Origin: Bryoerythrophyllum caledonicum
Taxonomy: Eukaryota > Streptophyta > Bryopsida > Pottiales > Pottiaceae
Assembly (NCBI GenBank): GCA_963971425.1
Contig: OZ020522.1
Span: 5,988,168 to 6,052,167 of the forward strand
DNA: 64,000 nt
Direction of reading: 5' to 3'
Numbering within the stretch: the stretch's first letter is position 1; every line of letters starts with the position of its first letter. The translations under genes and the position numbers were made by a program. The notes beneath the pieces are model-generated. The model was given only the letters and a program-made list of their open reading frames with translations, was not told the DNA's origin and did no database searches. This document shows positions 1 through 64,000 of the stretch, piece by piece.

Positions 1-224
1 AAAACTCCTTGAATCCACATTATCTGTAGGTGTCACACATTGATTTAATACGCATGTACATGACTTGTATATTTCCTTTCTTCATTTCATACACGTCAAC
101 ACTAATCGGTACATTTTTCTTTTGAAGTTTACCCTAAAACATCCTGCCTAAACCATGTCAACCATTTCACTTACGAATTTTAAACCCTCAAGCCTCAACC
201 AAGGATTAATAGAGTGAAACCGAG

Positions 225-305
225 ATACCGATATATGTCGATATCGAGGTATCGAGGTATTAGCAGCAAGGAATAATGAGAGATCAAATGCAGCACGAAA
301 TTTCA
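225..305. repeat. Dispersed GATATC-type repeat, copy 1
   Basis: The block runs from CGATATATGTCGATATCGAGG through GGTATCGAGGTAT to an AGATCAAATGCAGCACGAAAT tail. The same order of words recurs at about 1752-1835, so this is a dispersed repeat and not simple sequence. No function is visible. Confidence 0.5.
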
Positions 306-432
306 AATGTCAGCAGCTAGCCATGTCGAGATATCAGCAACAACAGATATCCACAAATCAATGAGCGGAAAGAAATAACGTGATTATTTTTCGCATTCCG
401 GCGGATATCGAGATATCAAACTTGAAAGAACG

Positions 433-487
433 TTGAGCTAAAAGAGATAGCTCAACATTTCACCTCGTTGAGCTAAAAGAGATACCA
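433..487. repeat. Short tandem duplication
   Basis: The 18-bp word GTTGAGCTAAAAGAGATA occurs at about 433 and again at about 469, a 36-bp period with two copies. Confidence 0.7.
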
Positions 488-1751
488 AAATTTCCCGGTA
501 GCTTTGAATCCGAAGATTCCATTCATCAAAGGGGGTTGAATCTATGAAAGGATTACCTAGATCACGAGATACTCGAAACATGTGAGCAGGAACTTCTTGT
601 ACCATAGACGCAAGGAGTGTTATCCATATCACGACAGCACAATGGCGTTCGGCATCTACACTGGGCCCGGTCCAAGTAGCATGGAAATCCCAAAGTCTGC
701 CACGGAGAGAGGGCACCCCCTGGTAGAATTGGGAAACCAGTCTGGGTCGAGGAGTTTTACGATGTAAATATCGCGAGCTTCTATGCCAGATCTAGTGATC
801 CAGCAGACTGAAGGTATGAAGAAAGTTGCCAATTCCAAAGTAGTTGCCCCAACCATGAAGAATTGGGTTTACCAATTTGATCATCTGGTAAGGAGAGAAA
901 TCTATATTTTCAGAAAAGACATTTTTTGTTTTCCATTTCAGCGACATTATTATATTAGGATTAGGATACACGTAGAGGCCTCCACGAGTGAAATTCTTTC
1001 CCACCTTCCATGAGGAAGTGATTTGGCTATAAGAGCGAGCCCTATCGATATTATGGAATATGAAGCTGAGAAAATGAATTCTCTCTCCGATCTTCGACGG
1101 GAATATGCGGGTTTTTTCTGACGACAATTGAAGGCCGCGATTTCTGATGGTATTTATGGTTCTACATTTTTCTTAGCCACAAGGTTTCATAAATTTCATG
1201 TTATTATAGGTACCATTTTCCTAATAATATGCGCTATTTGTCAATAGCTAGGGCATTTTACCCAAACGCATCACTTTGGCTTCGAAGCAACTGCTTGGTA
1301 CCGGCATTTTGTTGACGTGGTTTGGTTATTCCTATTCGTATCCATTTATTAAATTATTGGTGGGGAGGTAATCAAAACAAGGAGAAAAAATCTGAAATAG
1401 TTTTTTTACCAACCTAATAATATCTTACTTAAAGATAGAACTTCATTTAGTCTGCTTTCTTTTCCAAGAACTGGACTTGTAATGATGGTGGTATTCGTGA
1501 TCAATTCTGGCAATTCTAATATGGATCTTAGTACTTTTTAGAAGGAAGGTATCCATATACGGGTGATGCCACGAGGCAACTATTTTGATAGTTGGTAATG
1601 ACGAGGCTGACGAAGCCAAATGACGTAGCTGCTGAACGACAGCATTCACCAATTAGACTCGCCCCACGATTTAATAGATACTGAGTAGTAGCATCAAGGT
1701 CTAAACCGAATTGAGCAAAAGCGGCTCAACATACGGGAATCGCCATCTGGA

Positions 1752-1835
1752 GATATGTCGATATTGAGGTATCGAGATGTCAACAGGTTTACATACTCAG
1801 AGATCCAATGCAGAAACGAAATCGAGATATGAGCA
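1752..1835. repeat. Dispersed GATATC-type repeat, copy 2
   Basis: Diverged copy of the block at 225-305: GATATGTCGATATTGAGG, GTATCGAGATGTC, then AGATCCAATGCAGAAACGAAAT and AGATATGAGCAGCAACA. It lies just downstream of the Ulp1-domain reading frame. Confidence 0.5.
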
Positions 1836-1959
1836 GCAACAAATTTACATTACAATTTACAAGTGAGTTTACATATCCGGCATGTTCATGGGTGCCGCTA
1901 AAAACGATGCCCGGAAGAACGGAAAAGGAAAATGGGCCCTATTTGCATCATTAAAAATC

Positions 1960-2997
1960 CTAAGCTGCCGGGATCTTTCTCTTTAGGAGAGCCAATAACG
2001 CCCTCCGGTTCCGCACTCTTTGCAACTTGTGCTCGTTGTTGCCCTCCGGCGGCACATCATCTGGTCGCTCGACGGAGAACTGGTGAAGGGGTCGCATTTT
2101 GACGAGGCAGGCGGATATGCCGTAGTCCCACTTGTCGCCTGCCACTTGCTTAGCATGTCCGCGTGTTGGATCGATCAAAATGTCTCCCCCATCCCACGCC
2201 CTCACCGAGTCTTCCTCCTTATTGGACATATGCGCTGCCTTATACTTCCCGTCGCGGCAAATGAGCTCCCGCCACAGGCGCTCCAGGAACCAGATTTTCA
2301 AGAGCTTTCCGCCCTTTGGAAACCAGGTAGGCGGCACCGGGGGATCCTTCTGATGAGCGTCCCCCCGATGACAGAGGTATTGCCAGAACATGAAGCACAT
2401 GGCGTACCCGCACTCCCAGTTGTTTGGGATGTCCGGACACGGGATGCGTTTAACCTCGCGACAGACCAGCTTCCACCACTCCGGCTTCCCTGCTCCCAAG
2501 CCGAGCGTCGCGGCAAAGGCAATGTGGAGGAGTTGGGCGAAATCGTCGCTCCACATGTTGTCGTGCAGGTACATCGACGTACCGACCTGGTACGTCTCCT
2601 CTCTTCCGATGATGAACAGCGTCCAGTGCCTGTGATCGATGTAGGGCACAATGGCCGTGTCTTGCACCTCGAAGCCATTCCAAAGCCATTTGAGCCCGAA
2701 ACTCCCCAGCCACTCCCAGCTCGGGTCATTTGCCGCCTCCTTTAGGGCCTCGGCCATGCAAAGCTGCGCATTAGACGACACGGCGTGGTATCGCCTCCTC
2801 ACTCGGTCGGGCGAGCGCAACACGAGGTGCCTGAGGAGGAAGTTTAAGAATTGGTCCTCCATCTCGCGACTCACCTCGAGTACGGACTTCCAGCTGAACT
2901 CATCGAGGGCAATTGCGGAAACCGTACGCGGGTCCCCGTCGAAGAAGAGGACGTGCTCCCCCATTTCGGAGGCGGGGCGCTCTCTATCCCTGTGCAT
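1960..2997 (-). CDS. Ulp1-like (C48) cysteine protease domain exon
   Basis: The 345-codon minus-strand frame resembles the catalytic domain of Ulp1/SENP proteases, which cleave SUMO-like modifiers. Visible motifs are HRHWTLFII (His124), YLHDNMW (Asp146) and NNWECGYAMC (Cys196), matching the family His-Asp-Cys order. The usual oxyanion Gln before the Cys is not evident. The ATG at 2997 may not be the real start: a splice acceptor (GTATGCACAG) lies just inside, so this is probably the last exon of the gene continuing from 3134-5888. Ulp1 domains are often captured by plant and fungal DNA transposons (established knowledge), but no terminal repeats were found here. It could equally be a host gene. 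Confidence 0.6.
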   Translation of the reverse strand: MHRDRERPASEMGEHVLFFDGDPRTVSAIALDEFSWKSVLEVSREMEDQFLNFLLRHLVLRSPDRVRRRYHAVSSNAQLCMAEALKEAANDPSWEWLGSFGLKWLWNGFEVQDTAIVPYIDHRHWTLFIIGREETYQVGTSMYLHDNMWSDDFAQLLHIAFAATLGLGAGKPEWWKLVCREVKRIPCPDIPNNWECGYAMCFMFWQYLCHRGDAHQKDPPVPPTWFPKGGKLLKIWFLERLWRELICRDGKYKAAHMSNKEEDSVRAWDGGDILIDPTRGHAKQVAGDKWDYGISACLVKMRPLHQFSVERPDDVPPEGNNEHKLQRVRNRRALLALLKRKIPAA

Positions 2998-3133
2998 ACA
3001 ACGAAGTCGACCACGTTAGTGGCCCGACCGTGCGGTCTCCAAATCGGAATCCTAAATCGCACACGGATCGATATCTCGGTGTCGGCAGGTAGAGGTATTC
3101 AGGGATCAAATAGCAGTTCAAGAGTTGGAGTTA

Positions 3134-4138
3134 TCAAGGAATGCACCATGTGTTGAAGATGACGGTGGGAAAGTCGAGCACGGCCAGGAGCTCTTTCCAG
3201 GACAGCTTTGCCTCATAAACCGACTCGGCAAGGTCGATGCTAAACCCAGGTGCGTGCTCCGTCGTCGGTGGAATTTCGCCGCCCTTCTTGACGCGAAAGA
3301 TGTCCTTGCGCGCGGGGTCATTTGCACGCCTAAGAGCGCGATAGTTGAGCTGCCACACCATCGCTGTACCGTCCCACGACGAACTCACATCGGCAATATC
3401 TACGGTACGATCCTCTAAGCTTAGGTTCGAACCGGATGCGGTATCGTTCTGGACGTCGACGCCCCCTTGTTCCTGCCCCTCTGCACCCGACTGCTCTATC
3501 CGCAGCCCCTGGTTAGCGCCCGCCACGACCATTGTTCCTTGCGCGGGGAGTAGATTCGCCCTATTCACGTAGTCAGGTCCAAAAAGTCCAAAATTGGCTT
3601 CCCCTGTGGACGGCCGCGGGACATGAACAATCTCGGCGGTGGCTAAGCGCTCACTTGCGACTGTGCTGAGGGTGTCCTTGATGGCGACCCCGATGCCTTC
3701 CCCGTGCCCGCCTCGCGGAATCCACTGCAAGTCAAGATCTTCCCGCCGCCGAAGCGCTCTCCGGAGGTCACTCTCCCAATCATCCAGGCTGAGTGCGTTT
3801 TGTTTATCCCTGACCTACCACACGCGGCGTAGGGCAGGGGCGTCGGTGGCAGCGATATCTTCAAGGGTCCTCGCCTGAATAGCGTGCACCCACGGCAGAA
3901 GCGCGGTGCGCTCGCCTTTTTCAAGTGCGAGCCTGGCCGCGTCCTGGGGTTCTTCGCTGGTCCAGTCCATCGCGCTGTCTGCGAAGAGGAGCTGCCCCAG
4001 GGCTTCATAGATGAGCATGTCGGTGCAAAAACCCCTCGACTGCTCTGCCCACGACCGGATGCCATCGGCGCTGGCTCCGTGATGTACATCGGTTAAACTG
4101 CGGGTCACAGAAGTTGCTGTCAATGCCAGCAGTGACAT
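3134..4138 (-). pseudogene. Middle part of the Ulp1-associated gene, interrupted by an in-frame stop
   Basis: Two minus-strand frames (4138-3815 and 3730-3134, the latter open upstream to about 3800) are in the same phase. They are separated only by a TAG at about 3815. Read through that stop, the protein is continuous and hydrophilic (VW-stop-VRDKQN then SLDDWESDL). Alternatively a GT...AG stretch of exactly 30 nt at 3818-3789 could be removed, keeping the frame, but that is far below normal intron length. No domain is recognised. A likely donor at the 3' end (ACACATG|GTGCATT, near 3150) could join to the acceptor at about 2987 ahead of the Ulp1 domain. Confidence 0.4.
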
Positions 4139-4298
4139 CGACAGGAAGCACTGCTGGGACGAGGACTTCGTTCCAGACGATCACCTAGGGAATCCGAAAC
4201 AAGACCGAGGACATCTGAGGAGAGGCTTACCTGACATTATCGAGCCCGCTACAGACCATGTGAACTCGGAGCAGCCTGGCCTCCATGGGGGATGCGAC

Positions 4299-5888
4299 TC
4301 AAGGTGTCCTCGACGCTCCGATCGCCTGGACGACCCTCCCGGCCTCCTCTTCCGTGTGATCCCATGGCATCGGCGGCAGCCGGGGCCGCAAGTACGGGTT
4401 TTCGACGCACAGTTCACAGAGGGGGTGCCAGCCCCAGTTGCCGCACTCGATCTCCTTTCCCCTCGTTAGGTCCCATTCAGCGAGGAGTATATGCATTTTA
4501 TTCTCCCGGCGTTTGTTCACCTCGCGTTGCGTCTGAGTGTCGTTCTCGAATGTCCTCCACGCCCTTTCGTTGTCGTAGTACTCCGCGGTGGGAGCCACGT
4601 ACCTGGTGCGCATGTCGCCCCCCGCGTCCGCTGATAGCTTCTGCAGCTCCTCCGTCAAACGCACGACGTCCAGGAAGACCTCCTTGGCGCACCCTAAATC
4701 CTGGAAGGAAAAAAGACGACACAAAAGGGGTGAGTAGGAGTTCCAGCGAACCCCCCCCAAACCATCGAAACGGGACGGGGGATGTCGGGACGGGTATAGA
4801 GTTGAGGGGCATTGGGTGCGTACCGGGTCCTTGTTGCACTTCAATGTGAAACGCCCGAGTGCAGAACAGACCAAGAGTTCCCGCTCCGAATTGGCGACGA
4901 ACGCCCTAAACTTTGAAGACAAAGTATCGCTATCCCAGTCCCCTTGAGGCGACGGCAGGAGACCCGACCTGATGAGCAAGGCCAACGGAGTTTCGGCCAC
5001 CTTTCGGGACGGCTTAGAAACTGTGCGACTCGGTTCCTCCGCCTCCACTTGCGCCCGAAACCTTTCCTCGACCGCCCGCCTCTCCTCGCGAAACGCTGTC
5101 GTTGGCGTCTGCGCACCCTGGGCATTGTCCCAAATGTTCGTCGTCGGCGTGGAGGGGCTCTTCGACAATGTGGCATCGGAATCCTTCATTGCATCGGTGG
5201 ATTTCTGCGGCACAGATCCTGGGGTACCGGCCGCGATGTTCAGTTGATGTGCGTCCGGTCTCAACGACTCGACTTCGGTGTCGCCGGCAGTGTTCCTCTT
5301 CTTCTTGCGAGATTCTCCTTCATGTGCAGCATTTGGAGACACGTCCTTACGATCCCGGCTATGTTTGTTGCGGCCCGATTCTGTGACGTTGCCTGAGCCC
5401 CTGAGTGGCCTCGAATTGACCCTCCGACGTGGTGGCGCAACAAGGGTGAGAAGCCGTACGGTACTCGGTGGCATGGAGTTGGACTCATTGTACGCGTTGA
5501 CGATGTCAACGACGACCTTATCCGCCTGCATCTCCTCCAGCGTGTGGTCGGTGAGGAGGTTCGGGTACATCTTCAGCCGGATGCATAATCCATCGGCGTC
5601 GGAGTGCTCCTCGCAGCCCTGGAATCGGTGGGTGTTGAGTCGGAGAAACTGCTTCTGACCGTTGCAATACCGGCAGACGAACAAGCCGTTCCCAATTTTG
5701 AACTCATTCTGCCCTTCGATCATCAACTCCCTGTACTCGGTTTGCGTGTAGTACTCCACGTAATGTCTGCTCTCCCACTTGTGGACTTCTCGCACATGGC
5801 CGCTGGGAGACATCTCTATATCCCTCCACCCCCGCTCCCCCATGGTACGCTGCTTCGTATGGGCTGTGGACCTGCAATGAGCACACAT
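4299..5888 (-). CDS. N-terminal exons with a Cys/His finger
   Basis: This 529-codon frame probably contains a 123-nt in-phase intron (4823-4701, GTACGC...TTCCTTCCAG). The spliced product reads CNKDP|DLGCAKEVF. Near the N-terminus is a zinc-finger-like cluster: C72-x2-C75-x11-H87-x4-C92-x2-H95. The middle is basic and Ser/Thr/Pro-rich, suggesting a disordered nuclear protein. The first codons look like intron sequence ending CATTGCAG, so the exon may begin near 5871 and the real start lies upstream or at the internal ATG near 5843. The link to the frame at 4138 is not resolved: a donor (GTCAG|GTAAGCC, near 4227) and an acceptor (TTCCCTAG|G, near 4188) exist, but the phase does not fit cleanly. 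Function unknown. Confidence 0.45.
   Translation of the reverse strand: MCAHCRSTAHTKQRTMGERGWRDIEMSPSGHVREVHKWESRHYVEYYTQTEYRELMIEGQNEFKIGNGLFVCRYCNGQKQFLRLNTHRFQGCEEHSDADGLCIRLKMYPNLLTDHTLEEMQADKVVVDIVNAYNESNSMPPSTVRLLTLVAPPRRRVNSRPLRGSGNVTESGRNKHSRDRKDVSPNAAHEGESRKKKRNTAGDTEVESLRPDAHQLNIAAGTPGSVPQKSTDAMKDSDATLSKSPSTPTTNIWDNAQGAQTPTTAFREERRAVEERFRAQVEAEEPSRTVSKPSRKVAETPLALLIRSGLLPSPQGDWDSDTLSSKFRAFVANSERELLVCSALGRFTLKCNKDPVRTQCPSTLYPSRHPPSRFDGLGGVRWNSYSPLLCRLFSFQDLGCAKEVFLDVVRLTEELQKLSADAGGDMRTRYVAPTAEYYDNERAWRTFENDTQTQREVNKRRENKMHILLAEWDLTRGKEIECGNWGWHPLCELCVENPYLRPRLPPMPWDHTEEEAGRVVQAIGASRTP
4701..4823 (-). other. Predicted intron
   Basis: On the minus strand it starts GTACGCACC and ends TTTTTTCCTTCCAG, with a strong pyrimidine tract. 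Its length of 123 nt (3 x 41) explains why the frame stays open through it. Confidence 0.6.
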
Positions 5889-8639
5889 AGTCTGTCAGGT
5901 CACCCTCGAGACCCAAAGTTGCAGACCGCCTTCCGAAACGGTATTCCCAAGATCGTTATTGTTCATGAGCACCTCAAAGCTTACTGCAAGAGCCCATGTA
6001 AAAGATCGACGGACACCCTAAACCGAACCAAAATATGACAGCAGAGCGAAACGGCCCTCCCGTGAGGAGAAGACAATACGGACCTAAACCGAAACCCTGG
6101 GGTCCGAGTCAGGTTCGGAAACACACTACGAAGAAAAAAGGTTCCTGTGCTTGTCAAAATGTATAGGGACGTGTTTCTATACACCCCGAACCCGACAAGA
6201 GGAGGACCAGAGCAACCGAAACTACAAAGGAATTTGAACTGCCGTTTTCACGAAGCACAAATTTGTGTATACCTGGGTCATGTAGAAATGCGAGCTATTC
6301 AATGTCGGACATCCAGTAATGATGATTTTCAAGTGAATTGCTAAGATTTAACATCTCCCTAAACTCGAAGGTTCCTCCTACAGTCTCGATTTCTCAGCAA
6401 GAAATATCCCGATACCCAAGCATGAGATATCACGATATTCCTCGAGTTCAGAAACTAAATTTCGAAGCGCCTTACTGCTCACGAGGACCTAAGCGCAGCC
6501 TGCGATACCTCATGGAAAAGAGAGACACACAAACTTCAATTGAAAACATCACAGCATAGCGGATTGCAAGGGCCGTGATGGAAAGAGAACAGGGAGGAGC
6601 TCGGAAACCCTGGGGCCGAAGTCAGGTTTCGTGTACATGGTATGAAAACAAAAGCTTCCCGTGCCTGTCAAAACGTACAGGGAATTTTTTTTTGGCATCC
6701 CCAACCTGCGATGCACCCGAATCCAACAAGAGGAGGAGCGGAGCGATCGGGACCCTTAAAACCCGGGCGATGCGTCGCACCCTAAAAACCACTGCGGTAA
6801 CAGTGCGGGCTCGACGGGTATGAGCACAGACAGCCCTTACAGCCCTAAACTGCAAACAACAGATGGAGATGGTGAGCCGACGTACCACAACGTGGAGGCC
6901 GCGACCGCAAGCAACTCTAGACCCTCGGTCTCTATCTGCGCGCTCGAAGCCGCTGCGCCGTGATCACAAGGCCTCTTCCTCCGCCCTCCGGAGGAAGTCG
7001 CCGCGCCGTGATCACGAGACCTCCTCCTTCGCCCTGTGCTCCTGTCCGATGTGCGCCCGCTTGCGGGGACCTCCCCGAGCGCCACAGCGAGCAAGGTGGA
7101 GGCTTTAATTCGATAGCAAAGCAAACCACATGACGCCAAGCGCGGGGACGACGAAGAAGCCAAGCAAAAGGAGGCATACCCATTTTGCAGGGAGGAGGAC
7201 CTTGAGCGTGTCGGGCAATCAATTGCCCGAGCTGGAGGACAATCACTAGCCCCCCCGAGGCGGCGCTAAGATGGGCCTAAATCCACATAATTATGGGTCT
7301 GAGGATCGAAAAGACGTCTCGCAACGTGTGCCGGCATGGGAGCTGGGAGGAGACGTTCTGAGGAGACGTTCGGGTGAGATGATGGTGTGCGCGGTTTTGG
7401 GTGCCACATCATGGACTTATCCAGTCTCCGGTTAAGATTCCCCAGTCTAGGTTAGGGCTCGTGAAGCTGCAATGGAAATCGATGGAACCAGCTACTTTGG
7501 TTTTTCAGTTATGAAATTAAGAAGCGAAAATGGATAAAATCACATACCAGAATACTTTTCATGAATTGACGGAGTTGGAATGGGAATAAAGAAATTTCTT
7601 ACCAGCAAACATGGGTTTAGGGGTTATGACGTTGGAACCCCTATAGATCACAGTCTGCGCGGTTTTGGGTGCCACTCATTATGGATTCATAGCATGCATC
7701 ATTGCTATGTGGAAACACATTTAAAGATCAAGGGACCTCAAAGCCCTGAATCCCCAAAACGCAATTTATTGTAGCGCAATGGATCCCGAAAAGCAGTCCG
7801 ATGGTTTGACAAGGGGCATTTAAATTTCAGAGGTGTGCAATTGTTTTACGAGTCTAACCCAATTAGAATTATAGTTTTTCGATTGAAACTGTAATTTCTG
7901 TGAGTTCTTGGAGTAAAGAGCTTGAAATTACAAAACGCAGGACGCTAAATCCACTATTCGAAAGGCTACGAAACAGGCTGCAGGGAAACAATTTTTTTTT
8001 TCAATTTTTATTTTTTTTCAATTTCTGAGTAAATATTTGGTTTCAGAGACCCCAATTTAGCTACGTTGGACCAAGACACAACCAAATAACCCAAAAAAAC
8101 ATATACCCCAAAACCCTATCAGTCCCTAGTTTTAGCCTTTCGAATCGAGTATTTAGCGTCCTGTTTACAAAACTGTCTCTAGACTACAGTCATAAATGCT
8201 CTGTCAACAACCCTAAACCGGCCTTCTATTTATCTATTAGCACTTAACAATCCACCAATCAAGGACTGACACGTTATCCAAGTGCACATTAATGCTAGAA
8301 TCTTATCTGCTTCTGTCAGAGCCCTACATGGTTCTTTGACAGACCTGGATGGGGCGATGAGCACATTTGGGACCAAACACTAGGCCACGGAATTGAGAAG
8401 GTGACGGTGAAGGGCAAATCTACCTTATCTCTTGCTGGTGAAATGTCGAATTGTCTCAGTTGCCTTCCCGTTCAAGAGTATTACTGGAATTGATTGCACG
8501 AACTTTCTCCAGTGGACGAATCTTCGCCATGAACTAGGGTAGCTGCCTTTAACATGCAGCGAACATGTGATCAAAGAAACTTCAACAATCATCTCGTCGT
8601 GAAGAAGCGAATGTAGAGTCTGTTCACATAGCAAGAATC
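5889..8639. other. Non-coding interval
   Basis: No gene is supported. A GC-rich part (about 6700-7260) contains a 50-bp direct duplication around GCCGTGATCAC (6956 and 7006). A 22-bp phrase, TGCGCGGTTTTGGGTGCCAC, occurs at about 7388 and 7656. GATATC-type words appear at 6390-6440. The rest is unremarkable AT-leaning sequence. Confidence 0.4.
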
Positions 8640-10060
8640 TTCACATGGTCCGATATCTCTTGCTCCATATCTCCCGATATCTCGTGCTCCACATTTCCCG
8701 ATATCTCTTGATCCATATCTCCCCGATATATTTAGTTGGTGAAGTCCTGATATCTCTTGCAGGTGAAATCTCAATATCTCTTGCTGCAATTCATCTTCCA
8801 ATATCCATTGCTGTTTGACCTATCTCAATACGTTCATTTTGACGTACCTCGATATGGATGTATCTTGATACGTCAATGTTGCCGTATACACCCATTTTTG
8901 TATATTGTCTGATCTTGACATTTCGAATTTCTTGGTATTTGTTGCTTGATATCTTTGGACATCTCCCAATATCTCCCGATACTTCTTGATATGACACAAT
9001 ATCATTAGATCTCATGGTACCTTTTGCAAGAAATCTCTTGCTTGATATCTTCTGACATCTCTTGCTCGGTATCTTGTGACATCTCTCGGTCGATATATCT
9101 TGGTGAATAGCTCCCGATATCTCATGCTCTGGATCTCTCTTCATCTCTTACTCGCTATCTCCCAATACCTCTTGCTTGATATCTCCCAATACCTCTTGCT
9201 TGATATCTCACGATACCTCTTTCTCGATATCTCCCAGTACCTCTTATACAATATCTCCCGATATCCCAAGGTGTTTATTGCTCTGGATCTGTTGAAATCA
9301 CTTGCTCGATAACTCACGACATCTCTTGCTCAATATCTCTTCGATGATTCCCAATATCTCTTGTTGATGCCCCTCGATTTCAAATCTACCATTACCTCTT
9401 GCTGGTGAAGTCTTGATGTCTCTCGATATTTCTTAATCGATATCTCCCGGTATCTCTTCATGGTGAAGTCTTGAGATCTCTTGTTGGTGAAACCTTAAAA
9501 CTCTTGCTGCAATTCATCTCCCAACAACTATTGCTGTTGGTTTAACTTAGTACGTTGATTTTGACGTATCTCGATATGGATCTATTTTTCATATGTCAAT
9601 ATTGACATATCGAGATGTAGAGTTTGTTTGATACGCCGATATCTCGACATCACTATACCTCAAAGTTAACATCTCTAAAGATCTAGATACCTGGATGTCT
9701 CAATATTGATATCATTGAAACTCTCAATATGTTTAAATATCGATATCTAGCTACCTTTATCTGGATGTAGCAAGATATCTTGAGATCAAAATGTTGACAT
9801 ATCCACATATTCCGGTACATTGTCTTGTCTTGACATATCGATATCTCTTGTTAATTTCTCTTGATATCTCTTGTTCAACATCTCCCAATACCTCTTACTT
9901 GGTATCTCCCGACATCTCCAGCTTGATATCTCACGATACCTCGTGCCCGGTATCTCCCATTCCCTTTGGTATGATGCCTCCTGATGTCCCTCGATATCGC
10001 TTGCTCGATATCTCTTAGTATCCCTTGCTCTAAATCTCTAAGTATCTTGGAGATTTAGAG
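8640..10060. repeat. Degenerate GATATC minisatellite, about 24-bp unit
   Basis: About 1.4 kb of imperfect tandem repeats. The clearest stretch (about 9166-9262) repeats a 24-bp unit of the type CTCTTGCTTGATATCTCCCAATAC. Many units contain the palindrome GATATC or TCGATATC. Orientation is mostly constant, with CTCTTGCT as the other conserved word. Small open frames across it are repeat artefacts. Confidence 0.75.
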
Positions 10061-10647
10061 AAACATATTTAGCAAGTATGGAGCTAAAATGTTCCGGGCA
10101 GCCCTCCCCCTCCACACGCGAGCCATCAGGTATAATAGTCATTCCAGCTGCGTTGCAATGTCACGGTTTACACACCTTACGGGGACTTCTGGACGGAGGT
10201 GGAACTATTTCAGGGGGACTTCCACTTGACAATGCCGTTACAACGGACTTCCTTGGTCAAAGTTGTCTCCGATTACCTTCACCGGTTGAAGCAAACTTTG
10301 GTTGCACGCGACTTCCACCTTTGCCTACTACAACATAATCCAAACAATATGCAGGGATGAGGAGCAGGGTAGATGTTTTGTATTCTCTTGAAGCGTTCAA
10401 TTTATCACAACAGGGAGTCCTAAATCACTCTAGGAAGTACTAACAATTTCTCTCTACAATACTAAGTTAGTACAATTTAGTATAGAATGTAGTACTGAAA
10501 GCACTGTGAGTCCAACCTAACGTACTACCTTTCAGTCCTATAACATTGCAGTGAATACTATGACTACAACTTCTGAGTACTAACGTTTACAAATGTGTAG
10601 TAAGGGTCATGCTTTGTGTCCCGTCTCCAGTTAAGAGGAGTACTAAG
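10061..10647. other. Non-coding, rich in AGTACT words
   Basis: Between the minisatellite and the next gene there is no convincing exon. From about 10430 the sequence is full of AGTACT/GTACT words, the same signature as the introns of the gene at 10648-14837, so it may be its 3' flank. Confidence 0.4.
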
Positions 10648-11928
10648 TTAGCTTCCGAAAGCATCGGATTGTGACGTACCTGACGAGGCTTCCTTGACAA
10701 TGCCTGTACCGGGCTTAGCAAAGTCCTCCACTACTGTTGTTGCAACAGCTTCGTCTGCTGGAGCCCTTGACCTAATAGGCAGCACGTCCGCTGCTACTTC
10801 TTCCATTGATTCCACTAGGGGGTCTTGCAAAGAGACAGTTATATCCCAAGGATCTTCTTCACTCTCTACGACACTCTCCTTGCAACACTCATCCTGCAAT
10901 CACAAACAACATTGCACGATACTTGAGTATGGTGTGTTCAATCCTCATGAATTACCTGTGCACACACAAACTTCTGGTCTAGGCACCTTAACAAACAAAT
11001 GGCGACTCATACAGCACAGGGACTATACATAAGCAATTGAGCACAATAATCAGAAACTATGAGGCAGAATATGACATACCCCAGTACGTACATTGTCAAG
11101 CAGACATATAGGCGCTTCACGGGGCTCATTTTCTTCGTCACTGAAGCCCAAATGATGCGATTCAAGTTTCTTCAACTCCAAGTCTACAGCACTCAATTCA
11201 GGTGTGCGACGCCGGAAACGCATACTGAAAACCTCCGCAGATTCTTCAGCTACTGGTGACGGGCCTTTGTCATCCTCGACAACCACGACTTCAGGATGCT
11301 GTACCCCTGTAGATGGTACGGAGGCAGGTGTAGTACAATCACCGTCTTGCTCGTCAGTGGTGGCCGCACCAAGCAATACAGGGCCCTTCGCTGCTGCTGA
11401 GGATACCAGAGATGCGGGAGTAAGAGCAACTGCATCTTGCACTTCACGCATGGATTCCATTTGTTGTGTTTGGAATTTTGGTGCACCGGTTGATGCTAAT
11501 GATTGAGGCGTGCCTGTACGTATGTTTTTCACTCCGGCTTCTGCAGTGGAGCACTTTGATCCAAAAGGGTTGGAGGTGGCATTGCCTTCTTTATTATGTC
11601 CTAGTGGAACTGCTTCCATATGCCGCTTGCCTTGCAAGACTGCTTTCCTTGGTTCAGAATACTTGTCATCGCCAAGGCACTTCGTGAAAGTACTGTCAGA
11701 GGCTGATACGCGAGGGGCCCCAGTACCTGCGGCTGATACACCTACGGAATTCGAGCAAAATAGAAGTGGTATGAGGGATTTAAATTTCTGAGAGTTCCAA
11801 GTCGTCAGTGCATTCCCTAAAACCGCCGTAGCAATTCGAATTGGACTCACCCCAAAGAATTTCCTTGCAGCCATTGGTAATACACATAAATTGAGAAAAA
11901 ATGAAATAAAAGGATTACAGCAATACAA
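10648..11928 (-). CDS. C-terminal exons of an unrecognised Ser/Thr-rich protein
   Basis: Minus-strand frames at 11928-11050 and 10899-10648 are low-complexity, rich in Ser, Thr, Ala, Pro and acidic residues (for example EVVVVEDDKGPSPVAEESAE). The second ends in a stop. The first contains plausible introns: a donor after GAAATTCTTTGG (GTGAGTCC), an acceptor ending AACTCTCAG and a donor at CAGCCGCAG|GTACTG. So the read-through frame overstates the exon. This looks like the disordered tail of the gene whose other exons lie at 12.1-14.8 kb. No family is recognised. Exact exon limits are uncertain. Confidence 0.35.
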
Positions 11929-12092
11929 CTGTGGCGCTTCCCATTAAGTTCGTAATGGTGCAGCTGTGTACAACCTAACAAACAAGAAACATGGAAGGAT
12001 CAGAGGGTAAAGCCTTCAATAGGAGTCCCGTAACTACTCTCAAGCTCAGTCGTACGGTTGTGAGACGATATGAAGGGAATTCAAGCACTTAC

Positions 12093-12540
12093 CCATTATG
12101 TGAACGCCGTGGATTTGTACAGCGGTGGGCTCGCGCGCACGACCTGTTGGGATGCTGTTGGCTTGTGTATGTAGAGCACGTGCCTGTTCGTTGCCTTCAA
12201 CATCTACAGTGGATGACTGAAAACCCCAACTCTTCAACCACAAGGGATGCGCCTCTCCACAATGCGAATGAGCGCACAAGGATGTCTCCTTAAACGAGTG
12301 TGCCGCACACCAAGGATGGTAGACATGGCTGCATGCACAAACTAAGAAGTCCCTGTAAAGAAACCCCTCTGAACATACGCTGCAGTGTTGAATGTGCAAA
12401 GCGCTGTCCTTTGGCATTTCTGGTGAAATGTCCTCAATATGATTTGGCTGTGGATGCGGGTGAAGAACCACACCATCTCCCCCTTTGGTAAGGTTGTCCA
12501 GGTGCTCTTCAAGAGCTGTCAAGCGGGACTGAGCACCCAA
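12093..12540 (-). CDS. RING-like zinc-finger exon
   Basis: The frame encodes a short coiled-coil-like start (SRLTALEEHLDNL) and then a clear metal-binding cluster: C53-x2-C56-x11-C68-x-C70, H75-x2-C78, C89-x4-C94, with extra His residues between. The spacing is RING or RING-CH-like, so an E3-ligase-like or protein-binding role is possible (inference from family). A strong donor, ATGG|GTAAGTGC, ends the exon near 12093. The first Met is probably internal: upstream sequence on the same strand continues the coiled coil in a shifted frame. Confidence 0.5.
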
Positions 12541-12824
12541 AACCTTCCATGTGACCTCATCAAGAGCACTTCGGAATTTCCATTTCTACGACAGTCAAAT
12601 CGGTCATCTTTTTGGAATGGCCTTCTAGGAGTCGTGCTACGAAATCGGAGCCAGCAACTCCTTCCATTTCTTTCATAGTTTCCTGTACTTGTTGAATTCC
12701 AAGAAGGCTAGCTCAATGTTGTTCAGCTGCTGCATCGGCCTTCCCTTGTAGGTCCTCTGCTTCTCCCTCCAATTTCTGTAGTGACGCGGCGACAAACTGA
12801 ACAAGTTCTTGTACCTCTGACTTC
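12541..12824 (-). pseudogene. Coiled-coil segment of the same gene, with a stop and frameshift
   Basis: After an acceptor (GGTCCTTGCAG|GAAGTC), the minus strand encodes SEVQELVQFVAASLQKLEGE and more helix-forming sequence. It then meets TGA near 12710. Protein-like sequence (LLGIQQVQETMKEMEG) continues in the same frame past the stop. A frame change near 12570 is needed to enter the RING-like exon. Either a small intron was missed or this copy is decayed. Confidence 0.4.
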
Positions 12825-12848
12825 CTGCAAGGACCTCCGTTTACAGGA

Positions 12849-13203
12849 CATGCTAGTCAAGAAGTACCCTGAATGATTAGAAGTGACAAGTAGTACTAAT
12901 TAAAGTACTCATTAATAGTATCCAATACTAAACTGCACAAGTTAATTACTTCATGTCAGTGTGTAGTCCTCAAAGCAAAAGGAAGTACTGTTCAGAAGTC
13001 CAAATAGGACTATGGATGTTCACAGTACATGCTAGTCAAGAAGTACCCAAAATGATTACAAGTGACAAATAGTACTAATACAATTTCTTAATAGTACTAT
13101 GTCAACCCTCCAAAGGACGAGTAAAAGACTTCATGTGAGTGCGTAGTCTTCACAGTACAAGGAAGTACTTTAAGGAAGTCCTAATAAGACTATGGATGTC
13201 TCC
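12849..13203. repeat. Two diverged tandem copies of a 178-bp unit
   Basis: ACATGCTAGTCAAGAAGTACC begins at 12849 and again at 13027. Both copies then share GACAA-TAGTACTAAT, GACTTCATGT or ACTTCATGT, GTAGTC, GGAAGTACT and GACTATGGATGT in the same order. The repeat sits in the inferred intron between the exons at 13774 and 12824. Confidence 0.75.
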
Positions 13204-13773
13204 ATTTCTGCAAGGCAGAGTAGTCTTTGCGCAGGTGTATTCAGCAATGGACTTCACACAAGTACTAGTGTGAGACCTTAGTAGTATATCAGGTAGAGCC
13301 GTAGAGCAAAGTACTATCCTATACATGGGACCAGCATTCCTTGAATATGATGGGGATTGTTGAGTACATAGTCATACAAAGCGCAAGTCCTATGAAACTA
13401 GCAAAACACTTCATATAGATTGTAGAGGTTTAGTAGTGCAAAGCGAGGGTACAAGTAGGGCAATCACGAACTAAGCGCAGTACTCGTATGTCTTACAAGC
13501 CACAGGACCTACTGATAGAGCAGAGGCTGAACGTGACTATGTACTCCCGAGAAGTGCAAAGTACGTCAAGTGCTATTTTGTACTTCAAAGGAACGTTAGG
13601 ATGACAAAGGTCCATGGACTCTGTCCAACAGACAATGTGGACCACAGGTTCACCCAAAGCATTAGACCAAAACACGACACAAGTATACCGTACACAGGAG
13701 AATTGCAGAGGGCACACTTTGTACGGCAAGCAAACATAGTTTTGGTTGCAAGTGTAAGCAATAATGTCAGTAC

Positions 13774-14837
13774 CTTTGAGCCCGCCTGGCATCGCTCAAA
13801 GTAGACAGTCGAGTGATTTGCTTTTCAGGTTTCATGTCCGGAAATTCTTTGTTGTCTTCGTGCCATCCTTGAAAGAGCTGAATGCACGGCTTCCTCTCAT
13901 CCTTGACATCTAAGTACTTCGAGATGGCTTCACTTTCTGCAACCTCCGCAAATGTTTTCTTCTGCACCTCTGCAAGTCGGGTGAGCCACGTCTTAACACG
14001 CCATGCAAATGCTTGCCGTTGACCTAGATTTGTTTCCGATGCAAAACCAGCCCAATTGATGTTGTGTCCTTTAGTTTGAAGTGTCCAGCCCATGGCCAAC
14101 TCCTTCCCGACATGAGTGGCGCACTGAGTTTTCTGGTATATTTGGCAGTATAGAGACTCTACTTCTGTTCTCAAAGCAGGAGTGAGCCTCTCGGTAAGAA
14201 GGAACCCATTTCGCCCTTTTTCTTGACCAAATAGGGCCTCTACATCAGCCAAAGGCACATCCTTCTCCATCTTCAGCCTATGCGGATTGATCCCATCACG
14301 AGGGAGCTTGCAAGAAGTGTGGAAAATGTCCTCCGACATGGCTGTAGGTGGGCGCTTTGATGAATGGCTGAGCATGTTAATTTGCCGGCGGCACTCCTCC
14401 TCAGTGTATGTAATCTCCCCAACTGCACCCTTCTTTCGCTTTCCTCGTTGGTTCCATTCTTTCTCCTCCGAACTATTGCTGTCTGAATCACCACGGCTGT
14501 TCGCTTTGGATGGGGACTGTGACACTACTTGTCTGCCCTTCCTCTTCGAACTCGCGGCAGCCCTTGCACCCTTTCTCATCATTTTGTCACCGGCCTCCCC
14601 TGCAACAGAAGTCATGCCTTTTCCATCTTTCTGTGACTCTGAATGAACGGGCCGCACAGGCGGTTTCCGCTTGCCCTTTTTCTCATATGTAATGGGCTGG
14701 TCATCGTCTGCATCACGGTTGTCAGCAACCTTCCCATGTGGAGCGGGAGGAGGACAGCTACGGCCGTCCGCATTAGTTGTTTTCATTCTCGCCATGGACT
14801 TGAACTGTCGGATCTGTGGCCATGTTAAAAGACGCAT
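13774..14837 (-). CDS. First exon of an unrecognised basic nuclear-type protein
   Basis: The frame begins with Met in MRLLTWPQ; a second Met (MARMKTTNADG) is a reasonable alternative start. Residues 20-130 are highly basic with Lys/Arg clusters (KKGKRKPP, SSKRKGRQ, QRGKRKKG) that look like nuclear localisation signals. The C-terminal half is globular-looking, with Trp/Leu-rich helices (GWTLQTKGHNINWAGFA, RQAFAWRVKTWLTRLAEVQ). It ends at a donor, CAAAG|GTACTGAC, and joins in phase to the coiled-coil exon at 12824. No catalytic motif is recognised. The same gene appears to carry a RING-like finger downstream. Confidence 0.5.
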
Positions 14838-16186
14838 GTTAGAAATTAGTGCTTTGAAGAGCTAGGAATACATTGTAGACCACAAATAGTATTGAAGAAG
14901 TACTACAAGAGTCATCATACAAGCGTGGAGGACCTCCAAAGGACAACGTGACTATCCCATTGTATACAGTACAGGAATAGTACTTCAAAGGATAGCAACA
15001 GTAATGTGGAAATACAACAAGGGATGGAGTAGGTACTCTAAACACTACCAAACACACGTAAAACTCACTGGAATGAGGACTACTAAGAACTAATGCGTCC
15101 ACAAATGACTCAAAAATGATGGTGTTCTTTAATGAGCAGCCGCATGAGTAAGAAATTGTGGATCTGTAAGAAGCTTTAGACGGAACCACCGAAACCCTAG
15201 TTGTAGTTGTAGTCTATCTGCGAATGATCCCTAACCTGACCGCTATAAAATTCATACGGAATTGAAAGAGGCCAAATTGCGTCCAAGACAGCGTGTCCCT
15301 ACATAGACGTTGGAATGGTTAACAATGTCATTACAATTTAGGCTGCACAAAGATGAGGGCAAGTATGCGCTAACAATCTACCGTAATCCATATCCAATGT
15401 GAGGACTGGGGAATTGATCCTTATGACAGCCGAGGAGATGAAGGCTAAATCCGAGTTATGGGAGCCCTACCGTAAACCACTTTCTCTAAGACGTCTCTTG
15501 ATTCCTCCCACAAAGAGTCGCTGTTTGGAAATGAAATGACCCATGCCCCCCAACAACAACATAAGACCTGGAACTACCTATTAATTCAGAAGAAGCGATT
15601 AGACTCGTCACCTACCTCTTTTCACGGCGGAACTTTTCCCTTGTCGAAGATTAACTTGTACAGCAACACACTCCTCTGAAAGTGCCCCTACTGTCCCAAT
15701 TCACCACGCACAATATGGTCTTCTTCAGCTTCCTTCCCACACGTCCACGGTCGCTGTAAGCCATATAACAACAGCACTGCTGCAAAATTTGCATCGAAGG
15801 CCTACAGAAGCTCCTTACTTTGAAAACCGTAAGACTATCATGTCTTTGCAACGACGTCTTGGCATGCTAAACCGCAAACTCTATGATTCTCGAGCTACTG
15901 CCTTCTCCCGCAATCGCCAACTCCATGGCCGCCGAACGTTGACATAATTACTAGACGGCGCAGTGTCATTGATCACACGGAAATGGATGGAATCACGTTG
16001 TACAGTTCATCCGCGGATGTCATCTGTGCCTATCATCCATTGTTCAGTGTCCCCGTGCCATCCCTGCGTTCAATCAGCATCTCCATCGACGGTCCACGTT
16101 TTCATCTCTTGTGCGCCTAATAGTACTGCAGGTACTCGTAGTACGTATAGTACTAGCACAGCGAAAATCAGAAACGCAACAAATAG
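14838..16186. other. Non-coding interval upstream of the basic-protein gene
   Basis: No exon is supported. 14860-15180 again has many GTACT words, as has 16120-16160. This is the 5' flank of the minus-strand gene starting at 14837, but no clear TATA box was identified. Confidence 0.35.
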
Positions 16187-16210
16187 GACAAGTGTTTCTT
16201 GCAATCGCCC
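16187..16210. repeat. Isolated transposon terminus, matches the 24-bp TIR of the 20,387-21,104 element
   Basis: GACAAGTGTTTCTTGCAATC followed by GCCC differs from the right TIR at 21081-21104 at two positions. No partner end was found. It lies exactly at the change from mixed-GC sequence to the AT-rich island. Confidence 0.65.
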
Positions 16211-17458
16211 TGAAACTACCTTGACATAGCTAATAAAATTTGAATCCTCTAAGAATGTGATTTGAGAACTAAATTTGGTTTTTTTTGGACTCTTGTATGC
16301 CATATATTATTGGTTATATACATACCAAATTTCAAAAGTTGATGAAGTCTTTGCAAAAGATTCTCCAAAGATATCTAAATTGCCCGAGTTGCCCAAATTC
16401 TTTTGGGCAGTATCATTTTTTATTTTGACACTTGATTCAAAAAGAAAAGATTTTTACTAAAGGGGTACATGTATACATCTTGTGTCAAAATTTCATGAAC
16501 ATCCAACCAAAATTAACTTCATAAGACCCTACCCGAATTTCAAGTGAATTGACACTTAGTCCTTTAGGGATTATTAATAAAAGCAATGCTCAGTTGCTTA
16601 TTTGGACACAATTAGGTGTGATTACCTTAAGTAGGTCTACATTTGGAGGCCATGTTTGCTTGCTAGCTCTCCATTGTTAATATAGCAAAGAATCAATAGG
16701 AGTTACATAGAAGTAGAAGAATGCTTAAATAATATTCAAGTTTATAGATTCAATCAATATAGGATTGTTTATGTCAAGATGTGAACTTGATGTATGTTGC
16801 TACAAATCTAGATCCATTTTTATGTCCTAGATGGCATGGATTTTCTTAAAATAATTTTTTAGAGATTGATTAAAGGTATAAGGGACTATTTAGATTAACC
16901 TCTAAGTGGTCCTATGGGCATAATGTGTCTACAATAACTTTAAAAATTGCAAATACTCTACATTACCTGATGTACTGAGAAAAATCCAATTACAGAACTA
17001 TTAGCATTGATACAATTGAATTTTGTGCAAAATTATAAAAATTATTCAATCTTGAATTCACATTCTATGAACATCACCAAGAATGTGTTCATGTATACTA
17101 GTGTGCCCTACCGGTGCCACAGCCAAAACAAAAGTAAAAGTAACTTTCTTATTTTCTAATTCATAAAAAACTTTGAAATTCAATAACTTCCACAATGTAG
17201 GTCCAAGCGCCACAAAACAAAGCTATTGCACTCCTTGCAGAGAGCTTTTCAATGGTACCAAGAACGTGACCAAAGGACCCATGGTCCAAGAGATCTTACG
17301 ATGACAAACAAACAACTTCTTTTAAGGTATAGATAGATTGGCCAAGCTACTATTTTATGAGAAAAGAGCGTAGTATTGTTTTGCCTACACCTTGGTCAAG
17401 TTCTTTCACCAGATGTGTGAATAAGTGTGTTCATTGCTAACTAGTAAATTAGGACACA
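16211..17458. other. AT-rich non-coding sequence
   Basis: No gene. At about 16560 there is GTCCTTTAGGGATTA, resembling one end of the TTAA-flanked elements listed below, so an element remnant may end here. Confidence 0.4.
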
Positions 17459-18371
17459 TTAACCCCTGAAGGACCAAGGTCATTTTCTGTCAAAAACCAC
17501 CCAAAACTGCCCTTTTTGCTGCATTCATCTAAGGAAACAAACAAACAAACAAACAAAAATTAGAATCTAACCATAGAATCTTATACTTTACTTGTCTGAG
17601 ATCACATGGTAAAAATTTCATGAAGTTTGACCATGTAGATTGAAAGTTATTAGCATTCAAAGTTGAAAAAAAAGTTTTTTTTGAACATTGGATTGCAGCT
17701 TTAGATGACTTCAATTGCCGTTTGTGGAAATTTTTTGCACTGCAGTTATTTATTTTTAGAAACTTAATGTTCAAAAATTCAGTTGAGAGTCAATGAAAAT
17801 AATTCAAGAAAACGAAAACTTGATTTTCATTCTTTAAAAATTTGTTAGGTAGAGGTAGGTCCAAGATTGAAAAAAAAAACTAAATCGTTAATAACTCAAA
17901 GATGGGATTAAAGCACAATAATGCCAATAGTGAGATTGTCCAACAATGTTTTTTGAAAAATTGTTAAAATTGCATTCAAAAATGAATTCGACAAGTTATT
18001 TTTTTAGAAAGATGCTCGAATTGCCTGTAAAACAAGATCATCCATAACTTTCTCGTAACAAATCCAAATGGAATGAATCAAAGCTTCACATATAGATAAA
18101 AGTACAATATTTGAGAAAAATAATACCAAAAAATATATATCTGATTTTTTGTGGATTTTTTTTTCTGCCCGAAATCTTTTGTCTATGGTTATTGTGGCAT
18201 AACTTTTGCTTCAGGGCTTGGATTGAAATAAAAATTATATATGCACAAAGCTCTTGCAAAAGTGCACAACCTCAAAAAATCCCAAAAAATTTCAAGGGAA
18301 ATTAAAACAATAGGAACCTGCCCGGACCCATTTTGTCCCCCCAAGGGGACAGATGGTCCTTTAGGGATTAA
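17459..18371 (+). mobile_element. 913-bp TTAA-flanked foldback element, copy 1
   Basis: The left end is TTAACCCCTGAAGGACC and the right end is GGTCCTTTAGGGATTAA, an inverted repeat with two mismatches bounded by TTAA on both sides. TTAA duplication and CCCY-type ends are the signature of piggyBac-superfamily elements (established), so this is inferred to be a non-autonomous piggyBac-like element. It has no coding capacity. Its interior matches, in reverse orientation, the element at 21879-23092, for example CATGGTAAAAATTTCATGAA and the segment ending AACCATAGAATC. Confidence 0.55.
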
Positions 18372-20382
18372 GGTAAACTTGCCTATGACAAGTAGATTGA
18401 GTGGTTCATCCTTTTCCCATGGAAAAAAAAATCCATTTTTTTTCCTCACAAAGACTACTGTGATGAATGAACTAATGAAGGACTCAATTAAAATTTTATT
18501 TTTTGGACAAAGTATGAATTTTTTATGAATTTTGAAAGTATACAGCCCAATTGCTTCTACACAATCTGTAGACTACCCCAAATCAACAAAAAAAAGCTTC
18601 CATGATGATCATCTTACCACCTAAAGCAAACAAAATGTTTTCTAACATGGCTACTAAATTTCCTAATATGGCCATAATATGAAGGAATTAAAAAATAAAC
18701 TTTTGTAATGAGAAAGGTATAATTAACCTATGATAATCTGTTATTATTCCATCACCATCTCCCAAGACATTCAATGTGGCCATACATCAGTCTAATGCAG
18801 TCTTCATCCATATTTTTAGGAAAAACTTGTTATGACTTGATATAAGACTGTCAAAGGTAGTTTTGTAGATGTTTGCATTAGGTGGTTTGCTTGTCATAGG
18901 ATGGTTTAGCTTAGTCTTACACCGCTTCATCTAATCATTAGTGTACCTTGGACAATCTAGCAACTGGGTCCCATTGGCATTTGATTGTAAGTGGTGTCAT
19001 CTTGCAGAGAATGTAAGGTGGATACTCCGAAAACCTACACTTTTTGTTGTTGTGCCTAATTACTATTTTTAAGATATGTCTGTACTTGGTGTTAAAGAGT
19101 ATTGTTTTGCACTTGAGAGGATACATTGCACATTTACTATAAAATTGTTTCATTGTAACATTTATTAAAAAATTGTTGCCAAATCCTTATTACTTTTGTT
19201 ACTACAATAAATAACTAATATTAAAGGACAAAGAAAATATTTGTATATTATACTTTGCCCGTCCTATTATACTACAATGATTTGTCCTAATAGTGCATGT
19301 GACACTAATTTATAAAATCGCTCTAATTTGAATTAGTACAAGTAAGAATATTTTTGTATTTTACCAATTTCTACAAATTTAAAATAACACTAGTGGTTGG
19401 CGCTTGCTATGCTACGCATTCATCATTTGAATTTTATTAGGATTTTTTTATATTAGATAAAATGCAAAACAAAAATTTCAATAAATCTTCAAATAAAAAT
19501 TACTAAAATCATTGTATAATTTTATTAATAAGTAAGCATATATTGAAATGTACAACAGAAATTTATTATATGATGAATGAAATAGATGCAATGGTGAATA
19601 TTGTAAAAGATACACATACATTAAAATGCATTAGAAATTTGACTCAATTATTACAAAGAATGGCAACCCAAATTGTAGAATTGAAAAGAAAAACTTGTAA
19701 ATCTCAAAAACTTTGTGAACAACTTAATTGTTGTGAAATCCAAAATCGCTTCAATTGAATAAATTTCTCAAATCATTTAATAGTAGCAATAGAAAATTGA
19801 AATCATGAAAGCTCAAAGCTCACAAAAGCACAAAATCATAGAAGTGCAAAGAAGTGTAAAGCCAAGAGAAGCAATGGAATTGCTACCTCTATAATATCAC
19901 CCTATGGATCCTCTTTAATATCACCTTAATTGCAACAATTATATTATTTCTATAATATCACTCTTTGTAAAAAGTGATATTGCAGAGGTTATTGCAAACT
20001 ACTACTCTATTTCTCTTATATCACATTGTGTGAAAATATGATTTCTATGTATGCATGATTGAAAATATTTTTACAAAATATTTAAAACAATTATTTTAAA
20101 AGACTTATTGAAATCATTATCATGTATTCTATTCAAATATATCAAAATTTTACCAATATATGATACAATGGATGCATAACAATGCAAGCCCAAGCTCCTA
20201 GTATTAATGGTAGCATTTGTGATATTACAGAGGGAGTTATGATTTTAGTAGTATGATAGTGACACTATTTTTCTAGGTGACACCAATTTTCCCCCTCACT
20301 AATAGGACAAATCAAAAGTAGTCTTTTTTAGTCTTTTTTGTAGTAATGAAAGTATTATGGATTTGATAAAGATTTTTAATGC
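18372..20382. other. AT-rich non-coding sequence
   Basis: Nothing recognisable; small open frames (for example at 19543) lack motifs and have strongly AT-driven composition. Confidence 0.4.
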
Positions 20383-20386
20383 ATGT

Positions 20387-21104
20387 GGGTGATTGCAAGA
20401 AACACTTGTCCCTTTTTTTGTGTCCCCTTGCCCTTGGACATATGGTTTTTTGCTTATAACTTTTGCATAGTTTGTTTGTTAGGTATGAAATTTATAGTGA
20501 AGGTACATACAACATTGGTTAATATTTTCATAATTTTTAAAATTAGTTTATTATTTTTAAACAGCCCCCGATTGGGTGTCTACCTTGGCCATTTTGAAGG
20601 TTTTGAGTCCTATTTTTGATCCAAAAATGCGAATTTGAAGCTGAAAATTGGTATACAAGGACATCTACTATCTTTACATAAGTCTACCAAATCATTTCAA
20701 AAAATAAACAATTGTCCACCTTCCATATGTGTTCTAAGTGTCCACCTTTGCACAGGTGTAGAGAACACAATTCTTTTTTCCTCGTGATGAAATTAGTAGA
20801 GATGAAGCATCTTTAAATTAGGAAAAAACGGATTTTTCACTTTTCTTTTTGAATTTCTTTACTATTTTTTAAGAGTTAAATTCCAAAGTACCTATTTTCT
20901 TGCATTTTTCAACACTCTTTGACTAAGCATAACTTTTAGAGATAAATTTTTTGAGGTCTAAATTTTTGGAGACTTAAGTTTTTCAATGCTTTATAAATTA
21001 TCCATATTTTATTTCATTTTTATAAATTTTATATAAAAAGTTGTAGTACTCCAGTATTAAGGCCGTTTTGAGTCAAAACCGACAAGTATTTCTTGCAATC
21101 ACCC
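20387..21104. mobile_element. 718-bp non-autonomous element with 24-bp TIRs
   Basis: The left end is GGGTGATTGCAAGAAACACT followed by TGTC. The right end is GACA then AGTATTTCTTGCAATCACCC. They are inverted repeats with one mismatch in 24. ATGT flanks both sides (20383-20386 and 21105-21108), consistent with a 4-bp target duplication. No ORF of note. The superfamily is not assigned. A third copy of the same terminus lies at 16187. Confidence 0.7.
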
Positions 21105-21108
21105 ATGT

Positions 21109-21878
21109 TTAAAATTAGATGTTTCTATAGTGAATGGCGTTGATTCTTTTCAATTGCAAAATGCTCAATGTATCCATATTTAGAAAGTATGGAACGAATA
21201 AAATGTTGAGGCGTTGAGCTTGCTCCTATCTTACAGAATGCATTTAAAATTCTAAGATTATTACAAAAGGTATCTATCATAATCAATTGTAGATGACTTA
21301 CAAAAATTTGGAAGTTTGGAAATTTGATAAAATGAAGGTATGTAATGTGTTTTGGTCTTTTATCCAAATCAACTACAAGTTGTTGTAAAAAATGATTTTA
21401 TTTTTCTTCAAAAAATCATTTTATAATCAAATTTTGAAGTTCATAAACTAGACATTTTGTCTTTTACTTCAATAGTTGAGTGTTCAAATGCAAATACAAA
21501 AATATATTATAAAGCCTAAATCAAGTTTGATGCACATTTTTAAAAGAACATTATTCTACAGTGGTAGCAAAGTGTCTTTGATGTCTAATACTATTTTAAT
21601 ATTATAGGATTAAACTATTAGCCTTCAAGTCTTAAATGTTGAAATGATAAAATTCTTATTATGAGAGAAAATGGAGGTACCAACAATATTGTTTTATGCT
21701 TTAGAACAATACACTCTTCAAGAAAGCAATTTTAATGTTCTAACACGTAGTACTTTTTATTTATCCTAATAGTTAGGCGCAAATTTAGATTTACTTACAA
21801 AGGTTTTATCACACTTTTTTTTTTTTTGGGGGGGGGGAGAAATAGTACAATATAATAAATATTTTAAACCCCACTAGT
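21109..21878. other. AT-rich non-coding sequence
   Basis: Nothing recognisable apart from homopolymer runs, including a T-run followed by a G-run at 21819-21837. Confidence 0.4.
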
Positions 21879-23092
21879 TTAACCCCTAAAGTCCCATTGG
21901 CCCTACAAGGGACAAAATGCAACTTTGGGTAGGCTCCTAATTGTTCAAATTTTGTCATGATTTTCTGAAACTTTTTGTAAAACTAGAAAACACATAAGTT
22001 TTCTAAGAATAAATTTTTATTTCAATTAGTGCCCGGGAGCAAAAAGTTATGGCACAATAAGGCAAAAACAAAGGTCGGCGGGCAATACAAAAAAAATCAC
22101 AAAAAGTTAAAATTAAAATTTTTAAATAATAATGTTTTAAAAGTATAATATTTTTTTCCTACAACATTATATTTTTGTATACCTGTGAAGCTTTGATTCA
22201 TTCTATTTGAACTAGAGACGAGAAAGTTACGGACAATCTTGTTTCTTGGGCAATCTAATTTCAAAAAATAACTTATAGGATTTGTTTTTGAAAGTAATAT
22301 TCACAATTTTTCAAAAACATTGTTGGACGGGGTTAAGCTTGTTTTTCTAGAACAATCTAACCATTGGGATCATTGTGTTTCAATTCCATCTTAGAGCTAT
22401 TAACAATTTAGGTTTTTGTTCATTCTTGGACCTACTTCTACTTAACAATTTTTTAAGGAATGAAGATCAAGTAATTTTTTCTTGAGATTTTTTTCCTAGA
22501 CTTTCAACTCAATTCATCAGCATAAAATTTTCTTAATTCAAATTCCATAGTGCAAAAATTTCCACAAATGGCAGTCAAAGTCATTTGAAATTGCAAAATA
22601 TCATTCAAAAGAACTTTTTTTCCAACTTTGAATGTTAATAGAGTTATTCGTAAAGTACCCAAAATCGGGGTTTAAACCCATGAGTTTTGTGAAAAAGCCG
22701 GTTGAGTTAAAAAAGTCAAAATAAAAGTGGGTATGAAACTTATTTTTCCATCAAAATGGTGCCTAAAAAAGTTTGGTCCCCACTTTTGAAGTCGCGTGAC
22801 ATAAGTATCTTGCAAAAAAGTTTGACACTTCAACTATGGTTGCCTTCTAAACTTCAAAAAAAGTCATGCCCAAAGTGGGGGGGACTTTACAAATAACTCT
22901 AATATCTTCAAATTTGTGTGGTCAAACTTCATGAAATTTTTACCACATGATTTGAGACAAATCTAGTACAAGATCCTATGGTTAGATTCTTAAGGAAATG
23001 TTTTTTATATTTTCTTGGGTGAACACAACAGAAATGGCAATTTTGAGTGATTTTTGACAGAAATTAAAATGGCCTTGGGCTTTAGGGATTAA
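21879..23092 (-). mobile_element. 1.2-kb TTAA-flanked foldback element, copy 2 (inverted)
   Basis: Ends are TTAACCCCTAAAG at the left and CTTTAGGGATTAA at the right, each bounded by TTAA. Its interior is the diverged reverse complement of the element at 17459-18371. It shares the TTCATGAAATTTTTACCACA region, the CCTATGGTTAGATTCTTA region and the CATTGTTGGAC region. It is about 300 bp longer, with an extra segment near 22680-22890. Non-coding. Confidence 0.5.
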
Positions 23093-23917
23093 ACTAGTAT
23101 AACTTTGCTAGATTAGTATTACATGCACAAACAAGATATATCAGTATATTATAATGATTTGAACAAATCTGAAAAAAAGACTCAAATCTTTATTTGAACA
23201 ATTTATTGTAATCCTTAAACGCCCTTCAATCTATATTTGGATGATGAACAAAGTTCTTTATAGCTACATCTCTTACTAATAAATTCTCATTTATCCAAAG
23301 GTTACTAAATATAGTAAGAATATTTATATTCAATCCTTAAGTTATAACCTCCTTCTACAACGGATTGGACAAAACTATGATAAATAATATAACTATACCA
23401 CCATATAACCAAAATGTGAAAAATTTCACAATGGTATTGGATTAAGGTAAAAACACCTGATTGCAAATCCTTTCTAAAATTGGCCCCTATAGAATCTTGT
23501 CTAAAATGTACTCCTATCATTCATAAGAGTTTAGAATTGGTTTTAGGAACACCTATTTTCAGCACTTTTAAAAATTCATAATTTATTCATAGGGTGTCTA
23601 CAAAATGCATTCTAAAAGAATCTAAAATTTGCTTTTGACTACCAATAAGATTCCCACAAAACATCTTCAATGTGATACTAAGAACCATACTAAATTGCTT
23701 ATTTGGACGCATCTATGTGTAGTTAGAGCATTGCCACTTGGGAGAGGGGGGGTCAAATTCCTACGGGGAAGTGATTGCCAAGGGTCCACTACAATTAGAG
23801 GGCTAGATGAGGTGGGACCCCTTCACTGTGGGTCGGGAGGTTGGGATCTTTGTTGCATGCATAAGCAACTCTTATTTATTTCTTGAATTGCACCACTAAA
23901 TTCATATGACTAATTAA
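23093..23917. other. AT-rich non-coding sequence
   Basis: No gene; a short GC-richer patch at 23720-23850 shows no motif in any frame. Confidence 0.35.
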
Positions 23918-24038
23918 GGTATGTTCCCACTTGATGTTAAAGGTGTTGTTACAGAGGGTCTTAAGAATGAATTTAATCACCCTTCTAAACCAAATTCACA
24001 TTCCAAACAACACTTTTAACACCAAGTGGGAATGGACC
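23918..24038. repeat. Short imperfect foldback, about 34-bp arms
   Basis: GGTATGTTCCCACTTGATGT and onward (23918-23950) pairs with the complement of the stretch ending ACCAAGTGGGAATGGACC (24004-24038), leaving a 53-nt loop. This resembles a small MITE or a stem-loop. Confidence 0.55.
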
Positions 24039-24577
24039 CTAAAGTGACAAAGAGGACAGAAAGTGTCCTCACATAATTTCAAGTCTAGTTCAAAGTGTTG
24101 TAACTTTTGCATCTGAGGTCCAAATTTAATAAACATTAGAAGATATTTGAGGGCACGGGAGGGCTGTTTCAGGCCTGTTCCCTGGCATGTTCCCCTGCTG
24201 CAACACAACTGTTCCCGAGTACGAAAGCTGTCAGAAAAAAAAATTTCAAAAAAAAAATAAAAATAAAATTTTTTTTTAGTCACCAAATGTGAAAAAAAAA
24301 TTCAAAAAAAAAATTTATTATTTTTTTTCGAAAATTCTGACGTGGCAGTTGCTCGACCACGTCAAACAGCAGTTTTCAAGGTCGGGAACTGCTGGGAACG
24401 GGCTGGGAACCCGCAGTCTCCCATTGCCCTCCAGTTTCCTCTAATGACTTGTTGGAAATGTTGTGTTCTCCCCTCTAGTTTGTGTGGTAAAATTTCCAAT
24501 TCAATCCAAGATGTATTGATTTTTTCGAAGCCAATCAAAGTTCACAAATTCAATTTGAGTTCACCAAACTGCATTTT
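24039..24577. other. Non-coding sequence with A/T homopolymers
   Basis: 24237-24330 is a cluster of A- and T-runs. After it, CACGTGG-like and GGGAACTGCTGGGAACGGG motifs appear, but there is no supported gene. The 5' end of the LINE may lie in this interval; the boundary cannot be set from one copy. Confidence 0.3.
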
Positions 24578-24605
24578 AGAGTTGCAACTTTCTCATAAAT
24601 GGTGG

Positions 24606-25545
<940 letters not shown>

Positions 25546-26207
25546 TCCACACCCCTTCCACTAATAACCATAGACATCATTCATTGCAAGCTACTTATTA
25601 TACTTTGCGGAGACATAGAAACTAACCCAGGCCTAATGCCGGATGTATTTCAAAATCATCCAAAAGCACACAAAAGATTAGCAAAAACATATTTCATTCC
25701 GAATACTATAAAACTCCACCCCAAATATCAACAACTAGCATCTTCATTTGCACCACTCCTAAAAAACAATCACATACTCCACCAAAACTATTCCACCCTC
25801 TATCCCAACATTTCCCGCTACATTAACCAAAAAAACAACCACCCATCCGCACATATCCTATTTGCCATAATCACAACCCTCCACCCTTCAATAGACGAAT
25901 GCAATAATATCACCAACCAACGCCCAACCAACACAAACCCAACATACTAGACAGATATATTACTAAACACCCTATCCTCTCTACATAATCCCCCTGAAAG
26001 ACATATAGATACACCCCACCCATACACTAAATTCCTAGAAGAAAACCAACACCTTTTTGAACACAAAACCCCTCTACACAATGACCTATACAACTTTATT
26101 CATAGCCAAACCCCACCCCCTTCCCCCGATGTACTACAACTGAAATTTCCCTACCTTCCACACAGTCTAATCCTCGAATCTCTTAGATGCTTCGAACCAA
26201 TTCACGC
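25546..26207 (+). pseudogene. LINE (APE-type non-LTR retrotransposon), first segment with a 2A-like motif
   Basis: In one frame the sequence reads LLIILCGDIETNPGL and then MPDVFQNHPKAHKRLAK. DIExNPG matches the core of 2A-like ribosome-skipping peptides, which occur at the N-terminus of some LINE proteins (established). The final Pro is Leu here, so skipping is probably lost. The frame continues past a TAG at about 25948 (protein-like TDILLNTLSSLHNPPERHID follows) up to the point where the LTR array is inserted. The remaining parts are at 46722-47457 and 61892-64000. Confidence 0.6.
26204..26207. repeat. Target-site duplication, left of the LTR array
   Basis: ACGC directly precedes the first LTR and recurs at 46722-46725 after the last. 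Ty3/gypsy elements usually make 5-bp duplications; only four bases match. Confidence 0.5.
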
Positions 26208-27810
26208 TGTCGTGTAGAGAGAGTTTGCTTTGGGAAATCACGGGGATTCTGGCTGCTGCTAGTATGATTTGAAAACAAAGGTTGTTTTTCAGTAAAACGC
26301 CGATTCTTGAACGTCGAGTCTTCTTCAACCTTCTTCAAACTGGTCCACGTTGGCCTATCCTGTGGTGGTTCTAAAGGGTTAAAGGTAAGGGTAGGTGATA
26401 AGAAACCACGGCCTCGGACGGGTAAAACGGGACGGCCAAACCACGAGCTGACCGTCCGAAAGATTGGCTCCTAAACTTCAAACCCACGGTGACCAGCAAT
26501 CGCGCCTCACCGGTGGGAACAACATAAACACGACCGTGTGGGCCATTAACCCCACTTTGCCGCAACAAAGTTTACGAAGCAGAATTGAAAAACAACTAGC
26601 CTCCAAAACCGGCTGGGAATAACAAATAAAGACAACGAGCCTCCAAAGCCGGCTAGGAATAACAAAGCCACAAGCCACAACACGCGAGTCTTCTAGTCTT
26701 CTTATCTTCAAGTCTTCATGTCTTCTTATCTTCAAGTCTTGAAGTGTTCAAAAACACAAAAGACCTCCCAAAGTTCTTTTCCACACTAGCTGCGAGCTTC
26801 CGATCGATGCCACAAATGATTTGAGCCGCCAAATGTCAAGTGCTATAGCTTTTTGGAAAGCTGGTGCAATAAGCTAATACCCTCCAAAATCTCAGGTTAT
26901 TCTAAACTACCTTCTAAAAGTTATGGAGGTTCAAAGTTTGTGCCTTCTTATGTCGATGGCAGCAAACCCTCTCCAACTTCGGCGGCTATAACTTCTATAC
27001 TACAATTCTAAATGAGCCGTATAATAGCTTTATAGAAAGCTAGTTTAATAAGCTACAACTCCTCTAAATTTCACTTCAAACTAATCTACTCACTAAAAGT
27101 TGTGTAAGCTTAAAACTCACGCCTCCCTACTTCCAAGACGGCAGAACTCTCCTCTACTTAGATGGCTATAACTTTTTCATAGCGCATCTAAATGAGTCGA
27201 ATGATAACTTCTTAGAAAGCTAATACAATGAGGTATGCTTCTCTCAAATTTCAAGTCCAAACACAAAGTATCGAAGCTGTGGTGAAGGCCCGAAGTTGCT
27301 GCTCCTCTAATTGGGTAGCGGCCAACTACTCCTCACTCAATCTCTCATAACTTTTGCGTATAAACTCCAAATTGAACAAAAACACTGCTCAAAGAAGCGC
27401 AACTTTACAAGGAACAACTCCACAAATTTTCATAACATTTTCTTGAAAAACGAATACACACCGCCTGATCTCCTTCTCGGGAATTTTCTCACAGCACTCT
27501 CTACACACCAAAAACACACACTACGAAAAGAGAGTCGCCCCCCCTTATCCTTCCACATCAGCCCATGCCAAAGCCACATGGGCATCTAAAGCCTATTGGT
27601 TAACCTCCTAAAACACTCTAAAGTCTACCAAGATAAGATAGGAAAGAAACCTCAACCATTGGGCTTCAAAAGGTGTGGTTCTAAAAGAATTCCAAGACGG
27701 TCAAACTTTTTCTTAGTTTCTTTTCTTTTTCTTTCTTGAATCTTGATCTAATATAAACATAAACACACAACAAACTCCTCTATTAACAACTAAATGGATC
27801 CTACCTTCAT

Positions 27811-28233
27811 CTAACCGTATAAAAACTCTAGAATTTGACGGAGCACCGCAGAAACATAACTTGTTCTCCGTTCATCGCTTAAAATGGTCAGCGGCCCTCG
27901 AAGCCAAAGACGGTGGCCCATCTCATTAGAAAAGCGACTCACCATTTGTCCTTCATTGGTATTTTCAAAACACCCTTCAAACACCATCTGACGGCCACCC
28001 GTCAATGAAGCTTCAGCCTCCAATACAATCACTAGAGCTCTCGCGTCCGGTTGTAGATTCACAAATGCAAGTTGCCGCAGACTTGGATCTGGACGTGGTT
28101 GAACACGACGCTCGGAAGGCCCCGCTTCATCTCGCACTCGCCGTCTGGAAGTTGATGGCTGAGAAGATTGAAACGGATCCTCCGGTAATTGCGATAACGA
28201 CAACTCCCACTCACTTGGGTCTTGAGAATCCAT
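27811..28233 (-). CDS. 140-codon ORF inside LTR copy 1
   Basis: MDSQDPSEWELSLSQLPEDP begins a hydrophilic N-terminal third (Ser/Pro/Arg-rich), followed by a more structured part (LRQLAFVNLQPDARALVIVL, GHRLWLRGPLTILSDER). The ATG lies about 70 nt downstream of a TATA box on the same strand, so it would be the first ORF of a transcript starting in the LTR. It is intact in all three LTRs. No homology recognised; LTR-borne proteins are uncommon. Confidence 0.45.
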   Translation of the reverse strand: MDSQDPSEWELSLSQLPEDPFQSSQPSTSRRRVRDEAGPSERRVQPRPDPSLRQLAFVNLQPDARALVIVLEAEASLTGGRQMVFEGCFENTNEGQMVSRFSNEMGHRLWLRGPLTILSDERRTSYVSAVLRQILEFLYG

Positions 28234-28302
28234 ACTATCAACTCTAAGCTATTCAAGCTATTGGCTTGAAGCAAACCATGTGAGGCAAAGAAACTATCTT
28301 CC

Positions 28303-28310
28303 TTTTTATA
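28303..28310 (-). promoter_or_regulatory. TATA box in LTR copy 1
   Basis: TATAAAAA on the minus strand, about 70 bp upstream of the LTR ORF. Confidence 0.6.
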
Positions 28311-28833
28311 TCTCTCAGTAACTTCTTTAAGAAGCTTGCCTTTACTGAATTACTCTAATAGCCATAAATAATTCTATTTTAACTAAAAGTAGTCCGCATC
28401 AAAGATCTGGCTAAAGGACAAGGTCGCATCATTGTACAGTCCCTCAACAGTTGTATAAAGCTGCCTTGAGTCCACTAATGGTCACCAAGTTGCGGACTTG
28501 GTTGGCTGTCAAGGTCCGTTGATTGTTGCTTGCCGGTTCCGGGTTCGAGTTATATCGAACTCGTTGAACGGCCTGGATAGTTGCAACTTGGTACTTGCTA
28601 GTGAAAGCAGGAAATAAGCAGCCAACCGGCCACCTACGCTTCCCTGAGCTACAGTGACAAGATGCAGGCTTCCAAGTTACGTTAACAAGCTCCGGTTATC
28701 CCCGCATTGAACCAAACCGTGGATTTCTCCACGACCCCAACCTTTTGTACCCTTCTCCTCATACTCTATCTGATGTCTAAGGCAACTTCTTTAATATTTT
28801 TACACAACATATGAATTTACAACGGGACATGCA

Positions 28834-28841
28834 CCCCCTCT
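28834..28841 (-). promoter_or_regulatory. Polypurine tract, unit A
   Basis: Coding strand AGAGGGGG lies four bases before the TGTCCC start of the 3' LTR, the expected position for plus-strand priming. Confidence 0.7.
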
Positions 28842-28872
28842 AAACCTGCACATCCTCCGGTATGTGCCAAGT

Positions 28873-30084
28873 TTAACCATCTTCATTCTCTTCCGCGCTC
28901 TGACTTTCATTCTCTGACTCTTCCTCTGTTTCTAGTAGATTATCAGACGCATCAAAGTTATTGATTTCTAACCCTCCACCTCTTCTTCGAAACACTTTGA
29001 TACGCTTGCCGGCCACATGAATCCTCAATGGAGTTCCATCCAATTCTCGTAGTGAGTAAGTAGCATTATTATGCACTTTGATCACCACGTAAGGTCTAAA
29101 CCATCGCCTTGCAAACTTTCTGACTGTACTGTGTTGATGCTCCAAAGTACTATCAAACACCAACACCCAGTCTCTTTCTTCAATTTTCCTCATTCTCAAA
29201 CGGTGGGTTCTATCAAACCTTTCCTTGTTGCTAAGCCTAGCAGCCTTGAGCCTTTCTAAAGCTGTTTGCATATGCTCGGGCAATCTTCCAAGCTGTTGAA
29301 TGCGTAGCTCCAATAGTTTTTCTGTTGTAACATTGTCTTCCCAAGATAGAAATACCCAGGTTGGAATAGATTCTTCTCCAGGCATTATAGGTTTGTGTCC
29401 ATGCATAAGCTCAACCGGCATATAACCAGTGACTGTGCTATGTGTGGTTCTATCAGCCCATAGAGCAAACGGGAGCAATCTTGGCCAAATGTTAGGCTTT
29501 CCTTTACAGGCCTTAATCAATGCGTGAATGATAGGAGGATGACCTCTCTCAATCTTGCCATTGGCCTCCGGATTGTAAGCCGTTGTCAGCCTCAATTGCA
29601 CCCCATATCTTTGGAAGAATTCTCGTGCTTCACTAGCATCCAACTCTCCCCTATCTGCTCGCATTCGACCAATACTCTCATACCGACTGAAAATATCCTC
29701 GAGTATAAATCGGCAAATCCCTTCTGTCCCCTTGGTTCGCAAAGCCCTTCCTTCAACAAAATTTGAAAGCTCTTCTCTTGCCAATACAAGATATTTCATT
29801 CCCCAAATCCCAGGTGGCATCGCAACCAAATCAATCATCCATTGAAAGTGAATGGAAGGAGGGTAAGTGGGATGCAGTTCATCTCTATGTCGGATCTTTG
29901 ATTGCAGCTGACATGTAATACATGAAGCCACAAACTCCTCAACGTCCTTGTATAAGCCCTTCCACCAATATCGTTCTTTGATTTTTGTGTAAGTGGCCCA
30001 AATCCCTCTGTGACCAGCCCAAAGTGCATCATGAAATTCCTTAAGCACTTGTACTTTGGTCTCAAAATCACCCACTACTCTCAA
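28873..30084 (-). CDS. Integrase, Ty3/gypsy unit A
   Basis: The frame carries an HHCC zinc-binding module (FHDALWAGHRG ... CITCQ). The catalytic core has MIDLVAMP (first Asp), MRADRGEL (second Asp) and GKIERGH (Glu). The C-terminus has a GPY/F-like region (RRWFRPYVVIK). No chromodomain is visible; the tail is acidic (TEEESENESQ). Integrase inserts the cDNA into the genome. The frame is in the same phase as the RT frame upstream and is separated by one TAG at about 30115. The first codon shown is not ATG, so this is part of the pol polyprotein, not a free-standing gene. Confidence 0.9.
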   Translation of the reverse strand: MRVVGDFETKVQVLKEFHDALWAGHRGIWATYTKIKERYWWKGLYKDVEEFVASCITCQLQSKIRHRDELHPTYPPSIHFQWMIDLVAMPPGIWGMKYLVLAREELSNFVEGRALRTKGTEGICRFILEDIFSRYESIGRMRADRGELDASEAREFFQRYGVQLRLTTAYNPEANGKIERGHPPIIHALIKACKGKPNIWPRLLPFALWADRTTHSTVTGYMPVELMHGHKPIMPGEESIPTWVFLSWEDNVTTEKLLELRIQQLGRLPEHMQTALERLKAARLSNKERFDRTHRLRMRKIEERDWVLVFDSTLEHQHSTVRKFARRWFRPYVVIKVHNNATYSLRELDGTPLRIHVAGKRIKVFRRRGGGLEINNFDASDNLLETEEESENESQSAEENEDG

Positions 30085-30114
30085 AGATAATTCATCAGCC
30101 CTCTTTGCCCTCTT

Positions 30115-31671
30115 CTATAGGAATCCATTACGTAAAAGATATCCATAGGACTGTTGTCTGATGTCTTTGAAGGTCTTTTCAATCCATCCTTCTTGCCTCC
30201 TCAAAGTGCTCAAATAAAGTCCAATTTCTTTGAGCCTCCCTTCATATAACTCTTCTTTGAATGGCAATATCTCATTCTTTGAACGTCCTCCATTTGTAGC
30301 CAACACATATGCTTCATCTGAGTGGTCCTCACTGTCTCCATGAGCCATCATTTCTTCTTCCTGAAAGTATCTGGCTCTTGATAACATATCCGCCACAAGA
30401 TTCTTCTTCCCAATAATGTGTACCAAAACTGGGTTCAAAGATTTGATATATGCTATCCATCGCAACATAGCAATGTCCGGTGAAGAGCAGTTGGCAATCA
30501 TGCCAAGAAGAGGTAAGCAGTCAGTCTCTAATACAACATTTGCGCCAATCAAGTAGTTTCTATCTGCTTTCAAAGCTGTTAGCGCACCCCAAAGCTCTCT
30601 CTTGACTTGTGGATATGCCCTTTGACGTTCCGTAAGGATCCTTGCTCCAAATCGGATAGCAAACCGATGCCCTTTTGCATCATCCTGGCCAATAGCCCAT
30701 CCAATGGCTATAGGACTTGTATCAACTGTCACAATCACCGGTCTCTCACTCTTGTAATCCACTTGTTTTAGAACCGGTGGTGACTCTAAAATTTTCTTCA
30801 ACTCCTCCATAGCCAAAGTTTGCTCTTGTTCCCAAAGAAACTTGTTCCTCTTTCTCAAAAGTTTATAAAGAGGCTCCGATATATGAGCAAAATGAGGTAT
30901 CCAAATTTGATAGAAGACACAAGCCCCTAGAAACCTCCTTACTTCAGTGACATTGCTACAGGCTTTCATTCTGCCAATAGCATCCACTTTCTCAGGGTTA
31001 GGTTTCCGCCCAAATCTCCCACATAGATGTCCAACCACTAAGATTTCATCTACTCCAAACTTGGACTTGTCAATGGACAGAGTTAAATCCACCTCTTCAA
31101 GTCTGCTCAAGATTTTGTTTACATCACTGATATGCTCGTTTACAAATACTCTACATCCATCGTCTTGAACAGTACAGTCTCTTCTTGCCTCCGCACAACC
31201 TTTTATAGGAATATCATCCACAAAAGGTATTGTTTTCTCAGGTATAAAGTCTCTCAAAATTTGATTCATAGCATTTTGCATATGTGCTACCGAATTAGTA
31301 GCACCTTGAGGCAATGTACACATTCGCACCAATCCAAGTGGAGTTTTCATGGTTGTCAGATCTCTACTCTCAGCTGCAAGCTGGAATTGATCATAACCAG
31401 AATATAGGTCTCCAATGGAATAAATAGCATGCCCCGCAAATGCTTCTGCTACTTCATCAACAATAGGTCCAGATCCTTTGTTTCTGATGGTCACCTTGTT
31501 AGCTGGCTGCATATCTTGAATAAATCGCAATGCCCCAGACTTTTTTGGTACGGTGAACCAACGATTGGAATATGGAGCCATCGAAGGCTCAAGTATCCCC
31601 ATGTGTATCTTCTCCTTCAACAAATCAATCAATTTGGGAAGTAGTGCCCGTGGTACTGGTATTGGCTTCAA
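30115..31671 (-). CDS. Reverse transcriptase and RNase H, Ty3/gypsy unit A
   Basis: The 518-codon frame contains KKSGALRFIQDMQPANK and DLYSGYDQFQLA (fingers/palm), LPQGATNS, and PFVDDIPIKG, which carries the VDD form of the catalytic YxDD box. The RNase H domain follows, with VTVDTS, KRELWG, LETDCLPL and NLVADMLSR giving the D-E-D-D set. It follows the preceding frame after a single in-frame TGA (about 31675) and ends at a TAG. All catalytic residues are present, so the lesions are only the stops. Confidence 0.93.
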   Translation of the reverse strand: MKPIPVPRALLPKLIDLLKEKIHMGILEPSMAPYSNRWFTVPKKSGALRFIQDMQPANKVTIRNKGSGPIVDEVAEAFAGHAIYSIGDLYSGYDQFQLAAESRDLTTMKTPLGLVRMCTLPQGATNSVAHMQNAMNQILRDFIPEKTIPFVDDIPIKGCAEARRDCTVQDDGCRVFVNEHISDVNKILSRLEEVDLTLSIDKSKFGVDEILVVGHLCGRFGRKPNPEKVDAIGRMKACSNVTEVRRFLGACVFYQIWIPHFAHISEPLYKLLRKRNKFLWEQEQTLAMEELKKILESPPVLKQVDYKSERPVIVTVDTSPIAIGWAIGQDDAKGHRFAIRFGARILTERQRAYPQVKRELWGALTALKADRNYLIGANVVLETDCLPLLGMIANCSSPDIAMLRWIAYIKSLNPVLVHIIGKKNLVADMLSRARYFQEEEMMAHGDSEDHSDEAYVLATNGGRSKNEILPFKEELYEGRLKEIGLYLSTLRRQEGWIEKTFKDIRQQSYGYLLRNGFL

Positions 31672-31674
31672 ATC

Positions 31675-32403
31675 TCAAGGCACATGCGGCACAGTAAAAA
31701 TAACCATCGGCGCAACCACACTTGATTGTACACACCCAATCTCATCTGGTGAAGAAGCAAAGGCCTTTCCATGCTTAGAGAGCATATCTTGGAACTTCTT
31801 CTTTTCTGGCTCCGTTAAGAATACATCCCCTCCAATTTTCAAATTTGCCAATGTTTCTTCTGTAAACTTGTGACCAATTGTCTTGGCCCCTCTCAAACTC
31901 GGTTCTTTCCCCGCTTGTCTGATGTGCTCATCCGTGTCAGATGGTAATTGGGTCGCCACAGGTTTGACTTTCTTAGCCACTGTTTTGTACTTGGTGTTCA
32001 CCATGGCCTCATATTTCAACCCATGGTTTTGACAAACACTAGCCTTAGCCACTACATGGCAAATCTCATCATACAATGCTCGTGTATGAATTTTGATCAC
32101 AATATCAGAAGCATTGTTTTTCTCCCTACTAACTTGCAAGGTTTGTAAGACTTGCAAAACATCATCTGCAAAGCCTTGCTCCTCATAGACTCCAGAAATA
32201 GTCTCTTCATCTAAAAGTAAACTCACTCTTTTTAGATTTTTCTCTATCTTTTTCACCATCCTTCTATGTACAGGTTCTAAATCTTCAACACATGTGAACC
32301 GCGTAAATCCATGCTCCGTAATACTTAAAAAACCACTTTCAATAGTGTGTACAGTGGAGGGTCTTGAACTTTCAGATTCTTTTGCACCCGTGGACCTCCA
32401 CAT
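31675..32403 (-). CDS. Protease-RT linker region of pol, unit A
   Basis: The 242-codon frame has a helical, charged linker, then LTEPEKKKFQDMLSKHGKAF and IFTVPHVP directly before the RT. This is the usual pre-RT segment of gypsy pol. It stops at TGA two codons before LKPIPVPRA of the RT frame, in phase, so a single codon change separates the two. The upstream frame reaches it only through a -1 shift near a T5 run at about 32430. Confidence 0.75.
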   Translation of the reverse strand: MWRSTGAKESESSRPSTVHTIESGFLSITEHGFTRFTCVEDLEPVHRRMVKKIEKNLKRVSLLLDEETISGVYEEQGFADDVLQVLQTLQVSREKNNASDIVIKIHTRALYDEICHVVAKASVCQNHGLKYEAMVNTKYKTVAKKVKPVATQLPSDTDEHIRQAGKEPSLRGAKTIGHKFTEETLANLKIGGDVFLTEPEKKKFQDMLSKHGKAFASSPDEIGCVQSSVVAPMVIFTVPHVP

Positions 32404-32417
32404 TCCACGTGTGCTGT

Positions 32418-34664
32418 TTAGAAATCCGAAAAAGTATGAGAAGTAGGTAGAGGACCATCTCTGAGCTGGACACGGTGCCTCTCATTCTCAGATTTCACTG
32501 TCAAGAATTGCACGGATCTCTTGCCATCAAGACTTCGAATTCGCGCATAGTGGGATCCATCATCCAATACTTTAGTCTCCATTCTTGATGCTGTAATGTA
32601 TGGTTGCCCCAAAATCACGGGATAAGCTCCCTGATTTTGGACAAAGAAGTTTTGCTCCACTTCCACATCACCAATCTTTGCTGACACAGCAGGACAAGCT
32701 CCAAATAGATGTGTCCGCCCACTATTGGCTGCTCTCATCACCCATCCATGGTTGGTGTCAATAGGCCATTTGCCTTTCTCGTAGACACTTCGAGACATGA
32801 TATTTATCTCAGAACCATGGTCTACGAGAGCCAAAATCGGATCATCCATCCCCCCAAGCTTCACACGCGTCTCGGTGGTGGCTCTAGCCCAAAAAGGTAG
32901 AAAATAATCCGCTCTCTCTTCACCTTCTCTTTCCAAAGAATGGACTATGCCGCATTTAAAGGTATTGGCTTCTATTATAGCCCTTCCCTCAAATGCTGCC
33001 ACAATGTCCACCTTCTCCATCTTATTTTTCTTCTCTTCTAAAGGTCTTGGTGATTTGGTTGATTTCTTCAAGCTGTTCACCCCCTCTAACTCTCCATTTA
33101 CCACATGATGGCATTCCAAAATATCCTTTGATTTCGCAAAATCTTTCTTCTCACCAATGGTGTATCCTTTGGCAATCATGTGCAAAATCTCATCCTCCTC
33201 TTCATCAGTGAGACAAAGCTCCTCTTCTTCACCACCATCATCATCTACCGCCCTTTTCTCCTTTGTCTCTAGCTCACACATCAAGGCAAATACTTGCCCA
33301 ACCTCTTCCTCTTCATCTTCAGTCATGTGGGTGTCCAAAGCCTTTACCATGACTGTCTCAGTTGTCATCTGTCTCTTCCTCTTGATGACATCAATAATCA
33401 GCTCATGAAAATCTTTCTTGGCAATGCCATGAGCTTCTCTGAGCGTGAATTCAATCTTAGCATCCAAGATTCTCTCTTCCAACACCCCCTTCATGTCAAT
33501 GGAAGATTCAATATCAGATTTCAGCTTATAAGCAGGTCCCTTCCCCTTGCTTTTGTTAGAATCTTCCTTTTCTTTGCCCTTCTTGTTGCCACTTGGTTCT
33601 CCCCACACTTTCTCAGGTAGTGGTGCATCTCCTGGGTGAACAAATGAAGGTTTAGTAGGCCTTGAGCGTGTATGAACACCAGACTTTTCTTCGTTGGCAG
33701 CCTCCTTTGCACCTTGAGGCCTCTTCTTCTGTGCAGGCTCTTCAACATCACCTTCATCAGCAGCTCTTCCTCTTTTTTCTTCCACAGAGGCTTCGTGTTG
33801 CTCATCATCACTTTGCACCTCACCTAAAAATGCTCTGATGCTGATAGCATCCACTGGATCTTCCCATCCGGTTGCCTTTCTTATGGCTTGAGCTCCTCTT
33901 TTTAATGTTTCAACACATGGAGTCAATTTGGCCTTAACCGGATGATAATCCACTCCAATGGCAAATGCCTCTGCACCTTGTACATGCATGCCACTTGATC
34001 TTCCAGATTTGTCCTCCATTAGCTTCTTCATTCCTCCTTTGCCAAAATTAGTGGGTACTGGCAAGTCGGTGGCCTTATCATGGATCTTCCCATCCTTGAA
34101 GTGCACAATGCCTTCCTTAAGAGCCACATCAAGAGACTTACAACCACGAAGGTTGTGGTCGTCCTCTTCATCGCACCACAAGCACCTCCTCACAAATTTC
34201 CTCACACCATCAGATGATTGAGAAGAAGTTGATGTTCGTGACTTCTGCAGCTCGCTCATTTCCACCCTCAACTCCTTGAAACCCTTGATAAGTTCATCAA
34301 GGGCACCTCCTTCAACAATTTTTGCAGCCTTTGAAGTAGATGGCTCAGTTTTAGAGGACGCAGGAGTTTTTGAAGGCTTCTGAGCTGGAGCAACGGTTGC
34401 TTCAATTCGAGTGACCACGCCCCTAGACTTCACTCGCCGTTGTTTGGCAATAAAAGTGACAGTCTCTTCAATTCTCCTCCAGTCATTCGTGAAACCACCT
34501 TCAGTAGTTCGGTCACCCAAAAGTAGAAGCAGTCTATCTTCCAAAGCAGCATCTGCTGCTTGTAGAAACAACTCTGTCTTTCTAGTATCCAAAAGGCGTC
34601 TCTCAGCCATTGGTAGCTGGCTGTACTTCTTTTCAAAATCACGCAACAACTCACTCGGGCCCAT
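32418..34664 (-). CDS. Gag C-terminal part, zinc knuckle and retropepsin, unit A
   Basis: The 748-codon frame contains a CCHC-like knuckle, C-x2-C-x5-H-x4-C (CLWCDEEDDHNLRGC), at about residue 160. A long charged linker follows with EEDEEEEV-type acidic blocks. The retropepsin-like domain is near residues 610-700: ILALVDHGSEINIMS, LFGACP and YPVILGQPYI. The catalytic triad reads Asp-His-Gly where Asp-Thr/Ser-Gly is typical. The frame follows gag after a single in-frame TAG. It carries Ala where unit B has Val (base 33709). Confidence 0.85.
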   Translation of the reverse strand: MGPSELLRDFEKKYSQLPMAERRLLDTRKTELFLQAADAALEDRLLLLLGDRTTEGGFTNDWRRIEETVTFIAKQRRVKSRGVVTRIEATVAPAQKPSKTPASSKTEPSTSKAAKIVEGGALDELIKGFKELRVEMSELQKSRTSTSSQSSDGVRKFVRRCLWCDEEDDHNLRGCKSLDVALKEGIVHFKDGKIHDKATDLPVPTNFGKGGMKKLMEDKSGRSSGMHVQGAEAFAIGVDYHPVKAKLTPCVETLKRGAQAIRKATGWEDPVDAISIRAFLGEVQSDDEQHEASVEEKRGRAADEGDVEEPAQKKRPQGAKEAANEEKSGVHTRSRPTKPSFVHPGDAPLPEKVWGEPSGNKKGKEKEDSNKSKGKGPAYKLKSDIESSIDMKGVLEERILDAKIEFTLREAHGIAKKDFHELIIDVIKRKRQMTTETVMVKALDTHMTEDEEEEVGQVFALMCELETKEKRAVDDDGGEEEELCLTDEEEDEILHMIAKGYTIGEKKDFAKSKDILECHHVVNGELEGVNSLKKSTKSPRPLEEKKNKMEKVDIVAAFEGRAIIEANTFKCGIVHSLEREGEERADYFLPFWARATTETRVKLGGMDDPILALVDHGSEINIMSRSVYEKGKWPIDTNHGWVMRAANSGRTHLFGACPAVSAKIGDVEVEQNFFVQNQGAYPVILGQPYITASRMETKVLDDGSHYARIRSLDGKRSVQFLTVKSENERHRVQLRDGPLPTSHTFSDF

Positions 34665-34679
34665 ATTGTTCCCAGGTTG

Positions 34680-35129
34680 CTACTCCACCCAATCCAAAAA
34701 AGACCTCTTGGTTATCCTCTTTGAATCTTCATCAAAGTATTCATCTCGCAATCTTTCTTCAAAGATTGTCCAAGATGTCACAGCCTCATCTTCAATTATC
34801 TCGCGTATTCGTTCTCGAATCTCAGGTTCCACAGCCAAGCCAAAGATCTCAACCATGCGATTCTCTGGCACTTGATGTACCTCCATCTCGCAAAGATACA
34901 CCCACAGGAAGCTTGTGATGTTCTTCCCATCAAACCTTCCAAATTTGTCCACAATTCCTTTCAGAGCCTTCGTGGAACTCTGACCACCAATCGGCTGTGC
35001 TCTCTGTTGCTCTATAAGCATCGCCAGAGCTCCAAGAAGCCTCTCCATATTTGGTTGGGCTCCACCGGAACCATCGCCGGTAGCGCCTCCAGAATCACCC
35101 ATTGTCCTCAACAAAGCTAGCAGCCCCAA
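34680..35129 (-). CDS. Gag N-terminal part, unit A
   Basis: The 149-codon frame begins close to the primer-binding site. It shows FGRFDGKNITSFLWVYLCEM and TSWTIFEERLRDEYF, typical of the helical retrotransposon gag region. It ends at TAG, and protein-like sequence continues in the same phase five codons later as the 748-codon frame. Gag is therefore split by one stop, which may be a nonsense mutation or a readthrough site. Confidence 0.8.
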   Translation of the reverse strand: MGLLALLRTMGDSGGATGDGSGGAQPNMERLLGALAMLIEQQRAQPIGGQSSTKALKGIVDKFGRFDGKNITSFLWVYLCEMEVHQVPENRMVEIFGLAVEPEIRERIREIIEDEAVTSWTIFEERLRDEYFDEDSKRITKRSFLDWVE

Positions 35130-35133
35130 AGCG

Positions 35134-35151
35134 CTCTCAGTGGAAGCACCA
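35134..35151 (-). promoter_or_regulatory. Primer-binding site, unit A
   Basis: Coding strand TGGTGCTTCCACTGAGAG starts two bases after the LTR. The TGG start fits pairing to the CCA end of a tRNA; which tRNA is not determined. Confidence 0.65.
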
Positions 35152-36756
35152 AATGTCGTATAGAGAGAGTTTGCTTTGGGAAATCACGGGGATTCTGGCT
35201 GCTGCTAGTATGATTTGAAAACAAAGGTTGTCTTTCAGTAAAACGCCGATTCTTGAACGTCGAGTCTTCTTCAACCTTCTTCAAACTGGTCCACGTTGGC
35301 CTATCCTGTGGTGGTTCTAAAGGGTTAAAGGTAAGGGTAGGTGATAAGAAACCACGGCCTCGGACGGGTAAAACGGGACGGCCAAACCACGAGCTGACCG
35401 TCCGAAAGATTGGCTCCTAAACTTCAAACCCACGGTGACCAGCAATCGCGCCTCACCGGTGGGAACAACATAAACACGACCGTGTGGGCCATTAACCCCA
35501 CTTTGCCGCAACAAAGTTTACGAAGCAGAATTGAAAAACAACTAGCCTCCAAAACCGGCTGGGAATAACAAATAAAGACAACGAGCCTCCAAAGCCGGCT
35601 AGGAATAACAAAGCCACAAGCCACAACACGCGAGTCTTCTAGTCTTCTTATCTTCAAGTCTTCATGTCTTCTTATCTTCAAGTCTTGAAGTGTTCAAAAA
35701 CACAAAAGACCTCCCAAAGTTCTTTTCCACACTAGCTGCGAGCTTCCGATCGATGCCACAAATGATTTGAGCCGCCAAATGTCAAGTGCTATAGCTTTTT
35801 GGAAAGCTGGTGCAATAAGCTAATACCCTCCAAAATCTCAGGTTATTCTAAACTACCTTCTAAAAGTTATGGAGGTTCAAAGTTTGTGCCTTCTTATGTC
35901 GATGGCAGCAAACCCTCTCCAACTTCGGCGGCTATAACTTCTATACTACAATTCTAAATGAGCCGTATAATAGCTTTATAGAAAGCTAGTTTAATAAGCT
36001 ACAACTCCTCTAAATTTCACTTCAAACTAATCTACTCACTAAAAGTTGTGTAAGCTTAAAACTCACGCCTCCCTACTTCCAAGACGGCAGAACTCTCCTC
36101 TACTTAGATGGCTATAACTTTTTCATAGCGCATCTAAATGAGTCGAATGATAACTTCTTAGAAAGCTAATACAATGAGGTATGCTTCTCTCAAATTTCAA
36201 GTCCAAACACAAAGTATCGAAGCTGTGGTGAAGGCCCGAAGTTGCTGCTCCTCTAATTGGGTAGCGGCCAACTACTCCTCACTCAATCTCTCATAACTTT
36301 TGCGTATAAACTCCAAATTGAACAAAAACACTGCTCAAAGAAGCGCAACTTTACAAGGAACAACTCCACAAATTTTCATAACATTTTCTTGAAAAACGAA
36401 TACACACCGCCTGATCTCCTTCTCGGGAATTTTCTCACAGCACTCTCTACACACCAAAAACACACACTACGAAAAGAGAGTCGCCCCCCCTTATCCTTCC
36501 ACATCAGCCCATGCCAAAGCCACATGGGCATCTAAAGCCTATTGGTTAACCTCCTAAAACACTCTAAAGTCTACCAAGATAAGATAGGAAAGAAACCTCA
36601 ACCATTGGGCTTCAAAAGGTGTGGTTCTAAAAGAATTCCAAGACGGTCAAACTTTTTCTTAGTTTCTTTTCTTTTTCTTTCTTGAATCTTGATCTAATAT
36701 AAACATAAACACACAACAAACTCCTCTATTAACAACTAAATGGATCCTACCTTCAT

Positions 36757-37179
36757 CTAACCGTATAAAAACTCTAGAATTTGACGGAGCACCGCAGAAA
36801 CATAACTTGTTCTCCGTTCATCGCTTAAAATGGTCAGCGGCCCTCGAAGCCAAAGACGGTGGCCCATCTCATTAGAAAAGCGACTCACCATTTGTCCTTC
36901 ATTGGTATTTTCAAAACACCCTTCAAACACCATCTGACGGCCACCCGTCAATGAAGCTTCAGCCTCCAATACAATCACTAGAGCTCTCGCGTCCGGTTGT
37001 AGATTCACAAATGCAAGTTGCCGCAGACTTGGATCTGGACGTGGTTGAACACGACGCTCGGAAGGCCCCGCTTCATCTCGCACTCGCCGTCTGGAAGTTG
37101 ATGGCTGAGAAGATTGAAACGGATCCTCCGGTAATTGCGATAACGACAACTCCCACTCACTTGGGTCTTGAGAATCCAT
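36757..37179 (-). CDS. 140-codon ORF inside LTR copy 2
   Basis: The protein is identical to the ORFs in LTR copies 1 and 3, with Ser/Pro/Arg-rich N-terminus and structured C-terminal part. The ATG lies about 70 nt below the TATA box at 37249-37256. Function unknown. Confidence 0.45.
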   Translation of the reverse strand: MDSQDPSEWELSLSQLPEDPFQSSQPSTSRRRVRDEAGPSERRVQPRPDPSLRQLAFVNLQPDARALVIVLEAEASLTGGRQMVFEGCFENTNEGQMVSRFSNEMGHRLWLRGPLTILSDERRTSYVSAVLRQILEFLYG

Positions 37180-37248
37180 ACTATCAACTCTAAGCTATTC
37201 AAGCTATTGGCTTGAAGCAAACCATGTGAGGCAAAGAAACTATCTTCC

Positions 37249-37256
37249 TTTTTATA
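37249..37256 (-). promoter_or_regulatory. TATA box in LTR copy 2
   Basis: TATAAAAA on the minus strand, upstream of the LTR ORF; this LTR could drive unit A. Confidence 0.6.
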
Positions 37257-37779
37257 TCTCTCAGTAACTTCTTTAAGAAGCTTGCCTTTACTGAATTACT
37301 CTAATAGCCATAAATAATTCTATTTTAACTAAAAGTAGTCCGCATCAAAGATCTGGCTAAAGGACAAGGTCGCATCATTGTACAGTCCCTCAACAGTTGT
37401 ATAAAGCTGCCTTGAGTCCACTAATGGTCACCAAGTTGCGGACTTGGTTGGCTGTCAAGGTCCGTTGATTGTTGCTTGCCGGTTCCGGGTTCGAGTTATA
37501 TCGAACTCGTTGAACGGCCTGGATAGTTGCAACTTGGTACTTGCTAGTGAAAGCAGGAAATAAGCAGCCAACCGGCCACCTACGCTTCCCTGAGCTACAG
37601 TGACAAGATGCAGGCTTCCAAGTTACGTTAACAAGCTTCGGTTATCCCCGCATTGAACCAAACCGTGGATTTCTCCACGACCCCAACCTTTTGTACCCTT
37701 CTCCTCATACTCTATCTGATGTCTAAGGCAACTTCTTTAATATTTTTACACAACATATGAATTTACAACGGGACATGCA

Positions 37780-37787
37780 CCCCCTCT
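37780..37787 (-). promoter_or_regulatory. Polypurine tract, unit B
   Basis: Coding strand AGAGGGGG immediately before the 3' LTR of unit B, same position as in unit A. Confidence 0.7.
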
Positions 37788-37818
37788 AAACCTGCACATC
37801 CTCCGGTATGTGCCAAGT

Positions 37819-39030
37819 TTAACCATCTTCATTCTCTTCCGCGCTCTGACTTTCATTCTCTGACTCTTCCTCTGTTTCTAGTAGATTATCAGACGCATCA
37901 AAGTTATTGATTTCTAACCCTCCACCTCTTCTTCGAAACACTTTGATACGCTTGCCGGCCACATGAATCCTCAATGGAGTTCCATCCAATTCTCGTAGTG
38001 AGTAAGTAGCATTATTATGCACTTTGATCACCACGTAAGGTCTAAACCATCGCCTTGCAAACTTTCTGACTGTACTGTGTTGATGCTCCAAAGTACTATC
38101 AAACACCAACACCCAGTCTCTTTCTTCAATTTTCCTCATTCTCAAACGGTGGGTTCTATCAAACCTTTCCTTGTTGCTAAGCCTAGCAGCCTTGAGCCTT
38201 TCTAAAGCTGTTTGCATATGCTCGGGCAATCTTCCAAGCTGTTGAATGCGTAGCTCCAATAGTTTTTCTGTTGTAACATTGTCTTCCCAAGATAGAAATA
38301 CCCAGGTTGGAATAGATTCTTCTCCAGGCATTATAGGTTTGTGTCCATGCATAAGCTCAACCGGCATATAACCAGTGACTGTGCTATGTGTGGTTCTATC
38401 AGCCCATAGAGCAAACGGGAGCAATCTTGGCCAAATGTTAGGCTTTCCTTTACAGGCCTTAATCAATGCGTGAATGATAGGAGGATGACCTCTCTCAATC
38501 TTGCCATTGGCCTCCGGATTGTAAGCCGTTGTCAGCCTCAATTGCACCCCATATCTTTGGAAGAATTCTCGTGCTTCACTAGCATCCAACTCTCCCCTAT
38601 CTGCTCGCATTCGACCAATACTCTCATACCGACTGAAAATATCCTCGAGTATAAATCGGCAAATCCCTTCTGTCCCCTTGGTTCGCAAAGCCCTTCCTTC
38701 AACAAAATTTGAAAGCTCTTCTCTTGCCAATACAAGATATTTCATTCCCCAAATCCCAGGTGGCATCGCAACCAAATCAATCATCCATTGAAAGTGAATG
38801 GAAGGAGGGTAAGTGGGATGCAGTTCATCTCTATGTCGGATCTTTGATTGCAGCTGACATGTAATACATGAAGCCACAAACTCCTCAACGTCCTTGTATA
38901 AGCCCTTCCACCAATATCGTTCTTTGATTTTTGTGTAAGTGGCCCAAATCCCTCTGTGACCAGCCCAAAGTGCATCATGAAATTCCTTAAGCACTTGTAC
39001 TTTGGTCTCAAAATCACCCACTACTCTCAA
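37819..39030 (-). CDS. Integrase, Ty3/gypsy unit B
   Basis: The protein is the same as in unit A: HHCC module, D-D-E core (MIDLVAMP, MRADRGEL, GKIERGH), GPY/F-like C-terminus and acidic tail. It is preceded in phase by a TAG at 39061, shared with unit A, so the stop predates the duplication or the duplication is very young. Confidence 0.9.
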   Translation of the reverse strand: MRVVGDFETKVQVLKEFHDALWAGHRGIWATYTKIKERYWWKGLYKDVEEFVASCITCQLQSKIRHRDELHPTYPPSIHFQWMIDLVAMPPGIWGMKYLVLAREELSNFVEGRALRTKGTEGICRFILEDIFSRYESIGRMRADRGELDASEAREFFQRYGVQLRLTTAYNPEANGKIERGHPPIIHALIKACKGKPNIWPRLLPFALWADRTTHSTVTGYMPVELMHGHKPIMPGEESIPTWVFLSWEDNVTTEKLLELRIQQLGRLPEHMQTALERLKAARLSNKERFDRTHRLRMRKIEERDWVLVFDSTLEHQHSTVRKFARRWFRPYVVIKVHNNATYSLRELDGTPLRIHVAGKRIKVFRRRGGGLEINNFDASDNLLETEEESENESQSAEENEDG

Positions 39031-39060
39031 AGATAATTCATCAGCCCTCTTTGCCCTCTT

Positions 39061-40617
39061 CTATAGGAATCCATTACGTAAAAGATATCCATAGGACTGT
39101 TGTCTGATGTCTTTGAAGGTCTTTTCAATCCATCCTTCTTGCCTCCTCAAAGTGCTCAAATAAAGTCCAATTTCTTTGAGCCTCCCTTCATATAACTCTT
39201 CTTTGAATGGCAATATCTCATTCTTTGAACGTCCTCCATTTGTAGCCAACACATATGCTTCATCTGAGTGGTCCTCACTGTCTCCATGAGCCATCATTTC
39301 TTCTTCCTGAAAGTATCTGGCTCTTGATAACATATCCGCCACAAGATTCTTCTTCCCAATAATGTGTACCAAAACTGGGTTCAAAGATTTGATATATGCT
39401 ATCCATCGCAACATAGCAATGTCCGGTGAAGAGCAGTTGGCAATCATGCCAAGAAGAGGTAAGCAGTCAGTCTCTAATACAACATTTGCGCCAATCAAGT
39501 AGTTTCTATCTGCTTTCAAAGCTGTTAGCGCACCCCAAAGCTCTCTCTTGACTTGTGGATATGCCCTTTGACGTTCCGTAAGGATCCTTGCTCCAAATCG
39601 GATAGCAAACCGATGCCCTTTTGCATCATCCTGGCCAATAGCCCATCCAATGGCTATAGGACTTGTATCAACTGTCACAATCACCGGTCTCTCACTCTTG
39701 TAATCCACTTGTTTTAGAACCGGTGGTGACTCTAAAATTTTCTTCAACTCCTCCATAGCCAAAGTTTGCTCTTGTTCCCAAAGAAACTTGTTCCTCTTTC
39801 TCAAAAGTTTATAAAGAGGCTCCGATATATGAGCAAAATGAGGTATCCAAATTTGATAGAAGACACAAGCCCCTAGAAACCTCCTTACTTCAGTGACATT
39901 GCTACAGGCTTTCATTCTGCCAATAGCATCCACTTTCTCAGGGTTAGGTTTCCGCCCAAATCTCCCACATAGATGTCCAACCACTAAGATTTCATCTACT
40001 CCAAACTTGGACTTGTCAATGGACAGAGTTAAATCCACCTCTTCAAGTCTGCTCAAGATTTTGTTTACATCACTGATATGCTCGTTTACAAATACTCTAC
40101 ATCCATCGTCTTGAACAGTACAGTCTCTTCTTGCCTCCGCACAACCTTTTATAGGAATATCATCCACAAAAGGTATTGTTTTCTCAGGTATAAAGTCTCT
40201 CAAAATTTGATTCATAGCATTTTGCATATGTGCTACCGAATTAGTAGCACCTTGAGGCAATGTACACATTCGCACCAATCCAAGTGGAGTTTTCATGGTT
40301 GTCAGATCTCTACTCTCAGCTGCAAGCTGGAATTGATCATAACCAGAATATAGGTCTCCAATGGAATAAATAGCATGCCCCGCAAATGCTTCTGCTACTT
40401 CATCAACAATAGGTCCAGATCCTTTGTTTCTGATGGTCACCTTGTTAGCTGGCTGCATATCTTGAATAAATCGCAATGCCCCAGACTTTTTTGGTACGGT
40501 GAACCAACGATTGGAATATGGAGCCATCGAAGGCTCAAGTATCCCCATGTGTATCTTCTCCTTCAACAAATCAATCAATTTGGGAAGTAGTGCCCGTGGT
40601 ACTGGTATTGGCTTCAA
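39061..40617 (-). CDS. Reverse transcriptase and RNase H, Ty3/gypsy unit B
   Basis: The 518-residue product is identical to unit A, with the PFVDDIPIKG catalytic box and RNase H D-E-D-D residues intact. It is bounded by the same TGA upstream and TAG downstream as in unit A. Confidence 0.93.
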   Translation of the reverse strand: MKPIPVPRALLPKLIDLLKEKIHMGILEPSMAPYSNRWFTVPKKSGALRFIQDMQPANKVTIRNKGSGPIVDEVAEAFAGHAIYSIGDLYSGYDQFQLAAESRDLTTMKTPLGLVRMCTLPQGATNSVAHMQNAMNQILRDFIPEKTIPFVDDIPIKGCAEARRDCTVQDDGCRVFVNEHISDVNKILSRLEEVDLTLSIDKSKFGVDEILVVGHLCGRFGRKPNPEKVDAIGRMKACSNVTEVRRFLGACVFYQIWIPHFAHISEPLYKLLRKRNKFLWEQEQTLAMEELKKILESPPVLKQVDYKSERPVIVTVDTSPIAIGWAIGQDDAKGHRFAIRFGARILTERQRAYPQVKRELWGALTALKADRNYLIGANVVLETDCLPLLGMIANCSSPDIAMLRWIAYIKSLNPVLVHIIGKKNLVADMLSRARYFQEEEMMAHGDSEDHSDEAYVLATNGGRSKNEILPFKEELYEGRLKEIGLYLSTLRRQEGWIEKTFKDIRQQSYGYLLRNGFL

Positions 40618-40620
40618 ATC

Positions 40621-41349
40621 TCAAGGCACATGCGGCACAGTAAAAATAACCATCGGCGCAACCACACTTGATTGTACACACCCAATCTCATCTGGTGAAG
40701 AAGCAAAGGCCTTTCCATGCTTAGAGAGCATATCTTGGAACTTCTTCTTTTCTGGCTCCGTTAAGAATACATCCCCTCCAATTTTCAAATTTGCCAATGT
40801 TTCTTCTGTAAACTTGTGACCAATTGTCTTGGCCCCTCTCAAACTCGGTTCTTTCCCCGCTTGTCTGATGTGCTCATCCGTGTCAGATGGTAATTGGGTC
40901 GCCACAGGTTTGACTTTCTTAGCCACTGTTTTGTACTTGGTGTTCACCATGGCCTCATATTTCAACCCATGGTTTTGACAAACACTAGCCTTAGCCACTA
41001 CATGGCAAATCTCATCATACAATGCTCGTGTATGAATTTTGATCACAATATCAGAAGCATTGTTTTTCTCCCTACTAACTTGCAAGGTTTGTAAGACTTG
41101 CAAAACATCATCTGCAAAGCCTTGCTCCTCATAGACTCCAGAAATAGTCTCTTCATCTAAAAGTAAACTCACTCTTTTTAGATTTTTCTCTATCTTTTTC
41201 ACCATCCTTCTATGTACAGGTTCTAAATCTTCAACACATGTGAACCGCGTAAATCCATGCTCCGTAATACTTAAAAAACCACTTTCAATAGTGTGTACAG
41301 TGGAGGGTCTTGAACTTTCAGATTCTTTTGCACCCGTGGACCTCCACAT
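40621..41349 (-). CDS. Protease-RT linker region of pol, unit B
   Basis: Same 242-codon pre-RT segment as unit A. It ends at TGA two codons before the RT frame, in phase. The frame change relative to the protease frame lies near 41376. Confidence 0.75.
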   Translation of the reverse strand: MWRSTGAKESESSRPSTVHTIESGFLSITEHGFTRFTCVEDLEPVHRRMVKKIEKNLKRVSLLLDEETISGVYEEQGFADDVLQVLQTLQVSREKNNASDIVIKIHTRALYDEICHVVAKASVCQNHGLKYEAMVNTKYKTVAKKVKPVATQLPSDTDEHIRQAGKEPSLRGAKTIGHKFTEETLANLKIGGDVFLTEPEKKKFQDMLSKHGKAFASSPDEIGCVQSSVVAPMVIFTVPHVP

Positions 41350-41363
41350 TCCACGTGTGCTGT

Positions 41364-43610
41364 TTAGAAATCCGAAAAAGTATGAGAAGTAGGTAGAGGA
41401 CCATCTCTGAGCTGGACACGGTGCCTCTCATTCTCAGATTTCACTGTCAAGAATTGCACGGATCTCTTGCCATCAAGACTTCGAATTCGCGCATAGTGGG
41501 ATCCATCATCCAATACTTTAGTCTCCATTCTTGATGCTGTAATGTATGGTTGCCCCAAAATCACGGGATAAGCTCCCTGATTTTGGACAAAGAAGTTTTG
41601 CTCCACTTCCACATCACCAATCTTTGCTGACACAGCAGGACAAGCTCCAAATAGATGTGTCCGCCCACTATTGGCTGCTCTCATCACCCATCCATGGTTG
41701 GTGTCAATAGGCCATTTGCCTTTCTCGTAGACACTTCGAGACATGATATTTATCTCAGAACCATGGTCTACGAGAGCCAAAATCGGATCATCCATCCCCC
41801 CAAGCTTCACACGCGTCTCGGTGGTGGCTCTAGCCCAAAAAGGTAGAAAATAATCCGCTCTCTCTTCACCTTCTCTTTCCAAAGAATGGACTATGCCGCA
41901 TTTAAAGGTATTGGCTTCTATTATAGCCCTTCCCTCAAATGCTGCCACAATGTCCACCTTCTCCATCTTATTTTTCTTCTCTTCTAAAGGTCTTGGTGAT
42001 TTGGTTGATTTCTTCAAGCTGTTCACCCCCTCTAACTCTCCATTTACCACATGATGGCATTCCAAAATATCCTTTGATTTCGCAAAATCTTTCTTCTCAC
42101 CAATGGTGTATCCTTTGGCAATCATGTGCAAAATCTCATCCTCCTCTTCATCAGTGAGACAAAGCTCCTCTTCTTCACCACCATCATCATCTACCGCCCT
42201 TTTCTCCTTTGTCTCTAGCTCACACATCAAGGCAAATACTTGCCCAACCTCTTCCTCTTCATCTTCAGTCATGTGGGTGTCCAAAGCCTTTACCATGACT
42301 GTCTCAGTTGTCATCTGTCTCTTCCTCTTGATGACATCAATAATCAGCTCATGAAAATCTTTCTTGGCAATGCCATGAGCTTCTCTGAGCGTGAATTCAA
42401 TCTTAGCATCCAAGATTCTCTCTTCCAACACCCCCTTCATGTCAATGGAAGATTCAATATCAGATTTCAGCTTATAAGCAGGTCCCTTCCCCTTGCTTTT
42501 GTTAGAATCTTCCTTTTCTTTGCCCTTCTTGTTGCCACTTGGTTCTCCCCACACTTTCTCAGGTAGTGGTGCATCTCCTGGGTGAACAAATGAAGGTTTA
42601 GTAGGCCTTGAGCGTGTATGAACACCAGACTTTTCTTCGTTGGCAGCCTCCTTTACACCTTGAGGCCTCTTCTTCTGTGCAGGCTCTTCAACATCACCTT
42701 CATCAGCAGCTCTTCCTCTTTTTTCTTCCACAGAGGCTTCGTGTTGCTCATCATCACTTTGCACCTCACCTAAAAATGCTCTGATGCTGATAGCATCCAC
42801 TGGATCTTCCCATCCGGTTGCCTTTCTTATGGCTTGAGCTCCTCTTTTTAATGTTTCAACACATGGAGTCAATTTGGCCTTAACCGGATGATAATCCACT
42901 CCAATGGCAAATGCCTCTGCACCTTGTACATGCATGCCACTTGATCTTCCAGATTTGTCCTCCATTAGCTTCTTCATTCCTCCTTTGCCAAAATTAGTGG
43001 GTACTGGCAAGTCGGTGGCCTTATCATGGATCTTCCCATCCTTGAAGTGCACAATGCCTTCCTTAAGAGCCACATCAAGAGACTTACAACCACGAAGGTT
43101 GTGGTCGTCCTCTTCATCGCACCACAAGCACCTCCTCACAAATTTCCTCACACCATCAGATGATTGAGAAGAAGTTGATGTTCGTGACTTCTGCAGCTCG
43201 CTCATTTCCACCCTCAACTCCTTGAAACCCTTGATAAGTTCATCAAGGGCACCTCCTTCAACAATTTTTGCAGCCTTTGAAGTAGATGGCTCAGTTTTAG
43301 AGGACGCAGGAGTTTTTGAAGGCTTCTGAGCTGGAGCAACGGTTGCTTCAATTCGAGTGACCACGCCCCTAGACTTCACTCGCCGTTGTTTGGCAATAAA
43401 AGTGACAGTCTCTTCAATTCTCCTCCAGTCATTCGTGAAACCACCTTCAGTAGTTCGGTCACCCAAAAGTAGAAGCAGTCTATCTTCCAAAGCAGCATCT
43501 GCTGCTTGTAGAAACAACTCTGTCTTTCTAGTATCCAAAAGGCGTCTCTCAGCCATTGGTAGCTGGCTGTACTTCTTTTCAAAATCACGCAACAACTCAC
43601 TCGGGCCCAT
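41364..43610 (-). CDS. Gag C-terminal part, zinc knuckle and retropepsin, unit B
   Basis: 748 codons with the CCHC-like knuckle and LVDHGSEINIMS protease motif, as in unit A. One residue differs: Val in QGVKEAANEE (base 42655) where unit A has Ala. Confidence 0.85.
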   Translation of the reverse strand: MGPSELLRDFEKKYSQLPMAERRLLDTRKTELFLQAADAALEDRLLLLLGDRTTEGGFTNDWRRIEETVTFIAKQRRVKSRGVVTRIEATVAPAQKPSKTPASSKTEPSTSKAAKIVEGGALDELIKGFKELRVEMSELQKSRTSTSSQSSDGVRKFVRRCLWCDEEDDHNLRGCKSLDVALKEGIVHFKDGKIHDKATDLPVPTNFGKGGMKKLMEDKSGRSSGMHVQGAEAFAIGVDYHPVKAKLTPCVETLKRGAQAIRKATGWEDPVDAISIRAFLGEVQSDDEQHEASVEEKRGRAADEGDVEEPAQKKRPQGVKEAANEEKSGVHTRSRPTKPSFVHPGDAPLPEKVWGEPSGNKKGKEKEDSNKSKGKGPAYKLKSDIESSIDMKGVLEERILDAKIEFTLREAHGIAKKDFHELIIDVIKRKRQMTTETVMVKALDTHMTEDEEEEVGQVFALMCELETKEKRAVDDDGGEEEELCLTDEEEDEILHMIAKGYTIGEKKDFAKSKDILECHHVVNGELEGVNSLKKSTKSPRPLEEKKNKMEKVDIVAAFEGRAIIEANTFKCGIVHSLEREGEERADYFLPFWARATTETRVKLGGMDDPILALVDHGSEINIMSRSVYEKGKWPIDTNHGWVMRAANSGRTHLFGACPAVSAKIGDVEVEQNFFVQNQGAYPVILGQPYITASRMETKVLDDGSHYARIRSLDGKRSVQFLTVKSENERHRVQLRDGPLPTSHTFSDF

Positions 43611-43625
43611 ATTGTTCCCAGGTTG

Positions 43626-44075
43626 CTACTCCACCCAATCCAAAAAAGACCTCTTGGTTATCCTCTTTGAATCTTCATCAAAGTATTCATCTCGCAATCT
43701 TTCTTCAAAGATTGTCCAAGATGTCACAGCCTCATCTTCAATTATCTCGCGTATTCGTTCTCGAATCTCAGGTTCCACAGCCAAGCCAAAGATCTCAACC
43801 ATGCGATTCTCTGGCACTTGATGTACCTCCATCTCGCAAAGATACACCCACAGGAAGCTTGTGATGTTCTTCCCATCAAACCTTCCAAATTTGTCCACAA
43901 TTCCTTTCAGAGCCTTCGTGGAACTCTGACCACCAATCGGCTGTGCTCTCTGTTGCTCTATAAGCATCGCCAGAGCTCCAAGAAGCCTCTCCATATTTGG
44001 TTGGGCTCCACCGGAACCATCGCCGGTAGCGCCTCCAGAATCACCCATTGTCCTCAACAAAGCTAGCAGCCCCAA
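43626..44075 (-). CDS. Gag N-terminal part, unit B
   Basis: 149 codons, identical to unit A. It ends at the same TAG, with the next frame beginning in phase five codons on. It is the first internal ORF after the 5' LTR of the whole array. Confidence 0.8.
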   Translation of the reverse strand: MGLLALLRTMGDSGGATGDGSGGAQPNMERLLGALAMLIEQQRAQPIGGQSSTKALKGIVDKFGRFDGKNITSFLWVYLCEMEVHQVPENRMVEIFGLAVEPEIRERIREIIEDEAVTSWTIFEERLRDEYFDEDSKRITKRSFLDWVE

Positions 44076-44079
44076 AGCG

Positions 44080-44097
44080 CTCTCAGTGGAAGCACCA
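44080..44097 (-). promoter_or_regulatory. Primer-binding site, unit B
   Basis: TGGTGCTTCCACTGAGAG on the coding strand, two bases after the 5' LTR. Confidence 0.65.
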
Positions 44098-45702
44098 AAT
44101 GTCGTATAGAGAGAGTTTGCTTTGGGAAATCACGGGGATTCTGGCTGCTGCTAGTATGATTTGAAAACAAAGGTTGTCTTTCAGTAAAACGCCGATTCTT
44201 GAACGTCGAGTCTTCTTCAACCTTCTTCAAACTGGTCCACGTTGGCCTATCCTGTGGTGGTTCTAAAGGGTTAAAGGTAAGGGTAGGTGATAAGAAACCA
44301 CGGCCTCGGACGGGTAAAACGGGACGGCCAAACCACGAGCTGACCGTCCGAAAGATTGGCTCCTAAACTTCAAACCCACGGTGACCAGCAATCGCGCCTC
44401 ACCGGTGGGAACAACATAAACACGACCGTGTGGGCCATTAACCCCACTTTGCCGCAACAAAGTTTACGAAGCAGAATTGAAAAACAACTAGCCTCCAAAA
44501 CCGGCTGGGAATAACAAATAAAGACAACGAGCCTCCAAAGCCGGCTAGGAATAACAAAGCCACAAGCCACAACACGCGAGTCTTCTAGTCTTCTTATCTT
44601 CAAGTCTTCATGTCTTCTTATCTTCAAGTCTTGAAGTGTTCAAAAACACAAAAGACCTCCCAAAGTTCTTTTCCACACTAGCTGCGAGCTTCCGATCGAT
44701 GCCACAAATGATTTGAGCCGCCAAATGTCAAGTGCTATAGCTTTTTGGAAAGCTGGTGCAATAAGCTAATACCCTCCAAAATCTCAGGTTATTCTAAACT
44801 ACCTTCTAAAAGTTATGGAGGTTCAAAGTTTGTGCCTTCTTATGTCGATGGCAGCAAACCCTCTCCAACTTCGGCGGCTATAACTTCTATACTACAATTC
44901 TAAATGAGCCGTATAATAGCTTTATAGAAAGCTAGTTTAATAAGCTACAACTCCTCTAAATTTCACTTCAAACTAATCTACTCACTAAAAGTTGTGTAAG
45001 CTTAAAACTCACGCCTCCCTACTTCCAAGACGGCAGAACTCTCCTCTACTTAGATGGCTATAACTTTTTCATAGCGCATCTAAATGAGTCGAATGATAAC
45101 TTCTTAGAAAGCTAATACAATGAGGTATGCTTCTCTCAAATTTCAAGTCCAAACACAAAGTATCGAAGCTGTGGTGAAGGCCCGAAGTTGCTGCTCCTCT
45201 AATTGGGTAGCGGCCAACTACTCCTCACTCAATCTCTCATAACTTTTGCGTATAAACTCCAAATTGAACAAAAACACTGCTCAAAGAAGCGCAACTTTAC
45301 AAGGAACAACTCCACAAATTTTCATAACATTTTCTTGAAAAACGAATACACACCGCCTGATCTCCTTCTCGGGAATTTTCTCACAGCACTCTCTACACAC
45401 CAAAAACACACACTACGAAAAGAGAGTCGCCCCCCCTTATCCTTCCACATCAGCCCATGCCAAAGCCACATGGGCATCTAAAGCCTATTGGTTAACCTCC
45501 TAAAACACTCTAAAGTCTACCAAGATAAGATAGGAAAGAAACCTCAACCATTGGGCTTCAAAAGGTGTGGTTCTAAAAGAATTCCAAGACGGTCAAACTT
45601 TTTCTTAGTTTCTTTTCTTTTTCTTTCTTGAATCTTGATCTAATATAAACATAAACACACAACAAACTCCTCTATTAACAACTAAATGGATCCTACCTTC
45701 AT

Positions 45703-46125
45703 CTAACCGTATAAAAACTCTAGAATTTGACGGAGCACCGCAGAAACATAACTTGTTCTCCGTTCATCGCTTAAAATGGTCAGCGGCCCTCGAAGCCAAA
45801 GACGGTGGCCCATCTCATTAGAAAAGCGACTCACCATTTGTCCTTCATTGGTATTTTCAAAACACCCTTCAAACACCATCTGACGGCCACCCGTCAATGA
45901 AGCTTCAGCCTCCAATACAATCACTAGAGCTCTCGCGTCCGGTTGTAGATTCACAAATGCAAGTTGCCGCAGACTTGGATCTGGACGTGGTTGAACACGA
46001 CGCTCGGAAGGCCCCGCTTCATCTCGCACTCGCCGTCTGGAAGTTGATGGCTGAGAAGATTGAAACGGATCCTCCGGTAATTGCGATAACGACAACTCCC
46101 ACTCACTTGGGTCTTGAGAATCCAT
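45703..46125 (-). CDS. 140-codon ORF inside LTR copy 3
   Basis: The same protein as in the other two LTRs. In this 5' LTR it would be the first ORF on the genomic transcript, starting about 70 nt below the TATA box. The frame is unbroken while the internal pol frame has three stops. Function unknown. Confidence 0.45.
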   Translation of the reverse strand: MDSQDPSEWELSLSQLPEDPFQSSQPSTSRRRVRDEAGPSERRVQPRPDPSLRQLAFVNLQPDARALVIVLEAEASLTGGRQMVFEGCFENTNEGQMVSRFSNEMGHRLWLRGPLTILSDERRTSYVSAVLRQILEFLYG

Positions 46126-46194
46126 ACTATCAACTCTAAGCTATTCAAGCTATTGGCTTGAAGCAAACCATGTGAGGCAAAGAAACTATCTTCC

Positions 46195-46202
46195 TTTTTA
46201 TA
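46195..46202 (-). promoter_or_regulatory. TATA box in the 5' LTR
   Basis: TATAAAAA on the minus strand; the likely core promoter of the array. Confidence 0.6.
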
Positions 46203-46721
46203 TCTCTCAGTAACTTCTTTAAGAAGCTTGCCTTTACTGAATTACTCTAATAGCCATAAATAATTCTATTTTAACTAAAAGTAGTCCGCATCAAAGATCT
46301 GGCTAAAGGACAAGGTCGCATCATTGTACAGTCCCTCAACAGTTGTATAAAGCTGCCTTGAGTCCACTAATGGTCACCAAGTTGCGGACTTGGTTGGCTG
46401 TCAAGGTCCGTTGATTGTTGCTTGCCGGTTCCGGGTTCGAGTTATATCGAACTCGTTGAACGGCCTGGATAGTTGCAACTTGGTACTTGCTAGTGAAAGC
46501 AGGAAATAAGCAGCCAACCGGCCACCTACGCTTCCCTGAGCTTCAGTGACAAGATGCAGGCTTCCAAGTTACGTTAACAAGCTCCGGTTATCCCCGCATT
46601 GAACCAAACCGTGGATTTCTCCACGACCCCAACCTTTTGTACCCTTCTCCTCATACTCTATCTGATGTCTAAGGCAACTTCTTTAATATTTTTACACAAC
46701 ATATGAATTTACAACGGGACA

Positions 46722-46725
46722 ACGC
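46722..46725. repeat. Target-site duplication, right of the LTR array
   Basis: ACGC, matching 26204-26207. Confidence 0.5.
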
Positions 46726-47446
46726 CTACACACCCCGCCCCGACACCCGCCCACATTCCCCCTCCACCCTGTAACCACGACAATCTGGACAATAGCAACA
46801 CATATATAACTTCATGGAACGCCTCAACGTTAAACACTGCTTTACCAAGCATTCATAATCTAACCACCCACACCAACACACCACCTGCGATAATTGCCAT
46901 ACAAGAAACCAAACTAACAGCTACTAAATCCACAAAATACATCCAAAAAGCATTCCCCGATTATAAACTCATATTTAATAACACTCATTCTCTCACACGA
47001 TGCATCCAACAACGAAGGCCATATACACCGGCAAGAGGAGGTCTACTCATGCTCATACACCAAACATATGCCTTCCCCGGAAATATTACTAAAATCCCTA
47101 CCCCGGCTAATATATCACCATATTTGCAAATTATTGAAATTTCTAACCGACCCCTCCAACCATGGCTCATTCTTCATCTATATTTGCCCTCACATATAGA
47201 GGACTCTAGGATTATTCCGGTAATCCAAAACTCTATCACCTCACAAATAAATACACACACTAACCATACAATAATACTCTGTGGAGACTTCAATCGAGAC
47301 ATTGCCCTTATTGGACGGCAAAACGGAGAGGTTTTTACCCCCCCACTTGACAGAGACTATCAATGGCAAAATAATACGAATAACCTAGAATTATATTTAA
47401 TTCCAACCGATACACAATACTCTCGCCAAGGTGGACTTAATTACAC

Positions 47447-47457
47447 ACACACTAGCC
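47447..47457. repeat. MULE target-site duplication, left copy
   Basis: ACACACTAGCC, identical to 61881-61891. Its length of 9-11 bp fits Mutator-like elements. Confidence 0.9.
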
Positions 47458-47463
47458 AGGATT

Positions 47464-47506
47464 GCTATCTTGTGAGCGGCGAGCGGCGAGCGGCGAGCGG
47501 TGAGCA
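47464..47506 (+). repeat. MULE left terminal inverted repeat
   Basis: 43 bp starting GCTATCTTGTGAGCGG and built from GCGGCGAGC repeats; 39 of 43 positions match the reverse complement of 61831-61873. The first 6 bp of the element (47458-47463) do not match the other end. Confidence 0.9.
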
Positions 47507-48241
47507 CTGATTTTTTGCAATTTATTTGGTACTGTTTTTTGAAGAATTTGGAAAGGGTCGCCTATGGCCGTGGGTTCTATTAAAACTGTGTTGACATATG
47601 AAAAAAAAACTGAAATTTTCGACGACAATGTACTTGGACGTATGGAAGTATGAGTTTTTTAGGATTGATTGCAACAATTCTCACCTCATTGGAAGGGACG
47701 CTTATGGGTGAGGATTTAGATTTCAGGGTACCGCGACAAGTCAATAGAATATGAAATACAGCAGAAAAAATTGAAGTAATATTGTTTAGGGTGGCAGGCA
47801 GTATCCATGTGATACTTAGTTCATACCCTTATAATACCTTGGTGATATCCATGAAATACCTAGGTGGAAAAAAATAGATACCATGGAGATACCCGTTGGG
47901 TCCGAACCACTCTAAATTGAAACAATCTAATTCTTAGCGAACGGTTGTTTAAAAAAGAGCAATGCCTAAGATACAAAGCCTATAAACTTAGAGGACATGT
48001 AACCAAGTTACAAAGGTTTTTTTTATTATGAATCAAGTTTTAAATCGTAGATAGAACGATATCTTTTAATATCGAAGCATGCCGTACGATGTTTTACGTA
48101 AGACATACGTGAAAAGAAAGGGATTTTGACAGGAATGAAGATGATTCACGATGGGACAATATTGAAGACAACCAGCTGGTAGTGTGATGGTAAACAAAGC
48201 AATAAACCAATGCAATGGAATCAAGATTCCTCCGCGAAAAG
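47507..48241. other. Subterminal non-coding sequence of the MULE
   Basis: No gene. It contains ATACC(T/A)-rich words (GATACTTAG, AATACCTTGGTGATATCC, AATACCTAGGTGG at 47810-47865). A related word, AATACCTAGGTGATTCC, occurs near the other end at about 61430, so subterminal sequence is partly shared. Confidence 0.4.
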
Positions 48242-51200
48242 TCAGCTGGAATCACTATCGTCAGAAAAACTATCACTACGCTCTGAGCCACTAACGTAAG
48301 CCTCCCCATCTATGAACGGACATGTAGTAACTCTACGTGAGACTACCGTTTGAAGACGTGGAGGGGAATGTTGTGCAGCCATGGCGTCTGCAACCTGGGC
48401 ATCCCAGGGATTCAAATGGAATCGTCGTGTGGGGCTCTTCACCTCCAATAATAATGGAGACAGCACTCCAACATGAGTCCTTGACAATGATGCCATCAAC
48501 GATGAAGGCCGACTGCACAAATTAAAGTCTCGTTAAGAATTTAAGCTTGAGACAAGCTAGAACTAAAACCGCATTCCAAAACTAGAACCGAATCAGGGTA
48601 GGACTTACTCACAACGTCTCTTGGCGACGGTCTTCACCTCTGGCTCGTCGTCATCAACCTCCAAGGGGCGCTTGCGAGAGCCCTCTGCCACCACCGGTGG
48701 CGGTGCTGACTCGACCTCAACAATGTTCGGGACCAAAGGAAGAAGGACTTCATCCACCAACTCTCGGTCCTCCTCCAGTGCCAAAATGTGCCGCTTTAGC
48801 GCCTTGCAGGCTTTAATAGACGCCCCTTCATTCAAAAAAACAAATCATACGATGTTAGCTATGATACGAAGGTAAAACTAAAGAATTTTGTAATGGAATG
48901 AACTAACCTGTAGATGCTGTGAGATCCAAGACAATGTCCTCGTGCTGTGTGCAGAGATCAATCAGAGCCTCCATGAGGTTCGTAGACTTTTCGCGAGCAC
49001 CACGCCATGGTACGTCGCTATCGGCCCTCATAGTCAACGTCTCATGAGTAATGAGATTGGTCATGTGACCATCTGAAGACAGATGAATCTCGTCTCTTTG
49101 CAGCTCCATCCTATCAAAGAATGAGAAAGGAACCGCGGGATCCAGTTTCCTCACGAAGCACTTCACAAGAAAGCACTTGTGAGTGCGCCCAGGGTGGCCA
49201 TCGCAGAAAAGTGGTAGCCCGTTGATGGCAAACCACTTTGTCTCCTCGACAAATCCTGCCCAATCGGCCCAGGCTGAAAGTTCATTGGAGATGAACTTCG
49301 AATCCGGGTAGAACACGATAAGCGGCGCCCCGTCACGAAGCAACGCCCCAACTATCTCAAATGCCCGGTAAATCCAATGGGATTCTTTCTTCCCTCCGTC
49401 TGATAATCGGGTTGGAAGCTTGTTCCAATTTGGTACGTCGATGCCGCCATCAATGTCGGGGACCGGTAAATCCTCTGGTACGTCCAAGAGTACCATATCC
49501 GCCAAACCTAGAGCACAATCCAGATCCTCATGTCGCCGATGCCGTGAGCCCGAGTGCTCCTTCAAAAACTTGCGAAGCTCCTTCCAGGCCTCTGGTTCAT
49601 CATCCTCCACAACGACGCTGTCAAATTGAGACATAATGGAGAGGGCACTCTCACACATCACCTTCACAGCAGCAGAAGACTGAGGAAGATCAAATAATGG
49701 TATCGAATACACCGTCTGAGAGGGCTTCACATCAAAGGTAGAAGGTCGGCTGCTAGCTGAGGGTGAAACGCCCATCGTCAAAGTCACCACAGGAGGGACA
49801 GCGAATCCCCCCAATCCCCCCAATTGAGTAAACAGCTTCTGGGGACCTTCCTTCGCCACCAACGCCACAAACTCCTTGTACCTCTCCTTCGTCTCTTTCT
49901 TCTCCTTCTTCGAACTCTCCTTCTCCAGCCTTGCAGCCTCCCTCTCTTGTTCCTTGATTACTGCCTTAGCGGCTTTCTCGGCAGCCTTGGCTTTGGCCTT
50001 CTCGGATTGCTCCTCAGACGCTGCCAACGGAGCCGCCAACAAGGGAAGGACGCTGCCAACCACAGGAGGCACCGCCATGGACTCGCATGCCACTCGAAGC
50101 TGGACCTCATCTCCAGGTGTGGGATCCACCTCACGCATCTCCAAGTACCACGGGCATTGGAGGAGGTGGTGAACAGAGAACCGACGCCTCTGTGAATCTG
50201 TGAAGATACACTCTGGTGCAGAAGTATCTATCCACTTTGTGAAACGGGTGGGTAGATCTCCGGGCAACAAGGATCCCTGTGCCACGAGCACCCTCCAAAA
50301 ATATCGCATCACAGCTCGCTTCAGAGCCTTCTCGCATCCGTCTTGCGCCATAAACTCCTCGCCCTTCGTGTAGGAGCCCCCCTTGCCGATGAGAGTACAG
50401 AACACCTTTGTCCACAACGTCATGCTCTTTGCCTCAATCCATTTCCCAATGGCAGGAACGGGATTTGGAAGCCCGGCAGTCTGGAGGACAATGTTGTCCT
50501 CAAGAAGAATCTTTGCGTAGAGTTTCTCAGACTCTTCTTCTAGCTGTGAAACGAAATCCACATAGTTAAGAATTGATGATAAAGATAACATTCGGAAATA
50601 ATGAGAATATCAAAAAAAATTAAACATTACCCCAGCCCAGAACGCTGCCTTGTCAATCCAGCCTCGAAGAACCTTGTCAGACGCAGGCGATGCGGGGAAA
50701 TACTCCATCCTACTGCCCTTGCTCATGTTCCACCACTTGCACCAGCGCGTCTTGAACTTCGCAGCTACCCTAGCTGTAGCGATGAGCTGGAGTTTTTCGG
50801 GAGTCATCTCGGGCCGCACCTGATAAACATCATAGTGCCGATTCACCTATACTCCAATATCAATAATTAGAGTGGACTCTACAAGGTCAGAAGTTAAAAA
50901 TCCGATATCGATAGGAATGGAGTATATACATATACCCTACCTCCTTGAAGAAATCCTCCCCGTTTGCCGGGTTGGCAATTGCCAACAACCGAGTGAGCAT
51001 GGTCTGACAAGTCGTCTTCTTCTTTTGTACAGCCTCAGTGCAGCGGCTCACCAACTCTGCAGCACTTCCACGCCGATCCTCACTGACACCCGTGACCAAG
51101 GTATCCTTAAACTTTTGGATCTGCACCTCTTGAACAGCAATCAAGTCCCGCTGTGGACAACATAAGGTCGTGATCAGTATCAATATTCTGAACTAGAATA

Positions 51201-52170
51201 TTGAAGGGAGAGTAATGGCAAGAGCTACATGTTCATCATAATCATAACGTACCTCAAACATGAGCTTCACAAATGCTTCGAGAGTCATATGATACCACTT
51301 TCGTTGTCCCTTCTTTGACCACTCAAGGACACTCAGTTCGTAATCATCATCGCTGATGAGCCCCTTTAATTGCTCAAACTCTAAGAGCCCGAAATGCTGA
51401 ACACGCTTTAGATCGTGAGTGAGGTGTTGCACAACGTGGTCTGATTCTTTTTGCCTTCGACAAAAGAGAATTTCAATGTCAAAAAATGAAGTACAATGGT
51501 GAAAGCAGCTGAAACAAACGAATGCCAGGAGTATCTAAGTTCGTGCGCACCTGTTCAAGTCGGTCATCACGTTGAGCAAGATGTGTCGGTTCTCGATAGT
51601 TGGCTCAATCACCACGGCTCTAACGGGCACATGAAAGCTGACATCGGATGGGTGCAGTTGGGATATCACCTCTGACCAAGCCATATGGCGATGATTGCCA
51701 TCCCACACGAAGAAGAATTTCTCTGAAAACGCCGAGTACTCCGGTCGAGTCTTCAACAGCTCCTCGAACTTCCGGTCCTCTTCAATCCAAAGCTCTGACC
51801 ATGATGACCTGTCTACTGGTTGCACCCGCTTCTCGACAAGGGAGAAACTCCTCACCGACACATAAAAACAAGCAGAACCAGGCCGATACCCATTGACGAA
51901 CTCCCCCTTCAACTTCTCGACATCACTTCTAAGAGGTAACCTCACCTCAGTCATGGGCACCATTCGGCAGAGAGGAATTGGGAGATCACCACCGAAAGAG
52001 CAAATGCTGCTCTGTAGGATGTCGTATGAGGTCCCACGGATGGACCTCCGCAAAGATTGAAGTGTTGGAGCCAGCCCATGCTCATCAACAAGTTCACCAA
52101 CGCGTTCTTCGTCCTCTAGAATCTCAAGATCCTCACGCGAAGAAGAAGCTGTGGGTCCCAAACTCTCAAC
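48242..52170 (-). CDS. ParB-like / amino-DNA-methyltransferase fusion protein, main seven exons
   Basis: Exons inferred from GT/AG sites and phase: 52170-51551, 51454-51253, 51150-50941, 50846-50631, 50543-48908, 48825-48609, 48512-48242; together 1,124 codons including the stop. Exon 1 ends in a ParB/sulfiredoxin-like region: RLPLRSDVEKLKGEFVNGY and the signature VWDGNHRHMAW, then VPVRAVVIEP. A helical middle and a Lys/Glu/Ala coiled coil follow. The C-terminal half has the order of beta-class N4/N6 DNA methyltransferases: MVLLDVPEDL (motif IV position), VGALLRDGAPLIVFYPD, HKCFLVKCFVRK, GAREKSTNLMEALIDLC, and, formed only by splicing exons 5 and 6, VLDLTASTGASIKACKAL then HILALEEDRELVDEV (SAM-binding motif I). 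The motif IV tetrad is DVPE, not D/N/S-PP-Y/F/W, so activity is uncertain. An in-frame ATG at 52212 offers an alternative start. Confidence 0.75.
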
Positions 52171-52585
52171 CTGCAATAAGTATGCATAAGAAATCCAAGC
52201 AACAAACTGCATCCACCTATCACATATACTTGAAATGAATCTAGATATATATCTAGACCAGACCAGTCAACTTAATTCTACCGCATGAATTGCTACTTGT
52301 ATGGCAAACCATGGTCATGAAATAGCTCGGTACGAAACGAACCAATGACCCATCCACACCCCAGCCTAGACCTCACCATCCATCCCACACCCACTCCCCA
52401 CCCCGCCTACACACCCTAGCCTCCCACCCACAATCCGCACTCTCACTCTCACGACAAGCTGCACGTTCCCAGCTCATAGTTCTGTATCATCGACGCAAGA
52501 ATTATCGAATCCATGAACATAAGAATGATCTCATGTTCGTGACCATCAAAGGATAGAATGATATGCACGCGCGTCAACGACTTTA

Positions 52586-52713
52586 GCCAGCAGGGATAGG
52601 ACTCTTGAATTTTTACGAAAATCAGTGACCCCTGAAAATGGCTTTCAGATCCGAAAGCCATTTTCAGGGGTCACTGATTTTCGTAAAAATTCAAGATTCC
52701 CTCCCCTGCTGGC
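52586..52713. repeat. Palindrome 1
   Basis: 64-nt arms, no loop, centre CAGATCCG (one mismatch). Both arms carry CTTG/CAAG where most other units have CATG, so the change is paired. Pairing continues imperfectly outwards to the CGCGCG words. Confidence 0.9.
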
Positions 52714-53106
52714 TAAGGTCCATCGCGCGCGCACGAGCAACGACGAATCTAGCATAAATGCATGCACACAAGGCAGAGCTCAATACAGTCTCTTACCTCT
52801 ACCCCCCCCGGCCTTGAGATCAACAACACTCAAAGACTAGAGAATGTTTTCCCTGGACCACCCCTCACACACTCCCACGTCGAGCCCCACCCACACATCC
52901 CAGCCTCGCACCCACACTCCCCACCCTTCCCTCACTCACTCATCACCCTCCCACCTACTCTCCTCACCCTCACTCCCTCTCCTGTATGCATGATATGAGC
53001 TTATAGACCTCGAAGACTGATGCAATAATTTCGGAATCCATGAAACCGATCCTGTGATCGTGATCACCACAAGAATGAAAGATATCCATGCGAGTCAAAG
53101 ACCTTA

Positions 53107-53234
53107 GCCAGCAGGGATAGGATTCTCAAATTTTTACGAAAATCAATGACCCCTGAAAATGGCTTTCGGATCCGAAAGCCATTTTCAGGGGTCACTGATT
53201 TTCGTAAAAATTCATGATTCCCTCCCCTGCTGGC
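53107..53234. repeat. Palindrome 2
   Basis: 64-nt arms centred on CGGATCCG; arms share GACCCCTGAAAATGGCTTTC. Pairing extends to ACCTTAGCC/GGCTAAGGT outside. The outer left arm has several unpaired differences (GATAGGATTCTC). Confidence 0.9.
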
Positions 53235-53626
53235 TAAGGTCCATCGCGCGCGCACGAGCAACGACAAGATTACCATTCATGCACGCACACGAGGCAGAGC
53301 TCAATACAGTATCTTACCCCAACCCCCCGGCCTTGAGATCAACATCACTCCTAGACTAGAGAATATTTTCCCTCGACCACCCCTCGCACACTCCCACGTC
53401 GAGCCCCACCCACACAATCCCAGCCTCGCACCCACACTCCCCACCCTTCCCTCACTCACTCATCACCCTCCCACCTACTCTCCTCACCCTCACTCCCTCT
53501 CCTGTATGCATGATATGAGCATATAGACCTCGATCACCGATGCAATAATCTCCAAATCCATGAACACGATCCTATGAACGTGACCATCAAAGGATTGAAT
53601 GATATGCACGCGCGTCGACGACTTTA

Positions 53627-53754
53627 GCCAGCAGGGGAGGGAATCATGAATTTTAACAAAAATCAGTGACCCCTGAAAATGGCTTTCGGATCCGAAAGCC
53701 ATTTTCAGGGGTCACTGATTTTTGTTAAAATTCATGATTCCCTCGCCTGCTGGC
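53627..53754. repeat. Palindrome 3, with paired arm changes
   Basis: 64-nt arms, almost perfect. Left arm has TTTTAACAAAAATC and right arm GATTTTTGTTAAAA, where the other units have TTTTTACGAAAATC and GATTTTCGTAAAAA. Both substitutions are matched on the opposite arm. Confidence 0.92.
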
Positions 53755-54152
53755 TAAGGTCCATCGCGCGCGCACGAGCAACGACAAAACTAGCATGAAT
53801 GCATGCACACGAGGCAGAGCTCAATGCAGTCTCTTATCCCTACCCCCCCCGGCCTTGAGATCAACAGCACTCACAGACTATAAAATGTTTTCCCTGGACC
53901 ACCCCTCGCACACTCCCACGTCGAGCCTTACCCAGACTTCCCAGCCTCGCACCCACACTCTCCACCCTTCCCTCACCCTATCATCACCCTCCCACCCACT
54001 CTCCCCACCTTCACTCGCTCTCCAATATGCATGAAACGAGCTCATTGACATAGACCTAGATCACCGACGCATGAATTTCTCAATCCATGAACACAATCTC
54101 ATAATCGTGACCATCACAGGAAGAATAATATGCACGTGCGTCGAAGACCACA

Positions 54153-54280
54153 GCCAGCAGGCATAGGAATCTCAAATTTTTACGAAAATCAGTGACCCTC
54201 GAAAATGGCTTTCGGATCCGAAAGCCACTTTCAGGGGTCACTGATTTTCGTATAAAACCATGATTCCCTCCCCTGCTGGC
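54153..54280. repeat. Palindrome 4
   Basis: 64-nt arms centred on CGGATCCG with more mismatches than the others (GACCCTCG, CCACTTTCAGG, CGTATAAAACC). Confidence 0.88.
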
Positions 54281-54673
54281 TAAGGTCCATCGCGCGCGCA
54301 CGAGCAACAACAAGACTAGCATACATGCATGCACACGAGGCAGAGCTCAAAACAGTATCATACCCCTACCCCCCTCAGCCATGACATCAACAACACTCAC
54401 AGACTAGAGAAAATATTCACTGGACCACCCCTCGTACACTCTCACGTCGAGCCTTACCCACACTTCCCAGCCTCGCACCAATACACCCCACCCATTCCTC
54501 ACCCACTCATCAACCTCCCATCCACTCTCCCCACCCTTACTCCCTCTCCAGAATGCATGAAATCAGCTCATTCCCCTGGATCACCGACGCAAGAATTACC
54601 AAATCCATGAATACGATCTTATGATCGTGACCACCACAGGAATGAAAGATAAGCACGAACGTCGAAGACCTTG

Positions 54674-54801
54674 GCCAGCAGGGGAGGGAATCATGAATTT
54701 TTACGAAAATCAGTGACCCCTGAAAATGGCTTTCGGATCCGAAAGCCATTTTCGGGGGTCACTGATTTTCGTAAAAATTCATAATTCCCTCCCCTGCTGG
54801 C
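54674..54801. repeat. Palindrome 5
   Basis: 64-nt arms, near perfect; single differences at TTTTCGGGGG and TTCATAATTCC in the right arm. Confidence 0.9.
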
Positions 54802-55192
54802 TAAGGTCCATCGCGCGCGCACGAGCAACGACAAGATTACCATTCATGCACGCACACGAGGCAGAGCTCAATACAGTATCTTACTCCAACCCCCCCGGCC
54901 TTGAGATCAACAACAAGGTCAGACTAGAGAATATTTTCCCTCGACCACCCCTCGCACACTCACACGTCGAGCCCCACCCACACATCCCAGCCTCGCACCC
55001 ACACTCCCCACCCCACCCTCACCCACCCATCACCCTCCCACCCACTCACCCCACTCTCACTTCCTCTCAGTATGCATGATTTGAGCTCATAGACTGGGTT
55101 CACCGACGCATGAATTACCGAACTCATGAACACGATCTTATGATCGTCACCACCACAGGAATGAAAGATAATCACGCGCGTCGATGAACTTA

Positions 55193-55319
55193 GCCAGCAG
55201 GGGCAGGAATCTCAAAATGTTACGAAAATCAGTGACCCCTGAAAATGGCTTTCGGATCCGAAAGCCATTTCTGGGGTCACTGATTCTCGTTACATATCAT
55301 GATTCCCTCCCCTGCTGGC
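55193..55319. repeat. Palindrome 6, most decayed
   Basis: The right arm is shortened (CCATTTCTGGGG) and both outer arms differ (ATGTTACG versus CGTTACATATC). It is the last unit before sequence diverges. Confidence 0.85.
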
Positions 55320-55644
55320 TAAGGTCCATCGCGCGCGCACTCTTGACAGCAAGACTAACATCCTTTCTTGCGCTCAAGGCAGAGCTGGAAACGAATTCAA
55401 CCCCGTACCCCCACAGCCAAGACCTCAACGAAACACACAGTCTTTGGAATTTATTCGCTGGACCTCACAACGCACACTCTCACGTCGCGCCCATCCTGCA
55501 CTTCCCATCCTCTGACCGACACTCTCTCTTCGTGCCCGTGCAACACCACAGGAAAAGCGCACCAAAACCCTAACGAATTCTCCCAGATCAACCAAATTAC
55601 AAGGAATGGCAAATACGGAACACGGAGATGTGAAGAAGACGTAC

Positions 55645-56803
55645 TTGAAGTCCTGCCATTTTCTCCAGCTCCGAATCTGCTGCCACCAAACTCCGCCGCT
55701 TACTCCCCGCGCACGCAACCTGCAAGGACAGAGATTTTCACTACATTCAGCAACTCCGCCATGAAGACTAACAAAATTTCAGTGAACATCTCCCGAGAAG
55801 CAGGTGTGAAAACATGAGAAGTTCTCGAATGCTTGAAGAACCGAACCCGGATGAAGAAGGAGATCTTGAACCCTGCTCGAGGTTGCAACGTGAGCCGTCT
55901 GCAGATGAGTGACTACCGACCGATGAGACGAACCAACGGGCCCCACATTAATCCTAAACCCTAATTATCGGAGGCAGTATGGCCTTTTTGGGAGCCCAAT
56001 ATCGAATATGTAAGGTTCTGAAACCAAATATGTGACGTATGTCATTAATGCACTGATTCTCGGGAGCTCTATAACAGGTCGGTAGCTCATTGACTAAACT
56101 GAACCACGACGATAAGAGTCACTCGTGGTCTTAGAACAAGTACAAGAACGGGAACTGATTGATCGAAAATTTATCTAATTGTGACATACCTGATTTAGTG
56201 GGTCCCTTTGAAGTTCCAACAATTTGTCCGCGAGGTCCTCAACGCTTCTTCGATGAGACGTTACTCCTTTGCCGGATGCCTTTGATGAGGAACCGTCTCC
56301 GACCAGTGTGGGTCGTGATTGATTTCTCAGCCTCCCGTTTTCTTCGCTTGAGTCACTATTTTGGCAGTCAGAATGGCCTTCACTGTCTTCAGAACCTTTA
56401 TCCACTTGTAACGAGGTCTCACTGGTACTAGATCTTTGATACATTTTCCTGGAGTTTCCTTCTACAGTGTTTGCCTCTTCAAAATGCTCATGAATACTTA
56501 CGATTGTGCAAGACTCCTGATTATCAATACAGGATGCAAGAATCGGATGAACCATTGGACTCTCTTCTATTCAGCCACATAAAATGATCTAAATATATTG
56601 AATATTTAAACATACCTAAATCTGTGATTGGACTGGCTGCGGTCCCTGGTGGATACTTGACAAAGCCCGAAAACGTTCGCCCGATTCCGATGTATCGACT
56701 TCCAGGTTCTGAGCAGCCAACAATGACTGTTGTCTGCGCCGATCCTTTCGAGCCCGCGTCTGCTTCGGATTGGAGAAATTGGTACTTCGCTTCTTCCGGC
56801 CAC
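55645..56803 (-). CDS. Probable N-terminal exons of the ParB-methyltransferase gene
   Basis: Three candidate exons on the minus strand: 56803-56616 (acceptor AAGATAG, donor TTTAG|GTATGT), 56566-56190 (acceptor CTGAATAG, donor AATCAG|GTATGTC) and 55719-55645 (acceptor CCTTGCAG, donor TTCAA|GTACGTC). Phases match each other and exon 52170. The products read TTVIVGCSEPG and YIGIGRTFSGFVKYPPGTAA, then a Ser/Glu-rich stretch, then GSKRRSLVAADSELEKM. No domain is recognised and the initiator exon was not found. An alternative is a short ORF starting ATG at 56819 in another frame. Confidence 0.45.
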
Positions 56804-57494
56804 CTATCTTAGTCATCATCTACAAGATAGCCAAACCACTCATCCGCACTCTCTTTTAACATCCGAGCCTCCCTATGCATCCAAACAACTCAGTGCAATA
56901 CTCCTGCGTTGCGGTGATAGAGCCCCTCTTCTACTCAATCTTGCTTCCGTTTACACCAAAGATCTACTATTTAATATTAAACTCTTCTCAGATCTAGTTT
57001 GTTACACGCTATCGCAAAGCCCTACAATAGCTCTCCAATATAATCCGCTGATCCATCCGTCAATTACGGGGCACAATTATTGTTAAGCATCTTCATGTTT
57101 GGAAATATACGATCCGGAAAATCTAAAGTTGTATTCATTATGTAACTACAACAAGACAATTAACAAAATTGGTAATCGGTATTCCAGCTCACTCCTTTCT
57201 TAATCCAATTTAATCTGGAAGATAAACTAGTGTCATTGTACACTCAAGCCACCAACAGGCTAGAATGGAAGCACTCTCTATAGATTTAAGTATTTCTGCC
57301 GTAATTTCACTCATTCGTAATTTATAGATTTCCACGTATGTTGCTATATATAAGAAAATATATTCTCTCCGTAATCAATTCTTTACCATTTCAGTACTTG
57401 AACAAGCACAGCAAGCTAGTTCTTACTCTCTTTCGCAATTCAGTTGTCATTGCATCCCACCCTCCTTTAACACCGCCTCTGATAGTCGTTGTGC
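56804..57494. promoter_or_regulatory. Divergent intergenic region of the MULE
   Basis: Separates the minus-strand ParB-methyltransferase gene from the plus-strand transposase and has no long frame. It probably holds both promoters. The first exon of the minus-strand gene may also lie here. Confidence 0.45.
57345..57353 (+). promoter_or_regulatory. TATA box candidate for the transposase gene
   Basis: TATATATAA about 140 bp upstream of the transposase ATG; AT-rich surroundings make it only a candidate. Confidence 0.4.
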
Positions 57495-60400
57495 ATGGCG
57501 TCTCTTACTTCTCATCAAGGCGGTGCTCCACTTGTCGTGCCCATTGGCGACAATGGCACAGTCAGTATCTCCGAGTCAATGCTATGTGTTCGTTTTGGTT
57601 ATCGGGCTGGCACAGTCCACATTGAACAAGAGGTCTATGATAGCAAAGGTATTCATGAGCAGTCCATTTATCAAGTGAAAGACAGTGACATTGGAGGATT
57701 TTTTTGGAGCTTGTGTCGTGGTTCATTCAAAGTATTTGGTATTACAGATGTTCAATTCGCCGCTCATGCGTCCGTAGCCGTCATGACTCCTCCGACCGAT
57801 TCTGGTGATACCGTACTCGTGCCCGGTTTAGGCACTAGGTCTAACCCAAGCGTCCATGTCCTTAGCGATACAGAGGAAGATGAACTATCTGATGTGAACC
57901 TTGCAGAGTCAAAGATCCCATGGACCTCAGCTCATGAATTAGGTACTCGTATTAATACTAAACTGGTTCCATCATATGCTCAAGCGTCTCCGTCTTATTC
58001 CTCAGGTAAGCCCCCCGTTTATCCTGGCTCGCGCAACGTCAGGAGCATACTAATTCATGTACGGCATACCTGTAATAGGAAAGGGTCCAGGTCTGAGTTG
58101 TCTAGAATTGATATCGATAGTTTCGATTTGAAACATGTTAAGTATTTGCCTCCAAAGTATGATGGGGACGTGGTATTTGAACTTCCACCGCTCCCAGAGG
58201 GTATTCCTACACAGTACGGAGGGGGCCTAGATGGAATGAGTAAACAGCACGATGGTCACACGTGGTGCAAGACAATGACTACAAATATCAAGAACGATTT
58301 TGGTCTGACGTATCGAAAATCTATATGTACGGGGCATCTACAGTGCCCTAACATCAGTTGTGATTATCAGTCACGAAACGGTGGGCGCTCAAATCAGACC
58401 AAGTGGAGCGGGTTCGCGTTCACTCCATTTTCAGTGAAGGGAGCACCATCCGAGAAATCTACGCTCTCATGTAAGGTTTGCCAAACCCCTCCAATTTGTC
58501 TTGCTCTTTGTGATGCACGTATATACTACGTGACATCTATCGATCACGATCGGACGCGCGCTGCAATTCATTTAGGTCATCATCTTCATCCTATCTCGAA
58601 AGGTGTAGATCAAAATGCCATGGACGTCATGCACGATTGCGTAGCAAAAGAAGTCCAACGTACGCCCAAGGCTACTAATTCTGCAATTGTCATGGCCGCG
58701 AGCAAGAATTTCCTCTCCGACTACCTGATCCGTCCACAGTCTAACTTGCCCAACCTTGAAGAAGCATCTTTGGATGCTGTCCTCGATCAATTCGAGACCC
58801 TTTCGTCTCCGAATATAAGGAATCTAGTGTCCACGTGCAAGAGGTTCTACAGTGGTGGGAAGGGTGTAATGGACAACATCATGGAGCTGAAAGAGTCGTC
58901 GAAATTCGTGTTCATTCACGAAAACAAGTTTCCCAGCCAGTCTCAAGGTAAAGTATTCCTTTTCAAAATGTCTGTCGACCAATGTGGAAGTGGGGTAGAC
59001 CTCGTTAGGCATATGCAACCCGGAAATGACCTTGAAGATTGTTGGTTGATGTTTGATCATGTCAAACGGGTCAAGGATTGGACTACCATGGCATGTCATG
59101 TGTACGACAGCAAGTATTGTAAGGAAATGACAATCGCCATGTGCGATATGCAATCCGAGGATGCTCAAGCACAGCAGTTGTTTTGGGAGAATCTAAATGA
59201 TACAATGAGACAACATGGCCTAGAAGATGTGAACTTCAAAGGCTTCATGGCTGACAGTGCTGGTGCGAATTGGCATGCCGTTCGACGAGTTTATGGCAGC
59301 GGCGACAAGGACAAGCCCATGGATAATAGGGAACGAACATGCTTATTCCATTGGACAAAGTGTCTTCAGCGTGCTACCTCTAGAAGTATTCTTCCAGGCT
59401 TCCAAGAGCAACACATTGCCCTATGCAAAATCTGGAAAAATGCGAAGACCCATGACGAGGCTGAAGCTCAGTACAACGTCATTCGAGCGTGGTGGTTGTC
59501 TTCTGGTGCCACTACCGAAATCGGACGTCGTTCTCTCGAGGATTGGATGGCATTTTGGCACTTCCGTTATCGACAATGGGGCGGCGCAATGCAGCTTGTA
59601 AGTGTATTTCAGGCTTTATATTGTTGACATTCCAATAGATTCTTCAGTGTTATCAGCTCCTATTCATTGAAAAATGTTGCTTTTCCTCAGGATCTCACGC
59701 TTGACGAGAGGGCTGACATGCCTTCCTGTAACCTTGCCGAAACAGTCCACAATCGTTGGCTCCAACAATCCGGAAATACAATGACGTGTCTATACGCAGC
59801 AACCGTAGACGACCTCATCCGTGCTTTTATGCAGATTACTTCGTATCGAGCATGGTTGAAGGGCGGTGCGTCGGGAAAAGGTCCGGACAAAGGTACGCTT
59901 CGGTTGCGTTCCGCACAACGTTTGGGTGATCCTAAACTCATAGCTGATGCTGTTAGGAACTTCCCCGGAGCTGAGGACTTACTAACTAGGACATGCGGCT
60001 TAGAAGGTGCGGAGGTTTTTGGATCCACGAAGCGCAAGCTTGACATGCCACCCGGGTCGTCCCACGATTCGCACAGGTCCGATACGGTGAACTATTCAAT
60101 TCCCCGTGATGGTAAAAGGGTGACTCGGGCTCGCATCGAAGACGCCCTTGGAGGACAGGACTCTGGTGTCCAACATACAACCTCCGTTCTCGAATCAGAC
60201 TGTGATCCGTCTAAGTGGCACATTGCTCGGCTCCCCAAAAAGTCAGCTCGAAAATGCCAAGCATTGCAGGCTGACAGTGGTGAGCCTTGCAACACCAAAG
60301 TTTCACATGGAAGTCATGGAACTCCTGCCCCCACCTATTCGGGTATGAAGAAGGATTACAGATCACCCCGTAATGTTACTGCGGAGTTCTGGTTTTGTCC

Positions 60401-61058
60401 AGATGATGTAGGCCGCTGTGTAAAGGGGTCGAAGAAAGCGTTTGTGATGGATTGGCCATCAGTTCCAATATCGTGGCCTGTGAAACTTGGCACCAATTTG
60501 ACTGTGCATGAGGTTTTAGCATTGGAGGAAGCAGGTTTCCAATTGCAACAGCGTGGGGCTCTTTCACCACGACGACAATTCCAAGTGTCTATGGACATGC
60601 CGCTTCCGCGATCTCACTTCCCCATTCCAGCAAATCCGAATTCTCACCACAGCTTTCGGAATGGCTACGCAATTCGTAGGACAACAGATGCTCCCACAAT
60701 TGACCAACGCAACAAGTGGTCAAGCGCAGCTCTTATGAATAACTGCTACGTCTCGAATCTGTTAGCCATACCGTATCCGGAATGGGGATGCGTTCTCACT
60801 CTTGACACGGGGAAGGACAAGTCTTATTGCGTCACGTTTACAGACCTCCCAGGATGTTCATGTCCAGATTTTTTGAAGATGCAATCCGAAGCGTTGGGAA
60901 AGAAGGGGCAATGGAAGTATTGCAAGCATGTGTATTACGTCTTACGTTATCTATGTAAGATGGATTACAAAGAGGACCTGTTCATGCATGCTCCAAGCTA
61001 CAGCTTTAACGAAGTTATGCGCATTCTCGAGCTTGCTAACATCACTAAACGAGCGTGA
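57495..61058 (+). CDS. MULE transposase with SWIM zinc finger
   Basis: Two exons, 57495-59597 and 59692-61058, with a 94-nt intron (GTAAGTG...TTTTCCTCAG) joining MQL|DLTLDERAD. The ATG at 57495 (MASLTSHQGG) is the first in frame. The N-terminal part has a Cys-rich DNA-binding-like region (YRKSICTGHLQCPNISCDYQ; SCKVCQTPPICLALC). The DDE-type core fits the MULE pattern: CWLMFDHVKR (first Asp), AMCDMQSEDAQAQQLFWENL, GFMADSAGANWHAVRRVYG (second Asp), then CLFHWTKCLQR. The C-terminal SWIM finger is CSCPDF ... YCKHVYYVLRYL (C-x-C...C-x-H). The frame is uninterrupted, so the element could be recently active. Confidence 0.88.
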
Positions 61059-61830
61059 GGAAGGCGTCGCAACCAGAATTATTAATATCTCTTGAATGCT
61101 CAAGAGGTCGTCATCTATACATCCTCGGTCTGTACCTGATTACATGACTGTAGCTGATGGTCATGAATTAGTTTAATATGTTATTATATTCCGTTATATT
61201 ATTCTGAGCAGTAGAATCCTGTACTTAGCGTGTTCTATGGTTTAAGGTGACGATTTTATACATAAGTCATCAGAAATCGCCTATGCCAATATTCTGGGAA
61301 TTGTCCTGGCGATTTGTGCGAATGATATGCATGGAAGGCAAAGGTGACTTTCGTGCATTTCGTAGTAAACATTTTCCCTCTCATGTAATTCGAATTTGGT
61401 ACCAATTTAATACCAGTGAAATATCCACTTAATACCTAGGTGATTCCCGTTGATTCTGAAGATCAATATTATTATAAATTAGCAAGTACGGTCAAAAATT
61501 GTCCGCTTCGTGTGATATTCTACCACAATGCGTAAACCCTATACCTAAGTAAATATGTGCTTTTCATTCCAATATGGCACTTTACAAATTGTAGGAGCTT
61601 CATGGGAAAAAATTATGACACACCTTTCAACTAAAACAGGGGACTCTAAAAAACCGAAATAAAGAAAAAAACATGCAATTTCGCAGTACACCACGGCTAT
61701 AGGGTAGTTTCTAAAATTAGAAATTTATGGAAAATATGTCACCAAAATGGGATGATCTGCTGAAAAAATCACTAATTTCACTTTTTCCCCAAAAAAATGA
61801 CCAAAAAAATCCAGATTTCAGGATTTTTTA
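61059..61830. other. Non-coding right subterminal region of the MULE
   Basis: 3' flank of the transposase gene, AT-rich, no exon seen. The stretch 61590-61830 is rich in A-runs before the right TIR. Confidence 0.45.
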
Positions 61831-61873
61831 TGCTCACCGCTCACCGCTCGCTGCTCATCGCTCACAAGATAGC
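61831..61873 (-). repeat. MULE right terminal inverted repeat
   Basis: Ends CGCTCACAAGATAGC; reverse complement of the left TIR with four mismatches in 43. Confidence 0.9.
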
Positions 61874-61880
61874 GTCGCTG

Positions 61881-61891
61881 ACACACTAGCC
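61881..61891. repeat. MULE target-site duplication, right copy
   Basis: ACACACTAGCC, identical to 47447-47457; it encodes THTS of the LINE endonuclease. Confidence 0.9.
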
Positions 61892-62111
61892 TAATCGATG
61901 GATTCTACATTAAAACACCTAACCATACCCGATATACATCTACTACCAACACCACAACCAACTTAAACTCAGACCACTTCCCAATCCAACTTAATATACC
62001 TCACAACACCCTAATAAGTAGACCTCCCACAACCATCAACTCAAATGATATTAAAATATTAAACCCCATCCCAAAAGTAAACCTTGACAACTTTAATACA
62101 ATATTCTTTGA
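61892..62111 (+). pseudogene. LINE third segment: end of APE endonuclease
   Basis: Continues the endonuclease as LIDGFYIKTPNHT and NLNSDHFPIQLNIP; the SDH motif is the catalytic His region. After VNLDNFNTIFFEKTHY the frame hits TAA, and the RT continues in another frame, so one small indel lies near 62105-62125. Confidence 0.8.
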
Positions 62112-64000
62112 AAAAACTCACTACTAATAGACTCCCTTAGAGATATTCTTTCTAACCACCAACACCTCACACATATTCAATGGCAAGAAGCTTGCACGAT
62201 TCTTGACAAACTCATTAACGAGATTTCTACTACACTAGAAAAGACTTGTCAAGCGCCCCCAATCCCACAACTAACACCGAGAACCTTGAAACAAGGTGGG
62301 TATCTCCCAAGAAAACTAGCTAAAAAGTGGAAACAACATCTTGCCACATACCACACTATTCGCAAAACAATTTATATTGCTAAAACCAACCAAAATTGGC
62401 AAACCCACCCCATACTCTCAGAACTACAGCACCTCCGCCATCCCCAAATCCCACAAGTACCACTACCCAACACCCCTCACGAAGACTGGCTAAAAGACAT
62501 TGCAATCATTGCAAAAACCGCCAACAAAGAAGCTCAGAAAATCACTACAAAATATGCAAGAGAATGTGTCAAAAAAGCTATTTCTAAATATCGTCAATTA
62601 TATGAAACAAGCCCAAAAAAGATTAATAGAAAAGTCTTTAAAAACAACACAAACCTGCCACTGGACTGCATTTTAGACCAAAACAATAACATATTAACCA
62701 GCCCAGATGACATCGCAAACGAAATACATCTTCAGCAATCCATAAACAACAGACCAACCGTCCCCACATGTTACTTTCAACCACAACATACACCAACATG
62801 CACATGCAGAGTTAGAAAATACGCGTGGCATGATTTAGACGGATTTACTATTGATAAAAGAGGAGAACCAACTACACCTCTCCACACATACTATAACAGA
62901 GACACATACAACATGTGTCTGAAAAATCTTGGAACCAACAAAGCCCCTGGCCCGGACCATATACCCAACTCAATTCTAAAAAATATGCCCCCAAGATTCC
63001 ACGATCTCCTATCATTATTTTTCCTTCATTGTTACAAACAAAAATCCATTCCCGCATCTTGGAAAACAAGTCTAACAATCTTATTATACAAAAAAGGCAA
63101 CCCAGCCGTGCTACCTAACCACCGACCTATTGCCCTAGCTAACACCATTTACAAATTATATACTAGTACACTTACATCAATATTATCGGCCTACGGAGAA
63201 ATACACCAAATATTACATGAAAGCCAAGAAGGATTTAGAGCCGAGAGAAGTACCACACGGCAACTTCAAACCCTCATTGCCGCTCTTGAGGATGCAAAAT
63301 TCACAAATAAAGACATCTACATATTCTATATTGACTTCAAAAACGCATTTGGTTCCATTGACCATCCTCGATTGCTAGCCGTTATGAGTGATCTTGGGTA
63401 CCCGGAAGACGCAGTCACACTAGTTGGCAATATATACTCTCAATCTACCACTACATACGTCGGAGAATTCTTTGGTAAAACGCGCCCTATCCCCATCCAA
63501 CGTGGTACCATACAAGGCGACACGTTGAGCCCGTACCTCTTTATTATTTTTCTAGAACCTCTATTGAGATGGCTTCAAAGAGGCAATAATGGCTACACAT
63601 TTGGAACTTCTAAAGTCACCATAAACTCGGCCGCATATGCCGACGACCTAGCGGCCATCTCCGGGCGTCTTAAACCACTCCAAACCCAATTAGACAAAAT
63701 AGACAAATTTTGTTTATGGACCGGGATGGAACTTGGGGTCCAAAAATGTGCCGTAACCGGATGCCCAAATAAATCCAAAATAAATCCGACCGCCTTCAAA
63801 GCCTTTATTCAAGCTACCAATATCCACTATTGTAACCAACCAATTCCGGTACTCAACCAGGACCAACCTTACATATACCTTGGAATAAACCTAGTCCCAT
63901 CGTTAAAATGGAAAATTCAAACCCACGTTACTACTACGAAGCTTATTAAACAATGCAATGAACTTACACTATGCCCGGCCACATTACAACAAAAATTAAA
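62112..64000 (+). CDS. LINE reverse transcriptase, runs off the window
   Basis: One frame is open from the stop at 62109 to the window end (629 codons) without an ATG at its beginning, as it is the middle of the LINE polyprotein. Motifs in order: NKAPGPDHIPNSIL, NHRPIALANTIYKL, QEGFRAERST, FYIDFKNAFGSIDH (first catalytic Asp), QGDTLSPYLF, AAYADDLAA (the YxDD box), GMELGVQKCAV and YLGINL. These are the RT blocks of APE-type non-LTR elements. No RNase H is seen before the window ends. The clade is not assigned. The RT domain itself has no stop. Confidence 0.92.

Follow-up and report, generated by a model that had tools for sequence, protein, structure and literature searches.

A probable Mutator-like transposon family of Bryoerythrophyllum caledonicum carries a ParB-methyltransferase fusion gene and an intronic array of a conserved palindrome

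Analysis of the window, a stretch of 64,000 nucleotides from B. caledonicum, revealed a whole transposon that has landed in the endonuclease-coding part of a LINE (Table 1). When the flanks are joined without the transposon, as in an empty site, the LINE reading frame is whole again. The element carries an open transposase gene with a spliced frame of 1156 amino acids and, divergent from it, an intron-containing gene on the minus strand that encodes a ParB-like/amino-methyltransferase fusion. This confirms the original prediction both for the fusion and for its place beside an intact transposase gene in one element. Mutator-like elements (MULEs) are characterized by target-site duplications of 8 to 11 bp together with inverted repeats, and the window element shows inverted repeats and a perfect 10-bp duplication. 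Seven of 11 loci, the window among them, show duplications of 9 to 10 bp, and the four loci in which none was found have traces of inverted repeats. The predicted MULE identity thus agrees with the duplication, the inverted repeats and the CxC..CxH of transposase exon 2, which we take by name to be a SWIM-like motif, but the two transposase open reading frames matched no transposase model in Pfam or NCBIfam, MULE and SWIM profiles included.

Table 1. Coordinates of the transposon and its features in the window
Feature	Position	Strand	Observation in support
Whole transposon, 14,424 bp	47457..61880	.	Inverted repeats, 10-bp duplication, restored LINE frame
Left target-site duplication ACACACTAGC	47447..47456	+	Same letters as right copy
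Right target-site duplication ACACACTAGC	61881..61890	+	Same letters as left copy
Left terminal inverted repeat, CAG....GCTATCTTGTGAGCG and GAGCGGY heptamers	47457..47506	+	
Right terminal inverted repeat	61831..61880	-	
First exon, Lys/Arg-rich N-terminus MTKIGGRKKR...	56616..56816	-	Kept in other elements
Probable second exon, from its internal ATG; upstream border uncertain	56190..56555	-	Matches in other elements
Probable third exon (...MAGLQ)	55645..55719	-	84% identity, C9_16.8 only
Array, six tandem units of 518-526 bp, in long intron ahead of exon a	52223..55347	.	
Exact TCGGATCCGA sites in array	53166, 53686, 54212, 54733, 55252		
One-mismatch TCGGATCCGA site in array	52645		
Exon a, predicted ParB/sulfiredoxin-fold domain, DGNHR at 51688-51702	51551..52170	-	
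Exon b	51253..51454	-	Splice sites conserved in most further copies
Exon c	50941..51150	-	
Exon d	50631..50846	-	
Exon e, linker and predicted methyltransferase fold	48908..50543	-	
Motif IV DVPE (exon e)	49473-49484	-	
Motif X region (exon e)	48945-49007	-	
Motif I, first part (exon e)	48909-48929	-	
Exon f, remainder of motif I (G|ASIKACKAL)	48609..48825	-	
Exon g, contains the stop codon	48242..48512	-	
Transposase exon 1, divergent from ParB-methyltransferase gene	57495..59597	+	1156-aa spliced frame; genomic copies
Transposase exon 2, SWIM-like CxC..CxH at 60855-60929	59691..61058	+	

The ParB exon (exon a) was considered as a possible first coding exon and dropped, because 13 of 16 other elements share the upstream MTK... 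exon at 41 to 97% identity. In the window copy, a stop is the last codon of this first exon ahead of the donor. The probable second exon is 88% identical in C9_16.8 and has weak matches in four other elements. Toward the 3' end of the gene, motif I is indeed divided by the intron between exons e and f, as had been predicted, and this intron is kept in relatives.

According to structure modeling, exon a encodes a ParB-N/sulfiredoxin (ParB/Srx) fold. The Arg of its DGNHR motif, present in 35 of 39 alignment rows, is presumably the conserved pocket Arg of the ParB/Srx superfamily, the role of which is stated for other members in the available part of a published account (PMC5512222). Searches of Pfam, NCBIfam and PHROGs with the ParB exon and its relatives yielded nothing convincing, the matches being a weak phrog ParB match for P0047 (E 0.044) and two weak DndB matches (best E 0.087). 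Sequence searches of solved structures with both the ParB and the methyltransferase alignment returned no ParB or methyltransferase chain; the best match was a ribosomal protein (E 0.00094), taken as chance. No relatives were found in the viral_contigs scanned. The two domains of the original prediction are borne out by the structure model, but not convincingly by sequence profiles for the ParB exon.

The C-terminal part is modeled as a beta-class amino-methyltransferase fold, the group of Pfam N6_N4_Mtase. In this class, motif IV precedes motifs X and I, and motif I lies close to the C terminus. The protein fits this order, as DVPE starts where model strand 337-343 ends and the motif X region and TASTG lie more C-terminally. 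Comparisons of the methyltransferase fold also turned up METTL3-METTL14 entries. Motif IV of amino-methyltransferases usually reads [DNS]PP[YFW] (e.g., DPPY), and its second Pro and aromatic residue have a role in this family. The window protein and all covering alignment rows lack this catalytic motif: 17 of 18 rows have D[VI]PE and one has DVHE (one of 19 rows is without coverage), so that 18/18 have neither a second Pro nor an aromatic residue in this motif. All 11 genomic loci retain its Asp and Glu. Because motif IV is D[VI]PE rather than [DNS]PP[YFW], active methylation by the protein appears doubtful; of the captured base-modification system that had been envisaged, the fusion gene and its predicted folds stand, but the activity is in question.

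At least 64 transposase places were scored in the genome, the window's own counted. Ten further loci chosen by methyltransferase match all have a divergent transposase (one a fragment), and nine have the ParB exon. Conversely, ParB-methyltransferase exons were present in eight of nine stretches chosen by transposase match. These eight include all six sampled transposase copies at 98 to 99% identity, so that the check for its presence in other copies of the element, called for by the original prediction, came out positive in many. The gene is under purifying selection: the 18 usable pairs of 45 for exon a give a median dN/dS of 0.10, and the 37 usable pairs of 55 for exon e give 0.16, with dS near saturation in most pairs. 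The closest pair, C2_32.7/C12_8.7, differs by very few changes and gave 0.78 for exon a and 0.34 for exon e. In the element C10_3.0, the transposase shows only 42 to 47% identity and belongs to another lineage, while the ParB-methyltransferase is 66 to 75% identical to that of the window and groups with it (99/98).

The array in the long intron has the transposase start on one side and the ParB exon on the other. Each of its units in the window carries a long, near-perfect palindrome centered on TCGGATCCGA. This core, which contains GATC and GGATCC, was picked after the first loci were inspected, and its core identity of 1.00 is true by construction. It ranked top among all 10-mers, with at least two copies in 10 of 11 elements, and six elements added later have 2 to 14 sites apiece. 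Altogether, 93 exact sites (0.05 expected) and 17 one-mismatch sites were found; the exact sites lie in 69,688 bp of the interval and occur in 17/17 elements, whereas the 173,733 bp of sequence beyond the interval at 11 20-kb loci contain none. At least two sites are present in 16 of the 17 elements, and the broken element C14_16.6 has a single one.

Repeat units around the palindrome are mostly unlike between elements. As the units of one element are not independent, we distinguished 11 array types among the 17 elements by visual inspection, and flanks more than 10 bases from the core agree at only 0.27 to 0.39 across these types. At flank position 1, pairing within a site reaches 0.99 versus an agreement of 0.49 across types, and at position 4 the values are 0.94 and 0.38. 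Judged from the aligned sites, the flanks hold their dyad symmetry through paired changes. A plain satellite was considered for the array and dropped, because the core recurs inside unlike units.

Genome-wide, 402 core pairs are spaced 205 to 234 nt apart, and the reversed-pattern control gave 0. Among the 27 array clusters listed, 13 lie upstream of one of 64 scored methyltransferase places, at a distance of 2.1 to 5.7 kb (0.003 expected per cluster). The other 14 have no methyltransferase place nearby among the 64 scored and could represent copies that escaped scoring or arrays that lack the gene. Furthermore, C10_3.0 holds six palindromes despite its transposase of the other lineage, and it is this one element that ties the array to the gene rather than to the transposase.

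We propose, with a probability of roughly 0.55, that this Mutator-like family keeps a ParB-methyltransferase gene whose protein binds a parS-like array in its own element. We infer this binding and its effect, alongside the observed gene, borders, copies, selection and array and the modeled folds; the palindrome may serve the protein as a landing site. In this view, selection has maintained an accessory gene in a cut-and-paste, Mutator-like family, and its product combines a Lys/Arg-rich N terminus with a ParB/Srx fold and, at the C terminus, a beta-class methyltransferase fold in which the catalytic motif is altered. As a dimer, the protein would recognize dyad-symmetric sites of ~18 bp, roughly GWCYYTCGGATCCGARRGWC, arrayed in the long intron of its own gene, where they separate the shared upstream region from the ParB exon. 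Bound protein would form a ParB-type complex on element DNA, and this complex would either control expression of the two genes or shield the element from silencing. The main task of the methyltransferase fold would be to sense SAM or bases and to grip DNA; alternatively, it would be an enzyme whose chemistry at GATC/GGATCC is unusual. More tentatively, and at somewhat less than even odds, the protein and its clustered TCGGATCCGA site may move as a ParB/parS-like module between transposase lineages, with a self-recognizing complex serving to mark, insulate or regulate the element in the absence of the usual methyltransferase catalytic motif.

A protein that methylates adenine or cytosine on the element, thereby protecting or advertising it, would suit the beta-class fold with its motif I and correct motif order as well as the GATC and GGATCC in the array core. 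The available text of PMC12477816 proposes that the Ectocarpus relative binds and modifies its own transposon. Yet the altered motif IV in every covering row makes such self-marking unlikely here. The array could also be a binding site of the transposase or a host factor, unrelated to the ParB-methyltransferase protein, since from its position it could regulate either gene. We consider this somewhat less probable still, because the palindrome is central instead of lying in the inverted repeats, has 0 sites outside the interval and is kept in C10_3.0, where the transposase is divergent but the ParB-methyltransferase is close.

Paired changes in the arms and the long palindromes of the window units would likewise be expected of hairpins, whether as cruciforms or as hairpin RNA from the intron that feeds or blocks small-RNA pathways. 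However, the loop-less center is the most constant part, pairing fades past ~5 bases on either side of the core, eight of 11 scanned loci yielded no palindrome whose arms reach 16 pairs, and Rfam at gathering scores gave no match within 47400-62000, so that hairpins are improbable. Array size differs between related copies, with about two 520-bp units in C9_16.8 versus six in the window, as satellite-like slippage in a passive cargo of no benefit to the transposon would produce; the low dN/dS medians (0.10 to 0.16) and the one dyad kept across 11 array types with dissimilar outer flanks leave this reading with hardly any credibility.

METTL14-type proteins reportedly keep the methyltransferase fold with an altered catalytic motif. 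The protein described here is alike in this respect but differs in that its motifs follow the beta-class order, motif I coming close to the C terminus, and in that it has no known partner. A ParB-methyltransferase in a transposon is of a kind already in print: the accessible part of one account describes a ParB-like and N4/N6 methyltransferase accessory protein in the Ectocarpus transposon Sola1-1_Ec32 and cites green and red algal relatives (PMC12477816). Compared by description, both genes lie opposite a transposase, but the Ectocarpus element is a Sola1 element, whereas ours has 10-bp duplications, and that part of the account mentions neither a palindrome array nor an altered motif IV (PMC12477816). 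Bacterial ParB-methylases such as Bacillus cereus Bce_0392 also fuse a ParB domain to an adenine methylase, as described in the part of the source available (PMC5512222); the eukaryotic proteins differ by a long linker, by the presence of several introns and by D[VI]PE where the usual catalytic motif would stand. Captured cytosine methyltransferases are described, in the text at hand, for eukaryotic retrotransposons; these too are transposons with methyltransferase genes, but carry C5-cytosine enzymes, in contrast to a ParB/amino-methyltransferase fold in a DNA transposon (PMC5890265).

New relative to the accessible Ectocarpus account (PMC12477816), which names no target, is the array of TCGGATCCGA in the gene's long intron. 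A conserved, arrayed palindrome inside the gene is a concrete candidate target, which makes the function testable in vitro. Partition systems of the parABS type include a ParA partner and a ParB that binds its sites with a CTP switch. In the available descriptions, they likewise combine a ParB-type fold with clustered short palindromes in the same replicon (PMC5450999, PMC8494293), an arrangement that our elements, with their predicted fold, would parallel in a eukaryotic transposon. If the proposed binding is true, a selfish element of a eukaryote would be under the action of a parS-like cis/trans pair, and a catalytic motif that is retained in altered form would be an argument that proteins of this kind can be readers or grips instead of modifiers.

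The accessory gene, encoding a ParB/Srx-fold domain and a methyltransferase fold, lies in an element of 14,424 bp. Inverted repeats containing tandem GAGCGGY-like heptamers form both ends of the element. On either side is a perfect 10-bp duplication, ACACACTAGC, and joining the flanks reopens a LINE endonuclease frame (...THTSLIDGFYIK...NSDHFPIQL...). Because of the inverted repeats, the duplication and the restored frame, the accessory gene and the divergently oriented transposase gene can be assigned to one mobile element, which confirms the original prediction of such a gene beside a transposase in one transposon. The two spliced transposase exons give an open frame of 1156 aa. Hallmarks of Mutator elements are a duplication of this length and a CxC..CxH motif, and the presence of both fits membership of this group; in Pfam and NCBIfam, no MULE or SWIM model matched the transposase. 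The LINE itself looks damaged, since its reverse transcriptase sits in a different frame beyond stops.

Positions of the transposon, its genes and neighboring features in the window
Feature	Position	Remark
Transposon	47457-61880	
Accessory gene, seven exons (a-g)	52170 to 48242	minus strand
Accessory gene, Lys/Arg-rich first exon	56816	
Transposase exon 1	57495-59597	opposite direction to accessory gene
Transposase exon 2	59691-61058	opposite direction to accessory gene
LINE segments	46557-47456 and 61891-64000	endonuclease frame split by the element
Ty3-type retroelement ORF set	28873-35183	matches to integrase, reverse transcriptase, RNase H and DUF4100
Ty3-type retroelement ORF set	37819-44129	adjoins the former set, equal length
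Skewed region	24001-26000	GC skew -0.60, AT skew 0.56; several frames open

The spliced exons a to g encode 1123 aa. AG/GT splice sites at exons c, d and e were present in 11/11 loci, as were the acceptor of exon b and the donor of exon f, while the exon-b donor and the exon-f acceptor were each found in 9/11. The first exon has a counterpart in 13 of 16 other elements (5/6 in a smaller and 8/10 in a larger set); for one of the three without a match, C12_23.4, the sequence covered no more than 6 kb of upstream DNA. The window copy has a stop as the final codon of this exon before the donor, where all six other copies aligned there have a sense codon. Intact copies exist, and the one in the window is perhaps damaged or else begins in exon 2.

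Searches of the genome (437 Mb, 894 contigs) yielded at least 76 matches for the query P0001 (4274 candidates, 69 scored) and at least 65 for transposase exon 1 (3223 candidates, 64 scored). Besides the window, at least 20 copies share 98-99% identity with its transposase exon 1, 13 of them without a stop. Loci chosen by methyltransferase match carried a divergent transposase in 10/10 cases (one a fragment) and the ParB exon in 9/10. Conversely, of ten stretches chosen by transposase match, one fell outside its contig, and ParB-methyltransferase exons were detected in 8 of the other 9, including all six closest transposase copies (98.3-98.9% nucleotide identity). The gene recurs in other copies of the element. 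Two copies, C12_8.7 and C2_32.7, are 98-99% identical across all four compared protein parts, and their left ends read GAGCGACGCTATC instead of CAG....

Median dN/dS was 0.10 for exon a (18/45 pairs with usable dS), 0.16 for exon e (37/55), and 0.08 (29/45) and 0.07 (30/55) for the transposase, with dS close to saturation in most pairs. The closest pair gave 0.78 for exon a and 0.34 for exon e, values resting on very few changes. One stop each was present in exon e in 2/11 loci and in transposase exon 1 in 2/10, and one to three stops in transposase exon 2 in 3/11.

The window intron 5' of exon a contains six 518-526-bp units, and a long palindrome occurs in every one of them; likeness between units is 0.91-0.95 in the palindrome part versus 0.65-0.80 in the remainder. 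Arrays at the equivalent position in other elements have units of about 117, 126, 139, 221, 242, 244, 274, 402 or 441 bp, or irregular spacing. When every 10-mer between transposase start and exon a was ranked across 11 elements, TCGGATCCGA came first, with at least two copies in 10/11 and at least one in 11/11, compared to at least two in just 7/11 for the second-ranked 10-mer. Six elements obtained after this choice contained 2-14 sites apiece. Altogether, 93 sites occur in 69,688 bp of interval in 17/17 elements (in three of the six later elements the interval begins where the obtained stretch ends, and in C14_16.6, which had no ParB exon hit, it extends to exon e), against a chance expectation of 0.05 (first-order Markov model, 100 runs, maximum 1). 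Outside the interval, 173,733 bp from 11 20-kb loci contained no site. One-mismatch sites numbered 17 (expectation for up to one mismatch, 1.5). The bases flanking the core differ among 11 array types, grouped by eye, yet are paired within a site.

Genome-wide, 402 core pairs at 205-234 nt spacing were found, and none with the reversed pattern. Among the 27 clusters listed, 13 have one of 64 methyltransferase places no more than 15 kb away, with the cluster on the 5' side every time, and 14 have none within this distance; on contigs C1-C4, 12/16 methyltransferase places have a listed array at most 8 kb away. The element copy C10_3.0 has a transposase only 42-47% identical to that of the window, whereas exons e and a reach 66% and 75%, the closest accessory exons among the ten first loci. 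The trees conflict: that of exon e places C10_3.0 next to the window (99/98), and that of transposase exon 2 sets it outside on a long branch. Since this copy combines a distant transposase with a close accessory gene and six exact palindromes, gene and array seem, from sequence comparison of this single case, to have been transferred jointly between transposase lineages, and C10_3.0 possibly reflects an exchange of the accessory module among transposon lineages.

The accessory protein is best read as a putative DNA-binding factor that would load onto the palindrome array, and its ParB-type domain points, by analogy with parS clusters, to clamping or clustering gated by nucleotide. The array sits within an intron of this gene, from where it could govern the expression of the two genes or, alternatively, hold the complex against silencing. 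The main rival to loading onto the array is active methylation at GATC/GGATCC.

A bacterial ParB-methylase is cited in the part of PMC5512222 consulted. Beyond the gene in the Ectocarpus Sola1 transposon (PMC12477816), titles and the starts of abstracts in the open-licence PMC literature yielded no further eukaryotic ParB-methyltransferase, and main-text passages on such systems made no mention of a palindrome array. The kind of system is thus already known, and the array, which the passages covered do not describe, would be new as a candidate target predicted from sequence and open to testing.
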